Shown one piece after another: positions 1 through 64,000 of a stretch of 64,000 nt of DNA (positions are counted from its first letter, which is position 1; each line of letters begins with the position of its first letter). The stretch is from Pyropia yezoensis (taxonomy: Eukaryota; Rhodophyta; Bangiophyceae; Bangiales; Bangiaceae), in assembly GCA_009829735.1 (NCBI GenBank), contig CM020618.1, forward strand, positions 1-64,000. The letters run 5' to 3'. Under the pieces are notes generated by a model. That model did not search any database. It was not told where the DNA came from and saw nothing but the letters and a program-made list of their open reading frames with translations. Made by a program: the position numbers and the translations under genes.

Positions 1-2414
1 GCGCCCAAGCGTCGACGGGATTGCGACGGCGCGCGACCACGGGCTGCTTCGTGTCTCGTGGAGGGACGGGTCGGGTGTTCTGAGTGGGTCGCCGCCGGGG
101 GGAGCGCAGTTCCACCGCGTGCCAAGTCCCTGGGCGTCACTGCGGGGGGTGAGGGCTGTCCTCGCGCACCATAAACGGCTGAATGGCCCCAAGCTCAACC
201 CGCAAAGCCCCGCAGCCGTGCCCCCTTCAACCCCCGCCCACGAGCTCCCGTCTCTGCCGTGCCAACGGAGTTTACAAAGCAGAGCAGGCCTGGCTGATGC
301 GCTACGCCGAGCAAACCTCATCCACTCAACGTCAACACGAAGTCTACATCTCTCAGACGGCCTGGGCCCGCGCACCTCCGCGTGCCCGCTGGCGCCAGTC
401 TGATGGCGCCGGGCTGCTTTCGTTTGGAATAACCACTTGCGCCGTAGGGAGGGGGCCTGCATGTCTTCCGTTTTGGTGCGGGCGGTGGCGTGACGCGGGC
501 GGCGGAGCACCACCTGCCGCACCGACCCCCCCTCTGCAGAGTCTCCGCCACAAGGCGTCAGACGTATCGCCAACCCGGCACGCCCGCACTCACGGCATCG
601 TACAGCCCGCGCTGCGCCCTCCCTACCCCCGAGGGGGCTCAGTCCTCCCCTTCGATCGTCGCCGGACGGGGGGGGAGTTTGGCCGGTCGCATCCCCTATC
701 GGAAAAAAATCGCTCCGCTCTATCGGCCACGCGCGACGACGGGTACGCACCGCGCATTGACGGCGGCGGCGGCGGTGGGAGCGGCTGCGGCAGCGGCGTC
801 GACGGATGTTGGGTCGGGTCCCACGGCGCCGCCTCGAGGGAAACCCCGACCAGTTCCGCAAAGCGCTCACCGACCGACTCCCCCCCACCCCTGACCCAGC
901 CTCTTTTCAGCAGTCCCCGCCCTTCCTGGGGTTCGGACGGCTATTGTCATGTCGGGCGAGGACGCACTCTCCATTGCCGCACGGGTGACCGTAGTGGAGC
1001 CCGGCCACTATATTTAACCATGAGTCAGGGTGGTATGTGTCCAAAATGAATTGGGTGATAAATGTTCGTTTTGGTTCACTGCCCCAGGGCCCACACGGAA
1101 GCACATGGGACGTTCTCAACATGGACGAAACGCATCCTATTGCTACATACTGCGCACCGTTGTGCTCAGTACATCATGTGCTCCACGCTTATATGCTTTT
1201 TCCAGAGAAAACACATTTATAGTCCATATGGTGGCGTCAGCCGTGCGCCATTCGTCGTACGCACGGACCCGTCGCTCCCCCCAAGGTCCCCGCCAGTAGC
1301 CACCTATATACTGCAAACCACGCACCAGGACAGCTTCTCCGACACAACCTTTGTGTTTCAGTTCAAGAACAGTGACGGATTTTCACGGCTTGTCGCTTAA
1401 GAGAGCACCTGTTTTCTACGCTGGGAGTAGCACACGTTTTTGGGAGATCCCCCCTCCTCGTTTGAAGAAGGCAAGAGACTGTGCACTGGCGCTGTCCAAG
1501 CTGTACCTCTGTATCCATGTGTGTATATCAGAGTGCGCAGGCTCCCCTATCAGTGCTGTAGCATGTGCTCTGGGGCTCGTCTTAGCTCTGTCTGCGACAC
1601 TCACACACCAGCTGAGAGACCAGAAACAACAGTAGAATCTGCATATATCCCTTCTCATAGCCGGGGCCAGATCCGGCTGTCCCAGGGAAGGGCGTGGTGC
1701 ACCCCCGACACTACCCATGTTGCGCAATGCGCCTGTGGTTGGGCGTGCCCTGAGAAGGGTCGCGTGTGCGATCCATAGTGATCTTCCATGCAAATATCTG
1801 GCGCGATGGCGCACCCGAGCTTTCATGACAGTGTCGCTCATAAATTGCATTTTCTTCGTCCCGATACATCAGAAGTCGTTTTTGATCCAGAGCAGTTCCG
1901 CCTGCGCTTCTCCGTCCCGTCCAACAAGCGCTACCCAGACAAATCTGGCCCGTTCTCGCCCTGGTTTTTTTTGCACTGGGCAAACAAAACGACCACCCTG
2001 AAGCCACTCACCAAGTTTCAAGGTCATCGGCTGAAGACGCTTAGTGCCAGGGGCCATTTGTCACAGGCGTTATTGTATGGGATATACCTTTAAGCACGTC
2101 CATCCCAACCCCCCAAATATTCATTCTAGGATGCCACGTATGGCACGTGGCGGCCTGTGAGTGGAGTGCCCATTTACAAACCTGGTGCCCCAGCCGATTC
2201 GGATGGTTATGCGTAGAACGGCGTCAACGGGCGGTATACGATTGGGCACCGACGCACATAGCGACGTTCCACTGTTTTTCATTCTTTTTGAAAAATGTGG
2301 AACTTGGCTGCCTGGCGTGTTGCGTGTATCGAGTGCACGCTGTCAATCGACCGGCTTTTGAAGCGCATTCGTCGCTCTTTGCATGGCTGTATGGCGTGAC
2401 ACGTCAGTGATCAC
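1..2414. other. Region without recognisable gene
   Basis: No protein family, RNA gene or mobile element is recognisable on either strand. The first ~950 bases are GC-rich and give overlapping open frames in several phases (the longest about 290 codons from 183), but these are rich in Pro, Arg, Ser and Ala with no conserved motif, as expected from composition alone. From ~950 to 2400 the base composition is more balanced and stops are frequent. It could be intergenic DNA or the remains of an old element. Confidence 0.5.
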
Positions 2415-3054
2415 TGTGGGGGTTTACCGCACCCCTCGGACTAGGGGCATCCCCCTTCAGGGGGAGCGGATCGTGGCGACCTCTGCCCCTGACCAATCGG
2501 GGGCAGGAGGGGGTCGCTCCTCCCTCGGGAGGGGCACGCCACGTCATCCTCGCTGGATCCCCCTATGAATGGGGGGGGGAGATAAGATAATATCGGGCAG
2601 AGCGATTACGCCCACCCGATTGGAATTGGCCTTCTGGCCAGTGAAGGGAAGCTACCTAGGGCGGGCTACTTCCTCCCCAATCTGGCCGAGATTTAATGAG
2701 ATCCCACCACTGAGCGTGTTTTGCGTGGAGAGATGTGTTGGAGGGTTCTGCGTGTTTTGATTGGGTGTTTAGTGTAGGGAGTGTTGGCCCGCACTCCGGG
2801 GTCCCACAGCGGGCCCTGGACCGGCGGGCCAAAGAGGGATATCTGCGCGTGGGGCTGTGCCCGTTGCTTCCCCCTCACAAAAAATAAACCTTGCGTTACC
2901 CTCGTGTTCCCCGTCCCGGACGCTTCCACCTTTGCGTGGAGCTTTACGTTCCGGCGGTTCTGACTCCAGGGTTTATACCCCGGGTTCCCCACCATCTCCT
3001 TCAGGAGGATAAGGTACCCCGTTGGTGTGGGCTTACGCCCAGACAACCACCACA
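2415..3054 (+). repeat. Putative 5' LTR of element A
   Basis: The right edge is set by the primer binding site two bases downstream: the LTR ends in CCACA at 3054. The left edge is proposed at 2415, where TGTGG begins, giving a 5-bp terminal inverted repeat TGTGG...CCACA and a 640-bp LTR. The preceding five bases (ATCAC) would be the target-site copy. The right edge is well supported by three elements that share this layout; the left edge is inferred only from the short inverted repeat because no 3' LTR is available for comparison. Confidence 0.6.
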
Positions 3055-3056
3055 TT

Positions 3057-3074
3057 TGGTGGAGCAGCAGGGGA
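3057..3074 (+). promoter_or_regulatory. Primer binding site of element A
   Basis: The 18 bases TGGTGGAGCAGCAGGGGA start two bases after the LTR end and recur exactly in elements B and C. The reverse complement ends in CCA and folds as a tRNA 3' end: CCA, discriminator A, a 7-base acceptor strand CTGCTCC, then a T-stem strand. It therefore primes minus-strand synthesis from a tRNA whose 5' end should read GGAGCAG. The isotype is not identified. Confidence 0.85.
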
Positions 3075-3200
3075 GGGGATTCGCTTCGCCTTCTGGTGGA
3101 GTCTCCTCTCCTTTTGTTGGGTGGTTTCTTGGTCGTGTGCTCTGTGGTTGGGTTGTGACCCCTGGTACCTTTTCTTTCTTGCCTTTACAGGTGGGTTAAG

Positions 3201-5017
3201 ATGCAGTCTGATACTTCTGCCTCTCCTCAAGGAGGAGGTCCTACACCTGTGGAAACGTCAAACGTGACAGCAGGCACCGGCGAAGCTCCCGGTGCCGCCT
3301 CACAGACCAACCCTGGTGTTGAGTCGGCCGCTCAGCGGGAACGCACGAAATTTGTCCCGTTTGGACCTGCCTCCGGGTGGAGTGCCAGGCGCCGGTGAGG
3401 CTCCCGGCCTGGTACAAGCCACTCCAGGCGCGACCCCTGATGGGGAGGCAGCCCACGGCTTCGGCGACCGCTCTACCTTTACCTCCCGTGAGTGGGGGGC
3501 CTAAGCCTCACCCACGGGTGGGGGTACGTTTGCATCGCCCACCCAGGACCGTATGGATACGGATAATTTTAGAGGCGCCCCTTTGGGGGGCGTACCCGCT
3601 GTGGGGGGGTCGTCCCCCACGGCTATGGGAACCGTTCCTCTGGCGGCTTTCCGCCAGATGTTGACTGAGGTAGTGTCACCAATTTCTGCTCGACTCGATA
3701 AGGTCGAGGGTTCAATCTCTCGATCTGGTCGGCGGACTCGCCGCCGACCCCATGGTTATTCGCAGACATCTTCCTCTTCAGAGGCATGTGATGTTGATCC
3801 TGAGAGGCGTGGGGCAAGGCGCTTAAGCGCTTCGACCCACCGCCGGGTGGCCCGTGTGCTATCCCCCGGAGGTGACAGGGAACCGGAGCGGGTTATCCCT
3901 CTCAAGATAATACCCGATGATGATACCTTTAAAGGTATCCTGGATTGCGAGGCTTATGCACTCGCCAATAAGGGCGTACGCTATGATGAAGAGATGGCTC
4001 ACGGCTTAGGCCGGAAGCGCAAAGAGATATCCCTCACGTTTGGGCGTGACGCCCTTTGGGACGGGACCCCCCTCTAGGGGTGTTCGAATTCCTAAATCGC
4101 TTTCGTAAGGCTAGCGATGACAACGACCTCTCAGAAGGTCGGGCTATGTACCTCCTTCCGGAGTTTACCAAAGGGGAACTCAAGAAGGAGCTCCTCTCCC
4201 TTATCCCCTCTAAGGCGGGGGGACGAGCGGGAGAGGTCACTTCGTATCTGGAGCTGGTTAACTGGCTCCTCCGCAGTTATGCGGACGAGGAAATTATATC
4301 ATCCCAAGTGGCAGGGTTTAATAACGTTGCCCAAGAGGAGGATGAAACGGAGACCGCCTTTTACCGGCGCGTCCGCGACGCAAATGCGCTCTGCGGGTAT
4401 ATTCATACTGCGAGCCAACTTAAGGGCCGCTTTATGCAAGGGGTATGGTGGGAGGTACGGACTGATGTCCGTGAATTTAATACACCAGACACACGCCCAT
4501 AGAGGCGTTGGTACGCTATGCTCAACGCAAAGGCGACATATGTCGCCGGCGCAATGAGGAGCTGCGGGCCAAATGGTCCGCAGACGCCGCGGAGCGTCGG
4601 GCTCGGCGCAATGCCTCTAAAGGCATTGCAGCGGGGGTGGCTACTACCCCCAGCGGATCCTCCGCACCTTCGTTGTACGGGGGGAAGGCCAAAGTTGGCA
4701 CTGATGCGGGGAGGGAGCGTTTAAATCGCTACCCCTGCTTGGCTTGTAATAGCCATGAGCATTTTACGCGCCACCGTCCCGACCTTAGTGTCGAGACGCG
4801 GGCTAAGTTTGAGAAAGCCCGTAAGGAGCGCGCTCGGGTTGAGGGCCGTACCCCGCGGGGTACGGCGGGGACAGCACAGCCCGTAGCGGTTGTCACTGAG
4901 GGGGGGCCTTCTGGCGCCCCTGAAGGGGGGCCTGGCCCCCAGGGGAATATTGAAGAGTCAGAGGACTCTTCATCTGAGGATACCCCTCCTCAAAAAACGA
5001 TTAAGGGGGAGGCCTGA
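3201..5017 (+). pseudogene. Element A gag (frameshifted)
   Basis: Capsid/nucleocapsid precursor that would coat the element RNA. The ATG at 3201 opens a Ser/Thr/Gly/Pro-rich leader. The frame then moves: 3201-3398, 3292-4077 with a TAA near 3502, 4056-4502, and 4508-5017. The segment at ~4080-4470 matches the capsid region of element C (shared pattern DNDxSEGxAxYLL and NWLLxxYAD), which is the retrotransposon Gag fold of Ty3/gypsy elements. A zinc knuckle starts at 4736 (C-x2-C-x4-H), but the fourth ligand position is Arg instead of Cys. Phase changes and the lost ligand suggest decay, though base-calling error cannot be excluded for the indels. Confidence 0.8.
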
Positions 5018-5890
5018 TGAGGATGTTTCCTCCCCCGGGGAAGAGGATGTCATGTTGAAACGCATCTTACCCCGTCCTCGTGGGGTGAAGAGTAAGATGA
5101 TCCGCCCTAAAGGGAAGGACGAAGCTAAACAAGCAGCTCGGATGGTGGCATTAGTGTCACCACCCACGGCTTATCAATTAGCCGTACGGCTTTTTATTAC
5201 TAAGGGATATAAATGGGCGACGAGGGCCATCCCCGATACCGGGAGTGGCCCTTCGCTCGTCCGGAAGCAGGCCTTACCTCGGGGTTCCTTATGGAACCCC
5301 TGGGAGACCTGGAAACCTTGAGGTTTTATGATGTGAACGGGGGATGGCTCCCCATAGTGGGAAGCGTCACCCTGGGGGTCTGTGTGGGAAAACAAATCTC
5401 AGACATATCCTTTGGCGTGGTTCCGAATATGTGCGTCCCTGTTATCCTGGGGAACACATTCGTGGACCACGAAACTAAGAGTATTAACTCGGAGGACCAG
5501 ACAGTCACCCTCTTATCGGGGGAGGCCGTCCCCATCCTGCGGGGGGTTCAGAAGAACCCCCGCCGCAAGCCGAACAGAGAGGCAGTGTGTGCGTGTCCCC
5601 GGGGGGGGAACGCCCGCCTGGTCCTTACCCAGAAGACGCTTATGCGTCCGGGTACGATTGCGCACGTTCAAGTGCGTGGTAACTTTCAAGGCCACGGATA
5701 CATCCGTGGCAAGAGCACATTGCACTCCATTCATGGAGCGCAACTGGCCGAGGGGCCCGCCACGCTTAAGCCTGGCCAGCCTGCTACGGTACAGGTTATG
5801 AATCCGACCAAGCGGCCGGTACGTTTACGTGCCGGCATGGCCATAGGACACATTGCTGTGTTTGATGGCGTCAGCCAAGAGGCTTCCACG
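5018..5890 (+). pseudogene. Element A protease region
   Basis: Retropepsin-type aspartic protease that would cut the Gag-Pol polyprotein. The catalytic triad DTG is at 5235-5243, in the context PDTGSGPSL. The frame carrying it runs 4890-5321 and then shifts; the downstream part (GVVPNMCVPVILGNTFVD, 5213-5953 frame) contains the usual hydrophobic-hydrophobic-G strand of retropepsins. Gag, protease and RT lie in three different phases here, which is more shifts than the single programmed shift some Ty3 elements use. Confidence 0.75.
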
Positions 5891-5895
5891 AGGAG

Positions 5896-7075
5896 TTGCA
5901 GGATCCGGAGCCGAAACCGGCTCCGAAAGAATCGTCCCTCGCCCCAGACATAGACCTGGGGAAGGTGCCCGAAGGCCTACGAGCTAAGCTCACGGCGCTT
6001 TTAGAGAGATATAATTCTCTCTGGGATGGCACCCTCGGAACGATCAAAGAGACGGTACACCGTATCCGGCTTAAGCCAGGAGCGGCCCCCGTCCGACAAC
6101 ATCCCTATAAGTCTGGTCCTAGGACCCGTCTAGTGGAAGAGGAGCAAGTCCGATTAATGGACTCGCTCGGGGTTATAGAACCCTCCCACGGGGAATGGGC
6201 TAGCCCCGTGGTAATCGTCCCCAAGCCTGGGGGCGGTAAACGATTTTGCATCGACTACCGTCGTTTTAATGAGATGACGGTAAAGGATGCATATCCTATC
6301 CCGCGTATGGACGAGTGCTTAGATTCACTCGGGAACGCCAACGTGTTTTCGACGTTGGATTGTAATGCTGGCTACTGGCAAATACCGGTAGCCAAGGAGG
6401 ACCGGCCGTTATCGGCCTTTACGTGCCTCTGGCACTTGGCAGTGCAAGCGCCTCCCTTTTGGGTTGTGCAATGCGCCAGCCACCTTTCAGCGTGCCATGG
6501 ACATGATCCTGGCAGGCGTGAAGTGGCAGATATGCCTCGTCTACTTGGATGACGTCATTGTCTTTTCCAAGTCGGCGGAGGATCATTTAGAGCACCTTAA
6601 GACGGTGCTCTCCCTCCTCAAGGCCCATGGGGTTTCCCTCAAGGCCAACAAGTGCCACCTCTTTCAAGAGGAGGTCGACTACCTCGGCCATGTCATAAGA
6701 CCTGGCCGCGTTCTCGTTAACGAGAAAAATACGAGAGCGCAACGAGGGTTGCAATACCCTCGTACACAAACCCAAGTGAAAAGTTTTCTGGGGATGTGCG
6801 GCGTCTATCGGCGCTTCGTACGGGACTTCGCCATAGTAGCGAAGCCCCTAACCGCGCTGACGAGTACCAAGCTTCCTACGAAGCTATCTCCCCCCACAGA
6901 GGTGGAGAGGAACGCTTTCGAGACGCTTCGGGGGATGCTTCTATCACCTCCCGTATTAGCGATATCTCGAATGGGCGGCCACTCTATAGTGGACGTGGAC
7001 GCGAGCTATGAGCAGCTCGGCTGTTGTTTATTACAACAGCAACCCGACGGGGAATACCTCCCTGTAGGGTATTAA
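5896..7075 (+). pseudogene. Element A reverse transcriptase and start of RNase H
   Basis: Copies the element RNA into DNA. The first part (5896-6430) has the RT fingers and palm blocks, with FCIDYRRFNEMTVKDAYPIP and STLDCNAGYWQIP (the first catalytic Asp). A frameshift lies at ~6430-6465, after which the second block carries YLDD at 6542-6553, followed by the thumb and the start of RNase H with DVDAS at ~6991. The frame is closed by TAA at 7073-7075, exactly where relatives have PVGYFS; a single-codon nonsense change in an otherwise continuous RNase H domain. Confidence 0.9.
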
Positions 7076-7084
7076 TCCCGGCCG

Positions 7085-8383
7085 TTGAATCCGGCCGAGA
7101 GAAATTATCACGTCACCGAGATTGAAGCGCTCGGTGTCGTATGGGCCGTGACACACCTACGATCCTACCTTGAAGGGGAGGAGATTGTAATAAGCTGTGA
7201 TCACCGTGCCCTTTTGTCGGTACTGGCTACAAATAGCCCAAACATACGGATTAACCGTTGGCGGCTTCGGCTGTCTGAGTTTACCTACAAACTCCGGTAT
7301 AAACCGGGGGCCGACCATAAGGTGGCCGACGATTTGTCACGCTTGCCCGCGGACGAGCCTGACAAGGCTCCTATAGATGAGGACCTTCCGGTCCTCGCCA
7401 CGGTGACCAGGTCTGCTCAGGCTTTGGCCAGGCGGAGCGAGAAGCATCGCCCTTTGGGGCCTATTACGGTAGAGGAGCTTATAAAAGCTCAGGCTGAGGA
7501 CACATTCTGCCTGGAACGGCGGAAGGAATGGGAGTCGGTACCTCCCCCTGACCCAAAATGGGCCAGGAAGGCTTTCTTCTTCGAGAACGAAGAAGGAATA
7601 CTATGCCGGAGGTCCTTCTTTCTGGACACCACTCAGATGGTGATCCCCACATCTCTACAGGAGCGTCTTATGACGTACCACCATGAAACACCATTGGCGG
7701 CCCATCCTGGGGCTCGCCGGATGTACGCCACGCTGAGGCGTGGGGTCTACTGGCCCACCATGATTGTAGACGTGTACAAACACGTCTCCCAGTGCACGGG
7801 GTGTGCTCGGAACAGGCTGGATGAGCGTAGGCATACGTCTACGCTCAAGCTATTCCCAGCCAACGAGCCCTTCGCCAGCCTGGCGATGGATATTCTCGGA
7901 CCCTTACCCGCTTCTGAAAACGGTAACAGGTTTATACTTGTTATGGTAGACCGTTTTAGTAAGCTCACCCGGGCGGTCCCCATGAAGGAGATTACCGCGG
8001 TGGCAGTGGCTTCGGCCTTTATTGACGTCTGGGTAGCGTCTTATGGCATACCCGACTCAACGCTGACCGATAACGGTCCGCAGTTTGCTTCCGTCTTTTT
8101 CCAGGGGGTCTTAGGACTCCTAGGGATTGAGGCGAAGTATACGACGCCTTACCACCCCCAAACAAATGGGCAGGTGGAGCGATATAATCGCACTATTATG
8201 AGGCAGCTCCGGGTTTATACCGCGGAGCACCCGAAGGAGTGTGACCGTTATGTCTCACTCCTCACAACGGCCTATAACACTCAAGTGCATTCTAGCACTG
8301 GGCAGGCCCCCCTCATGTTTGTGAGCCCAAGGCGGCTCCAAACAATGGGGGTCGAGCGCCTTCCCGAAGCTCCGTCCCCTTAA
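7085..8383 (+). pseudogene. Element A RNase H and integrase
   Basis: A 432-codon frame that continues RNase H (NPAERNYHVTEIEALGVVWA with the catalytic Glu, then CDHRAL with Asp) and enters integrase. The integrase has an HHCC zinc domain (HHETPLAAH ... CTGCARN) at ~7680-7812 and the D,D-35-E core: Asp at 7889-7891 (MDILGP), Asp at 8069-8071 (TDNGPQF) and Glu at 8177-8179 (GQVERYN). All catalytic residues are present. The frame ends at 8383 and resumes in another phase at 8445. Confidence 0.92.
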
Positions 8384-8444
8384 GGAGAAGGAGGAATTGG
8401 GGGAAGGCGAGGACGAGGACTCCTAGACCGCAGCCTTACGGTTT

Positions 8445-9029
8445 GTGGAAGACCTGAAGAGCATTATCCCCCAGGTGCGTAAGCACCTGGCCAAGGCGCA
8501 GGAGGCGTATAAGAAAAACTTTGACGCCACTGTCGCGGAGAAGAATAAGGACCTACGGGAGGGAGACTGGGTTTTCCTGGCCTCCCATGCCCGTAAGCGG
8601 TCTAAGCTCGCTCATAAGAGCGTGGGCCCCTACATGGTCTTGAGGACCGATGGGCGACGTTTCACTGTGGAGACCCCTTCAGGGATCCGAACGGTTACGA
8701 GTGACCATGCCACTCGTGCCCCGGCACCCCAAGCAGGCCATCCTGCCTGGGCACGTGCCGAGGCAACACGAGCCAACTTTAAAGTGGCTCAGCCCTCCTC
8801 GAGTACAGGGGATGGCAAAGAGTACGTGTTCGAGAAGTTTGTGGACCACCGCTTTAATGCGGAGGGCGCGCTTGAATTACGCATACGCTGGTTCGGCTAT
8901 GGCCCCCAGGATAATACCTGGCGGCTAGCCACGGGTTTGCCGGCTGAGGCCGTGCGAAAATATTGCAGAAGAAGGAAGCTTAAAATCCGGGTGTCCCGAG
9001 TGGCATCTTCTTTTATGCAACGGCACTAA
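8445..9029 (+). pseudogene. Element A integrase C-terminus with chromodomain
   Basis: Continuation of integrase in a new phase. It starts with the coiled region that follows the core, then the GPY/F module (SVGPYMVLRTDGRRFTVE, ~8615-8672). A chromodomain follows at ~8820-8990, with the pattern YVFEKFVDHR, LRIRWFGYGPQDNTW and a C-terminal helix ending in YCRRRK. Chromodomains of this kind bind modified histone tails and steer chromovirus integration to heterochromatin. The frame ends at 9029; a purine stretch (AAGAAGTAAGGGG) follows at once and may be the polypurine tract. Confidence 0.85.
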
Positions 9030-9170
9030 GAAGTAAGGGGCAAAAGCTTTTACTCAGATGGAAGTCGTCTTTACAAGTCCTCACGCGGACCTACGCAAAC
9101 GTTGCCCCTCGGGGTAAACTCCTATTGAAAAGAAACAAAGCACCCCGGCTCAAGCCGGGGAGTACAACCC

Positions 9171-10057
9171 TCAATACCTCCGATAATGGGGGGATAAAGG
9201 GGGTAGGCCCCATACCCGGGGAACGGTACGGACCTGCCTGGGACTCCTCCCCACGGTCGGTACCCGAAGAGCGGCCCCCGCTGACGCGGGGGCCCAACCA
9301 TATGCGGCTCCCGCGGCGTTTCCATAAGGAGTGGCCGGTGACGAAGCCCGACCCCGTGGTGCCTGGGTGTGGAGGGCTTGCATGTCCACAGGGGCCCGCG
9401 TCTCAGAAGTCGCGACCCCCAACTCACGACGCATACGCGTCGTGAGATTCTCCGCCGACAGGTCCGCTAGAGCGGCCTGGCGTTGGGGAGGAGAGGCACC
9501 CGCCAACACGCCAGCCATGTCGTTGGCCAAGCCTGTATAGGCTCGGAATAGTGCCATAGTCAATACTGACTGGGTGGCAAAGGTGAACTCGGCCGGGAGG
9601 TCCTCCCCAAAGGAGGCCCTCATCCCGAACAAAAGTTGGGGGGACATAGTGCCCCCCACCTCCAGACGAAGTTCGGGGTTCCACCGAAAGGGTGGGACCC
9701 TCGGGGGGGCAACCAGACGGTTACCCCCATAACCCGCATCAAGGCCAGCTCGGCCTCGACCGGAAGAACCCCGGGAGGAAGCCCTACCCCGGCCTTTCCA
9801 GGCCGAGGTCGCCGCAGGCTGCCCGGTGGTGGCTCCCGCGCCAGCGCGAGGAGCTCCTGCCCCTGGCGGCCGGGCTGGGTCACACGGGGTCCGGTCGGAT
9901 CCCCAGAGGGAGGAGCCCCCTCCCGTATGGGACGGACGCTCCCCGGGAGGGACGACCTCCCCCAACTCGGGGAAGAGCCTTGGGCACTTCCGGCACATCT
10001 GCACCTCGGAGTTGAGAACCCGAGTGGATGCAGTAACACCCTCACCGTAAGGGAGGG
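9171..10057 (-). CDS. Unidentified open frame, probably the remnant of a minus-strand gene
   Basis: Open on the minus strand for 278 codons from the first ATG (10004), and still open upstream to at least 10057, where element B's LTR begins. It has a CxxC pair near the start (MCRKCPRLFPEL), a Gly/Pro/Ala-rich linker, then a segment with helical character (TMSPQLLFGMRASFGEDLPA and onward) and a Pro/Ala-rich tail. I do not recognise the family; it could be a gag-like fragment of another element. The absence of stops is only weak evidence in such GC-rich DNA. Confidence 0.3.
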
Positions 10058-10420
10058 TGTAGCAATACGGTTGTCCGTATTGTGACCCTAATATCAGGGG
10101 GGCTACTTCTAATCCTTAACTTCAATTTGAGAGTCCGAGCTGGTCACGGTATCTATAAGTTACGTATGACCAGAGGGACTTGCATCTTGGGGTGGAGGGT
10201 AGTTAGTAGTGTCTCCGAGGGTTTATAAACGAGGGGGCCGGTGGCGAATCCACCGCCGGCCAAGGTAGAACAACAAACCCCTCCCATTTGGGCTCCCATC
10301 TTGGTCCCGTGGCTTGCGCTCCAAGGACAGCAACCTTGGCCTCCCGGTGACGTCGGTGCCGATCCCCCTTGGTGAGTGTTCCCTGAGAGTGGACGTGCGA
10401 CGGATTCCTATTGTGCTACA
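10058..10420 (+). repeat. 5' LTR of element B
   Basis: 363 bp bounded by a perfect 7-bp terminal inverted repeat, TGTAGCA at 10058-10064 and TGCTACA at 10414-10420. One base separates its end from the primer binding site. The five bases before it (GAGGG, 10053-10057) are the expected target-site copy. The 3' LTR would lie in or beyond the gap. Confidence 0.85.
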
Positions 10421-10421
10421 T

Positions 10422-10439
10422 TGGTGGAGCAGCAGGGGA
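10422..10439 (+). promoter_or_regulatory. Primer binding site of element B
   Basis: Identical 18-base sequence to that of elements A and C, starting one base after the LTR. It is complementary to a tRNA 3' end (CCA, discriminator A, acceptor CTGCTCC). Confidence 0.87.
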
Positions 10440-10645
10440 CGGGTTTCCGTCACCCTTGTGGTGACGCCGTCTTCGGCCCTGGCACACGGATAGGGATCCG
10501 GTCCTTTTCTTGTACTCGTGGTGTTGCGACCTGATCGATTGTGTTGAGATTTTACCTGTGACTGTGACATACTGTTACTCTCCCCAATCTACCCCCTCGC
10601 TCTCTTATTCGTGGTGATCGTTGCGTCGGTGGACTGATTGTGACT

Positions 10646-12828
10646 ATGTCTAACCAAGAGACGGGGAACGTTCAAGATGACGGATCGGCGTCGACGCCGA
10701 CTCCGGAGGTGACTACGGGAACCGGGATCGGGAACCCGATCGATAACATTGAGACGCCAATGCTTTCCGGTGCCGGATCGACGTTTGGCACGGCTCGGAC
10801 GGCAGGAGGCGGGGGCCCGCCTCAACTGTCGTCGACCGACCTCACTCCGCCGCCTCCTTCACCAGGGGATTCCCTGATGGCATCATTGGCCCGCATCGAG
10901 GCCCGGTTTTCCGGGCTCGACGCCCGTCAAGATCGGACGGAGGACGCAATGGCAGTGTTGATGTCAACACGGCACACGACGGGACCCCGTCGTGTTCCTC
11001 CCACACCGGTACGGTTCGAACCGGCCGGACTACTTTCGGAGTCCACCAGGGTCAATCCCGGGGTTGCTACTCCTGGACAACCCCCGGACACAATGGGGTA
11101 TGGGTCCGACTCGTCGGCAGAGTTGGAACGGAGTCACACGGAGCGATACGCTCGGAGCACCCGAAGCGGACTCCGCGGACACGACCCGGCGGATACGTAC
11201 GCCGGGGGAGAGTCGGTTATTGGGGGAGGGGTACCCTCTCGCAGTACCCCCACGACGAAGGAGGCCAGGCAACTCGGGTTCCCGAGGTGCCGACGCCTGA
11301 AGTACCATCTTCAGTGGTGGAAGCTATGACCGCGCAGGTAACTGCGAGCCTACTGAAGCGGATGGAGTCCGATGAGTTCGCTCATCAACTGGCTAAGCGA
11401 CTGGATATCCAGGACGCTGACACGGAGATCGTCAACGAGGTCTTCCGGTCGGTTCTTACTCCGGAACGTTATCGTTTGGAGGACCGCTCTACCACCGTAT
11501 CGGAATCGATGCGTAATACGTCGCATCGGGCGATCTGCTCTATGCAGACCCTTATGAAGGGAGTCCCTATGTTCGGGGGGCCGAACGGACGCCCGTTGGC
11601 AGTCATCGGCTTCTTGACTAGCTTCAAGGCAGCCGCAGACAAGGCGCTCGTTAACGAGGGGCTGGCCCTGGAGATCCTCCCGTTCTTTGTTGATGAACGG
11701 GTGCGAGGCATTCTTCGCCAGGCATCCCCGATGCCGGGAATGAGGGTCGCGGCCACCCCCATGGATTACCGTGGGATATTGAAGGAGCTGCTGAGCAGCT
11801 ACCTCAGTGAGGACAAGTGCGAGGACCACTATCGGGCCCTTCGCACTGCCACCGCCCAGTCCTGGGAGGATGAGGAGATGTTTGGACGCCGGATCCAAGA
11901 GCTCGACTACGAGCTGGGGAAGCTCCTCGGAGAAGGGGAGCTACGGGCCATCCTGTTCGCAGGAGTACCCAACTACGTGCGGATATCCGCACGGGGCGCC
12001 AACACGGCACGGACGAACTTCAGTCGACTGATGCATATGTGCAAGTCCCTAGGGGACGCCTACCGGGTTCTACACCCGGAGTGTGCCTTGGCCCCGAAGC
12101 CCAAGGGTGAGGGAGGCAAGCCCAGTCTTACCCCGGTACCGAGGCAAGAGAAGGTGGAACGTAAGGCCGCACCAGTACTGGTGGCGACCGAACATACCCC
12201 TATTGGTGAGGATGACCCTCTAGTCGACCAACAGGGCCACCTGTTGCTACCGGCGACGCCGGTGATTGATGAACATGGTACGGTAGCGTACATCGCCCCG
12301 GCTGGAACCCAGTTCCAGGTCAACGAAGGAACGGGACGGCGCGTCCCGTATGTGCGGACTACGGGGTACTCCCCGGTGACGGGTAACCCTCACCAACCCT
12401 TGCCAACATGGGCGGTGCGCACGGAGGCACCTCCGCAGATTGCGGGCCGACCCAACCGGTTGGGGGAGTCCATGTTCCGGTTGACCCAAGGACCCAAGGC
12501 CTACCAGGGAGCAGGCACTCGGGCGCCCGAGGGAGGCAACCGTAGCTACGGGGCTACCCCGATGCGAACTCAAGGGGGGACCGGCACGTCCGGGTGTATG
12601 TTGTGTGGGGATCCCCAGCACTGGGTGTCTTCCTGCCCACTCATCCCCGAGGAGTCTCGGCGGGCAGCGGCGCAACGCAAGGCATCCACCGGGGGGTATC
12701 CCGCCCGAGCACCCGGACCCGCACCGGGTAGGCAGCCAGCTCCAGGTGGAGTACTGGCCGTCGAGGGGGCACCTCCTCAGCCGGATGTCCCGGCGGACAG
12801 CACCCTACCAAGGGCGGGAAACGAGTAA
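10646..12828 (+). pseudogene. Element B gag with intact zinc knuckle
   Basis: Gag precursor. The ATG at 10646 opens a Thr/Pro/Gly-rich matrix-like leader with a short helical stretch (SLARIEARFSGLDARQDRTE, ~10885). A frameshift at ~11290 moves coding to the 11287-12828 frame, which holds the capsid-like region (about 11500-12060) and, near its end at ~12594-12635, a canonical zinc knuckle C-x2-C-x4-H-x4-C (CMLCGDPQHWVSSC). The Pro/Gly-rich tail ends at 12828. Apart from the one shift the frame is clean over 2.2 kb, which argues for a young element or a base error. Confidence 0.85.
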
Positions 12829-13090
12829 GAGGAAGGATGACCGGGGGGGGCTGGGGTTACCCAAGCAAGCCACCCCGGAGTACCGCGGGGAAAGCCCCAC
12901 GGAGAGCGCGGTTGAGCCGACGCCGCATCAACCCCCGGGTACACCTTCCGGCCCCGACGACACGGCGTCAGGGGATTGATGACCAACCTCCAAGGTTGGG
13001 AGGAGAGGACGGGAAGCCCCGTCACGTTGAACCAGACAAGGGCCCTGTTCAGGATGCCCGAGCTACACCGGATATCGGTGTAGGACATGT

Positions 13091-14230
13091 TTGTTTACCT
13101 TGGAGAACTTCAAGGTATCAGCCACACTGGGGGTTGACCCCCAGTCGACACGATCGTACTACCCTGTACTGGACACAGGGGCTGGACCCAACCTTATCCG
13201 GAAGGATACCCTCCCGGACAAGTGGCTTCCACGAGTCAGAGTGACTCGGGGACCCACCATCAAGGACGCGAATGGTCGACTCATTCGTACGACCCAGCGA
13301 TGTCGCTGCAGGTTACCATCGGGGATCTCACCACGGAAGTTGACTTCCTGGTATGTGAAACGCTATCGGTGCCCTGCATACTGGGGTGCACCTTCATCAA
13401 CGTTCACGTTGATGCAATCCGGCCAGGCCGGAGGACCGTCGAGCTTCAAGAAGCCGACGGGACGAAGCGAGGACACACGGCTATCGTCAGGGACCTGACG
13501 CTACAAGGAAGCCACGTTAACGTGGCTGAGGTGTACGCAAGCGTCGAGCCGAAGACACTTCGGTTGGCCAAGCGAACTCGCTTTGAGCCATTGTCAGAGA
13601 CAGTCCTCCCGGTTAACTGCGACCTCGCAGGCATCTGCAGAGTCCAGTCCAACCTACGGACGTACAAGCGCCATGGGTTGACCATGGCCAACGGTCTCAT
13701 AGACCTCCCAGCAGGAGGGTCGTCCCTCCTAGTGATGGCGAACTACCGCCGTAAGGCAGTCACCCTCCCGAAGGGAACTATCCTCGGGATTGCCGAACTC
13801 TACGAAGGAGATATCCTTACCCCTGATAAGGAAGGTCAAGTGGAACCACTTGAAGTACTGGCGGTCGCCGAGACCACCGAGCGACAGCCACCCGATGACG
13901 GGAAGCCTAACCCATCGGCGGCTCCGGCGGACCTGCCGCCAAAGGACCAAGAGGCCTTGAAGGCACTGGCCGAGGCTGACCTCGACCACCTTCCCCCTTC
14001 GGTAGCCGAAGGGGTACGACGGATGCTAAGAAAGCATGACGTTATGTGGACAGGCGGGGCCTTGGGGACCATTGGGGCAACCCAACATCGTATAGACCTG
14101 GTACCAGGCGCACGACCCGCCCGCTCACAACCGCACCGAGCGGGACCTATGCAACGAGAGATCGTTGATGGAGAAGTGAAGAGGATGAGTGAAGCTAAGG
14201 TGATCCGACCTTCGATGTCGGATGGGGTGC
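13091..14230 (+). pseudogene. Element B protease and pol linker
   Basis: Retropepsin with the catalytic DTG at 13172-13180 (VLDTGAGPNLIRK). The frame shifts at ~13220-13230, after which the second half (DFLVCETLSVPCILGCTFIN) carries the hydrophobic-G strand typical of Ty3 proteases. A ~250-residue linker leads to the start of RT, ending with the VKRMSEAKVIRPS stretch. Another shift at ~14225 separates it from the RT core. Gag ends at 12828 and protease begins in a different phase after ~260 bp with no clear coding. Confidence 0.8.
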
Positions 14231-14243
14231 CCCAGTCGTTATT

Positions 14244-15854
14244 GTGCCGAAGAAGGATCAAACCCCTCGGTTTTGCATCGATTATCGACGCCTCAACTTG
14301 GTTACCAAGAAGGACTCATACCCTTTACCAAGGATGGATGAATGCATCGACTCCCTGGGGGAGGCTACGGTGTTTACCACCATCGACTGCAATGCCGGAT
14401 ACTGGCAGATCCCGGTGGCGGACGAGGATATCCCCAAGACGGCATTCGTCTGTCACAGTGGAGTGTACGAGTTCCTAAGGATGCCCTTCGGATTGTCCAA
14501 CGCCCCCGCTACATTCCAGCGGGCTATCGACATCATACTGTCGGGGGTGAAGTGGCGTAACTGCCTAGTGTACCTCGATGACGTCATCGTCTTCTCGCGT
14601 AACATGGATGACCATGTACAACATGTTGACGAGGTACTCACCCTCTTGAGGAACGCCGGGGTAACCCTGCGTCTGAAGAAGTGCGCCTTCTTCCAACAGA
14701 CGGTCGAGTATCTGGGCCACCAGATAACCCCTGGTAAACTAGGGGTACTCGAAGCCAATACCCGGGCACTCCGGGATGCCCGGTTCCCTAACACCCAGAC
14801 GCAGCTCAAGAGCTTCCTGGGAATGTGCAATGTATACCGACGGTTCGTCAAGGACTTCGCTCGGATAGCTAAACCGTTAACGGTTCTTACGAGCAGTACC
14901 TTACCCAAGGTACTCCAACCCCCTTCGCCTAGCGAAGAGGAGGCATTCGAGTCGCTGAAGCGAGCCCTACTAGCCCCACCCGTCCTTGCGTTACCGCATA
15001 GACGGGGTACCTTCGTCATCGATGTCGATGCGTGTGATACACAAGTGGGATGCACCCTGTTACAGGGAGAGACGTTGATAGGTACCGATAACGTTATCCC
15101 GGACCTACGTCCGGTAGGGTACTTCAGCCGGACACTCAACCCGGCTGAGCGGAACTATAGTGCCACCGAGCGTGAATGCCTCGGAGTTATATGGGCAGTG
15201 CAACTGCTCCGTCCATACCTGGAGGGCTCCAGGTTCATCGTGAGGTCCGACCACGAACCCCTACGATGGCTCCTCAACCTTGGTGACAAGGATTCCGATA
15301 GCCATGGGAGGCTAGCCCGATGGAGGCTGAAGATGGCCGAGCACGACTACCGCACGGTGTATAAGGCTGGGTCAACCCACCACCTCGGAGACGCGTTGTC
15401 TCGACTCGACACCCCGAGCGGGGATACCCGCCCGGTGGACGAGGACATACCGGTAGTACCGGTGTGCATAGTGGGTAATGCTACCCAGGGTATGGCTGAC
15501 CATACCATGGCACACCTTGCGTGCCCATTAACCCTCGCGGACTTCCGCGAGGCACAGGCCAACGACGATGACTGTAGACGTCATCGTGCTAACCTCCTGG
15601 CCGGTACGGCCGGCATCTTCTCCGAGAACGAAGACGGACTCATATACCGGCGGGAACCCGCCGATGGACGACATCAAGTCGTGGTTCCCGTGTCCTTACG
15701 GCAAGCCGTCATGAAACGAGAACATGAGAAACCCTACAGCCGGACACCCGGGGGGTTCACGTATGTTCGCAGCAATGCGAAGGTTCTTCTACTGGCCAGC
15801 AATGGCCGTCGACGTGGTCGACCACGTAAGGGGATGCCACCCCTGTGCACGTAA
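14244..15854 (+). pseudogene. Element B reverse transcriptase and RNase H
   Basis: A 536-codon block with a complete RT core and RNase H. Key blocks are RFCIDYRRLNLVTKKDSYPL, TTIDCNAGYWQIPVADED, RMPFGLSNAPATFQ and YLDD at 14571-14582. RNase H follows with VIDVDAC (~15018), NPAERNYSATERECLGVIWA and RSDHEPL, then HLGDALSRL. All catalytic residues are present. The frame leaves the true one in the integrase zinc domain at ~15730, where coding continues one phase over. Confidence 0.93.
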
Positions 15855-16197
15855 CCGCATGAGTCTACATAGGCGGGCGTCTGCCATGAAGCTATTCCCA
15901 CCTGATGGGCCCAACGAGCAAGTCGCTATCGACATACTCGGGCCACTTCCGATAACGAAGAAGGGAACAGGTACATCCTGGTCATGTCTGACCGCTTCAC
16001 TAAGCTGTCAAGAGCGGCAGCCATCCCGAATGATACGGCATACACGATCATGAACGCAGTGGTTGACCACTGGATCAGTGCATACGGAGTCATGAAGCAA
16101 CTCCTCTCCGATAACGGAGCAAACCTTACGTCGGCATTCTGCACTAAGGTCCTGGGCATGTTCGGTATCGAACCACGTCGGGCATCCGACTACCACC
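15724..16197 (+). pseudogene. Element B integrase, cut by the gap
   Basis: Continuation of integrase in two phases. 15724-16053 has the zinc domain (GHPGGSRMFAAMRRFFYWPA ... CHPCARN) and the first catalytic Asp (AIDILGPLP). After a shift at ~15965 the next frame has the second Asp (LLSDNGANLTSAF, ~16105). The catalytic Glu would be next but is lost in the gap at 16198. Confidence 0.88.
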
Positions 16198-16697
16198 NNN
16201 NNNNNNNNNNNNNNNNNNNNNNNNNNNNNNNNNNNNNNNNNNNNNNNNNNNNNNNNNNNNNNNNNNNNNNNNNNNNNNNNNNNNNNNNNNNNNNNNNNNN
16301 NNNNNNNNNNNNNNNNNNNNNNNNNNNNNNNNNNNNNNNNNNNNNNNNNNNNNNNNNNNNNNNNNNNNNNNNNNNNNNNNNNNNNNNNNNNNNNNNNNNN
16401 NNNNNNNNNNNNNNNNNNNNNNNNNNNNNNNNNNNNNNNNNNNNNNNNNNNNNNNNNNNNNNNNNNNNNNNNNNNNNNNNNNNNNNNNNNNNNNNNNNNN
16501 NNNNNNNNNNNNNNNNNNNNNNNNNNNNNNNNNNNNNNNNNNNNNNNNNNNNNNNNNNNNNNNNNNNNNNNNNNNNNNNNNNNNNNNNNNNNNNNNNNNN
16601 NNNNNNNNNNNNNNNNNNNNNNNNNNNNNNNNNNNNNNNNNNNNNNNNNNNNNNNNNNNNNNNNNNNNNNNNNNNNNNNNNNNNNNNNNNNNNNNNN
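16198..16697. other. Assembly gap (500 N)
   Basis: Exactly 500 N between element B and the 1,554-bp tandem array. The round size marks a placeholder, so the true distance is unknown. Confidence 0.99.
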
Positions 16698-19600
16698 CGA
16701 CGGGCGCGACGGTGGTGGCGGCGGCTGGTTGACCAACACCCCGTCGTGGACAGAGGCGACGGGCGTCCCGGCCGACAGCAAGCCGGCCAAGCCGGCCAAG
16801 CCGGGCGGCCGCAAGCCGTCACGCGCGGAGCTGGCGGCGTCGGTGGCGGGCGGCTCGCGGCCGTCGGGCACCAAGCCGGACGGCCGCAAGCCGTCGCGGC
16901 CGGGTGAGACGACCGAGCCGTCGCGGGTGACGCCGACGACCGAGGCAGCGTCGGACGAGGAGGGGGTGGGGGCGACGGAGCCGACGGGGGTGACGGCTGG
17001 CGTGCAGCCGTCGGGCTTGCAGCCGACCGGCTTTGAGCCGGCGGGCGCGCAGCCGACCGGCATGGAGCCGGCTGGGGAGCAGCCCGCCGGCTCACAGCCG
17101 ACCGGGGAGCAGCCGGCGGACGACGCGGCGGCGCAGGAGCCGACCAGCGTACAGCCGGTGGGCTCGGTGCTGGCTGGCATGTGGCCGGCTGGGCAGCAGG
17201 CCGCAGGGGAGCAGCCGACCGGGGAGCAGCCGGCGGAGGACCCCGTGGCGCAGGAGCCGACCGGGCAGCAGTGGGCGACATGGTGGCGGCGACGCTGGCG
17301 GCTGGTGTTGGGTCTGCACCTGCCGGGGTGCAGCCAACCGGCATGCAGTCGGCCGACGAGCCGGCAGCGGTGCAGCCGAGCGGCGTGCAGCCGAGCGGCT
17401 CGCGCAGCCGCCTGGCTTCGAGCCGACCGGCTTGCTGCCGTCTGGCTTGGTGGCGACCGGCACGGTGCCGGCTGGGGAGCAGGCCGCCGGCTCGCAGCCG
17501 ACCGGCTCGCAGCCGGCGGACGACCCGGTGGAGCAGGAGCCGGCCGGCGTGCAGCCGACTGGCTTGTTGCCGACCGGCTTGCTGCCGGCTGGGGACGAGG
17601 CCGCCGAGGAGCAGCCGGCCGGCATGGAGCCGGCGGACGACACTGTGGCGGTGACGGTGGGGGCGGGCGAGGTGCGGCCGGCCGGCATGCAGCCGGTGGA
17701 CGACGCGGTAGGGGCGACGTTGGTGGCTGGCGTTGGGTCGGCGCCTGCCGGGCAGCAGCCCACCGGCATGCAGCCGGCCGACGACACGCCGGCGCTGCAG
17801 CCGACCGGGCAGCCGGTGGACGAGACGGTGGCGGCGACGCTGGTGGGTGGGTTTGGGGCGCCCCACCGGGCAGCAGCCGACCGGCTCGCAGCCGGCGGAC
17901 GACCCGGTGGAGCAGGAGCCGGCCGGCGTGCAGCCGACTGGCTTGTTGCCGACCGGCTTGCTGCCGGCTGGGGGCGAGGCCGCCGAGGAGCAGCCGGCCG
18001 GCATGGAGCCGGCGGACGACACTGTGGCGGACGATGAGTCGACGGCAGCCGGGGTGGCGCCGACGGGCTCGACGTCTGTGGACACGCAGCCGGGGATACT
18101 GGCGGGGGCGGTGGGCGCCGTGGCGGCGGTGTTTGGTACGGTGGGCGCGGCGGTGGTGTCGGGCTCGACCGAGCCGGATGAGGCGGAGGAGGAGTCGCCC
18201 GAGGAGGTGAAGGAGGAGTCGCCCGAGGAGGCGGCCGACACGACGGACGCGACGGGCGCGACGGTGGTGGCGGCGGCTGGGTTGACCAACACCCCGTCGT
18301 GGACAGAGGCGACGGGCGTCCCGGCCGACAGCAAGCCGGCCAAGCCGGCCAAGCCGGGCGGCCGCAAGCCGTCACGCGCGGAGCTGGCGGCGTCGGTGGC
18401 GGGCGGCTCGCGGCCGTCGGGCACCAAGCCGGACGGCCGCAAGCCGTCGCGGCCGGGTGAGACGACCGAGCCGTCGCGGGTGACGCCGACGACCGAGGCA
18501 GCGTCGGACGAGGAGGGGGTGGGGGCGACGGAGCCGACGGGGGTGACGGCTGGCGTGCAGCCGTCGGGCTTGCAGCCGACCGGCTTTGAGCCGGCGGGCG
18601 CGCAGGCGACCGGCATGGAGCCGGCTGGGGAGCAGCCCGCCGGCTCACAGCCGACCGGGGAGCAGCCGGCGGACGACGCGGCGGCGCAGGAGCCGACCAG
18701 CGTACAGCCGGTGGGCTCGGTGCTGGCTGGCATGGTGCCGGCTGGGCAGCAGGCCGCAGGGGAGCAGCCGACCGGGGAGCAGCCGGCGGAGGACCCCGTG
18801 GCGCAGGAGCCGACCGGGCAGCAGGTGGGCGACATGGTGGCGGCGACGCTGGCGGCTGGTGTTGGGTCTGCACCTGCCGGGGTGCAGCCAACCGGCATGC
18901 AGTCGGCCGACGAGCCGGCAGCGGTGCAGCCGAGCGGCGTGCAGCCGAGCGGCTCGCAGCCGCCTGGCTTCGAGCCGACCGGCTTGCTGCCGTCTGGCTT
19001 GGTGGCGACCGGCACGGTGCCGGCTGGGGAGCAGGCCGCCGGCTCGCAGCCGACCGGCTCGCAGCCGGCGGACGACCCGGTGGAGCAGGAGCCGGCCGGC
19101 GTGCAGCCGACTGGCTTGTTGCCGACCGGCTTGCTGCCGGCTGGGGACGAGGCCGCCGAGGAGCAGCCGGCCGGCATGGAGCCGGCGGACGACACTGTGG
19201 CGGTGACGGTGGGGGCGGGCGAGGTGCGGCCGGCCGGCATGCAGCCGGTGGACGACGCGGTAGGGGCGACGTTGGTGGCTGGCGTTGGGTCGGCGCCTGC
19301 CGGGCAGCAGCCCACCGGCATGCAGCCGGCCGACGACACGCCGGCGCTGCAGCCGACCGGGCAGCCGGTGGACGAGACGGTGGCGGCGACGCTGGTGGGT
19401 GGGTTTGGGTCTGCGCCCACCGGGCAGCAGCCGACCGGCTCGCAGCCGGCGGACGACCCGGTGGAGCAGGAGCCGGCCGGCGTGCAGCCGACTGGCTTGT
19501 TGCCGACCGGCTTGCTGCCGGCTGGGGGCGAGGCCGCCGAGGAGCAGCCGGCCGGCATGGAGCCGGCGGACGACACTGTGGCGGACGATGAGTCGACGGC

Positions 19601-22600
19601 AGCCGGGGTGGCGCCGACGGGCTCGACGTCTGTGGACACGCAGCCGGGGATACTGGCGGGGGCGGTGGGCGCCGTGGCGGCGGTGTTTGGTACGGTGGGC
19701 GCGGCGGTGGTGTCGGGCTCGACCGAGCCGGATGAGGCGGAGGAGGAGTCGCCCGAGGAGGTGAAGGAGGAGTCGCCCGAGGAGGCGGCCGACACGACGG
19801 ACGCGACGGGCGCGACGGTGGTGGCGGCGGCTGGGTTGACCAACACCCCGTCGTGGACAGAGGCGACGGGCGTCCCGGCCGACAGCAAGCCGGCCAAGCC
19901 GGCCAAGCCGGGCGGCCGCAAGCCGTCACGCGCGGAGCTGGCGGCGTCGGTGGCGGGCCTCGCGGCCGTCGGGCCCGAGGGGGGAGCCGTCCGGGTGCGC
20001 CGAAGAGGAGCGAGAGGAGGGGGGGGCGACGGAGCCGACGGGGGTGACGGCTGGCGTGCAGCCGTCGGGCTTGCAGCCGACCGGCTTTGAGCCGGCGGGC
20101 GCGCAGCCGACCGGCATGGAGCCGGCTGGGGAGCAGCCCGCCGGCTCACAGCCGACCGGGGAGCAGCCGGCGGACGACGCGGCGGCGCAGGAGCCGACCA
20201 GCGTACAGCCGGTGGGCTCGGTGCTGGCTGGCATGGTGCCGGCTGGGCAGCAGGCCGCAGGGGAGCAGCCGACCGGGGAGCAGCCGGCGGAGGACCCCGT
20301 GGCGCAGGAGCCGACCGGGCAGCAGGTGGGCGACATGGTGGCGGCGACGCTGGCGGCTGGTGTTGGGTCTGCACCTGCCGGGGTGCAGCCAACCGGCATG
20401 CAGTCGGCCGACGAGCCGGCAGCGGTGCAGCCGAGCGGCGTGCAGCCGAGCGGCTCGCAGCCGCCTGGCTTCGAGCCGACCGGCTTGCTGCCGTCTGGCT
20501 TGGTGGCGACCGGCACGGTGCCGGCTGGGGAGCAGGCCGCCGGCTCGCAGCCGACCGGCTCGCAGCCGGCGGACGACCCGGTGGAGCAGGAGCCGGCCGG
20601 CGTGCAGCCGACTGGCTTGTTGCCGACCGGCTTGCTGCCGGCTGGGGACGAGGCCGCCGAGGAGCAGCCGGCCGGCATGGAGCCGGCGGACGACACTGTG
20701 GCGGTGACGGTGGGGGCGGGCGAGGTGCGGCCGGCCGGCATGCAGCCGGTGGACGACGCGGTAGGGGCGACGTTGGTGGCTGGCGTTGGGTCGGCGCCTG
20801 CCGGGCAGCAGCCCACCGGCATGCAGCCGGCCGACGACACGCCGGCGCTGCAGCCGACCGGGCAGCCGGTGGACGAGACGGTGGCGGCGACGCTGGTGGG
20901 TGGGTTTGGGTCTGCGCCCACCGGGCAGCAGCCGACCGGCTCGCAGCCGGCGGACGACCCGGTGGAGCAGGAGCCGGCCGGCGTGCAGCCGACTGGCTTG
21001 TTGCCGACCGGCTTGCTGCCGGCTGGGGGCGAGGCCGCCGAGGAGCAGCCGGCCGGCATGGAGCCGGCGGACGACACTGTGGCGGACGATGAGTCGACGG
21101 CAGCCGGGGTGGCGCCGACGGGCTCGACGTCTGTGGACACGCAGCCGGGGATACTGGCGGGGGCGGTGGGCGCCGTGGCGGCGGTGTTTGGTACGGTGGG
21201 CGCGGCGGTGGTGTCGGGCTCGACCGAGCCGGATGAGGCGGAGGAGGAGTCGCCCGAGGAGGTGAAGGAGGAGTCGCCCGAGGAGGCGGCCGACACGACG
21301 GACGCGACGGGCGCGACGGTGGTGGCGGCGGCTGGGTTGACCAACACCCCGTCGTGGACAGAGGCGACGGGCGTCCCGGCCGACAGCAAGCCGGCCAAGC
21401 CGGCCAAGCCGGGCGGCCGCAAGCCGTCACGCGCGGAGCTGGCGGCGTCGGTGGCGGGCGGCTCGCGGCCGTCGGGCACCAAGCCGGACGGCCGCAAGCC
21501 GTCGCGGCCGGGTGAGACGACCGAGCCGTCGCGGGTGACGCCGACGACCGAGGCAGCGTCGGACGAGGAGGGGGAGGGGGTGGGGGCGAGGGGTGACGGC
21601 TGGCGTGCAGCCGTCGGGCTTGCAGCCGACCGGCTTTGAGCCGGCGGGCGCGCAGCCGACCGGCATGGAGCCGGCTGGGGAGCAGCCCGCCGGCTCACAG
21701 CCGACCGGGGAGCAGCCGGCGGACGACGCGGCGGCGCAGGAGCCGACCAGCGTACAGCCGGTGGGCTCGGTGCTGGCTGGCATGGTGCCGGCTGGGCAGC
21801 AGGCCGCAGGGGAGCAGCCGACCGGGGAGCAGCCGGCGGAGGACCCCGTGGCGCAGGAGCCGACCGGGCAGCAGGTGGGCGACATGGTGGCGGCGACGCT
21901 GGCGGCTGGTGTTGGGTCTGCACCTGCCGGGGTGCAGCCAACCGGCATGCAGTCGGCCGACGAGCCCGGCAGCGGTGCAGCCGAGCGGGCGTGCAGGCCG
22001 AGCGGCTCGCAGCCGCCTGGCTTCGAGCCCGACCGGCTTTGCTGCCGTCTGGCTTGGTGGCGACCGGCACGGTGCGGCTGGGGAGCAGGCCGCCGGCTCG
22101 CAGCCCGACCGGCTCGCAGCCGGCGGACGACCGGTGGAGCAGGAGCCGGCCGGCGTGCAGGCCGACTGGCTTGTTGGCCGACCGGCTTGCTGCCGGCTGG
22201 GGACGAGGCCGCCGAGGAGCAGCCGGCCGGCATGGAGCCGGCGGACGACACTGTGGCGTGACGGTGGGGGCGGGCGAGGTGCGGCCGGCCGGCATGCAGC
22301 CGGTGGACGACGCGGTAGGGGCGACGTTGGTGGCTGGCGTTGGGTCGGCGCCTGCCGGGCAGCAGCCCACCGGCATGCAGCCGGCCGACGACACGCCGGC
22401 GCTGCAGCCGACCGGGCAGCCGGTGGACGAGACGGTGGCGGCGACGCTGGTGGGTGGGTTTGGGTCTGCGCCCACCGGGCAGCAGCCGACCGGCTCGCAG
22501 CCGGCGGACGACCCGGTGGAGCAGGAGCCGGCCGGCGTGCAGCCGACTGGCTTGTTGCCGACCGGCTTGCTGCCGGCTGGGGGCGAGGCCGCCGAGGAGC

Positions 22601-25600
22601 AGCCGGCCGGCATGGAGCCGGCGGACGACACTGTGGCGGACGATGAGTCGACGGCAGCCGGGGTGGCGCCGACGGGCTCGACGTCTGTGGACACGCAGCC
22701 GGGGATACTGGCGGGGGCGGTGGGCGCCGTGGCGGCGGTGTTTGGTACGGTGGGCGCGGCGGTGGTGTCGGGCTCGACCGAGCCGGATGAGGCGGAGGAG
22801 GAGTCGCCCGAGGAGGTGAAGGAGGAGTCGCCCGAGGAGGCGGCCGACACGACGGACGCGACGGGCGCGACGGTGGTGGCGGCGGCTGGGTTGACCAACA
22901 CCCCGTCGTGGACAGAGGCGACGGGCGTCCCGGCCGACAGCAAGCCGGCCAAGCCGGCCAAGCCGGGCGGCCGCAAGCCGTCACGCGCGGAGCTGGCGGC
23001 GTCGGTGGCGGGCGGCTCGCGGCCGTCGGGCACCAAGCCGGACGGCCGCAAGCCGTCGCGGCCGGGTGAGACGACCGAGCCGTCGCGGGTGACGCCGACG
23101 ACCGAGGCAGCGTCGGACGAGGAGGGGGTGGGGGCGACGGAGCCGACGGGGGTGACGGCTGGCGTGCAGCCGTCGGGCTTGCAGCCGACCGGCTTTGAGC
23201 CGGCGGGCGCGCAGCCGACCGGCATGGAGCCGGCTGGGGAGCAGCCCGCCGGCTCACAGCCGACCGGGGAGCAGCCGGCGGACGACGCGGCGGCGCAGGA
23301 GCCGACCAGCGTACAGCCGGTGGGCTCGGTGCTGGCTGGCATGGTGGCGGCTGGGCAGCAGGCCGCAGGGGAGCAGCCGACCGGGGAGCAGCCGGCGGAG
23401 GACCCCGTGGCGCAGGAGCCGACCGGGCAGCAGGTGGGCGACATGGTGGCGGCGACGCTGGCGGCTGGTGTTGGGTCTGCACCTGCCGGGGTGCAGCCAA
23501 CCGGCATGCAGTCGGCCGACGAGCCGGCAGCGGTGCAGCCGAGCGGCGTGCAGCCGAGCGGCTCGCAGCCGCCTGGCTTCGAGCCGACCGGCTTGCTGCC
23601 GTCTGGCTTGGTGGCGACCGGCACGGTGCCGGCTGGGGAGCAGGCCGCCGGCTCGCAGCCGACCGGCTCGCAGCCGGCGGACGACCCGGTGGAGCAGGAG
23701 CCGGCCGGCGTGCAGCCGACTGGCTTGTTGCCGACCGGCTTGCTGCCGGCTGGGGACGAGGCCGCCGAGGAGCAGCCGGCCGGCATGGAGCCGGCGGACG
23801 ACACTGTGGCGGTGACGGTGGGGGCGGGCGAGGTGCGGCCGGCCGGCATGCAGCCGGTGGACGACGCGGTAGGGGCGACGTTGGTGGCTGGCGTTGGGTC
23901 GGCGCCTGCCGGGCAGCAGCCCACCGGCATGCAGCCGGCCGACGACACGCCGGCGCTGCAGCCGACCGGGCAGCCGGTGGACGAGACGGTGGCGGCGACG
24001 CTGGTGGGTGGGTTTGGGTCTGCGCCCACCGGGCAGCAGCCGACCGGCTCGCAGCCGGCGGACGACCCGGTGGAGCAGGAGCCGGCCGGCGTGCAGCCGA
24101 CTGGCTTGTTGCCGACCGGCTTGCTGCCGGCTGGGGGCGAGGCCGCCGAGGAGCAGCCGGCCGGCATGGAGCCGGCGGACGACACTGTGGCGGACGATGA
24201 GTCGACGGCAGCCGGGGTGGCGCCGACGGGCTCGACGTCTGTGGACACGCAGCCGGGGATACTGGCGGGGGCGGTGGGCGCCGTGGCGGCGGTGTTTGGT
24301 ACGGTGGGCGCGGCGGTGGTGTCGGGCTCGACCGAGCCGGATGAGGCGGAGGAGGAGTCGCCCGAGGAGGTGAAGGAGGAGTCGCCCGAGGAGGCGGCCG
24401 ACACGACGGACGCGACGGGCGCGACGGTGGTGGCGGCGGCTGGGTTGACCAACACCCCGTCGTGGACAGAGGCGACGGGCGTCCCGGCCGACAGCAAGCC
24501 GGCCAAGCCGGCCAAGCCGGGCGGCCGCAAGCCGTCACGCGCGGAGCTGGCGGCGTCGGTGGCGGGCGGCTCGCGGCCGTCGGGCACCAAGCCGGACGGC
24601 CGCAAGCCGTCGCGGCCGGGTGAGACGACCGAGCCGTCGCGGGTGACGCCGACGACCGAGGCAGCGTCGGACGAGGAGGGGGTGGGGGCGACGGAGCCGA
24701 CGGGGGTGACGGCTGGCGTGCAGCCGTCGGGCTTGCAGCCGACCGGCTTTGAGCCGGCGGGCGCGCAGCCGACCGGCATGGAGCCGGCTGGGGAGCAGCC
24801 CGCCGGCTCACAGCCGACCGGGGAGCAGCCGGCGGACGACGCGGCGGCGCAGGAGCCGACCAGCGTACAGCCGGTGGGCTCGGTGCTGGCTGGCATGGTG
24901 GCCGGCTGGGCAGCAGGCCGCAGGGGAGCAGCCGACCGGGGAGCAGCCGGCGGAGGACCCCGTGGCGCAGGAGCCGACCGGGCAGCAGGTGGGCGACATG
25001 GTGGCGGCGACGCTGGCGGCTGGTGTTGGGTCTGCACCTGCCGGGGTGCAGCCAACCGGCATGCAGTCGGCCGACGAGCCGGCAGCGGTGCAGCCGAGCG
25101 GCGTGCAGCCGAGCGGCTCGCAGCCGCCTGGCTTCGAGCCGACCGGCTTGCTGCCGTCTGGCTTGGTGGCGACCGGCACGGTGCCGGCTGGGGAGCAGGC
25201 CGCCGGCTCGCAGCCGACCGGCTCGCAGCCGGCGGACGACCCGGTGGAGCAGGAGCCGGCCGGCGTGCAGCCGACTGGCTTGTTGCCGACCGGCTTGCTG
25301 CCGGCTGGGGACGAGGCCGCCGAGGAGCAGCCGGCCGGCATGGAGCCGGCGGACGACACTGTGGCGGTGACGGTGGGGGCGGGCGAGGTGCGGCCGGCCG
25401 GCATGCAGCCGGTGGACGACGCGGTAGGGGCGACGTTGGTGGCTGGCGTTGGGTCGGCGCCTGCCGGGCAGCAGCCCACCGGCATGCAGCCGGCCGACGA
25501 CACGCCGGCGCTGCAGCCGACCGGGCAGCCGGTGGACGAGACGGTGGCGGCGACGCTGGTGGGTGGGTTTGGGTCTGCGCCCACCGGGCAGCAGCCGACC

Positions 25601-28600
25601 GGCTCGCAGCCGGCGGACGACCCGGTGGAGCAGGAGCCGGCCGGCGTGCAGCCGACTGGCTTGTTGCCGACCGGCTTGCTGCCGGCTGGGGGCGAGGCCG
25701 CCGAGGAGCAGCCGGCCGGCATGGAGCCGGCGGACGACACTGTGGCGGACGATGAGTCGACGGCAGCCGGGGTGGCGCCGACGGGCTCGACGTCTGTGGA
25801 CACGCAGCCGGGGATACTGGCGGGGGCGGTGGGCGCCGTGGCGGCGGTGTTTGGTACGGTGGGCGCGGCGGTGGTGTCGGGCTCGACCGAGCCGGATGAG
25901 GCGGAGGAGGAGTCGCCCGAGGAGGTGAAGGAGGAGTCGCCCGAGGAGGCGGCCGACACGACGGACGCGACGGGCGCGACGGTGGTGGCGGCGGCTGGGT
26001 TGACCAACACCCCGTCGTGGACAGAGGCGACGGGCGTCCCGGCCGACAGCAAGCCGGCCAAGCCGGCCAAGCCGGGCGGCCGCAAGCCGTCACGCGCGGA
26101 GCTGGCGGCGTCGGTGGCGGGCGGCTCGCGGCCGTCGGGCACCAAGCCGGACGGCCGCAAGCCGTCGCGGCCGGGTGAGACGACCGAGCCGTCGCGGGTG
26201 ACGCCGACGACCGAGGCAGCGTCGGACGAGGAGGGGGTGGGGGCGACGGAGCCGACGGGGGTGACGGCTGGCGTGCAGCCGTCGGGCTTGCAGCCGACCG
26301 GCTTTGAGCCGGCGGGCGCGCAGCCGACCGGCATGGAGCCGGCTGGGGAGCAGCCCGCCGGCTCACAGCCGACCGGGGAGCAGCCGGCGGACGACGCGGC
26401 GGCGCAGGAGCCGACCAGCGTACAGCCGGTGGGCTCGGTGCTGGCTGGCATGGTGGCGGCTGGGCAGCAGGCCGCAGGGGAGCAGCCGACCGGGGAGCAG
26501 CCGGCGGAGGACCCCGTGGCGCAGGAGCCGACCGGGCAGCAGGTGGGCGACATGGTGGCGGCGACGCTGGCGGCTGGTGTTGGGTCTGCACCTGCCGGGG
26601 TGCAGCCAACCGGCATGCAGTCGGCCGACGAGCCGGCAGCGGTGCAGCCGAGCGGCGTGCAGCCGAGCGGCTCGCAGCCGCCTGGCTTCGAGCCGACCGG
26701 CTTGCTGCCGTCTGGCTTGGTGGCGACCGGCACGGTGCCGGCTGGGGAGCAGGCCGCCGGCTCGCAGCCGACCGGCTCGCAGCCGGCGGACGACCCGGTG
26801 GAGCAGGAGCCGGCCGGCGTGCAGCCGACTGGCTTGTTGCCGACCGGCTTGCTGCCGGCTGGGGACGAGGCCGCCGAGGAGCAGCCGGCCGGCATGGAGC
26901 CGGCGGACGACACTGTGGCGGTGACGGTGGGGGCGGGCGAGGTGCGGCCGGCCGGCATGCAGCCGGTGGACGACGCGGTAGGGGCGACGTTGGTGGCTGG
27001 CGTTGGGTCGGCGCCTGCCGGGCAGCAGCCCACCGGCATGCAGCCGGCCGACGACACGCCGGCGCTGCAGCCGACCGGGCAGCCGGTGGACGAGACGGTG
27101 GCGGCGACGCTGGTGGGTGGGTTTGGGTCTGCGCCCACCGGGCAGCAGCCGACCGGCTCGCAGCCGGCGGACGACCCGGTGGAGCAGGAGCCGGCCGGCG
27201 TGCAGCCGACTGGCTTGTTGCCGACCGGCTTGCTGCCGGCTGGGGGCGAGGCCGCCGAGGAGCAGCCGGCCGGCATGGAGCCGGCGGACGACACTGTGGC
27301 GGACGATGAGTCGACGGCAGCCGGGGTGGCGCCGACGGGCTCGACGTCTGTGGACACGCAGCCGGGGATACTGGCGGGGGCGGTGGGCGCCGTGGCGGCG
27401 GTGTTTGGTACGGTGGGCGCGGCGGTGGTGTCGGGCTCGACCGAGCCGGATGAGGCGGAGGAGGAGTCGCCCGAGGAGGTGAAGGAGGAGTCGCCCGAGG
27501 AGGCGGCCGACACGACGGACGCGACGGGCGCGACGGTGGTGGCGGCGGCTGGGTTGACCAACACCCCGTCGTGGACAGAGGCGACGGGCGTCCCGGCCGA
27601 CAGCAAGCCGGCCAAGCCGGCCAAGCCGGGCGGCCGCAAGCCGTCACGCGCGGAGCTGGCGGCGTCGGTGGCGGGCGGCTCGCGGCCGTCGGGCACCAAG
27701 CCGGACGGCCGCAAGCCGTCGCGGCCGGGTGAGACGACCGAGCCGTCGCGGGTGACGCCGACGACCGAGGCAGCGTCGGACGAGGAGGGGGTGGGGGCGA
27801 CGGAGCCGACGGGGGTGACGGCTGGCGTGCAGCCGTCGGGCTTGCAGCCGACCGGCTTTGAGCCGGCGGGCGCGCAGCCGACCGGCATGGAGCCGGCTGG
27901 GGAGCAGCCCGCCGGCTCACAGCCGACCGGGGAGCAGCCGGCGGACGACGCGGCGGCGCAGGAGCCGACCAGCGTACAGCCGGTGGGCTCGGTGCTGGCT
28001 GGCATGGTGCGGCTGGGCAGCAGGCCGCAGGGGAGCAGCCGACCGGGGAGCAGCCGGCGGAGGACCCCGTGGCGCAGGAGCCGACCGGGCAGCAGGTGGG
28101 CGACATGGTGGCGGCGACGCTGGCGGCTGGTGTTGGGTCTGCACCTGCCGGGGTGCAGCCAACCGGCATGCAGTCGGCCGACGAGCCGGCAGCGGTGCAG
28201 CCGAGCGGCGTGCAGCCGAGCGGCTCGCAGCCGCCTGGCTTCGAGCCGACCGGCTTGCTGCCGTCTGGCTTGGTGGCGACCGGCACGGTGCCGGCTGGGG
28301 AGCAGGCCGCCGGCTCGCAGCCGACCGGCTCGCAGCCGGCGGACGACCCGGTGGAGCAGGAGCCGGCCGGCGTGCAGCCGACTGGCTTGTTGCCGACCGG
28401 CTTGCTGCCGGCTGGGGACGAGGCCGCCGAGGAGCAGCCGGCCGGCATGGAGCCGGCGGACGACACTGTGGCGGTGACGGTGGGGGCGGGCGAGGTGCGG
28501 CCGGCCGGCATGCAGCCGGTGGACGACGCGGTAGGGGCGACGTTGGTGGCTGGCGTTGGGTCGGCGCCTGCCGGGCAGCAGCCCACCGGCATGCAGCCGG

Positions 28601-31600
28601 CCGACGACACGCCGGCGCTGCAGCCGACCGGGCAGCCGGTGGACGAGACGGTGGCGGCGACGCTGGTGGGTGGGTTTGGGTCTGCGCCCACCGGGCAGCA
28701 GCCGACCGGCTCGCAGCCGGCGGACGACCCGGTGGAGCAGGAGCCGGCCGGCGTGCAGCCGACTGGCTTGTTGCCGACCGGCTTGCTGCCGGCTGGGGGC
28801 GAGGCCGCCGAGGAGCAGCCGGCCGGCATGGAGCCGGCGGACGACACTGTGGCGGACGATGAGTCGACGGCAGCCGGGGTGGCGCCGACGGGCTCGACGT
28901 CTGTGGACACGCAGCCGGGGATACTGGCGGGGGCGGTGGGCGCCGTGGCGGCGGTGTTTGGTACGGTGGGCGCGGCGGTGGTGTCGGGCTCGACCGAGCC
29001 GGATGAGGCGGAGGAGGAGTCGCCCGAGGAGGTGAAGGAGGAGTCGCCCGAGGAGGCGGCCGACACGACGGACGCGACGGGCGCGACGGTGGTGGCGGCG
29101 GCTGGGTTGACCAACACCCCGTCGTGGACAGAGGCGACGGGCGTCCCGGCCGACAGCAAGCCGGCCAAGCCGGCCAAGCCGGGCGGCCGCAAGCCGTCAC
29201 GCGCGGAGCTGGCGGCGTCGGTGGCGGGCGGCTCGCGGCCGTCGGGCACCAAGCCGGACGGCCGCAAGCCGTCGCGGCCGGGTGAGACGACCGAGCCGTC
29301 GCGGGTGACGCCGACGACCGAGGCAGCGTCGGACGAGGAGGGGGTGGGGGCGACGGAGCCGACGGGGGTGACGGCTGGCGTGCAGCCGTCGGGCTTGCAG
29401 CCGACCGGCTTTGAGCCGGCGGGCGCGCAGCCGACCGGCATGGAGCCGGCTGGGGAGCAGCCCGCCGGCTCACAGCCGACCGGGGAGCAGCCGGCGGACG
29501 ACGCGGCGGCGCAGGAGCCGACCAGCGTACAGCCGGTGGGCTCGGTGCTGGCTGGCATGGTGCCGGCTGGGCAGCAGGCCGCAGGGGAGCAGCCGACCGG
29601 GGAGCAGCCGGCGGAGGACCCCGTGGCGCAGGAGCCGACCGGGCAGCAGGTGGGCGACATGGTGGCGGCGACGCTGGCGGCTGGTGTTGGGTCTGCACCT
29701 GCCGGGGTGCAGCCAACCGGCATGCAGTCGGCCGACGAGCCGGCAGCGGTGCAGCCGAGCGGCGTGCAGCCGAGCGGCTCGCAGCCGCCTGGCTTCGAGC
29801 CGACCGGCTTGCTGCCGTCTGGCTTGGTGGCGACCGGCACGGTGCCGGCTGGGGAGCAGGCCGCCGGCTCGCAGCCGACCGGCTCGCAGCCGGCGGACGA
29901 CCCGGTGGAGCAGGAGCCGGCCGGCGTGCAGCCGACTGGCTTGTTGCCGACCGGCTTGCTGCCGGCTGGGGACGAGGCCGCCGAGGAGCAGCCGGCCGGC
30001 ATGGAGCCGGCGGACGACACTGTGGCGGTGACGGTGGGGGCGGGCGAGGTGCGGCCGGCCGGCATGCAGCCGGTGGACGACGCGGTAGGGGCGACGTTGG
30101 TGGCTGGCGTTGGGTCGGCGCCTGCCGGGCAGCAGCCCACCGGCATGCAGCCGGCCGACGACACGCCGGCGCTGCAGCCGACCGGGCAGCCGGTGGACGA
30201 GACGGTGGCGGCGACGCTGGTGGGTGGGTTTGGGTCTGTGCCCACCGGGCAGCAGCCGACCGGCTCGCAGCCGGCGGACGACCCGGTGGAGCAGGAGCCG
30301 GCCGGCGTGCAGCCGACTGGCTTGTTGCCGACCGGCTTGCTGCCGGCTGGGGGCGAGGCCGCCGAGGAGCAGCCGGCCGGCATGGAGCCGGCGGACGACA
30401 CTGTGGCGGACGATGAGTCGACGGCAGCCGGGGTGGCGCCGACGGGCTCGACGTCTGTGGACACGCAGCCGGGGATACTGGCGGGGGCGGTGGGCGCCGT
30501 GGCGGCGGTGTTTGGTACGGTGGGCGCGGCGGTGGTGTCGGGCTCGACCGAGCCGGATGAGGCGGAGGAGGAGTCGCCCGAGGAGGTGAAGGAGGAGTCG
30601 CCCGAGGAGGCGGCCGACACGACGGACGCGACGGGCGCGACGGTGGTGGCGGCGGCTGGGTTGACCAACACCCCGTCGTGGACAGAGGCGACGGGCGTCC
30701 CGGCCGACAGCAAGCCGGCCAAGCCGGCCAAGCCGGGCGGCCGCAAGCCGTCACGCGCGGAGCTGGCGGCGTCGGTGGCGGGCGGCTCGCGGCCGTCGGG
30801 CACCAAGCCGGACGGCCGCAAGCCGTCGCGGCCGGGTGAGACGACCGAGCCGTCGCGGGTGACGCCGACGACCGAGGCAGCGTCGGACGAGGAGGGGGTG
30901 GGGGCGACGGAGCCGACGGGGGTGACGGCTGGCGTGCAGCCGTCGGGCTTGCAGCCGACCGGCTTTGAGCCGGCGGGCGCGCAGCCGACCGGCATGGAGC
31001 CGGCTGGGGAGCAGCCCGCCGGCTCACAGCCGACCGGGGAGCAGCCGGCGGACGACGCGGCGGCGCAGGAGCCGACCAGCGTACAGCCGGTGGGCTCGGT
31101 GCTGGCTGGCATGGTGGCGGCTGGGCAGCAGGCCGCAGGGGAGCAGCCGACCGGGGAGCAGCCGGCGGAGGACCCCGTGGCGCAGGAGCCGACCGGGCAG
31201 CAGGTGGGCGACATGGTGGCGGCGACGCTGGCGGCTGGTGTTGGGTCTGCACCTGCCGGGGTGCAGCCAACCGGCATGCAGTCGGCCGACGAGCCGGCAG
31301 CGGTGCAGCCGAGCGGCGTGCAGCCGAGCGGCTCGCAGCCGCCTGGCTTCGAGCCGACCGGCTTGCTGCCGTCTGGCTTGGTGGCGACCGGCACGGTGCC
31401 GGCTGGGGAGCAGGCCGCCGGCTCGCAGCCGACCGGCTCGCAGCCGGCGGACGACCCGGTGGAGCAGGAGCCGGCCGGCGTGCAGCCGACTGGCTTGTTG
31501 CCGACCGGCTTGCTGCCGGCTGGGGACGAGGCCGCCGAGGAGCAGCCGGCCGGCATGGAGCCGGCGGACGACACTGTGGCGGTGACGGTGGGGGCGGCGA

Positions 31601-32308
31601 GGTGCGGCCGGCCGGCATGCAGCCGGTGGACGACGCGGTAGGGGCGACGTTGGTGGCTGGCGTTGGGTCGGCGCCTGCCGGGCAGCAGCCCACCGGCATG
31701 CAGCCGGCCGACGACACGCCGGCGCTGCAGCCGACCGGGCAGCCGGTGGACGAGACGGTGGCGGCGACGCTGGTGGGTGGGTTTGGGTCTGCGCCCACCG
31801 GGCAGCAGCCGACCGGCTCGCAGCCGGCGGACGACCCGGTGGAGCAGGAGCCGGCCGGCGTGCAGCCGACTGGCTTGTTGCCGACCGGCTTGCTGCCGGC
31901 TGGGGGCGAGGCCGCCGAGGAGCAGCCGGCCGGCATGGAGCCGGCGGACGACACTGTGGCGGACGATGAGTCGACGGCAGCCGGGGTGGCGCCGACGGGC
32001 TCGACGTCTGTGGACACGCAGCCGGGGATACTGGCGGGGGCGGTGGGCGCCGTGGCGGCGGTGTTTGGTACGGTGGGCGCGGCGGTGGTGTCGGGCTCGA
32101 CCGAGCCGGATGAGGCGGAGGAGGAGTCGCCCGAGGAGGTGAAGGAGGAGTCGCCCGAGGAGGCGGCCGACACGACGGACGCGACGGGCGCGACGGTGGT
32201 GGCGGCGGCTGGGTTGACCAACACCCCGTCGTGGACAGAGGCGACGGGCGTCCCGGCCGACAGCAAGCCGGCCAAGCCGGCCAAGCCGGGCGGCCGCAAG
32301 CCGTCACG
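16698..32308. repeat. Tandem array of about ten 1,554-bp units
   Basis: The landmark TTGACCAACACC recurs at 16729, 18282, 19836, 21337, 22891, 24445, 26000, 27554, 29107, 30661 and 32214, that is every 1,553-1,555 bp except one 1,501-bp interval. Copies are nearly identical across 15.6 kb. Each unit contains many 15-bp sub-repeats of the type CAGCCGACCGGCTCG plus a unique ~480-bp block. The unit length is a multiple of three (518 codons). Both ends of the array lie in assembly gaps, so copy number is a minimum. The homogeneity implies recent amplification or ongoing unequal exchange. Confidence 0.97.
28069..31641 (+). CDS. Possible repeat protein encoded by the 1,554-bp array (plus-strand reading)
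   Basis: One of the longest stretches that stays in a single sensible phase (1,190 codons). Each 518-residue repeat has pentapeptides of the form QPTGx, QPAGx or LPTGL, an acidic block (STEPDEAEEESPEEVKEE), a basic Lys/Pro block (KPAKPAKPGGRKPS) and a hydrophobic segment (GILAGAVGAVAAVFGTVG, continuing for 24 residues) that could span a membrane. No known family is recognised. The antisense frame is equally open and gives Cys-rich pentapeptides (CEPVGCxPAGS), for example 28005-24808 on the minus strand; the third codon positions of the two frames pair with each other, so wobble statistics cannot decide. It may also be non-coding. Confidence 0.3.
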   Translation: MAQEPTGQQVGDMVAATLAAGVGSAPAGVQPTGMQSADEPAAVQPSGVQPSGSQPPGFEPTGLLPSGLVATGTVPAGEQAAGSQPTGSQPADDPVEQEPAGVQPTGLLPTGLLPAGDEAAEEQPAGMEPADDTVAVTVGAGEVRPAGMQPVDDAVGATLVAGVGSAPAGQQPTGMQPADDTPALQPTGQPVDETVAATLVGGFGSAPTGQQPTGSQPADDPVEQEPAGVQPTGLLPTGLLPAGGEAAEEQPAGMEPADDTVADDESTAAGVAPTGSTSVDTQPGILAGAVGAVAAVFGTVGAAVVSGSTEPDEAEEESPEEVKEESPEEAADTTDATGATVVAAAGLTNTPSWTEATGVPADSKPAKPAKPGGRKPSRAELAASVAGGSRPSGTKPDGRKPSRPGETTEPSRVTPTTEAASDEEGVGATEPTGVTAGVQPSGLQPTGFEPAGAQPTGMEPAGEQPAGSQPTGEQPADDAAAQEPTSVQPVGSVLAGMVPAGQQAAGEQPTGEQPAEDPVAQEPTGQQVGDMVAATLAAGVGSAPAGVQPTGMQSADEPAAVQPSGVQPSGSQPPGFEPTGLLPSGLVATGTVPAGEQAAGSQPTGSQPADDPVEQEPAGVQPTGLLPTGLLPAGDEAAEEQPAGMEPADDTVAVTVGAGEVRPAGMQPVDDAVGATLVAGVGSAPAGQQPTGMQPADDTPALQPTGQPVDETVAATLVGGFGSVPTGQQPTGSQPADDPVEQEPAGVQPTGLLPTGLLPAGGEAAEEQPAGMEPADDTVADDESTAAGVAPTGSTSVDTQPGILAGAVGAVAAVFGTVGAAVVSGSTEPDEAEEESPEEVKEESPEEAADTTDATGATVVAAAGLTNTPSWTEATGVPADSKPAKPAKPGGRKPSRAELAASVAGGSRPSGTKPDGRKPSRPGETTEPSRVTPTTEAASDEEGVGATEPTGVTAGVQPSGLQPTGFEPAGAQPTGMEPAGEQPAGSQPTGEQPADDAAAQEPTSVQPVGSVLAGMVAAGQQAAGEQPTGEQPAEDPVAQEPTGQQVGDMVAATLAAGVGSAPAGVQPTGMQSADEPAAVQPSGVQPSGSQPPGFEPTGLLPSGLVATGTVPAGEQAAGSQPTGSQPADDPVEQEPAGVQPTGLLPTGLLPAGDEAAEEQPAGMEPADDTVAVTVGAARCGRPACSRWTTR

Positions 32309-32808
32309 NNNNNNNNNNNNNNNNNNNNNNNNNNNNNNNNNNNNNNNNNNNNNNNNNNNNNNNNNNNNNNNNNNNNNNNNNNNNNNNNNNNNNNNNNNNN
32401 NNNNNNNNNNNNNNNNNNNNNNNNNNNNNNNNNNNNNNNNNNNNNNNNNNNNNNNNNNNNNNNNNNNNNNNNNNNNNNNNNNNNNNNNNNNNNNNNNNNN
32501 NNNNNNNNNNNNNNNNNNNNNNNNNNNNNNNNNNNNNNNNNNNNNNNNNNNNNNNNNNNNNNNNNNNNNNNNNNNNNNNNNNNNNNNNNNNNNNNNNNNN
32601 NNNNNNNNNNNNNNNNNNNNNNNNNNNNNNNNNNNNNNNNNNNNNNNNNNNNNNNNNNNNNNNNNNNNNNNNNNNNNNNNNNNNNNNNNNNNNNNNNNNN
32701 NNNNNNNNNNNNNNNNNNNNNNNNNNNNNNNNNNNNNNNNNNNNNNNNNNNNNNNNNNNNNNNNNNNNNNNNNNNNNNNNNNNNNNNNNNNNNNNNNNNN
32801 NNNNNNNN
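32309..32808. other. Assembly gap (500 N)
   Basis: Exactly 500 N at the right end of the tandem array. It hides the end of the array and the 5' end of the glycine-rich gene. Confidence 0.99.
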
Positions 32809-35800
32809 CGTACGGGTCCCAGCTGCGAGGAAGCGCCACCAGGCGCCTTTACTTGAGTGATCTACATGCATTCTACGACATCATGGCGGTGTATTGCAAG
32901 AGACTTCTCGGCTTGCAGCAAGTGGTGTACGAGAACCTTGCGCCCGTTCTCACCCTGGGTGTTACTGTCACTCTTAGGGTTTCCAAGCACCGCAAAAGCT
33001 TCCCAGTCGACGTACCATTGAGGATGTGTAATAGATCTTCTTTGCGTATGCCTGGAGGCTTGGGATTGATCTGCTACATGGTGCACGTCAAGGACCCGTT
33101 TTTCTGCTTTATCCTGGAGCTGATGTCGAGAGGCCAGCGCGTTCTTGTTGAGAGGCGGGTGAATCCGCGGTCCAAGGCGACTTCCACCGCCGATGGGGGG
33201 GATGCGGGTGAGTCCAGAGATCATGATCATCTACCAGCTGTCGGCGACATTCGCGTGCGACCGCCTCCTAACGGTGAGGCGGGAGAAGGCCGAGATGATG
33301 AGGCCCATCCTGGTACTGCTGGCGATCCGCGCCCGAGTCGTCCGCTCGCTGGGGATAGTGCCGCTCCACCTGCTGAGGACGCGGCTCTCGGTACCAGTGA
33401 CGTCGACACGGCTTTTTCTCGTGGCGGTGGGGGTGGCGCCGCCAGTGGAGATGGCGGCGGCGGCGCCAGTTGAGGCGACTGTGGCGGCCCCATTGGAGGA
33501 GAAGGCGGTGGCGGCGCTGGAGGCGGCGGTGTCGGCCCCAGCGGAGGAGGCGGTGGCGGCGCCAATGGAGGCGGGGCCAGTCAAGCAGGCGGCGTTGGAG
33601 GCGGCGGTGTCGGCGCCAGTGGAGGTGGCTGTGGCGGTGCCAGTGGAGGCGGCGCCGGTGCAGCAGGCTGCGTTGAGGGCGGCGCTTGTGGCGTGGGTGC
33701 CGGTGGTGTCAGCGCCTCGCGCGGAGACAATAGTCGTGGCAGGCCTGGTACTGGACGCGCCGCGGCTGCCGGTGCCGGCGGTGGCGGTGCTGGCGGTAGT
33801 GGCGTAATACCTGACAGTGCCCGTGCAGACGGACGTGCTGGAGGCAGTGCCGGTGTGGCGGGCCCTGGCGGAGGCGGCGTCGGTGGTCGTGAAGCCGCTT
33901 GTAACGGCACTGGTCGTGGCCGAGCTGGTGGGGGTGGCGACGCCGGTCGATGTCTTACCGGTGGTTGGACCACCGCTGGCGTCGGGGCTGACCGTGGCCG
34001 CGCAGGCGGGGGCGGCGTCGATGGTGCAGCCGACGATACCGCTCGGGGAGGCGCTGCCGATCGAGCAACTGGCGGAGGCGTATCCGATGAAAGCGGCGCC
34101 GGTCATGGCGGCGCCGGTTGTGGCGCCGGTCATAGCGGCACCGGTCGTGGCGCCGACGCTCGTGGCGCCGCTGGCTGCGCTTTTCCAGTTGGCGGAAACC
34201 CTGGTGGCATAGCGAGCGGCGACGGTGTTAGGGGTGGCGGCGCTAACATTGCATGCGGTGTCGCCGCGGGAGGGGGCGCCACTGGTCGCGCCTCTAGCGA
34301 GATCGCTGACCCCGGGGTGGCACCGGTATTGGCGGCGCCGGTCGTGGCGGTGGGGTGAGTGGCGATGCTGGTCAAGCCATCACTGGTGGTGGTAACGCCG
34401 CCAGTGGTGCCTCTGGCGTCACTGCTCGTGGCGGCGCCGCTTGTGGTGACGCTGGACGTATCGTGCCAGGGGGTGCGAGCAGCCTTGGCGGCGATGCCGG
34501 CGGTGGTTTCCCCCGTGGAGATGGTGCACTTCGTGGCGGTGCTAGACGTCGGGGCAGCGCTGGTGACCTTCATGTTCGGGGGGGGGCTGCGGATCGTGGT
34601 GCTCGTGGCACCGGTCACGGCGGCGGTGCTCATGACCACGCCGGTTATGGACTCTCAGGTTGTAGGGGCGCTGCTGATGGAGCTGCTGACGGTCTCGGTG
34701 AAGGCGGCTGCGGTGGCGCCGCCAATGGTGCAGCTGGTGGCCCCGGTGGGGGAAGCGCCACCGGTGGCGCCACTGGCGGCGTCGTCGCAGGTCCTGGTGC
34801 TGACGGTGGGAATCCTGAGACCAATATGTTCTCACAAGAGCCTGGAGGACGCACTCGGGGATCCCGTTCGAGTGGCGACAAGGGGGGGGACGAGGGTGGT
34901 GGTCGTGTCGGTCTTGCCGCCGGCGAGGACGGTGGTGGCCTACGTGTTGGCGTTATTAGACCTGTCCATGGTGGTGGCACGGCTGGCCGTGCTGCTGGCG
35001 GGGCATCTGCAGGCGCCGGTGGTGGTCGTGCCGGAGAGGCTGATGGGGTGCCTGGGGGAGTCCTTGGTCGCTCCACTGGTGGCGCCGCAAGTGGTGGTTC
35101 TGCTGGGTCTGCGCGCCGCCGCGCTGTTGGTGACGCCGGTCAGCGCGTTGACGCTCGACGTCGCCCAGGTGACAAGAACGTCACGAGCGCGCTCGGACGA
35201 CCTCGTCGGAGCAGCGCTCAGCTTGGGGCAGGGCCACGTGCTCCGTACGACACAGCTGGCAGAGGTGCATACATCCACTCGTGCTTCTCGTCGTTGGCGG
35301 TGCAGACAGCACCCGTGTCCGAGTCGAGTTTTGAGGGCCGCGCATTGGATTTGGCCGTCACCCCTGCGCCCATGTTTGCTTGCCCAGCGGTTCATGATTT
35401 GCTTCATGAAGGCCAAGTCGTCGCTCACGGGGTCCTCGACGCTGAGTGCGAACTGGTAGCTGATGAGGACCTGCCAAAGCACTACACGGCGGTATCTTTG
35501 CGCTCCCTCGGAAGCAGTGCTGCCGACGCACCATGCTGGGCCTGGGGAAACGGGACGTTGCTGGAGAGCACATTGAACGCAGTCAGTGTGTACACTCTGG
35601 TGTGGGAAACGCGCCTCACGGTGTAAGTCTTCGTTAGCTCGACGTGCGCATTGTCCATGACCTGCCTACCAGAGATTACTTCCTTTTTTTCCGCGGCACT
35701 GCCGCAGGGGTACTGACTTGCCGCTTTTGACTCACCACCGCATGGCGCATCTTCGTGCCTCTCGTGCTCGTACTTTGCAGGCCCCGAGTGAACCTGTGGG

Positions 35801-36173
35801 ACCGACCGCCGGGCCCGGAAGCCAAACTTTTGGGATGCGCTGGCGCCCTGAAGGCGGCATCCCCTGCTGCGAGGCTTGGAAGTCTTCAAGGCCTCGTTGC
35901 CACGCACATGCCGGCCGTCATGGTGCACGACGCTACCGTGCCAAGTGAGTGTCTTGGAGAGGACTACACCGCTATGGAGCTTTTGTACTTCACGGACGGA
36001 TACGATTACCTCATTCATCACCACTTCGATGCCAAGTTCGAGGCCCGTCCCAAGACCATGAGGCACCATTGTCGTGGAAGTGATGGTGAGCATCGTCGCC
36101 TCACCGTGCTTTGGAACGCTTTATTTCTTTCTTCTTTGTAGCCTGGACAACAGTTCTTTCATCATTGCCGTAA
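32809..36173 (+). CDS. Glycine-rich protein gene of unknown function, spliced, 5' end in gap
   Basis: Coding runs from the gap to 35622, then exons 35781-36085 and 36142-36173 (TAA). Introns 35623-35780 (GTAAGT...TTTGCAG) and 36086-36141 (GTGAGC...TTTGTAG) are canonical, and joining them keeps one continuous frame, which supports the plus strand. The N-terminal part in view (~130 residues) looks folded (LHAFYDIMAVYCKRLLG). A ~550-residue region of GGA/GGGG/GAS repeats follows (33400-35180), then ~170 residues of normal composition (FACPAVHDLLHEGQV; YTAMELLYFTDGYDYLIHHH). Two blemishes interrupt it: a TGA at 33471-33473 where repeats suggest GGA, and a one-base loss in a G run at ~34314. No family is recognised; a cell-wall or RNA-binding glycine-rich protein is only a guess from composition. 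Confidence 0.5.
35623..35780 (+). other. Intron of the glycine-rich gene
   Basis: 158 bp with a perfect GTAAGT donor and a pyrimidine-rich TACTTTGCAG acceptor. Splicing is phase 2 and restores the frame (V-P-R-V-N-L across the junction), avoiding the TAA that otherwise closes the exon. Confidence 0.6.
36086..36141 (+). other. Short intron of the glycine-rich gene
   Basis: 56 bp from GTGAGC to TTATTTCTTTCTTCTTTGTAG. The strong polypyrimidine tract in this GC-rich setting is distinctive. Splicing leads to a 10-codon final exon ending in TAA at 36171-36173. Confidence 0.6.
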
Positions 36174-36214
36174 AACCCTTTCGGCTTGACCCCACGTTCG
36201 CACAGTGCACAAAA

Positions 36215-37754
36215 TCATTCGTCGCGAGGAGGTTGGCCGTCCTCTTCAGGACTTGAACCCCTCAGGCGCAGCACCACCGCGTAGTACGCCAAAGAACAAC
36301 GGCTCGCTTGGATGAGGTGGCTGCGCAACCCACGTACGCGCATGGTTGACAAGCTGCGCCCTCGAGACAGCGCTGTGTAGACCAAGCCACAGGTGGTCCA
36401 GCTGTCCAAAAGGAAGTCAATCTCAACGATGTCCAGCGTCAACCCTTGGGCCCGGTGGACGGTAATGGCCCATCCCAACAGCAAGGGCACCTGCTCGCAA
36501 AATGCAGCCTCTTTTCCGCTGGCGTTGTAAGCGGAAAACCGCGCCCGGCCAACCTCGACGACACGCCCGCTAAACTCACAAAAGACGCTCTCAGCCCGGA
36601 GCGTCCGGCCATCCACCACCAGCTCTCGAGAGATAATGTCTTTGACAATGCCGCCCGTGCCAGGCGGGATGCCCTCAACGTTGCGGGTGAGGATGACCAG
36701 TGCAGACTGCTTCAACGTCAGTGAAAAGTCCACACAGGTGCGTAGCGATGCCTCAGCGTCCTTCCTCTCCCTCACGTCTGCGGTGAGGAAGACGTCGCGG
36801 GCAGTGAACTCATAGGGCTCCGACGTGATAGATAGAAGATTGTGCCTGTTGATCTCAGTCACAGCAACCTTCCGGATGCGCAACTTCGTGACATGGCCTG
36901 TCAATGGGGTCGACCACGTCGCGTTAACTGCCGTCAGGTCTTGCGGACGAGCACAACCCCAGCGCATCTTGTCCAGTAGCCCCCGGAAAACAAGGTCGTC
37001 GGCCTGCCGATAGCTGCCCGTCAGGCAAACAACTTGGCCTTGGGATCCCTGGAGCGTGGAGCGCTCGGTGATGCTCTCGAATACCATGCGGTCCGCTGAG
37101 GTGTCCGTCACCTTGACGGGCACGACCTGAAGTGGGTCTCCGGCTCCTAAAAGATTGCCACCAACAACCAAAGAGGGGAGCGAAAGTGACGCTGAATCAA
37201 AACCATCAGTCCAAGAGCAAAGAGAAGTACGATACCAACGAGCATGCATAAACACGACAGAATGAGAGACATGAGTGCTTACCAATTATTTGACAACCGC
37301 CAAACGGGAGATGCTGCACGTGCGGAGGTGCCGCCCTGCGCATGACGTAGCCCAGCCTAACGAATAGGGACGATGGAAGGGTGCACACCTCGTCAATGAA
37401 AGGGACACGCAGACCGGTCAGCCGAGTGCAGACATGTGGACGCGCGAGAATCTGCGCGAGCCAACCGTCACGCGATAGCGGCCTCGTGTCCATGCCAAAC
37501 AAAGAATGAAGCGTCAGGCCACCTACAGCCAAGGCGGCAGAGCCCGAAAAGGCAGACACCGCAACCCCCTCTCGGCCCCAACGTGCAGTTGCCTCTGCCA
37601 CCATTCGGCGCATGACCTCGCTCTTTCCGCAACCAGCGCGGCCAAACAGCGCGATGTTGGCGCCTGACCGAAACAGCTCCATGGCACGCTCCTGGGACGC
37701 GTCCAGCGGTGGTAGCGGAGGCGCCGGCACAGGCACGTCGCTCGTTTGGCTCAT
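36215..37754 (-). CDS. PIF1-like ATP-dependent DNA helicase (SF1B), one intron
   Basis: Exon 1 is 37754-37283 and exon 2 is 37146-36215, 467 residues in total. The ATG at 37754 is chosen because upstream codons in frame offer only TTG. Walker A is FGRAGCGKSE (~residue 40), Walker B is VPFIDEVCTL, and joining the exons gives FGGCQIIGAGDPLQVVPV, the motif III block of PIF1 helicases. The C-terminal part has LTRNVEGIPPGTGGIV and ITVHRAQGLTLD with YTALSRGRS, the UvrD_C_2-type motifs V and VI. PIF1 helicases unwind DNA 5'-3' and act at telomeres, G-quadruplexes and replication forks; short copies are also common cargo of Helitrons. No Rep domain is seen nearby. It converges on the glycine-rich gene with 41 bp between stops. 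Confidence 0.88.
37147..37282 (-). other. Intron of the PIF1-like gene
   Basis: 136 bp on the minus strand with donor GTAAGC at 37282-37277 and acceptor CTTTTAG ending at 37147. Removal keeps the frame and rebuilds the conserved FGG...GDPLQ block, which is strong evidence for this exact intron. Confidence 0.85.
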
Positions 37755-37897
37755 CTCTGCCAAGATCAGTCAACTTTCAAAGGAAACCAGAAAACCAGAG
37801 AAGCAAGCACAGCCAGTAGGCCACGTCAGTGCCTTGATGGAGCTAACTAGAACCAAACGAGTGACCTGGCACCTGCCCCCTGCGGTCAAAAACACGT

Positions 37898-37972
37898 GTT
37901 GAGCACACGTTCAGCATGTTGAGCACACGTCCAGCATGTTGAGCACACGTCCAGCATGTTGAGCACACGTCC
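37898..37972. repeat. 20-bp minisatellite upstream of the PIF1-like gene
   Basis: Almost four copies of GTTGAGCACACGTCCAGCAT, starting at 37898, 37918, 37938 and 37958; the first has one substitution and the last is incomplete. It lies ~145 bp upstream of the helicase start codon. Confidence 0.9.
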
Positions 37973-40484
37973 GATGCTAAGCAAAAAGTCCCTGGGAAAC
38001 AAAACAACAAACTCACCTGCGTAACGCTGTCCAGCAAGATGGTGGCACTTCACGTCTGGCGCGTAGCTGGATGTTGATCTCGAGCAGATGCGCGACGAAG
38101 CACCTGCCTAGGGCTGTCGTCGACAGCCCCGCCCGTCCCAGAATAGCACCCATTCCACCGCACCGGCTATGCAATTGCTGGGGTACCAAACATATGCTAC
38201 GTTGCACGAAGAGCACCTGCGGGTCCGGTCGAACTGTCTTCGCATTCCCAGCCGCACGCTGTCAGTGCGTGTCATCGCTGATAGCTCCCATGTCAGAGGC
38301 AGCTGCTACGTTCGCCACGGTCAGCCCAATGGTCAACGCCCACTGGTCATGATGGCTGCGTCGCAGTGTGTGGTCTGCACCGCCGCTACGTCGTACATCG
38401 AGCGCCGCGCCTTCCTGGGCTTTCTTCGGATTGAACCATCACAGTTTGCCCAATTCCCAAGTCAAAAAAGACACAATTATTGGATTACTTCCGTTTTCTC
38501 AGTCCAGCTCGTGCAGTCAGACAAGCTCCCGTCCTGGTCATCACTGCCGCACCCTCCAACAGAATCGCCTTCAGAGGCTCACCTAGACACGCGGGGGGAG
38601 GCGACACTTTGTCGTATGGGGGCGCAGCCCGTGGCGCGGCCGTCGAGGGAGCCGGCGACAGCCACCACGGTGGCTCCGAAGCGTCGACGTCACACTTGAC
38701 GATCCTTCCAGTACCTGAGCGTGTCGCAGCAGAGACTTTGTGCCTTTGTCGCATCCGCGTAGTCCATACGACTGTCTGGGTTGACCAACATCCTCTCCAT
38801 CACTCCCTCCTCAAAAGAATTCACCCGTGGTTATGGGCAGGAGAACGAGGCGACAGGGCCATGTTGTCGAAAGGGGGGGGTGCGGCAGCAGGCGTCAGCG
38901 GCGCGACGCCGCGCCGCGTCGGGGGAGGGGACAAATCTGCGTGACCTTCCGAATCCCACCCAAAGCTACCGAGCTGGCCCACATGGCCGTCGTTGTCGAC
39001 CCCGTGTGCCCGGCCCCCGCCCTGGCATCAACAAGTGGTTATTGGTGGGGAGGTGCGGTGCCCCATTCCGTAGAGTTGCGCGGGCGGGGCCGGCGCGGAG
39101 GCGAGAGCAGTCGTAGCGGCGGGGGAGCGGACGGACATGCGTAGACATACCCCCCCTACCCAAAGCCACCCGGTTAGTTCACATGGCCGTTTTTTTCGAC
39201 ACTCGTCCACTTCTCCCCCCCGTCTACTACTTATGGTCGGTGGGTTGGTTTAGCTAACTGGTTCAAGGGGGGTGCAAAGTAGGATGGACCAGGAGGCATC
39301 CGCAGTGGTAGCGGCGGGGGAGGGGGCAGAAATGCGTGAACATCCCCCCCCCACCCAAAGCCACCTGGTTGGCCTACTTGGCCGTAGTCGTCGGCCTTCG
39401 TCCAGCTCTCCTCCCAACCCCTCCTCTGGCATCTACCCGCGCAGAATTTTAGGGAGTGATGGCGCACTGTGTCGATAGGGGTGCACGGTGGGGGGAGCCT
39501 TGAGGCGTGAGCGGGCGTTGAGGCGGGATAAGCGACGGACACTAGTGAACATCTCTCCCCCACCTCAACCGACCTTGTTGGTCCACATGGCCGTCGATGT
39601 CGACCTCCGTCTACCTTACTCACCCCCCGGCACTCTCCGGATGTATGTGGCGGGCAGGGGGGGCTCGCGAATTCATAGGGAGGCACGGAGGGCTCAGCTA
39701 GTGCATGTCAGCCGCAGTGGCTGCGCGGGAGGGAACAACAATGCGCAACCACCGCTCTTTGTAGGGCTTGGCCCGTGACAACTGCCACCTATTTCTCCCG
39801 CTATCCTTGTGTGGAGCTGAAGGGCAGGAATGGAGGGGAGGCCGGCAGGGGGGGGCGCGCTTATTGGCGACGTGGCGTTCAGATAGAGAGTGAGAGCCAG
39901 GCGGCATGGTAAGAGCTTGACTGTGGGTGCGGGATTCTTCAGCACGTATGGGAGTTTCGTGGACATTGCCGGCATGTCGCTCTGCGCTCGGGCTCAACTA
40001 TTTCAAGAGATCGGGATGCCTCAGGCGGCCGTTCAGGTGGCTTCCAGTCTCTCTCCAGCAATATCACGCCCCACGGCGTTGTCCTCGTGATTCTCGTCAT
40101 GCATCGAGGTCCCCCTCAAGCTTCATCTACCACTTTCCACCGCCGTAACTGATTCGTGGAGGAGGCGCGCCGTAAGACGGCGACGTATCCTACGGAAGAT
40201 TGTCGACGAGAGCGGGGGCGGTGGCGGGGGCATGGAAACTAGTGAGCTGCCCAGTACTCACTTCAGCTTGGAGCGGCATCTTCCAAAACCATCCCTTTCT
40301 CAGCACCCGAGCCACAGCTGCAGCCCGACAGCTCCGGTGCCTGCCGAGCGTAACAGAGGTGATAGCATTGGGGCTCGCCCACTGCTCTGGTGTGCTGCGA
40401 GGCAGAAGCGGCTCAGAAGTCCCCGAAGGCGCTGGCGGGGGAGGATGATCGGGAGCGGTCATGCCGTGTTCTTTATCGAGACTT
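37973..40484. other. Region without recognised gene; degenerate ~200-bp repeats
   Basis: No protein family is recognisable. Open frames of up to ~175 codons (38169-38699 plus) have no motif I know. Between ~38900 and 39800 there are four diverged copies of a ~200-bp unit (see the separate entry). The rest (39800-40484) is unique sequence with nothing assignable. Confidence 0.5.
38900..39800. repeat. Four diverged ~200-bp tandem repeats
   Basis: The landmark ACATGGCCGT (ACTTGGCCGT in copy 3) followed by a Thr/Val-like GTCGTCGAC stretch occurs at 38981, 39181, 39375 and 39585, spacing 194-210 bp. Each is preceded by CACCCAAAGCCACC or a variant and by a GGCG(G)n run. Divergence is substantial, unlike the other arrays in this window. 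Confidence 0.65.
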
Positions 40485-41775
40485 TCACCATTCCGCTCTG
40501 ACAGGCGATGAAGCCGACAGGAAGGCCCTTCCCCATGCTCGTTTACCCCAGCCCAAACGGGCATCAGCGAGCCCTTCTTCCGGTTGTCGAACCGCTGGGG
40601 CAGCACACAGACAAAGGCCCGCCCCCGTCATGCGCCGCAGGCAAAGCCGCGTGGATCGCACAAGTGCTGTCTGGGCTTCTTCGCTCTCGCTGGCATCCGC
40701 TGCTTGCACGATGTGGTAAACGTCGGTCCGGGGCGGCAGAAGCGGCAGCGGCTGCTGGCGCGGGCGCAGCCATTTTGGCCGGGCTTGCCGCGTTCTCCCT
40801 CTCCACGCATGGGTGGCTGGTGCCCTCCGCTTCTGCCTGTTGCGGGGCTTCTGTGCGTGGTGGTGCTTTCTTGGTCTTCCACCCGCTGGAACTGCCGCGT
40901 GGCCGTCGCCCCTCTGGAACGGCATCGGGTGCTGGCAAGGGCGCCTCTTTTTTGGCCTCGCTGGCCCCGTTCTCCCTCCCCGCGCGCACGTTACTGGTGC
41001 CCTCCGCTTTTGCCTGTTGCAGGGGTGCTGTGCGTGTGGCTCCTTTCTTGCTCTTCCGCCCGCTGTTGCTGCCGCGTGGCCGTCGCCCCTCCGGGGCGGC
41101 ATCGGCTCCTGGCGCGGGCGCCCAATTCTTGGCCGGGCCGGCTGCATTCTCCCTCCCCGCGCATCGGTGGCTGGTGCCCTCCGCTTTTGCGTGTTGCGTG
41201 GCTTCTGTGCGTGTGGCTGCTTTCTCGGCCTTCCACCCGCTGAAGCTGCCGCGCGGCCGTCGCCCCTCTGGGGCGGCATCGGGTGCTGGCAAAGGCGCCG
41301 CTTTTTTGGCCGCGCTGGCCCCGTTCTCCCTCCCCGCGCGCGCGTTACTGGTGCCCTCCGCTTTTGCCTGTCGCAGAGCTGTTGTGTTTGAGAAGGCTGG
41401 CTCCCTCTGCTGCCCGCTCTTCCTGCAGCGCGGCCGTCGCCCCTCAGGGGCCGCATTGGCTGCTGGCGCGGGCGCCGCTTTCCTGGCCTTGCTGGCCGCG
41501 TTCTCTCTCCTCGCCCGCGGGTGGCTGGTGCCTTCCGCTTTTGCCTGTTGCGGTGGTGCTGTGCGTGTGGCTGCTTGATCACTCTTCTGCCCGCTTTTCC
41601 GGCGGCGTGTCTGTCGCCCCTCATTGGCGGCATCGGCTGCTGGCGCGGGCGCCGCCTTTTTGGTCCGGCTCGCCGCGTTCTCCCTCCCCGCGAGGGGGTG
41701 GCTGGTGCCCTCGGATTGCGGCTCTTGCTGTAGTGCGTTTTCTGGCGCTGTTTCTTGGTGCGTTCGGCATGTAGG
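40485..41775 (-). pseudogene. Gene or gene remnant with 59-residue basic repeats
   Basis: On the minus strand one phase reads about six repeats of 59 residues with the core KAEGTSHPxAGRENAA, AKKAAPAPAPDAAPEGRRPR, then SGxKxKK and TRTxxxQQA. The 177-bp period is a multiple of three and the amino-acid pattern is kept through base changes, which supports coding. At ~40740 coding seems to move one phase to a unique tail (DVYHIVQAADASESEEAQTA ...) ending at 40485. An in-frame stop lies at ~41793 with no ATG after it, so the start is missing, upstream of an unseen intron, or lost. The Lys/Ala/Pro-rich make-up resembles linker-histone tails or nucleolar proteins; no family is assigned. Confidence 0.45.
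40735..41770. repeat. 177-bp tandem repeat, ~5.8 copies
   Basis: The landmark CTGGTGCCCTCCGC (plus strand) occurs at 40817, 40994, 41171, 41348, 41525 and 41702, exactly 177 bp apart each time. Copies differ by scattered substitutions, but no length change occurs, consistent with selection for frame. Confidence 0.95.
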
Positions 41776-42127
41776 GGGAGTGTTGTGGAGTCATCGAATG
41801 CTGACGGCCGTTGCCTGATGGCGCAGGCTTATGCAGTACTGCTCATCACTGTGCACGGCTTTGACGAGGCAGGCCTGATGGCATGGCTGTTAATGAAGTG
41901 AGGTTGTCCGTGGACCTACAGTTCGCTGTCGATCTCTCTCGCACCAGTTAAGCGCCAAAGTGACAGACCTTGTGCTCTTTGTGTGTCGCGGTGGGGTTGC
42001 TTGATTGCTGCTGACAAAGGTGGGGGCCCTTCTTGCGGGCGCATTTTACGCGAGGAGCAGGAGAACCTCTCCCGCCGTAAACGGCGACGTGGAGCGGTCG
42101 ATGTCGATGCTATTGGAAGCACCTTGG
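41776..42127. other. Intergenic, no feature seen
   Basis: About 350 bp between the repeat gene and the 3' end of the transposase frame. No motif or open frame of note. Confidence 0.4.
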
Positions 42128-43612
42128 CTAATCATCGAAGACATCCACTCCGCCGTCACTCTCCAATCCGCCGGACGAGCGACTCTCAGAGGCGGAAGGT
42201 GGGACAGATGCGTCGTCTATCAGACCAGATACTGACCCACCATCACCACTGTCTGCGTCACCTCTGTCGGGGTTAGAGTTCCCAGAGGGCGTCGCAGACT
42301 CCGCGTCCGAGTCATCTGAGCTCAGCCCATCCTCACTCATCTCACTCACATACCCCTCAAGCTCACAGCTCTCTCCATCGACCCCCTCGCAGCACTGGCA
42401 AGGATAATTGGTGAAGTACTCCGCGGCCAGGTCAACCGTTTCCGGCAGACGCTCGACGTTCAGATCCCACTTGACTTGCGCATCGTGGTTCAAGATGCCC
42501 GTCTGAAAGGCAAGCAAGTTAGTGTATGGGACCACCCCCATACCCTGGAGCGCCGTCTGCAAGCGCCGGATGGGAGCGTTGCGTTGCTCTGGCGCGCCTG
42601 TGTCGACACCGTCTACGGCAGTGTATGAACGGGGGTCAAACGCGTCAGAGCAGAGGTGGTTGACAATGTGGAAGCGGTCAGACAGAATCGTGCAGTCCAT
42701 CAAGAGCCAACCAACCTTCCCGAGGGCGACCCTGAACGCACCGCAAGCAAAGTCGTAGATGAGGAAGTGCGGCAACCGCGCGAAACGTGTTAGCAGAATG
42801 TTCAGAAGAACCTGGGGCGCCTCCTTGCGGTCCAGAACCGTGAAGGCCAAGATCAGCGGGTGCTTGCAGCCGCAACAGAACGTCATGGCGCCAGGAGAAA
42901 ACTTGTGGGCCTTGGCGTAGTGCTTAGAGCACATGCCCGTGGACAAGACCTCTTCCCACAAAAACGGCTCAGGTCGGCACTGCGGCAGGGAGGGAGCGCA
43001 AACGCCAGTGCTCTTGTGACCGCCCTTGGCGGACGGGTAGGCGCTCTCGAAGGCGATGTGCATTTCATCCTGCGAGCGACCACCGCCCTCCCACAGCCGC
43101 TGGTACATCTGTGTTTTCTCTGAGCCGTTGCGCCATTCGAGCACAAACTGGTCAACGCTGTCCGCGGTGCACAGTAGACCTTGAGCCAACGCGATGTGTA
43201 GATTGGGAAGGTCTGAAAATAGGGAAGCACATGACCGCAGCCCAAGCTGCACAAACCGGAGATCTCGCAGCAGCTTCACAACCAGGTACTTGACTTGATG
43301 CTCGGACTCCCCGCCCATTATCTCTGTGGACGTCGCCAACGAGAGCAGATCCTTGACAGCTACCTCGTGGTCTTCCGAGCGTAGACTAGACGCCAGTTCT
43401 CGCAAGACGTCCGAGTGGGAGGGTCGAAAGGGAAGCGCAACGCTGTCGATCGTGATGGCCGTGACAAAGGAGAGAAGCTCACGACGACGGTCCTTGTCCA
43501 TGCGCGCAACCTCTTGCAGCAAGAATGGGGAGTCTGTAGCATCCCTGGCCCCGACTTGGCGCCGACCCGGGACTACAACCAGAGGGCACCAGGTGCCAGA
43601 ACACGCCCGCCG
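42128..43612 (-). pseudogene. KDZ-superfamily (Kyakuja/Dileera/Zisupton-like) DDE transposase, 5' part lost
   Basis: Continuous minus-strand frame from 42128 to at least 43612. It has a CxC-type stretch (FCCGCKHPLILAFTVLDRKE), followed by LPHFLIYDFACGAFRVAL, where the Asp of YDFAC is a catalytic candidate. Next come LSDRFHIVNHLCSDAFDP (the DRFH...H block) and GAPEQRNAPIRRLQTALQGM (the E-Q-N block). This order is characteristic of KDZ transposases of large cut-and-paste elements. A Ser/Asp-rich acidic tail ends the protein. The N-terminal part is absent: the frame stays open into the LTR that begins at 43613, so element C probably inserted into this gene. The upstream limit is set by that junction, not by a start codon. 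Confidence 0.6.
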
Positions 43613-44105
43613 TGTGGTGATGGTTGGCGGCCGTGGCCCGTGCCCGGCATTGGGGTGCGGTGGACTACGCTATCCACACGTGAGAGAGGGATTTCTGATG
43701 GGTTTTTGCATACTTGTGAGGGACTTGATTTGAGAGAATTTGAGTGTGAGATTAGTGAGTGGGAATAGAATTAGTAGTGATATTGGCCCCCGACCTGACG
43801 AGGTTAGACTCGGGTCGGGGCCACTCGGGGTTATGGGGGGGCTACCTGGCCAACGTGCCGAGGCTCCCCCAGATGCACGTTAAGAGGGACAGCGAGGCGC
43901 CCTTGGCCCGCGCCCTCAGGAAAAAGACAACTGCGCGTTTGCTTTCCTCTTCCCCGTGTGCACTACCGTGCGTATCTGTTTGCTCTGCGAGCAGGCACGT
44001 GAGGCAACAGGCATACCATTCTCGCAGTTTCCCTTTCTATGTTACCTGTCCCTTTCCCCCGAGGGATATAGACACGTGTCTGAGAGGATCGAGTTTTATA
44101 CCACA
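43613..44105 (+). repeat. 5' LTR of element C
   Basis: 493 bp with a 6-bp terminal inverted repeat, TGTGGT at 43613 and ACCACA ending at 44105. The primer binding site begins four bases later. The expected target-site copy is CGCCG (43608-43612). The right edge is secure; the left edge rests on the inverted repeat and on the point where the transposase frame is interrupted. Confidence 0.7.
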
Positions 44106-44109
44106 TATT

Positions 44110-44127
44110 TGGTGGAGCAGCAGGGGA
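44110..44127 (+). promoter_or_regulatory. Primer binding site of element C
   Basis: The same 18 bases as in elements A and B, four bases after the LTR end. Complementary to a tRNA 3' end with acceptor strand CTGCTCC, A, CCA. Confidence 0.87.
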
Positions 44128-44317
44128 TGATTGGAGTGTTTGAGAAGAGACATTTGGGAGCAGCGGTTGGGTTGTTCCTGTTCTGTCTTTTTCTGTGGTT
44201 TGGGAATTATTTGCACCCGTTCACGGAAATCCCATTCCTGGCTCTCCAACCCCTCTCTTGTGGTCTGGCGATCTTTGGACACGCAGGCAACTGGACTGTG
44301 GCTGTCAAGAGACCAAC

Positions 44318-46078
44318 ATGGCTACCCTCCCTGGCACGACGGTGCCCGAAGGGGTAGACCCCGCGTCCCTTGACGCATCCCTGGTCACCGCGGGGGACGG
44401 TGCCCAACCCGGCGTTCTCCCTACGGGTGAAGCAGACGTGGGTGTGACATCCGGTAGCGGACTGGAGTCCACAGGCGGCCAAGCACCACCTGCTCCCGTT
44501 CCTCCGGCTGTTCCTCCTGTGGGAGCCACCCCGGGGTCAAGGGCGTTTGAGTCCGCTCGCAGCAGACGTCTCCCTCCTGTCGGTTCTACTCCTCATCCTC
44601 CAGGGATAGCCCCTGGTGTGTTTACTCCTGGACCCACACATGGAAGTTGGGTGTATACACCTCTTCCTGTGGGCACTAGCGATGCCAGAGGCACCGTTGT
44701 GACTGGTTCTACGGGTCTCCCTGAGACCTCGACTCCTGGGACCGGCCAAGCTTTTCCTCCCCTTGCATCCTATGGGGCGGGGAGCTCCAAGACCGGTAAC
44801 CGGAGCAGCCGAAGGCGTCGGCGTCATCGCCGTCGCTCTAGCACCAGCGATACCAGTTCCTCCAGCTCTGAGGAGGGATATGATTGGGATGCATCTCCCG
44901 GTCCCACCCGGCGCAGGCTAGTCGAGTTTGACTTCCCTGCCCACCAAGTGGGAGATGCCACCCTGAACAAGGTCACGTATTGGGGTAACTACCGGCTGGA
45001 GAACCAAGACCAAGGTTACACCCGGATGATGGCCAAGAATATGGCGTCCCTGAACCGGCGAATGCAGCCGAGCTTCGGGGGACATCCTAAGTTTTCCGGG
45101 AAGAGACCGGCGCTTATCTTTGCCTTCCTGCGCCGGTTTGTCAAGGCATGCAATGACAACGATGTGTCCGAGGGCAAGGCTCTCTACCTCCTGGTTAACT
45201 TCATGACCGGAGAAGCGGAACAGCGGTTTGCACAGGTTCTACCAGACTCTGCCGGACACATTGTCGGACGTACCGTCGCGAGTTATCCCGAGGCGGTCAA
45301 CTGGCTCCTGTCCAACTACGCTGACGCGGACTCCCTGCGTAAAGCAGTCGGCAGGCTGAACCGGGCAACCATGGAAAGACAAGAGACTCCAGAGGCGTTC
45401 GCCCGTCGTGTCCGGGAGATGAGCGATGCTTGTGGCAACGTTTACCCTGAGGACAGGCTCAAGATGATCTTCTCGGAAGGGCTTCCTGCATATCTTCAAG
45501 TGGATGCGGAGAACTACAACCAGGAACATCAAGAACATACCTTCCAGCAGTTGATGGCCTACACCCAGGGCAAGCACCGGCAAGCCAGGGCCCTCCAGGC
45601 TCCCATGGTATCAACTCCCAAGCCGTTGTCGCGAGTTCGACCCGGACCCGACAAGTATAAGGGAGGTGATAGCCCTGTACCGGTACTCGCAGTTGGCGAG
45701 ACCTCACCCATGGGGTCAGGGGACAAGTGGGGCGGCTTCGTTTCTAAGGAGCAACCATACCTGGTCGCCCCCAAGCAAGTCAAGAACCAGCGGTTCCGGT
45801 CTTGTTGGCTGTGCCAGAAGGAGGATCACATGTCCTACCAGTACCCGACCATTCCCAAGGACCTCCAGGAGAAACTCAAGCGTCAAGGACTGGTGTTTGC
45901 AAAGGCGGTCAACTGGGCTGACCGGCGAGCACCCTCCAAGATGGACCAGGCACAGGTACACGCAATCCGAGTGGCAACCTTACAGAGCATCACGGAGGCT
46001 CTGGCAAGGGAAGCTCCTACGGACTTTGACCTGGAGACCGAAACCTCTAAGGACTCCTCGGACCCGGGAAACGAGTAG
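44318..46078 (+). CDS. Element C Gag polyprotein
   Basis: An uninterrupted 586-residue protein. ATG 44318 is preferred over the GTG upstream because it starts a typical leader (MATLPGTTVPEG). Residues ~1-160 are Pro/Gly/Thr-rich, followed by a basic Arg/Ser patch (SSRRRRRHRRRSS) and an acidic Ser cluster. The capsid-like Gag domain spans roughly residues 255-430 (FAFLRRFVKACNDNDVSEG; NWLLSNYADADSLRKAV; FARRVREMSDACG). A zinc knuckle near residue 500 reads CWLCQKEDHMSYQY: C-x2-C-x4-H is present but the last Cys is Tyr, so RNA packaging might be impaired. It ends at 46078 in a frame different from pol. Confidence 0.88.
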   Translation: MATLPGTTVPEGVDPASLDASLVTAGDGAQPGVLPTGEADVGVTSGSGLESTGGQAPPAPVPPAVPPVGATPGSRAFESARSRRLPPVGSTPHPPGIAPGVFTPGPTHGSWVYTPLPVGTSDARGTVVTGSTGLPETSTPGTGQAFPPLASYGAGSSKTGNRSSRRRRRHRRRSSTSDTSSSSSEEGYDWDASPGPTRRRLVEFDFPAHQVGDATLNKVTYWGNYRLENQDQGYTRMMAKNMASLNRRMQPSFGGHPKFSGKRPALIFAFLRRFVKACNDNDVSEGKALYLLVNFMTGEAEQRFAQVLPDSAGHIVGRTVASYPEAVNWLLSNYADADSLRKAVGRLNRATMERQETPEAFARRVREMSDACGNVYPEDRLKMIFSEGLPAYLQVDAENYNQEHQEHTFQQLMAYTQGKHRQARALQAPMVSTPKPLSRVRPGPDKYKGGDSPVPVLAVGETSPMGSGDKWGGFVSKEQPYLVAPKQVKNQRFRSCWLCQKEDHMSYQYPTIPKDLQEKLKRQGLVFAKAVNWADRRAPSKMDQAQVHAIRVATLQSITEALAREAPTDFDLETETSKDSSDPGNE

Positions 46079-47334
46079 GGCAGGCGCTCTCCCCAAGTGT
46101 CTTCCCGAATCTCCGACGGCAGGGTACTTCTACCTGTTCTCCCCTTGCGTGCCGGGAGAAAGGACGGCAGTTACCCGCTCAACCGGTAGCCGCCTGGACA
46201 CCCTGTTTGTTCAAGGGGACATTGCTCGTCCTGCGTAAAGAAAACCTGAAGATTAATGCTCGTATGCGTGTGGGGGATAGCCTCCCCCAAGCTGTTACGC
46301 CGGTGGTTGACACGGGAGCCGGACCAAGCGTCATCACTGAGAACCTGTTACCTCCGGGCTGGCGTCGACATGCCTGGAGAGCGCCTACCCGGACCCATAT
46401 CGTCGACGCTTCGGGTCAAACCCTACGACCGCTTGGCCGTTTTTCCTGTCGCCATTTCTATGTCAACAATGGACCAATGCTTTTTCCCTTTCTAGTAGTC
46501 AAGACCCTATCAGTCCCCCTCATCCTAGGCTGGGACTTTCAGAAGCAGCATGTCAAGAGCATTCCTACCCGGAGAAGGGAAGGTCCAGTTCAACCATGGG
46601 TTTGTGTCACCGGTATTGGAGCATCTGGACGCCAAGGTTCGTGTAGCCAAGAGCAAGAGGGAACGCATCCCACCCTCTACCTTGACTCTCTTCAAACCGG
46701 TGCTCCTACCTCCTCGCTCGGGAGACCAAGGTTCAAGTAACGACCCGGATTGCAGGTCAATGCCTGATCTACGGACGTAAGGAATTTCTGGCGAAAACAC
46801 CGGTTATCCTTGGCCCACGGACATCACAAGAAGGTAGAAAGGCACACCCCGTTCCCGGTGCTCATCGTCAACGTGAGCCGGAAGCCAATAACCCTCGCCA
46901 AGGGCACCCGAGTTTGGTACAGCAGAGCCTTACCGGGGATCCGCCCGTGCTATGAGGCAAGGAAGACCTCCTGAACCTGCAACAAGAACTGGCATCCAAC
47001 TTGACGGCCTTAGACGTACCTCCGAAACAAGAGCAGGCTGGCAGCGCTACTCCGAAACCCGAACAAGCACCACCCGGGATGCCGAAGGTCAAGCAAGAAA
47101 AATGTCCCTCCCGACTTGAAGGAGGCGCTGGAGAAGCTTCTCCAGGAATATCGGCACCTGTGGTCGGGAGAGCTGGGCAAGATGGACGCCACTCTACACC
47201 GGATTTCAACTCAAGCCGGAAGCTAAACCAGTGCACATGCTACCATATCGGGCTGGACCTCATCGCCGGGATGAGATTGAGAAGCAGGTTAACCAGATGC
47301 TCAAGATGGATGTTATCGAGCCGTCTGATGGCGA
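46079..47334 (+). pseudogene. Element C protease and linker, frameshifted
   Basis: The 46207-46740 frame has the retropepsin DTG at 46309-46317 (VVDTGAGPSVITENLL) and the C-terminal strand VPLILGWDFQKQH. From 46741 to 47334 the linker between protease and RT is spread over several phases with stops; recognisable fragments include PRTSQEGRKAHPVPGAHRQR-like and NVSRKPITLAKGT stretches in separate frames. No intact frame connects Gag to RT. Confidence 0.7.
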
Positions 47335-47643
47335 GTGGGCTTTCCCGGTGGTAGCCGTCCCGAAACCGGCGGTCACTTCCGTTTCTGCGTTGACTACCGG
47401 CGCCTGAACGAGATGACAGTCAAGGACGTATACCCGATACCCCGGATGGATGATTGCCTCGACTTTCTTGGTGATGCCACCCTCTTCTCGACGCTGGATT
47501 GTAATGCCGGTTTACTGCAGATCCCTCTGGCTGACGAGGACAAGGACAAGACCACCTTCACGTGCCACCTGGGACTTCCGGTGCAAGCGTCTTCCTTTTG
47601 GTCTCACCAATGCTCCGGCAACCTTCCAAAGAGCCATCGACAT
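47335..47643 (+). pseudogene. Element C reverse transcriptase, N-terminal part
   Basis: Contains the RT blocks GHFRFCVDYRRLNEMTVKD, YPIPRMDDC and FSTLDCNAG, then LLQIPLADED where relatives have YWQIP. The YW-to-LL change is produced by an inserted T and a missing G within six bases, so it may be a paired base-calling error. A shift near 47585 moves coding into the phase of FGLTNAPATFQRAID just before the gap at 47644. Confidence 0.85.
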
Positions 47644-48143
47644 NNNNNNNNNNNNNNNNNNNNNNNNNNNNNNNNNNNNNNNNNNNNNNNNNNNNNNNNN
47701 NNNNNNNNNNNNNNNNNNNNNNNNNNNNNNNNNNNNNNNNNNNNNNNNNNNNNNNNNNNNNNNNNNNNNNNNNNNNNNNNNNNNNNNNNNNNNNNNNNNN
47801 NNNNNNNNNNNNNNNNNNNNNNNNNNNNNNNNNNNNNNNNNNNNNNNNNNNNNNNNNNNNNNNNNNNNNNNNNNNNNNNNNNNNNNNNNNNNNNNNNNNN
47901 NNNNNNNNNNNNNNNNNNNNNNNNNNNNNNNNNNNNNNNNNNNNNNNNNNNNNNNNNNNNNNNNNNNNNNNNNNNNNNNNNNNNNNNNNNNNNNNNNNNN
48001 NNNNNNNNNNNNNNNNNNNNNNNNNNNNNNNNNNNNNNNNNNNNNNNNNNNNNNNNNNNNNNNNNNNNNNNNNNNNNNNNNNNNNNNNNNNNNNNNNNNN
48101 NNNNNNNNNNNNNNNNNNNNNNNNNNNNNNNNNNNNNNNNNNN
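47644..48143. other. Assembly gap (500 N)
   Basis: Exactly 500 N between element C and the helicase array. Orientation and distance between the two sides are not proven. Confidence 0.99.
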
Positions 48144-50557
48144 CCAAAAGCCACTCCCCGCAGGGTCGTACCCGCCAGTGAGCTCCCGGAAGAGGGAAAA
48201 GATATCGGCGTGAAGGCTCTCTAGGCGGCGGCCGAGCTCCCGGGTGCTCATGTGCAGCTGCGCTCCCAACAGGGTGCCGCAAACGGGGCGCCCTTGAGCC
48301 GGTGACCCCACCGTGACAGGGCGCGCATGCGACGGGTCGTCACACGGGAGAAAAGACGGGCGCCATTGTTTCGCTCCGCCCAATGGCCTCGGCCATGCCC
48401 GACAGGTGGACAACGTAGGCGGCCGCCGTGACCCGGGAGGGGTCAGACTTGCGCGCAATCGCGGCAAACAATTCGTCAGACGACGCCTCGCTATGTGCCA
48501 TGTAGTAGAGGGTGTTGGTGATCTTGATGGAGAAGAGCAACGCAGCAGTCAGGCGCTGCGCGTTGCCGGCGTCGGCGTACCGGGCGGGGTCGGTGCGGCC
48601 AAGACCGAGGGAGCCGTACACCACCGCGAGAAAAGGCATCACCAGCTCGACGTCCGACTGGCCTTTGCAGGCTGGGTCGCCCCGCCGGGCACGGGGGTCG
48701 TACTCCTCGTGAAAGAGGGCGAGCAAAAGGGCCTGAAAGAGAGGCTCCGTGTCCGCGGCGGGGGAGGCCAAAGGGGAACCCAGCAAAGGCCCTTGGGCAC
48801 CTTGACCTCTGTTACCGCCGCCAGCGGAGGCCACCTCTTGAGCGTCGAGCGCCACGGTGAGAGCGTCAGCGGCCGAGATAGATGAGGCCGATAACGTGGG
48901 GAGACGCCGGTCGTCTGCGACAATGTCTGCGGCGCAGCGGTGCCCGAGGCGCACAATGTCCATGACCACCAAGAGCAGGATGGACGTGTCCCGAACGTAC
49001 CGCTGAACAGTGCCGGGCCGGAGGTTGACGTGGAAGGCTCGGCCGCTGTCGTCGCGGCCGACGACAGACGCATTTTACGCGACAGCACCGAGGCGCTGCG
49101 GCTACGAAGAAACGCAATGCAGCGTCCGTCGCACGCTGGATGCCGGCGCGGAGCGCCACGTACATGGGACGGTCGCAATGTTGACGACCCTCTGGGCCTT
49201 CCACATCGAGCAGCGAAAAGTGGTCCGCCACGGCAGCGGCGGTCCAGCCAAGGTCCTTGAGAGAGACGTCGTACCGCTCCATGTGCAGGAGGCCCCCCGC
49301 CTCGGTGTCATTGGTTGCCTCGGATGAGGGCAGCCGTTCCAGCGGGGAGCCGAGAGTCGAAGACGCGCCAAGAAATGCATCCAAACACACACGCTGGTTG
49401 ACTTGAGGGGGCGGCACCTGCGGTGTGTCGTCGACTCCAGAGGCGGCAGCGGCAGCGGCGGCGGCGTCGGCGGCGGCGTGGGGAGCAGGGGGCACGGGAG
49501 CGCCAAGGGCGGTGGGGAGCAGAGCACCTGCCGCGACTCGGACGTGCACCGCACCTGAGGCCGCTTGGGATGGCACCCCGCAAGAGACAGGGAAGAAGCA
49601 CGTTTTGTTGCCCCGCTTGAGCGTCTGACCAGACACAATGTAAAAGCGCTTGTTGCCGCACGCGTCGGTAGGGTCACTCGCGGATGCAGGCGACGCAGAG
49701 GACGGCCGCGGAGTTCCCGACGCCCTGCGGGTAACCGTCTTGTGCACGCCCTGTGCGCTCGGCGCCATCGAGCGGCAGGTGTAGCACGCGTGGAGCCCCG
49801 TACAAATGGAAAGGGCAGGAACCGCTGGTAGGTGAGCGGCGGCGGGGCCAGCGGGCCAGGCACGGAGGGAGTAGCGCTCTCTGAGCCCAACTTGGCCGCC
49901 AGTCGGCTCGACAGCCAGGGCTGCACGCGCGGCGGCAATGCCCACCGTCTGAACACTGGCCAGGCGGGCGGCCACGCCGCTGTCCTCAGAACCAGTCGCC
50001 TGGGCGTCGGCGCAGCCCATCTTTTCCACAGCTGCCTTGTGCGGCCCACCGCGGACATGGTGACCAAGCAGGGCGCCGTCCAAAAACGTAGTGTCACACG
50101 GGATGCACACCACACTGTGGGCATCAGACCAAATGTAAAAAAAAATTTCCGTGTCCGCGAGGTTGTAGGGGGCGTCGTACGCAGTGGACGTAGGAACACG
50201 CGTCGAGCCATCCTCCTCAGCATCAACGGGAGCACGAATAGGGGCGGCCGCCGTGGCAGGGCCACCACCGTCGGCGGTCAGCGCGGAGACAGGGACAGGG
50301 TCAGTGGCGACCACATCGGCTGCAGCTGAGGCAGGGGCACGGACAGTGGCCAGAGCGCCGACAGAGGTGGCACCCAGAGGACGCGCAAGAGAAAGGGCGA
50401 CAGCCTGGGCTGAGACAGGCACAGCGCGCGGCGAGACAGGCGGAGGAGCGGAACGAAGTACAGCAACAGAAGAGGGGGCCGCCGCAGGGGCAGCCAGAGA
50501 AGCGACAGGCGAGCTGCCTTCCTCAGGGTCGGTGGAGTTCGGGACGGCTGTAGACAT
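48144..50557 (-). pseudogene. Telomere-linked-helicase-like gene, copy 1 (N-terminal part, frameshifted)
   Basis: Same start as copy 2 (ATG 50557) and nearly the same protein for ~480 residues, including both zinc fingers. Compared with copy 2 it lacks one base near 49120 and another near 49055, and has an extra base near 48355, so the frame leaves the true one at residue ~480. The part beyond 48144 (rest of the gene) is replaced by the gap. Whether this is real decay or consensus error cannot be told from one sequence. Confidence 0.8.
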
Positions 50558-52812
50558 GGTGGGTTGGTTGTGATGAAAGCTCCAGGGCGGGGGGACCGAT
50601 GCCGGTTAAAGGGGTCGTCAAGGCCACTGTCGCGGAGGGTGCTTCACCGGAGGAGAAAGATACAGAGGGCGATACGCACAGCAGGAGATTAGGCAAGCGC
50701 CGAGAGGAAGACGTGTGAGAGACTGGGCTGTGGTGGAGTGGGTGGTGGGGTGGGCGGCAGGTTCCGTTTTTCGGCGCGAAACTGGGCCGCCATGTAACGG
50801 TCAACGGCGGTGCGCGACTGACCTGTAGGCGGGCACATCGCAGCTTCCGTTTCGTGGCGCGAAACTGAGCCGTTCTGTCACCGATAACGGCAGCGGTGCT
50901 TCGGAGGCGAGTTGATCCCGTTGGTCTTGTCGAGCTCGCGCGCGCACGAGAGAGCCGTTTTTCTTGGAGGGTCGAATGGGGGCCCCGCGCGGGAGGCGTT
51001 CACTCTTTCCGAGGATGAACGCCACCGGGCAGCCAATCAGATGTCTTGAATCGCAGCGTTCATCGTTGAAAAGGATGGGCGCGGCGGGCGTCCATCGTTG
51101 AAAAGGATGAACAGGGGTCTACTTGTCGTACTGTAAATAAGCCATGCGGTGCGGGACCAACTGCAGATGGGCGGGCGGGGAAAAGGAGCTCCGAGGAGGG
51201 ACGTTACAGTGCGGTAAAGTGTGGGGCCGCGCGGGGGCCGCCCTCACGAGGGGTCTGGCAGTTGTGCGTGGCAAGGGCAGGGTGGAGAGGGGGGGGAGGG
51301 GAATGAGGAGGTGAATGTGGGACGGGGTGGAGAATCAGGATGAGGTGGTCGGACTGGGGATCGGTGGTAGGGGAGTGCCGCGAAAGTGCGAGGGGGGCGA
51401 CTGAATCATGTACTATCGATGAGTGCGTGAGGCGAGCGGGAGGAAGGGAGGTCGGGGGGACAAGTTGGGGGTCGGAAAAGGCCAGGGTCTGCTAGAGTTT
51501 GGGTAGAGGCGTCTGTAAAGGGGGGGGGAAGATAGTGGTAGAGGACTGGTGGGGTGCGTGTGGAGGAAGGGAAGTCAGGTTCTCGCGGGAGTGGGGGGGG
51601 AGCGGGGCAGCGGGGGTGCCACACAAGCGGGGCGGTGGGTGAGGCACGGGGGACGATTTCGTGGGACAAGGGGGGGCAACGGGGAAAAGAAAGGACGTGT
51701 ACGAACGCGGCGAGGAAAGGGGACGCTGGAAAGGATCGAATCGAAGGGGTCCGAGGGAGGCGACCTCAGCAAAGAATGACTATGCGCAAGGGCGGGGGAG
51801 GACGGGGAGAAGGGGGGCGAGTGGGCGGGGGTGGGAGGTGACGCGGTAGAAGGGAAGAAAAAAGAGGGACGGCTGGGAGACGGGGGGGCCGGGGGGGTGG
51901 GTGGGGGCGGCAGGGGCGTCAAAGGACTTTGGGCGGGGGGGGCTGTGGAGGGCGGCAGGGGTGTGAAGGGACTTTGTACAAACACGGGGTCGCTGGCCGT
52001 GAGCGGGGGAGTCCGCGGGAATGGGGGCAGCTGGGGTGGAGCGGGGGGAATCGGGTGGACGGGACGAAGACAAAGGGCGGGGGGGTGACTTGGCGGAGGG
52101 GGGGGGACAGGGCTTAGGGGGCGGGACCGGGCGGAGGAGGGGGAACGGTGTGGAGAGCGGGGGAAGGCGCGGACTGAGGCCCGGGGGGAGACCAAGGGCC
52201 GGAGAGGATACAGGGGGAAGGGGGAGGGCAGGGGAGAGAGAGAGGGCTCTGAGGGGTGGGAGGGGGGCGGGGTGGGGCGGCTGGGGCGTAAAAGGACTAT
52301 GTGCAAAGACGGGGTCGCTGGGGGTGAGCGGGGGAGTCCGTGGGGATAGGGGGAGATGGGGGGCGCTGGGAGTTGGGGGTCGGGGGGATTAACGAGGGGC
52401 GGGGTGTGACGGGGAGGGACGGGGGAGTGACGGGGAGGAGGGGGGGGGGCGGGGCGGGGTCGGGTTGAGACAGGGCGGACGGAGGGGCACGGGGCGTGGA
52501 GGGGGGACAGGGCGGAGGAGGGGGACCGGGGCGGAGAGGAGGGGTCTGGGCGGAGAGGAGGGGACGGGGTCTGGGCGGAGAGGAGGGGACGGGGTGAGGG
52601 GGAGGCTTACAGGGGCGTTTATCGTACTGTTTCGGGGGAAAACTCGAAGGGCGAATCGATGCACACAGCTCGGAATCGATGGACGCCCGGACAGGCCATT
52701 CAGAGCACCCCCCCAGGATTGGCTGGAATCGAGGTGTCCATCAAATTGAAACACTGGCCGGAATGGGTCAAAACGGCCGCCCGCCCATCGATTTTTTGTA
52801 GAATATACATAT
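50558..52812. other. Spacer between helicase copies 1 and 2, with G-rich tract
   Basis: 2.2 kb with no believable gene. Nearest the gene (50558-51130) is sequence of mixed composition with paired E2F-like sites and a repeated CATCGTTGAAAAGGATG (51061 and 51093). From ~51170 to 52610 the plus strand is extremely G-rich, with many runs of five or more G, and with a repeated block (GGACTTTGTACAAACACGGGG at ~51970, a variant at ~52295). The last ~190 bp (52620-52810) is again mixed and ends at the helicase breakpoint. Long open frames here (Pro/Ser-rich on the minus strand) follow from skew. Confidence 0.75.
50773..50864. promoter_or_regulatory. Two E2F-like sites upstream of helicase copy 1
   Basis: GGCGCGAAA at 50773-50781 and 50856-50864, the complement of TTTCGCGCC, which is the E2F/DP consensus. 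Both sit in a ~28-bp direct repeat (TTCCGTTT..GGCGCGAAACTG.GCCG). They lie 216 and 299 bp upstream of the ATG at 50557. Confidence 0.45.
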
Positions 52813-55800
52813 TAGAATTGCCACAGGGCGGGTGGGAGTCCAACCGGTGGCGGCAAGCAGCGGCTGAACCCACCGCACAGGAGCGGTGGCGGTCAGGAGT
52901 ATGAGAGGACACGGCAGGGTGGCCAATACGTCCTTGACAAACACCAAAAGGTGCCGAAACGAGCCCCACAGACCGAGAAGGTGCACCTCATCAATCACCA
53001 CTCGCCCCAACCGACCTTGCGCGTCGAGCCCGCGGATGAGAGCCACAAACTGTGCTCGGTTACGCACAATGACGGCGGCATCGGCCACCACGACCGCCAC
53101 GTCTGGCGCCAAGCGCTGCGCCCATGACCCGGCGCGGACGGGCATGCGGGCGGCAGCGTCGAGGATTGTGGCGCTGACCGCTCGCGTGGTTGTCAAGACA
53201 ATCGTCACGGTGGGACACCACAAGGAAGCCCGTCGGGAAAAGGCAACTGCGGCTGCCGCCCCGCGGCTACCAATCGAGGACGCGGTGGCACCACCAGCAC
53301 CAGCTCCTGCACGACCGCAAAAGTCAGAGCTTCCGCCGTTGAAATGGTCTGCTGCCCCTACCGACCGCCGGTGCTGCTCGTACTGATACAGCTCGTACTG
53401 CTGCTTGGCGGCTTCGTGCTGGTGCTCGGCTTGTACAGCAGCGTTTGCTGCCGCTGCGGCCTCAATGTACGCGACGAGCAGAAAGGTGGCACTCTTGCCG
53501 CCCCCCGTCGGAAGAACCTTCAGCTGCGTCACAGCGTCACGGGCGCACAATGTACGAACTGTCGCTAGGCGCTGCGTGGGGGACTTGAAGCCACCAGGCC
53601 CGTATACCTGCCTGGCTGCAGCATCCACGGCAGCCTCGGCTACCGACAAGGACATACGGAATGCGCGGCAGCCCAACGTAGGGGCCGAAGCCACAGCACA
53701 GGCGGGTGCGACGGCCAGTGTGGCGGCACTCGATACTGCGCCGCCAACGCCACCTGCTGGGACGGCACCACCCCCGTCTGCTGTGCCAGATGCTCCACCA
53801 AGGGATGACGGGAGATGGCCATTGTCAGTGGCGGCGGCGGCGGAGGCGTGTTGGGCTGCGCGGCCCAATGGTGGGGGCGGTGGCCTGAATACCGGCGACA
53901 GTCCAGAATCCTTTGACGGATGAAGCGGGTGTCGCAGACCGTCCTGATAATGGCGTGACTCGACGCCCATAGAGGTGTGCCACCACGAGCTAGCTCGACG
54001 AAACCAGAAAACGCTTGCCGCCGTCAGCTCATTGACCGCCAGGTCCTCCAGGCCAGCATACCGCTGCGTGGCGGTTGTGGATGTGTGGCCCGCCTGAGCG
54101 TCGAGCACTCTCCCAATGTCGGCGACAACGCCATCCGTGCCGCCTCCTGGCCCGTCCGCACCAATGTCGTGGCTCAGGATGTCGTAGCCGGTTGCCATCT
54201 TGGTTATGCCTGCGAGAAACTGTCGCAAGACTCGGACGCCCACATACGAGCCCGACTGCTCCCGAAGACCGTGCAGCAAGCCCGACTCTAGCGCCTTGTT
54301 CAGCACATAGGGGGACAGCTGCACACCACGGGCGTCACGAAAGAGGAGAGCCCGGTCCACCTCCTCCGCGTGACCGCAGGCACTGCTCACGACGCCCCTG
54401 ACGGCGGCGGCGGATGCGCCGCCAAGCCCGCCCAGGCTGTCGCCGTTGTTAGAGACTCGGGTGGCGCGAGACACGTAGGCTTGCAGGGGGTCCAGAAACA
54501 CGACGACCAGCAAAATAAGGGAGGACGTCTTGGCGGCCATCCAGCGAAGTACGGGGCGGCCCCTGCCTTCAGCACAGGCCTGACCCTTGCTGTACGTCAG
54601 CACCGTGAATACGCTCCCAGCGTGGACAAAAAGGCTTCTACGGGCACGCGCGGTAGAGGCGACCACCTTGAGCGCCGCGTCCTCGGTTTGACGGCCCGGC
54701 GAGCCGCCGGCGACGTGCATGGCAGCCCACAATAGGGCGCGCAGCCGCTCAGCCTTTGCTTCCCAGCGCGCAATGGCGCCGCGCGCCACCTCTGCGGGCG
54801 GCGGCGCGGTGGCGCCGGAGCTGGCTGCAGGACCCTGCACGGGCCGCACCGGGCAGGCAGCCGACTCGAGAGCGCCAGATGCCACAAAGTGCGACAGCCA
54901 CCGCCGTACAAGCTGCCGGTTTTGGGGCAGCTGAAGAAAGCCTACGCCCGGCGCGTGCGCCGATGGGCGGTCCACCAGGCGGATGGCGTCCGCCCAAAAG
55001 CCACTCCCCGCAGGGTCGTACCCGCCAGTGAGCTCCCGGAAGAGGGAAAAGATATCGGCGTGAAGGCTCTCTAGGCGGCGGCCGAGCTCCCGGGTGCTCA
55101 TGTGCAGCTGCGCTCCCAACAGGGTGCCGCAAACGGGGCGCCCTTGAGCCGGTGACCCCACCGTGACAGGCGGCGCATGCGACGGGTCGTCACACGGGAG
55201 AAAGACGGGCGCCATTGTTTCGCTCCGCCCAATGGCCTCGGCCATGCCCGACAGGTGGACAACGTAGGCGGCCGCCGTGACCCGGGAGGGGTCAGACTTG
55301 CGCGCAATCGCGGCAAACAATTCGTCAGACGACGCCTCGCTATGTGCCATGTAGTAGAGGGTGTTGGTGATCTTGATGGAGAAGAGCAACGCAGCAGTCA
55401 GGCGCTGCGCGTTGCCGGCGTCGGCGTACCGGGCGGGGTCGGTGCGGCCAAGACCGAGGGAGCCGTACACCACCGCGAGAAAAGGCATCACCAGCTCGAC
55501 GTCCGACTGGCCTTTGCAGGCTGGGTCGCCCCGCCGGGCACGGGGGTCGTACTCCTCGTGAAAGAGGGCGAGCAAAAGGGCCTGAAAGAGAGGCTCCGTG
55601 TCCGCGGCGGGGGAGGCCAAAGGGGAACCCAGCAAAGGCCCTTGGGCACCTTGACCTCTGTTACCGCCGCCAGCGGAGGCCACCTCTTGAGCGTCGAGCG
55701 CCACGGTGAGAGCGTCAGCGGCCGAGATAGATGAGGCCGATAATGTGGGGACACGCCGGTCGTCTGCGACAATGTCCGCGGCGCAGCGGTGGCCGAGGCG

Positions 55801-57408
55801 CACAATGTCCATGACGACCAAGAGCAGGATGGATGTGTCCCGCACGTACCGCTGAACAGTGCCGGGCCGGAGGTTGACGTGGAAGGCTCGGCCGCTGTCG
55901 TCGCCGGCCGACGACAGACGCATTTTACGCGACAGCACAGAGGCGCTGCGGCTACGAAGAAACGCAATGGCAGCGTCCGTCACCCGCTGGATGCCGGCGC
56001 GGAGCGCGACGTACACGGGACGGTCGCAATGTTGACGACCCTCTGGGCCTTCCACATCGAGCAGCGAAAAGTGGTCCGCCACGGCAGCGGCGGTCCAGCC
56101 AAGGTCCTTGAGAGAGACGTCGTACCGCTCCATGTGCAGAAGGCCCCCCGCCTCGGTGTCATTGGTTGCCTCGGATGAGGGCAGCCGTTCCAGGGGCGAG
56201 CCGAGAGTCGAAGACGCGCCAAGAAATGCATCCAAACACACACGCTGGTTGACTTGAGGGGGCGGCACCTGCGGTGTGTCGTCGACTCCAGAGGCGGCAG
56301 CGGCAGCGGCGGCGGCGTCGGCGGCGGCGTGGGGAGCAGGGGGCACGGGAGCGCCAAGGGCGGTGGGGAGCAGAGCACCTGCCGCGACTCGGACGTGCAC
56401 CGCACCTGAGGCCGCTTGGGATGGCACCCCGCAAGAGACAGGGAAGAAGCACGTTTTGTTGCCCCGCTTGAGCGTCTGACCAGACACAATGTAAAAGCGC
56501 TTGTTGCCGCACGCGTCGGTAGGGTCACTCGCGGATGCAGGCGACGCAGAGGACGGCCGCGGAGTTCCCGACGCACTGCGGGTAACCGTCTTGTGCACGC
56601 CCTGTGCGCTCGGCGCCATCGAGCGGCAGGTGTAGCACGCGTGGAGCCCCGTACAAATGGAAAGGGCAGGAACCGCTGGTAGGTGAGCGGCGGCGGGGCC
56701 AGCGGGCCAGGCACGGAGGGAGTAGCGCTCTCTGAGCCCAACTTGGCCGCCAGTCGGCTCGACAGCCAGGGCTGCACGCGCGGCGGCAATGCCCACCGTC
56801 TGAACACTGGCCAGGCGGGCGGCCACGCCGCTGTCCTCAGAACCAGTCGCCTGGGCGTCGGCGCAGCCCATCTTTTCCACAGCTGCCTTGTGCGGCCCAC
56901 CGCGGACATGGTGACCAAGCAGGGCGCCGTCCAAAAACGTAGTGTCACACGGGATGCACACCACACTGTGGGCATCAGACCAAATGTAAAAAAAAATTTC
57001 CGTGTCCGCGAGGTTGTAGGGGGCGTCGTACGCAGTGGACGTAGGAACACGCGTCGAGCCATCCTCCTCAGCATCAACGGGAGCACGAATAGGGGCGGCC
57101 GCCGTGGCAGGGCCACCACCGTCGGCGGTCAGCGCGGAGACAGGGACAGGGTCAGTGGCGACCACATCGGCTGCAGCTGAGGCAGGGGCACGGACAGTGG
57201 CCAGAGCGCCGACAGAGGTGGCACCCAGAGGACGCGCAAGAGAAAGGGCGACAGCCTGGGCTGAGACAGGCACAGCGCGCGGTGAGACAGGCGGAGGAGC
57301 GGAACGAAGTACAGCAACAGAAGAGGGGGCCGCCGCAGGGGCAGCCAGAGAAGCGACAGGCGAGCTGCCTTCCTCAGGGTCGGTGGAGTTCGGGACGGCT
57401 GTAGACAT
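52768..57408 (-). CDS. Telomere-linked-helicase-like protein, copy 2: zinc fingers, tyrosine-recombinase-like region, truncated RecQ helicase
   Basis: Open for 1,546 codons. Residues 1-125 are Ala/Pro/Ser-rich. Two Cys/His clusters follow: C151-x2-C154 with H166/H167 and H173, and C258-x2-C261 with H272. The middle resembles a tyrosine recombinase: R1062 (VRVLRQF), H1108 (GHTSTTATQRYAG) and Y1117, with H-to-Y spacing of nine as in that family. The C-terminus is an SF2 RecQ-type domain: Walker A LPTGGGKS (K1305), DEVH at 1473-1476 and motif III TAT at 1506-1508. It stops ~39 residues later, so the second helicase lobe (motifs IV-VI) is missing. Fungal telomere-linked helicases share this order. 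Only the last ~14 residues come from non-homologous sequence across the unit junction. A truncated helicase lobe could bind but probably not unwind DNA. Confidence 0.85.
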   Translation of the reverse strand: MSTAVPNSTDPEEGSSPVASLAAPAAAPSSVAVLRSAPPPVSPRAVPVSAQAVALSLARPLGATSVGALATVRAPASAAADVVATDPVPVSALTADGGGPATAAAPIRAPVDAEEDGSTRVPTSTAYDAPYNLADTEIFFYIWSDAHSVVCIPCDTTFLDGALLGHHVRGGPHKAAVEKMGCADAQATGSEDSGVAARLASVQTVGIAAARAALAVEPTGGQVGLRERYSLRAWPAGPAAAHLPAVPALSICTGLHACYTCRSMAPSAQGVHKTVTRSASGTPRPSSASPASASDPTDACGNKRFYIVSGQTLKRGNKTCFFPVSCGVPSQAASGAVHVRVAAGALLPTALGAPVPPAPHAAADAAAAAAAASGVDDTPQVPPPQVNQRVCLDAFLGASSTLGSPLERLPSSEATNDTEAGGLLHMERYDVSLKDLGWTAAAVADHFSLLDVEGPEGRQHCDRPVYVALRAGIQRVTDAAIAFLRSRSASVLSRKMRLSSAGDDSGRAFHVNLRPGTVQRYVRDTSILLLVVMDIVRLGHRCAADIVADDRRVPTLSASSISAADALTVALDAQEVASAGGGNRGQGAQGPLLGSPLASPAADTEPLFQALLLALFHEEYDPRARRGDPACKGQSDVELVMPFLAVVYGSLGLGRTDPARYADAGNAQRLTAALLFSIKITNTLYYMAHSEASSDELFAAIARKSDPSRVTAAAYVVHLSGMAEAIGRSETMAPVFLPCDDPSHAPPVTVGSPAQGRPVCGTLLGAQLHMSTRELGRRLESLHADIFSLFRELTGGYDPAGSGFWADAIRLVDRPSAHAPGVGFLQLPQNRQLVRRWLSHFVASGALESAACPVRPVQGPAASSGATAPPPAEVARGAIARWEAKAERLRALLWAAMHVAGGSPGRQTEDAALKVVASTARARRSLFVHAGSVFTVLTYSKGQACAEGRGRPVLRWMAAKTSSLILLVVVFLDPLQAYVSRATRVSNNGDSLGGLGGASAAAVRGVVSSACGHAEEVDRALLFRDARGVQLSPYVLNKALESGLLHGLREQSGSYVGVRVLRQFLAGITKMATGYDILSHDIGADGPGGGTDGVVADIGRVLDAQAGHTSTTATQRYAGLEDLAVNELTAASVFWFRRASSWWHTSMGVESRHYQDGLRHPLHPSKDSGLSPVFRPPPPPLGRAAQHASAAAATDNGHLPSSLGGASGTADGGGAVPAGGVGGAVSSAATLAVAPACAVASAPTLGCRAFRMSLSVAEAAVDAAARQVYGPGGFKSPTQRLATVRTLCARDAVTQLKVLPTGGGKSATFLLVAYIEAAAAANAAVQAEHQHEAAKQQYELYQYEQHRRSVGAADHFNGGSSDFCGRAGAGAGGATASSIGSRGAAAAVAFSRRASLWCPTVTIVLTTTRAVSATILDAAARMPVRAGSWAQRLAPDVAVVVADAAVIVRNRAQFVALIRGLDAQGRLGRVVIDEVHLLGLWGSFRHLLVFVKDVLATLPCPLILLTATAPVRWVQPLLAATGWTPTRPVAILICIFYKKSMGGRPF

Positions 57409-59670
57409 GGTGGGTTGGTTGTGATGAAAGCTCCAGGGCGGGGGGACCGATGCCGGTTAAAGGGGTCGTCAAGGCCACTGTCGCGGAGGGTGCTTCACCG
57501 GAGGAGAAAGATACAGAGGGCGATACGCACAGCAGGAGATTAGGCAAGCGCCGAGAGGAAGACGTGTGAGAGACTGGGCTGTGGTGGAGTGGGTGGTGGG
57601 GTGGGCGGCAGGTTCCGTTTTTCGGCGCGAAACTGGGCCGCCATGTAACGGTCAACGGCGGTGCGCGACTGACCTGTAGGCGGGCACATCGCAGCTTCCG
57701 TTTCGTGGCGCGAAACTGAGCCGTTCTGTCACCGATAACGGCAGCGGTGCTTCGGAGGCGAGTTGATCCCGTTGGTCTTGTCGAGCTCGCCCGTGCACGA
57801 GAGAGCCGTTTTTCTTGGAGGGTCGAATGGGGGCCCCGCGCGGGAGGCGTTCACTCTTTCCGAGGATGAACGCCACCGGGCAGCCAATCAGATGTCTTGA
57901 ATCGCAGCGTTCATCGTTGAAAAGGATGGGCGCGGCGGGCGTCCATCGTTGAAAAGGATGAACAGGGGTCTACTTGTCGTACTGTAAATAAGCCATGCGG
58001 TGCGGGACCAACTGCAGATGGGCGGGCGGGGGAAAAGGAGCTCCGACGGAGGGACGTTACAGTGCGGTAAAGTGTGGGGCCGCGCGGGGGCCGCCCTCAC
58101 GAGGGGGTCTGGCAGTTGTGGGTGGCAAGGGCAGGGTGGAGAGGGGGGGGAGGGGAATGAGGAGGTGAATGTGGGACGGGGTGGAGAATCAGGATGAGGT
58201 GGTCGGACTGGGGATCGGTGGTAGGGGAGTGCCGCGAAAGTGCGAGAGGGGCGACTGAATCATGTACTATCGATGAGTGCGTGAGGCGAGCGGGAGGAAG
58301 GGAGGTCGGGGGGACAAGTTGGGGGTCGGAAAAGGCCAGGGTCTGCTAGAGTTTGGGTAGAGGCGTCTGTAAAGGGGGGGGGAAGATAGTGGTAGAGGAC
58401 TGGAGGGGTGCATGTGGAGGAAGGGAAGTCAGGTTCTCGCGGGAGTGGGGGGGGGAGCGGGGCAGCGGGGGTGCCACACAAGCGGGGCGGTGGGTGAGGC
58501 ACGGGGGACGATTTCGTGGGACAAGGGGGGGCAACGGGGAAAAGAAAGGACGTGTACGAACGCGGCGAGGAAAGGGGACGCTGGAAAGGATCGAATCGAA
58601 GGGGTCCGAGGGAGGCGACCTCAGCAAAGAATGACTATGCGCAAGGGCGGGGGAGGACGGGGAGAAGGGGGGCGAGTGGGCGGGGGTGGGAGGTGACGCG
58701 GTAGAAGGGAAGAAAAAAGAGGGACGGCTGGGAGACGGGGGGGCCGGGGGGTGGGTGGGGGCGGCAGGGGCGTCAAAGGACTTTGGGCGGGGGGGGCTGT
58801 GGAGGGCGGCAGGGGTGTGAAGGGACTTTGTACAAACACGGGGTCGCTGGCCGTGAGCGGGGGAGTCCGCGGGAATGGGGGCAGCTGGGGTGGAGCGGGG
58901 GGAATCGGGTGGACGGGACGAAGACAAAGGGCGGGGGGGTGACTTGGCGGAGGGGGGGGGACAGGGCTTAGGGGGCGGGACCGGGCGGAGGAGGGGGAAC
59001 GGTGTGGAGAGCGGGGGAAGGCGCGGACTGAGGCCCGGGGGGAGACCAAGGGCCGGAGAGGATACAGGGGGAAGGGGGAGGGCAGGGGAGAGAGAGAGGG
59101 CTCTGAGGGGTGGGAGGGGGGCGGGGTGGGGCGGCTGGGGCGTAAAAGGACTATGTGCAAAGACGGGGTCGCTGGGGGTGAGCGGGGGAGTCCGTGGGGA
59201 TAGGGGGAGATGGGGGGCGCTGGGAGTTGGGGGTCGGGGGATTAACGAGGGGCGGGGGTGTGACGGGGAGGGACGGGGGAGTGACGGGGAGGAGGGGGGG
59301 GGGCGGGGCGGGGTCGGGTTGAGACAGGGCGGACGGAGGGGCACGGGGCGTGGAGGGGGGACAGGGCGGAGGAGGGGGACCGGGGCGGAGAGGAGGGGTC
59401 TGGGCGGAGAGGAGGGGACGGGGTCTGGGCGGAGAGGAGGGGACGGGGTGAGGGGGAGGCTTACAGGGGCGTTTATCGTACTGTTTCGGGGGAAAAATCG
59501 AAGGGCGAATCGATGCACACAGCTCGGAATCGATGGACGCCCGGACAGGCCATTCAGAGCACCCCCCCAGGATTGGCTGGAATCGAGGTGTCCATCAAAT
59601 TGAAACACTGGCCGGAATGGGTCAAAACGGCCGCCCGCCCATCGATTTTTTGTAGAATATACATAGGTCG
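57409..59670. other. Spacer between helicase copies 2 and 3, with G-rich tract
   Basis: Second copy of the 50558-52812 spacer, almost identical, including the E2F-like pair, the repeated CATCGTTGAAAAGGATG and the ~1.4-kb G-rich stretch (58030-59460). The minus-strand 493-codon Pro/Ser-rich frame 59827-58346 is a by-product of C-rich composition. Confidence 0.75.
57624..57715. promoter_or_regulatory. Two E2F-like sites upstream of helicase copy 2
   Basis: Same pair as in front of copy 1: GGCGCGAAA at 57624-57632 and 57707-57715, 216 and 299 bp upstream of the ATG at 57408. Confidence 0.45.
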
Positions 59671-61734
59671 TAGAATTGCCACAGGGCGGGTGGGAGTCCA
59701 ACCGGTGGCGGCAAGCAGCGGCTGAACCCACCGCACAGGAGCGGTGGCGGTCAGGAGTATGAGAGGACACGGCAGGGTGGCCAATACGTCCTTGACAAAC
59801 ACCAAAAGGTGCCGAAACGAGCCCCACAGACCGAGAAGGTGCACCTCATCAATCACCACTCGCCCCAACCGACCTTGCGCGTCGAGCCCGCGGATGAGAG
59901 CCACAAACTGTGCTCGGTTACGCACAATGACGGCGGCATCGGCCACCACGACCGCCACGTCTGGCGCCAAGCGCTGCGCCCATGACCCGGCGCGGACGGG
60001 CATGCGGGCGGCAGCGTCGAGGATTGTGGCGCTGACCGCTCGCGTGGTTGTCAAGACAATCGTCACGGTGGGACACCACAAGGAAGCCCGTCGGGAAAAG
60101 GCAACTGCGGCTGCCGCCCCGCGGCTACCAATCGAGGACGCGGTGGCACCACCAGCACCAGCTCCTGCACGACCGCAAAAGTCAGAGCTTCCGCCGTTGA
60201 AATGGTCTGCTGCCCCTACCGACCGCCGGTGCTGCTCGTACTGATACAGCTCGTACTGCTGCTTGGCGGCTTCGTGCTGGTGCTCGGCTTGTACAGCAGC
60301 GTTTGCTGCCGCTGCGGCCTCAATGTACGCGACGAGCAGAAAGGTGGCACTCTTGCCGCCCCCCGTCGGAAGAACCGTCAGCTGCGTCACAGCGTCACGG
60401 GCGCACAATGTACGAACTGTCGCTAGGCGCTGCGTGGGGGACTTGAAGCCACCAGGCCCGTATACCTGCCTGGCTGCAGCATCCACGGCAGCCTCGGCTA
60501 CCGACAAGGACATACGGAATGCGCGGCAGCCCAACGTAGGGGCCGAAGCCACAGCACAGGCGGGTGCGACGGCCAGTGTGGCGGCACTCGATACTGCGCC
60601 GCCAACGCCACCTGCTGGGACGGCACCACCCCCGTCTGCTGTGCCAGATGCTCCACCAAGGGATGACGGGAGATGGCCATTGTCAGTGGCGGCGGCGGCG
60701 GAGGCGTGTTGGGCTGCGCGGCCCAATGGTGGGGGCGGTGGCCTGAATACCGGCGACAGTCCAGAATCCTTTGACGGATGAAGCGGGTGTCGCAGACCGT
60801 CCTGATAATGGCGTGACTCGACGCCCATAGAGGTGTGGCCACCACGAGCTAGCTCGACGAAACCAGAAAACGCTTGCCGCCGTCAGCTCATTGACCGCCA
60901 GGTCCTCCAGGCCAGCATACCGCTGCGTGGCGGTTGTGGATGTGTGGCCCGCCTGAGCGTCGAGCACTCTCCCAATGTCGGCGACAACGCCATCCGTGCC
61001 GCCTCCTGGCCCGTCCGCACCAATGTCGTGGCTCAGGATGTCGTAGCCGGTTGCCATCTTGGTTATGCCTGCGAGAAACTGTCGCAAGACTCGGACGCCC
61101 ACATACGAGCCCGACTGCTCCCGAAGACCGTGCAGCAAGCCCGACTCTAGCGCCTTGTTCAGCACATAGGGGGACAGCTGCACACCACGGGCGTCACGAA
61201 AGAGGAGAGCCCGGTCCACCTCCTCCGCGTGACCGCAGGCACTGCTCACGACGACGCCCTGACGGCGGCGGCGGATGCGCCGCCAAGCCCGCCCAGGCTG
61301 TCGCCGTTGTTAGAGACTCGGGTGGCGCGAGACACGTAGGCTTGCAGGGGGTCCAGAAACACGACGACCAGCAAAATAAGGGAGGACGTCTTGGCGGCCA
61401 TCCAGCGAAGTACGGGCGGCCCCTGCCTTCAGCACAGGCCTGACCCTTGCTGTACGTCAGCACCGTGAATACGCTCCCAGCGTGGACAAAAAGGCTTCTA
61501 CGGGCACGCGCGGTAGAGGCGACCACCTTGAGCGCCGCGTCCTCGGTTTGACGGCCCGGCGAGCCGCCGGCGACGTGCATGGCAGCCCACAATAGGGCGC
61601 GCAGCCGCTCAGCCTTTGCTTCCCAGCGCGCAATGGCGCCGCGCGCCACCTCTGCGGGCGGCGGCGCGGTGGCGCCGGAGCTGGCTGCAGGACCCTGCAC
61701 GGGCCGCACCGGGCAGGCAGCCGACTCGAGAGCG
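59671..61734 (-). pseudogene. Telomere-linked-helicase-like gene, copy 3 (C-terminal part, frameshifted)
   Basis: Matches copy 2 from residue ~885 to the helicase breakpoint. Relative to copy 2 there is an extra base near 60837 (GTGTGGCCACC against GTGTGCCACC), two extra near 61250 and one missing near 61416, so the frame is broken three times. The RecQ half (60828-59671) is intact to motif III, with Thr for Lys three residues before the P-loop (LTVLPTGGGKS). After the breakpoint the frame continues into spacer sequence to 59554. The 5' part is lost in the gap. Confidence 0.82.
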
Positions 61735-62234
61735 NNNNNNNNNNNNNNNNNNNNNNNNNNNNNNNNNNNNNNNNNNNNNNNNNNNNNNNNNNNNNNNNNN
61801 NNNNNNNNNNNNNNNNNNNNNNNNNNNNNNNNNNNNNNNNNNNNNNNNNNNNNNNNNNNNNNNNNNNNNNNNNNNNNNNNNNNNNNNNNNNNNNNNNNNN
61901 NNNNNNNNNNNNNNNNNNNNNNNNNNNNNNNNNNNNNNNNNNNNNNNNNNNNNNNNNNNNNNNNNNNNNNNNNNNNNNNNNNNNNNNNNNNNNNNNNNNN
62001 NNNNNNNNNNNNNNNNNNNNNNNNNNNNNNNNNNNNNNNNNNNNNNNNNNNNNNNNNNNNNNNNNNNNNNNNNNNNNNNNNNNNNNNNNNNNNNNNNNNN
62101 NNNNNNNNNNNNNNNNNNNNNNNNNNNNNNNNNNNNNNNNNNNNNNNNNNNNNNNNNNNNNNNNNNNNNNNNNNNNNNNNNNNNNNNNNNNNNNNNNNNN
62201 NNNNNNNNNNNNNNNNNNNNNNNNNNNNNNNNNN
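61735..62234. other. Assembly gap (500 N)
   Basis: Exactly 500 N between helicase copy 3 and element D. Confidence 0.99.
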
Positions 62235-63055
62235 CCTGACTTTAGGGATGAGGTTTTCAAGCCTAGCAGCGAACTCCGCCTTACTCTCAGTAGGAGTGGG
62301 CGTACTGCCACCATCCTCCCTAGTTGGGAGCGGCCGCCGCACGGCAATAGACCGCACGCGACGGGGGGTCACAAAAGCGAGGGGTACTTCCCCGGTAGAT
62401 GAGTGAACCTGCGAATTGTAGGCAGTGGTCAGAATAGAAATGTATTGGTCCCACGTCTTCACGTGCTCACTCACATAATGGCGCAGCTGCCTAACAATAG
62501 TTTTGTTGAAGCGCTCCACCTGCCCATTAGTTTGTGGTGGTAGGGGGTGGCATAGTTTGCCTTAACCCCCAACATATCCAGCACTCCTTGAAACAGTACA
62601 GACGCAAATTGCGGTCCATTGTCCGATAGTGTACTATCCGGAATGCCATACGCGGCAACCCAGTGATCTAGGAAGGCTGACACGACCGACATGGCCGTGA
62701 TCTCTGCCAGTGGGATCGCTCGCGTAAGTTTCGTGAAGCGGTCACAGATGACCAGGAGGTACTGGTTGCCCTCCTCGGTCACTGGCAGTGGCCCAAGGAT
62801 GTCCATCGCCAACGCGGCGAAGGGCTCCTTGGCCGGGAACAATAGCATAGCCGTAGTAGGCCGCCGTTCCATCAGACGGTTCTGTGCACAACTTGTGCAG
62901 GCAGCCACCCAACTGTAGATGTCCACCACCATGGACGGCCAGTAGTACCTGGTCCTCAGGGTCTGGTACAGTTTTACTAGACCCCAGGTGTCCACCCGTG
63001 GGAGCGTTATGCTCCCTCTCAAGGATACTGTCCTTGAGGGATGCGGGGACGACAA
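62235..63055 (-). pseudogene. Element D integrase core, frameshifted
   Basis: Frame 63055-62471 has the second half of the zinc domain (CTSCAQN), the first catalytic Asp at 62801-62803 (AMDILGPLP) and the second at 62621-62623 (LSDNGPQF). A shift at ~62540 leads to the frame holding the Glu at 62514-62516 (VERFNK) and the downstream helices (ILTTAYNSQVHSSTGEVP). D, D and E are thus all encoded, at D,D-35-E spacing, but in two phases. The C-terminus is in the gap. Confidence 0.9.
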
Positions 63056-63995
63056 GTTGTTCGGTCCCCTGGAATACCCCCCTCCTCATGAGGAGGCCAT
63101 CGTCTCCCAGGAAGAACCGCGTCTCCGCCACTGTATCCAGGGTATCCCTCTGCGACTTGCAGAAGGGATCCTCGGCCTGGGCCTTCACTACTTCGTCCAG
63201 GGACAGGGGCAAGTACTTCTTGTTCCCTGGCGCCTCGGGATTCAACGCCTGACCCGAGCGCGTGACTACCCCCACGATGGGGATGTCCTCATCGACTGGG
63301 GTGGTGTCCAGTCCCTCGGTAGGTACCCGAGAGAGGCCGTCGGCAAGGGCATGTTGCCTGCCAGGTCGGTACTCAATATCAAAGTTGAAGGGTGCAAGTC
63401 GCACCCTCCACCGGTTGAGACGAGTGTTCGTACAGTCCGTCTTGAAGATGAACTGCAACGCGCGGTGGTCACAGCGGGTGAGGAACTTCTCACCCTCTAG
63501 GTAGTGACGAAGTGACGTCACCGCCCATACCACTGCGAGTCCTTCCAGCTCGGTGACTCCGTAGTTCTTCTCGGCCGAGTTTAGCCCCTTACTAAAGTAT
63601 CCAACCGGCAAGTACTCCTTGTCCGGCTGCTGCTGAAGCAACACACAACCAAGTTGGTCGTAGCTAGCGTCCACATCCAGGATGTAGTGGCCTCCCAACC
63701 TGGGAATAGCCAGGATAGGGGGCTTCAGCAGAAGGTCCCGAAGAGTCTCAAAGGATTCCTGCTCCACCCGACTTGGGGGAGGCAGGTTCTTCGGTAGCGT
63801 TGAGCTCACTAACTCATTCAACGGCTTCGCCACTTTGGCGAAGCCCTTAGTGAAACGTCGGTACACGTTACACATCCCGAGGAAGCTCCTCATCTGGGTC
63901 TGGGTCCGGGGGTACTGAGCCTTGCGGATGGCCCTCAAGTTTTTCTCGTTGACACTGAGACGCCCCGGACGGACAACATGTCCCAAGTACTCCAC
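62742..63995 (-). pseudogene. Element D RT thumb, RNase H and integrase zinc domain
   Basis: The frame enters at the RT thumb (EYLGHVVRPGRLSVNEKN; FLGMCNVYRRFTKGF) and continues through RNase H with LDVDASYDQLGC, SAEKNYGVTELEGLAVVWA and CDHRAL, then HALADGLSRV. The integrase zinc domain starts with REHNAPTGGH but a frameshift at ~63000 moves true coding to the 63055-62471 frame. RNase H catalytic residues are all present. Confidence 0.9.
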
Positions 63996-64000
63996 CTCTT

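Follow-up and report, generated by a model that had tools for sequence, protein, structure and literature searches.

The segment 48144–61734 of the window, a 64,000-nucleotide stretch of Pyropia yezoensis DNA (contig CM020618.1, positions 1 to 64,000), is probably a broken tandem array formed by a multi-copy repeat that resembles the telomere-linked helicases (TLHs), in which joining of the element's right end to its own copies would have made a truncated reading frame. The helicase lobe that is missing there is a local effect of head-to-tail joining inside the gene.

The tandem array

The segment is a single stand-alone contig of 13.6 kb, with assembly gaps of 500 N exactly at both edges (47644–48143 on the left and 61735–62234 on the right). 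The initial annotation described three head-to-tail copies of a 6.85-kb unit. The repeat is real in the assembly, with a unit of 6,857 bp and 99.3% identity between repeats, but the array consists of one complete unit between two partial ones. All three copies lie on the minus strand. Copy 1 (48144–52811) holds the gene start to residue 821, the 5′ leader, and the right end. Copy 2 (52813–59665), the complete unit, extends from the helicase interior through to the right end and covers residues 1–1548 of the full-length gene. Copy 3 (59666–61734) covers residues 862–1550 and is frameshifted; the frameshifts in copies 1 and 3 are found near the contig ends. The leaders are G-rich on the plus strand. 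That of copy 1 (50560–52811) contains 14 G-quadruplex-type motifs occupying 614 of its 2252 bases, where 100 shuffles gave a mean of 230 and a maximum of 405; that of copy 2 (57409–59665), which reaches the right end, likewise contains 14, occupying 623 of 2257 bases.

An array mis-assembled from dispersed single copies by noisy long reads would account for a 13.6-kb contig lying between gaps with frameshifts near both ends, and the source assembly is reported to comprise 660 contigs with an N50 of 340.8 kb (PMC7423979). We consider this improbable, since a junction of this type recurs on another contig, C1:76316-88979, placed after a copy bearing the second helicase lobe (lobe 2), and a self-join of a different kind occurs at C1:1734413. 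Moreover, the three joins made at the helicase site are not identical but vary by a few bases, unlike one copied error.

The gene of copy 2 and its intact relatives

The open frame of copy 2 (52768–57456, minus strand) is 1562 residues from stop to stop, with an ATG at 57408. Of the two Cys/His clusters first assigned to its product, the C2H2 finger C167-x2-C170-x12-H183-x5-H189 (full-length numbering; 56890–56958, minus strand) is conserved in all eight aligned proteins, but the second is not, as C268 is replaced by Ser in three of the eight. The RecQ P-loop and DEVH were correctly recognized: lobe 1, from Walker A (TGGGKS) to DEVH, occupies 52981–53508, and motif III (LLTATAP), at 52879–52899, is the final motif ahead of the junction (both minus strand). 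As had been noticed, the frame stops shortly past motif III, 14 codons beyond the unit junction and within the neighbor's right end.

Elsewhere in the genome most copies of the gene keep lobe 2. The recombinase-like region is complete in 11 copies of the main family; nine of these reach motif VI of lobe 2, and five are open for 2,332–2,401 residues. The two that lack lobe 2 are copy 2 of the window and the copy at C1:85688 (C1:85.7 kb). Both lie where two units meet in tandem, the fixed right end (...GTAGAATATACATA) of one copy abutting the neighbor's helicase gene directly past motif III. Since full-length, two-lobed copies exist, the half-helicase is a junction by-product. The statement that every copy lacks the second lobe describes copy 2 and the present part of copy 3, the places in the window where the loss is visible; copy 1 is cut off upstream of the helicase and so is uninformative on lobe 2. 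The truncation is not inherent in the gene. The accompanying suggestion, that the lobe is cut because the unit boundary falls there, was right, as the boundary lies within the gene.

The evidence does not support reading the gene as a recombinase fused to half a RecQ. That a functional enzyme of this kind is nevertheless produced from the tandem copies is very unlikely: the frame of copy 2 stays open from the ATG as far as motif III, but motifs IV–VI are missing there and copies 1 and 3 are broken. Any SF2 helicase requires motifs IV–VI.

The intact gene product is one protein of about 2,330 residues. In predicted order, a low-complexity N-terminus with the C2H2 finger is followed by the tyrosine-recombinase-like region, then by a RecQ-type helicase of two lobes, and finally by a Cys-rich C-terminus. 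Compared with the diverged copy at C2:9.5 Mb, dN/dS (NG86) is 0.27/1.23 for the recombinase-like region and 0.30/1.50 for lobe 2, values that indicate purifying selection on both relative to that copy.

Lobe 1 is assigned to the RecQ type from its Walker A and DExH motifs and its RecQ-like profile. In an hmmsearch with the helicase profile, RECQ5 was the best PDB match (E 8.6e-10), with BLM at 3.4e-8; a DEAD profile matches the paralogue L019 at 5.5e-11, and bacterial DpdF models match at 1e-7 and 3e-14. The matches to solved RecQ chains cover lobe 1 only, and lobe 2, which is diverged in sequence and rich in inserts, is called from its motifs. Lobe 1 is thus similar in profile to RECQ5, BLM, and DpdF, whereas the Pyropia helicase differs from them in its diverged lobe 2 and in sharing one polypeptide with a finger, a recombinase-like region, and a C-terminus rich in Cys.

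The tyrosine-recombinase-like region

The R..H-x8-Y arrangement noted earlier in copy 2 is present, as R..K..R..H-x8-Y. In window-protein numbering, R906, K941, R1059xxR1062, H1108, and Y1117 (53917–54807, minus strand) follow the catalytic order R, K, (H/R)xxR, H/W, Y, and they are invariant among the window protein, the C2:9.5 Mb copy, and a 46%-identical paralogue. A general recombinase pattern, composed after the protein had been inspected, matched all three family sequences and 2–8 per 20,000 shuffles. It also matched 12 of 162 ORFs, all 12 belonging to the helicase-repeat family, and 47 of 81 XerD-like controls.

The tyrosine-recombinase reading thus has a conserved signature in its favor, but profile comparison and structure prediction did not confirm it. 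A Pfam search of the protein returned no integrase match, and hhalign against a profile of 81 XerD-like sequences was not significant, with 4 of 200 shuffles scoring as high when two sequences were used and 27 of 200 when three were used. AlphaFold2, run on the single sequence without an alignment, gave the region a pLDDT of 37.5. A PDB profile search with the region had no matches up to E 10, PHROGs gave weak matches only, to uninformative families, and no relatives were confirmed among viral contigs and genome contigs. We call the segment tyrosine-recombinase-like, on its catalytic signature.

The right end and its A|GG joins

Single copies of the element run from unit position 4670 to 6857 and then from 1 to 4668; it follows that the true right end is the unit's internal junction. 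This end sits on the gene's 5′ side, for which reason a 3′-truncated retroelement was rejected. In copy 1, the right-end motif CCCATCGATTTTTTGTAGAATATACATA (52784–52811, plus strand) joins the helicase interior of copy 2, the next bases being TTAGAATTG. In copy 2, the motif is at 59638–59665 (plus strand), and the join to copy 3 reads ...ATACATA|GGTCGTAGAATTG, where the uninterrupted gene reads ...GACGGA|GGTCGTAGAATTG.

The genome holds 10 exact right ends and one match with three mismatches. The terminal nucleotide is identical in the 10 copies, and the flanks are unrelated in at least six. GG directly follows the right end in 8 of the 10 exact joins (GG frequency 0.104; 0.104^8 ~1e-8), the two joins without an initial GG being those at 52811 and 84585. 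Five related empty sites, at C2:38562, at C3:29310232, at the C2 start, in the helicase gene, and in the element's own right end, all read A|GG, and the last two lie inside the element itself. The right end is precise, and the sites at which it is joined to DNA read A|GG, some of them lying within other copies.

The left end was not located, as the similar stretch continues past C1:230901; a candidate, the TCTGAGAGG..CCACA end, was rejected because it belongs to an LTR retrotransposon. For one empty site, a whole-genome search did not find the left half beside its filled copy and recovered no left junction, suggesting that joins may be one-sided. A hairpin at the right end was no better than in shuffles (z 0.23).

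Where the right end of one copy joins the A|GG site within another copy's helicase gene, lobe 2 is split from the rest, yielding a head-to-tail 6.85-kb array with a frame that stops just past motif III; the truncated array would probably arise because the element joins itself. We infer that the joining may be driven by the recombinase-like and helicase parts that the element itself encodes, and that ordinary recombination among copies may then duplicate units.

Placement near scaffold ends

The unit had been taken for a subtelomeric or mobile element, and the family is indeed repeated and mobile-looking. Thirteen of 22 loci lie less than 100 kb from a scaffold end (0.12 expected), and transcription is towards the end in 16 of the 18 loci less than 2 Mb from one, although the end-clustering counts contain copies that are not independent and might stem from the way repeat contigs were placed at the scaffold ends, which do contain small placed contigs. 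We suggest that placement and orientation would reflect a subtelomeric habit. Inspection of five scaffold ends showed none of the telomere repeats sought next to the units. Contamination was rejected, as a resident LTR retrotransposon (587+587 end matches) is joined to element copies inside large scaffolds.

The copies at C1:1.71 Mb and C2:21.8 kb have an LTR-retrotransposon junction in common, so some copies spread through segment duplication. One could extend this to the whole family and regard the repeat as a host subtelomeric gene that passes from one chromosome end to another through ectopic recombination and one-sided break repair; the "right end" would then be a repeatedly copied breakpoint, and the recombinase-like part would be uninvolved. 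Consistent with this are the long stretches shared by copies at 97–99.9% identity, that retrotransposon junction among them, the adjacency of a second gene and the helicase gene in several copies, the left end that was not found, and the empty site without a matching left junction. Nevertheless, we think it rather unlikely as the explanation of the array. A single nucleotide terminates 10 copies with A|GG at the join, and break repair is not expected to pick one end and one target word repeatedly.

Relation to known elements

The likeness to fungal TLHs (UTASa, the Magnaporthe and Fusarium TLHs, and fission yeast tlh1) had been remarked on and is borne out by a large RecQ-type family with many near-identical copies clustered at scaffold ends. 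Cryptons are DNA transposons with a tyrosine recombinase, an R-K-R-H-Y signature, and no inverted ends, and the Pyropia element, also mobile-looking, carries that signature and shows no inverted ends. It differs from them in carrying a RecQ helicase and in having Arg in place of the box II His. The Y′ elements of yeast are helicase-encoding units found in tandem in subtelomeres; by description, they differ from the Pyropia unit in gene order and have no recombinase-like part.

Among the TLHs, UTASa of Ustilago maydis is described as RecQ-like and adjoining telomere repeats, and UTASb as having an OrsD domain (PMC10532341); Pfam gave no OrsD match in the Pyropia protein. Fusarium chromosome ends are reported to carry full and truncated TLH regions (PMC12857005). 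The Pyropia repeat differs from the fungal TLHs in its red-algal host and in showing no telomere repeats at the five scaffold ends inspected, and it has a precise A|GG right end and a recombinase-like region, which we did not find described for TLHs; the likeness is one of overall design. Our literature search found no paper linking TLHs with a tyrosine recombinase, nor any when RecQ was added, and a search combining TLHs with algae returned only unrelated fission-yeast work.

TLHs are known from fungi, and their route among chromosome ends is an open question. The red-algal family, with its precise end, A|GG target word, and conserved recombinase-like region, offers a testable proposal of self-movement. 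It also cautions that a half-helicase in such an array can result from a junction and need not be a new enzyme. It is tempting to speculate, though we hold it quite tentatively, that TLH-like genes are recombinase-driven mobile elements, and that in this red alga one polypeptide would combine a tyrosine recombinase with a RecQ helicase, and the element would attach its precise right end, on one side only, to A|GG sites near chromosome ends and in its own copies, with arrays extending the ends. If true, a fused design common to fungi and red algae would mark an old class of chromosome-end transposon.

Assembly and the Tandem Array

The assembly totals 107.48 Mb, and the window is the opening 64 kb of scaffold C1. 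The three large scaffolds, C1, C2, and C3, measure 43,592,136, 34,331,705, and 29,385,039 bases; the published Pyropia yezoensis scaffolds are of 43.6, 34.3, and 29.4 Mb, built from 660 contigs (N50 340.8 kb) joined via Hi-C and BioNano, as given in the genome description (PMC7423979). The array at 48144-61734, with its genes on the − strand, is exactly one contig between 500-N gaps (47644-48143 and 61735-62234); its placement at a chromosome end therefore depends on the scaffolding. The initial annotation read three head-to-tail copies of a 6.85-kb unit. The tandem repeat holds, with a 6,857-bp unit at 99.3% identity, and copies 1 and 3 proved partial. In translated comparison with the full-length protein, copies 1, 2, and 3 cover residues 1-821, 1-1548, and 862-1550, respectively; near the ends of the contig, copies 1 and 3 are frameshifted. 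A second contig, C1:76316-88979, carries a copy with helicase lobe 2, followed by a truncated copy.

Once merged, the matches of a genome search with the recombinase-like region form 22 loci on C1, C2, and C3, and one on C7. Thirteen of the 22 lie within 100 kb of a scaffold end, where 0.12 would be expected. Eighteen lie within 2 Mb of an end, and 16 of these are transcribed towards it. The loci do not count as independent, however, and scaffold ends are where repeat contigs often get placed. The terminal 2 kb of the five ends other than the C3 right end showed no telomere-like array.

Also observed in the window were a contig-long array of ~1.55-kb units (16698-32308; 77% GC, several frames open on both strands), a 177-bp tandem repeat of 5.5 copies (40742-41712), and Ty3-type reverse transcriptase RNase H and integrase zinc-binding domains (62742-63998, −). 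Light-harvesting genes gave 14 matches in the assembly.

Origin of the Truncated Helicase

In dispersed copies, the unit runs from 4670 to 6857 and then from 1 to 4668, unlike in the tandem copies. It follows that point 4668/4670 is the true copy end and that the tandem unit is permuted; left of this point, the dispersed copies run on into helicase lobe 2. A genome search with the recombinase-like region (53917-54807, −) recovered 11 main-family copies in which it is complete (98-100% identical), along with a relative at C2:9.50 Mb (68%) and further paralogues (41-53%). Nine of the 11 reach motif VI, including the C1-end copy, which the scaffold end cuts right there, and five have an open frame of 2,332-2,401 residues stop to stop. 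The loss of lobe 2 is thus not a family trait. Motif VI is lacking in window copy 2 and in the copy at C1:85.7 kb; each of these two sits at a tandem junction, which supports the proposal that the lobe is cut by a unit boundary inside the gene.

The Right End Joins A|GG Sites

The element's 28-base right end, which lies on the 5′ side of the gene and finishes ...ATACATA, has 10 exact occurrences in the genome and one with three mismatches. GG follows directly in eight of the 10: C1:1734413, C1:1734492, C1:43584525, C2:4218, C2:36672, C2:34178715, C3:29298546, and window 59665. The other two, window 52811 and C1:84585, lie a few bases from the same helicase site. All five element-free related sequences, which represent the sites before joining, read A|GG at the join point. 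These are C2:38562 (flank 93.7% identical), C3:29310232 (flank 87% identical), a site at the C2 start, where a diverged relative of the gene that the element splits at the C1 end aligns with a score of 46 (maximum 22 among 200 shuffles), and two self-targets, one in the uninterrupted helicase gene (GACGGA|GGTCGTAG) and one within the right end, 79 bp in (CGA|GGTGTCC). Both the anatomy of the element and its A|GG joins are observed: one terminus joins A|GG sites, the element's own among them, and a right end joined inside the helicase gene gives the truncated tandem seen.

The left end lies past C1:230901, where four loci are still similar. For the C3 empty site, the left half matches only C3:29310233 and C1:43560216 genome-wide. 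The whole-genome search did not place it next to the filled copy at C1:1.73 Mb, so the joins may be one-sided rather than simple two-ended insertions. Copies also spread by duplication: one LTR-retrotransposon junction is common to those at C1:1.71 Mb and C2:21.8 kb. The LTR-retrotransposon end TCTGAGAGGATCGAGTTTTATACCACA has 587+587 genome matches, including a run at C1:9170015-9193417 with ~2.6-kb spacing.

A second gene adjoins a helicase gene at C1:232916-238162 (−), with a 1,748-residue frame, a ParB/DUF262-like start (weak GmrSD_N match, E 0.0075), and a C-terminus resembling, by eye, a 2OG-Fe(II) dioxygenase. Of the gene's two parts, one has 98 matches in the genome and the other 82, and many of these lie far from helicase copies. 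At C1:43584524, the C1-end helicase element lies inside a relative of this gene, exactly at the end of its match.

The Encoded Protein

The protein comprises, in order, a C2H2 finger, a second Cys cluster, the recombinase-like region, helicase lobes 1 and 2, and a Cys-rich C-terminus. The C2H2 finger is present in eight of eight aligned proteins, and C268 of the second cluster is gone in three. By its sequence, lobe 1 is RecQ-type: a three-sequence profile matches RECQ5 (8.6e-10) and BLM (3.4e-8), and single sequences score 25.4 and 25.7 bits against Pfam DEAD, barely under the 26-bit cut-off. DpdF models match the helicase as well. Relative to the C2:9.5 Mb copy, dN/dS is below 1 in seven of seven segments (NG86).

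The recombinase-like region is likely, though unproven, to be a tyrosine recombinase. The five catalytic-type sites, R906, K941, R1059xxR1062, H1108, and Y1117, are invariant in the window, 68%, and 46% sequences, and conservation around them exceeds that at random sites (p 0.049). A general recombinase pattern, composed once the protein had been seen, matches all three sequences, against 8, 2, and 2 of 20,000 shuffles each; among 162 background ORFs it matches 12, every one a member of this family, and it matches 47 of 81 XerD-like controls. The region has no Pfam or PDB match, and hhalign against an XerD-like profile aligned 18 columns, at box III, with a score equalled by 4/200 shuffles (two sequences) or 27/200 (three sequences). 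Global alignment was no better than 35/200 shuffles, and AlphaFold2 without an alignment gave a pLDDT of 37.5.

A Proposed Mechanism

Adjoining the right end, a G-rich leader carries, all on the same strand, 14 G-quadruplex-type motifs that take up 614 of its 2,252 bases, versus a maximum of 405 in 100 shuffles; it is a plausible RecQ substrate. We infer catalysis by the element's own protein, in which the finger part would bind the right end, the helicase part would open it, and the recombinase-like part would join it at A|GG. Arrays may then arise by self-joining and unequal exchange.

The nearest known kind, described in PMC10532341 and PMC12857005, is the fungal telomere-linked helicase, from which the Pyropia element differs in showing no telomere repeats at the five ends examined. 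The Pyropia element seems to work like a telomere-linked helicase and may be a variant of that kind.
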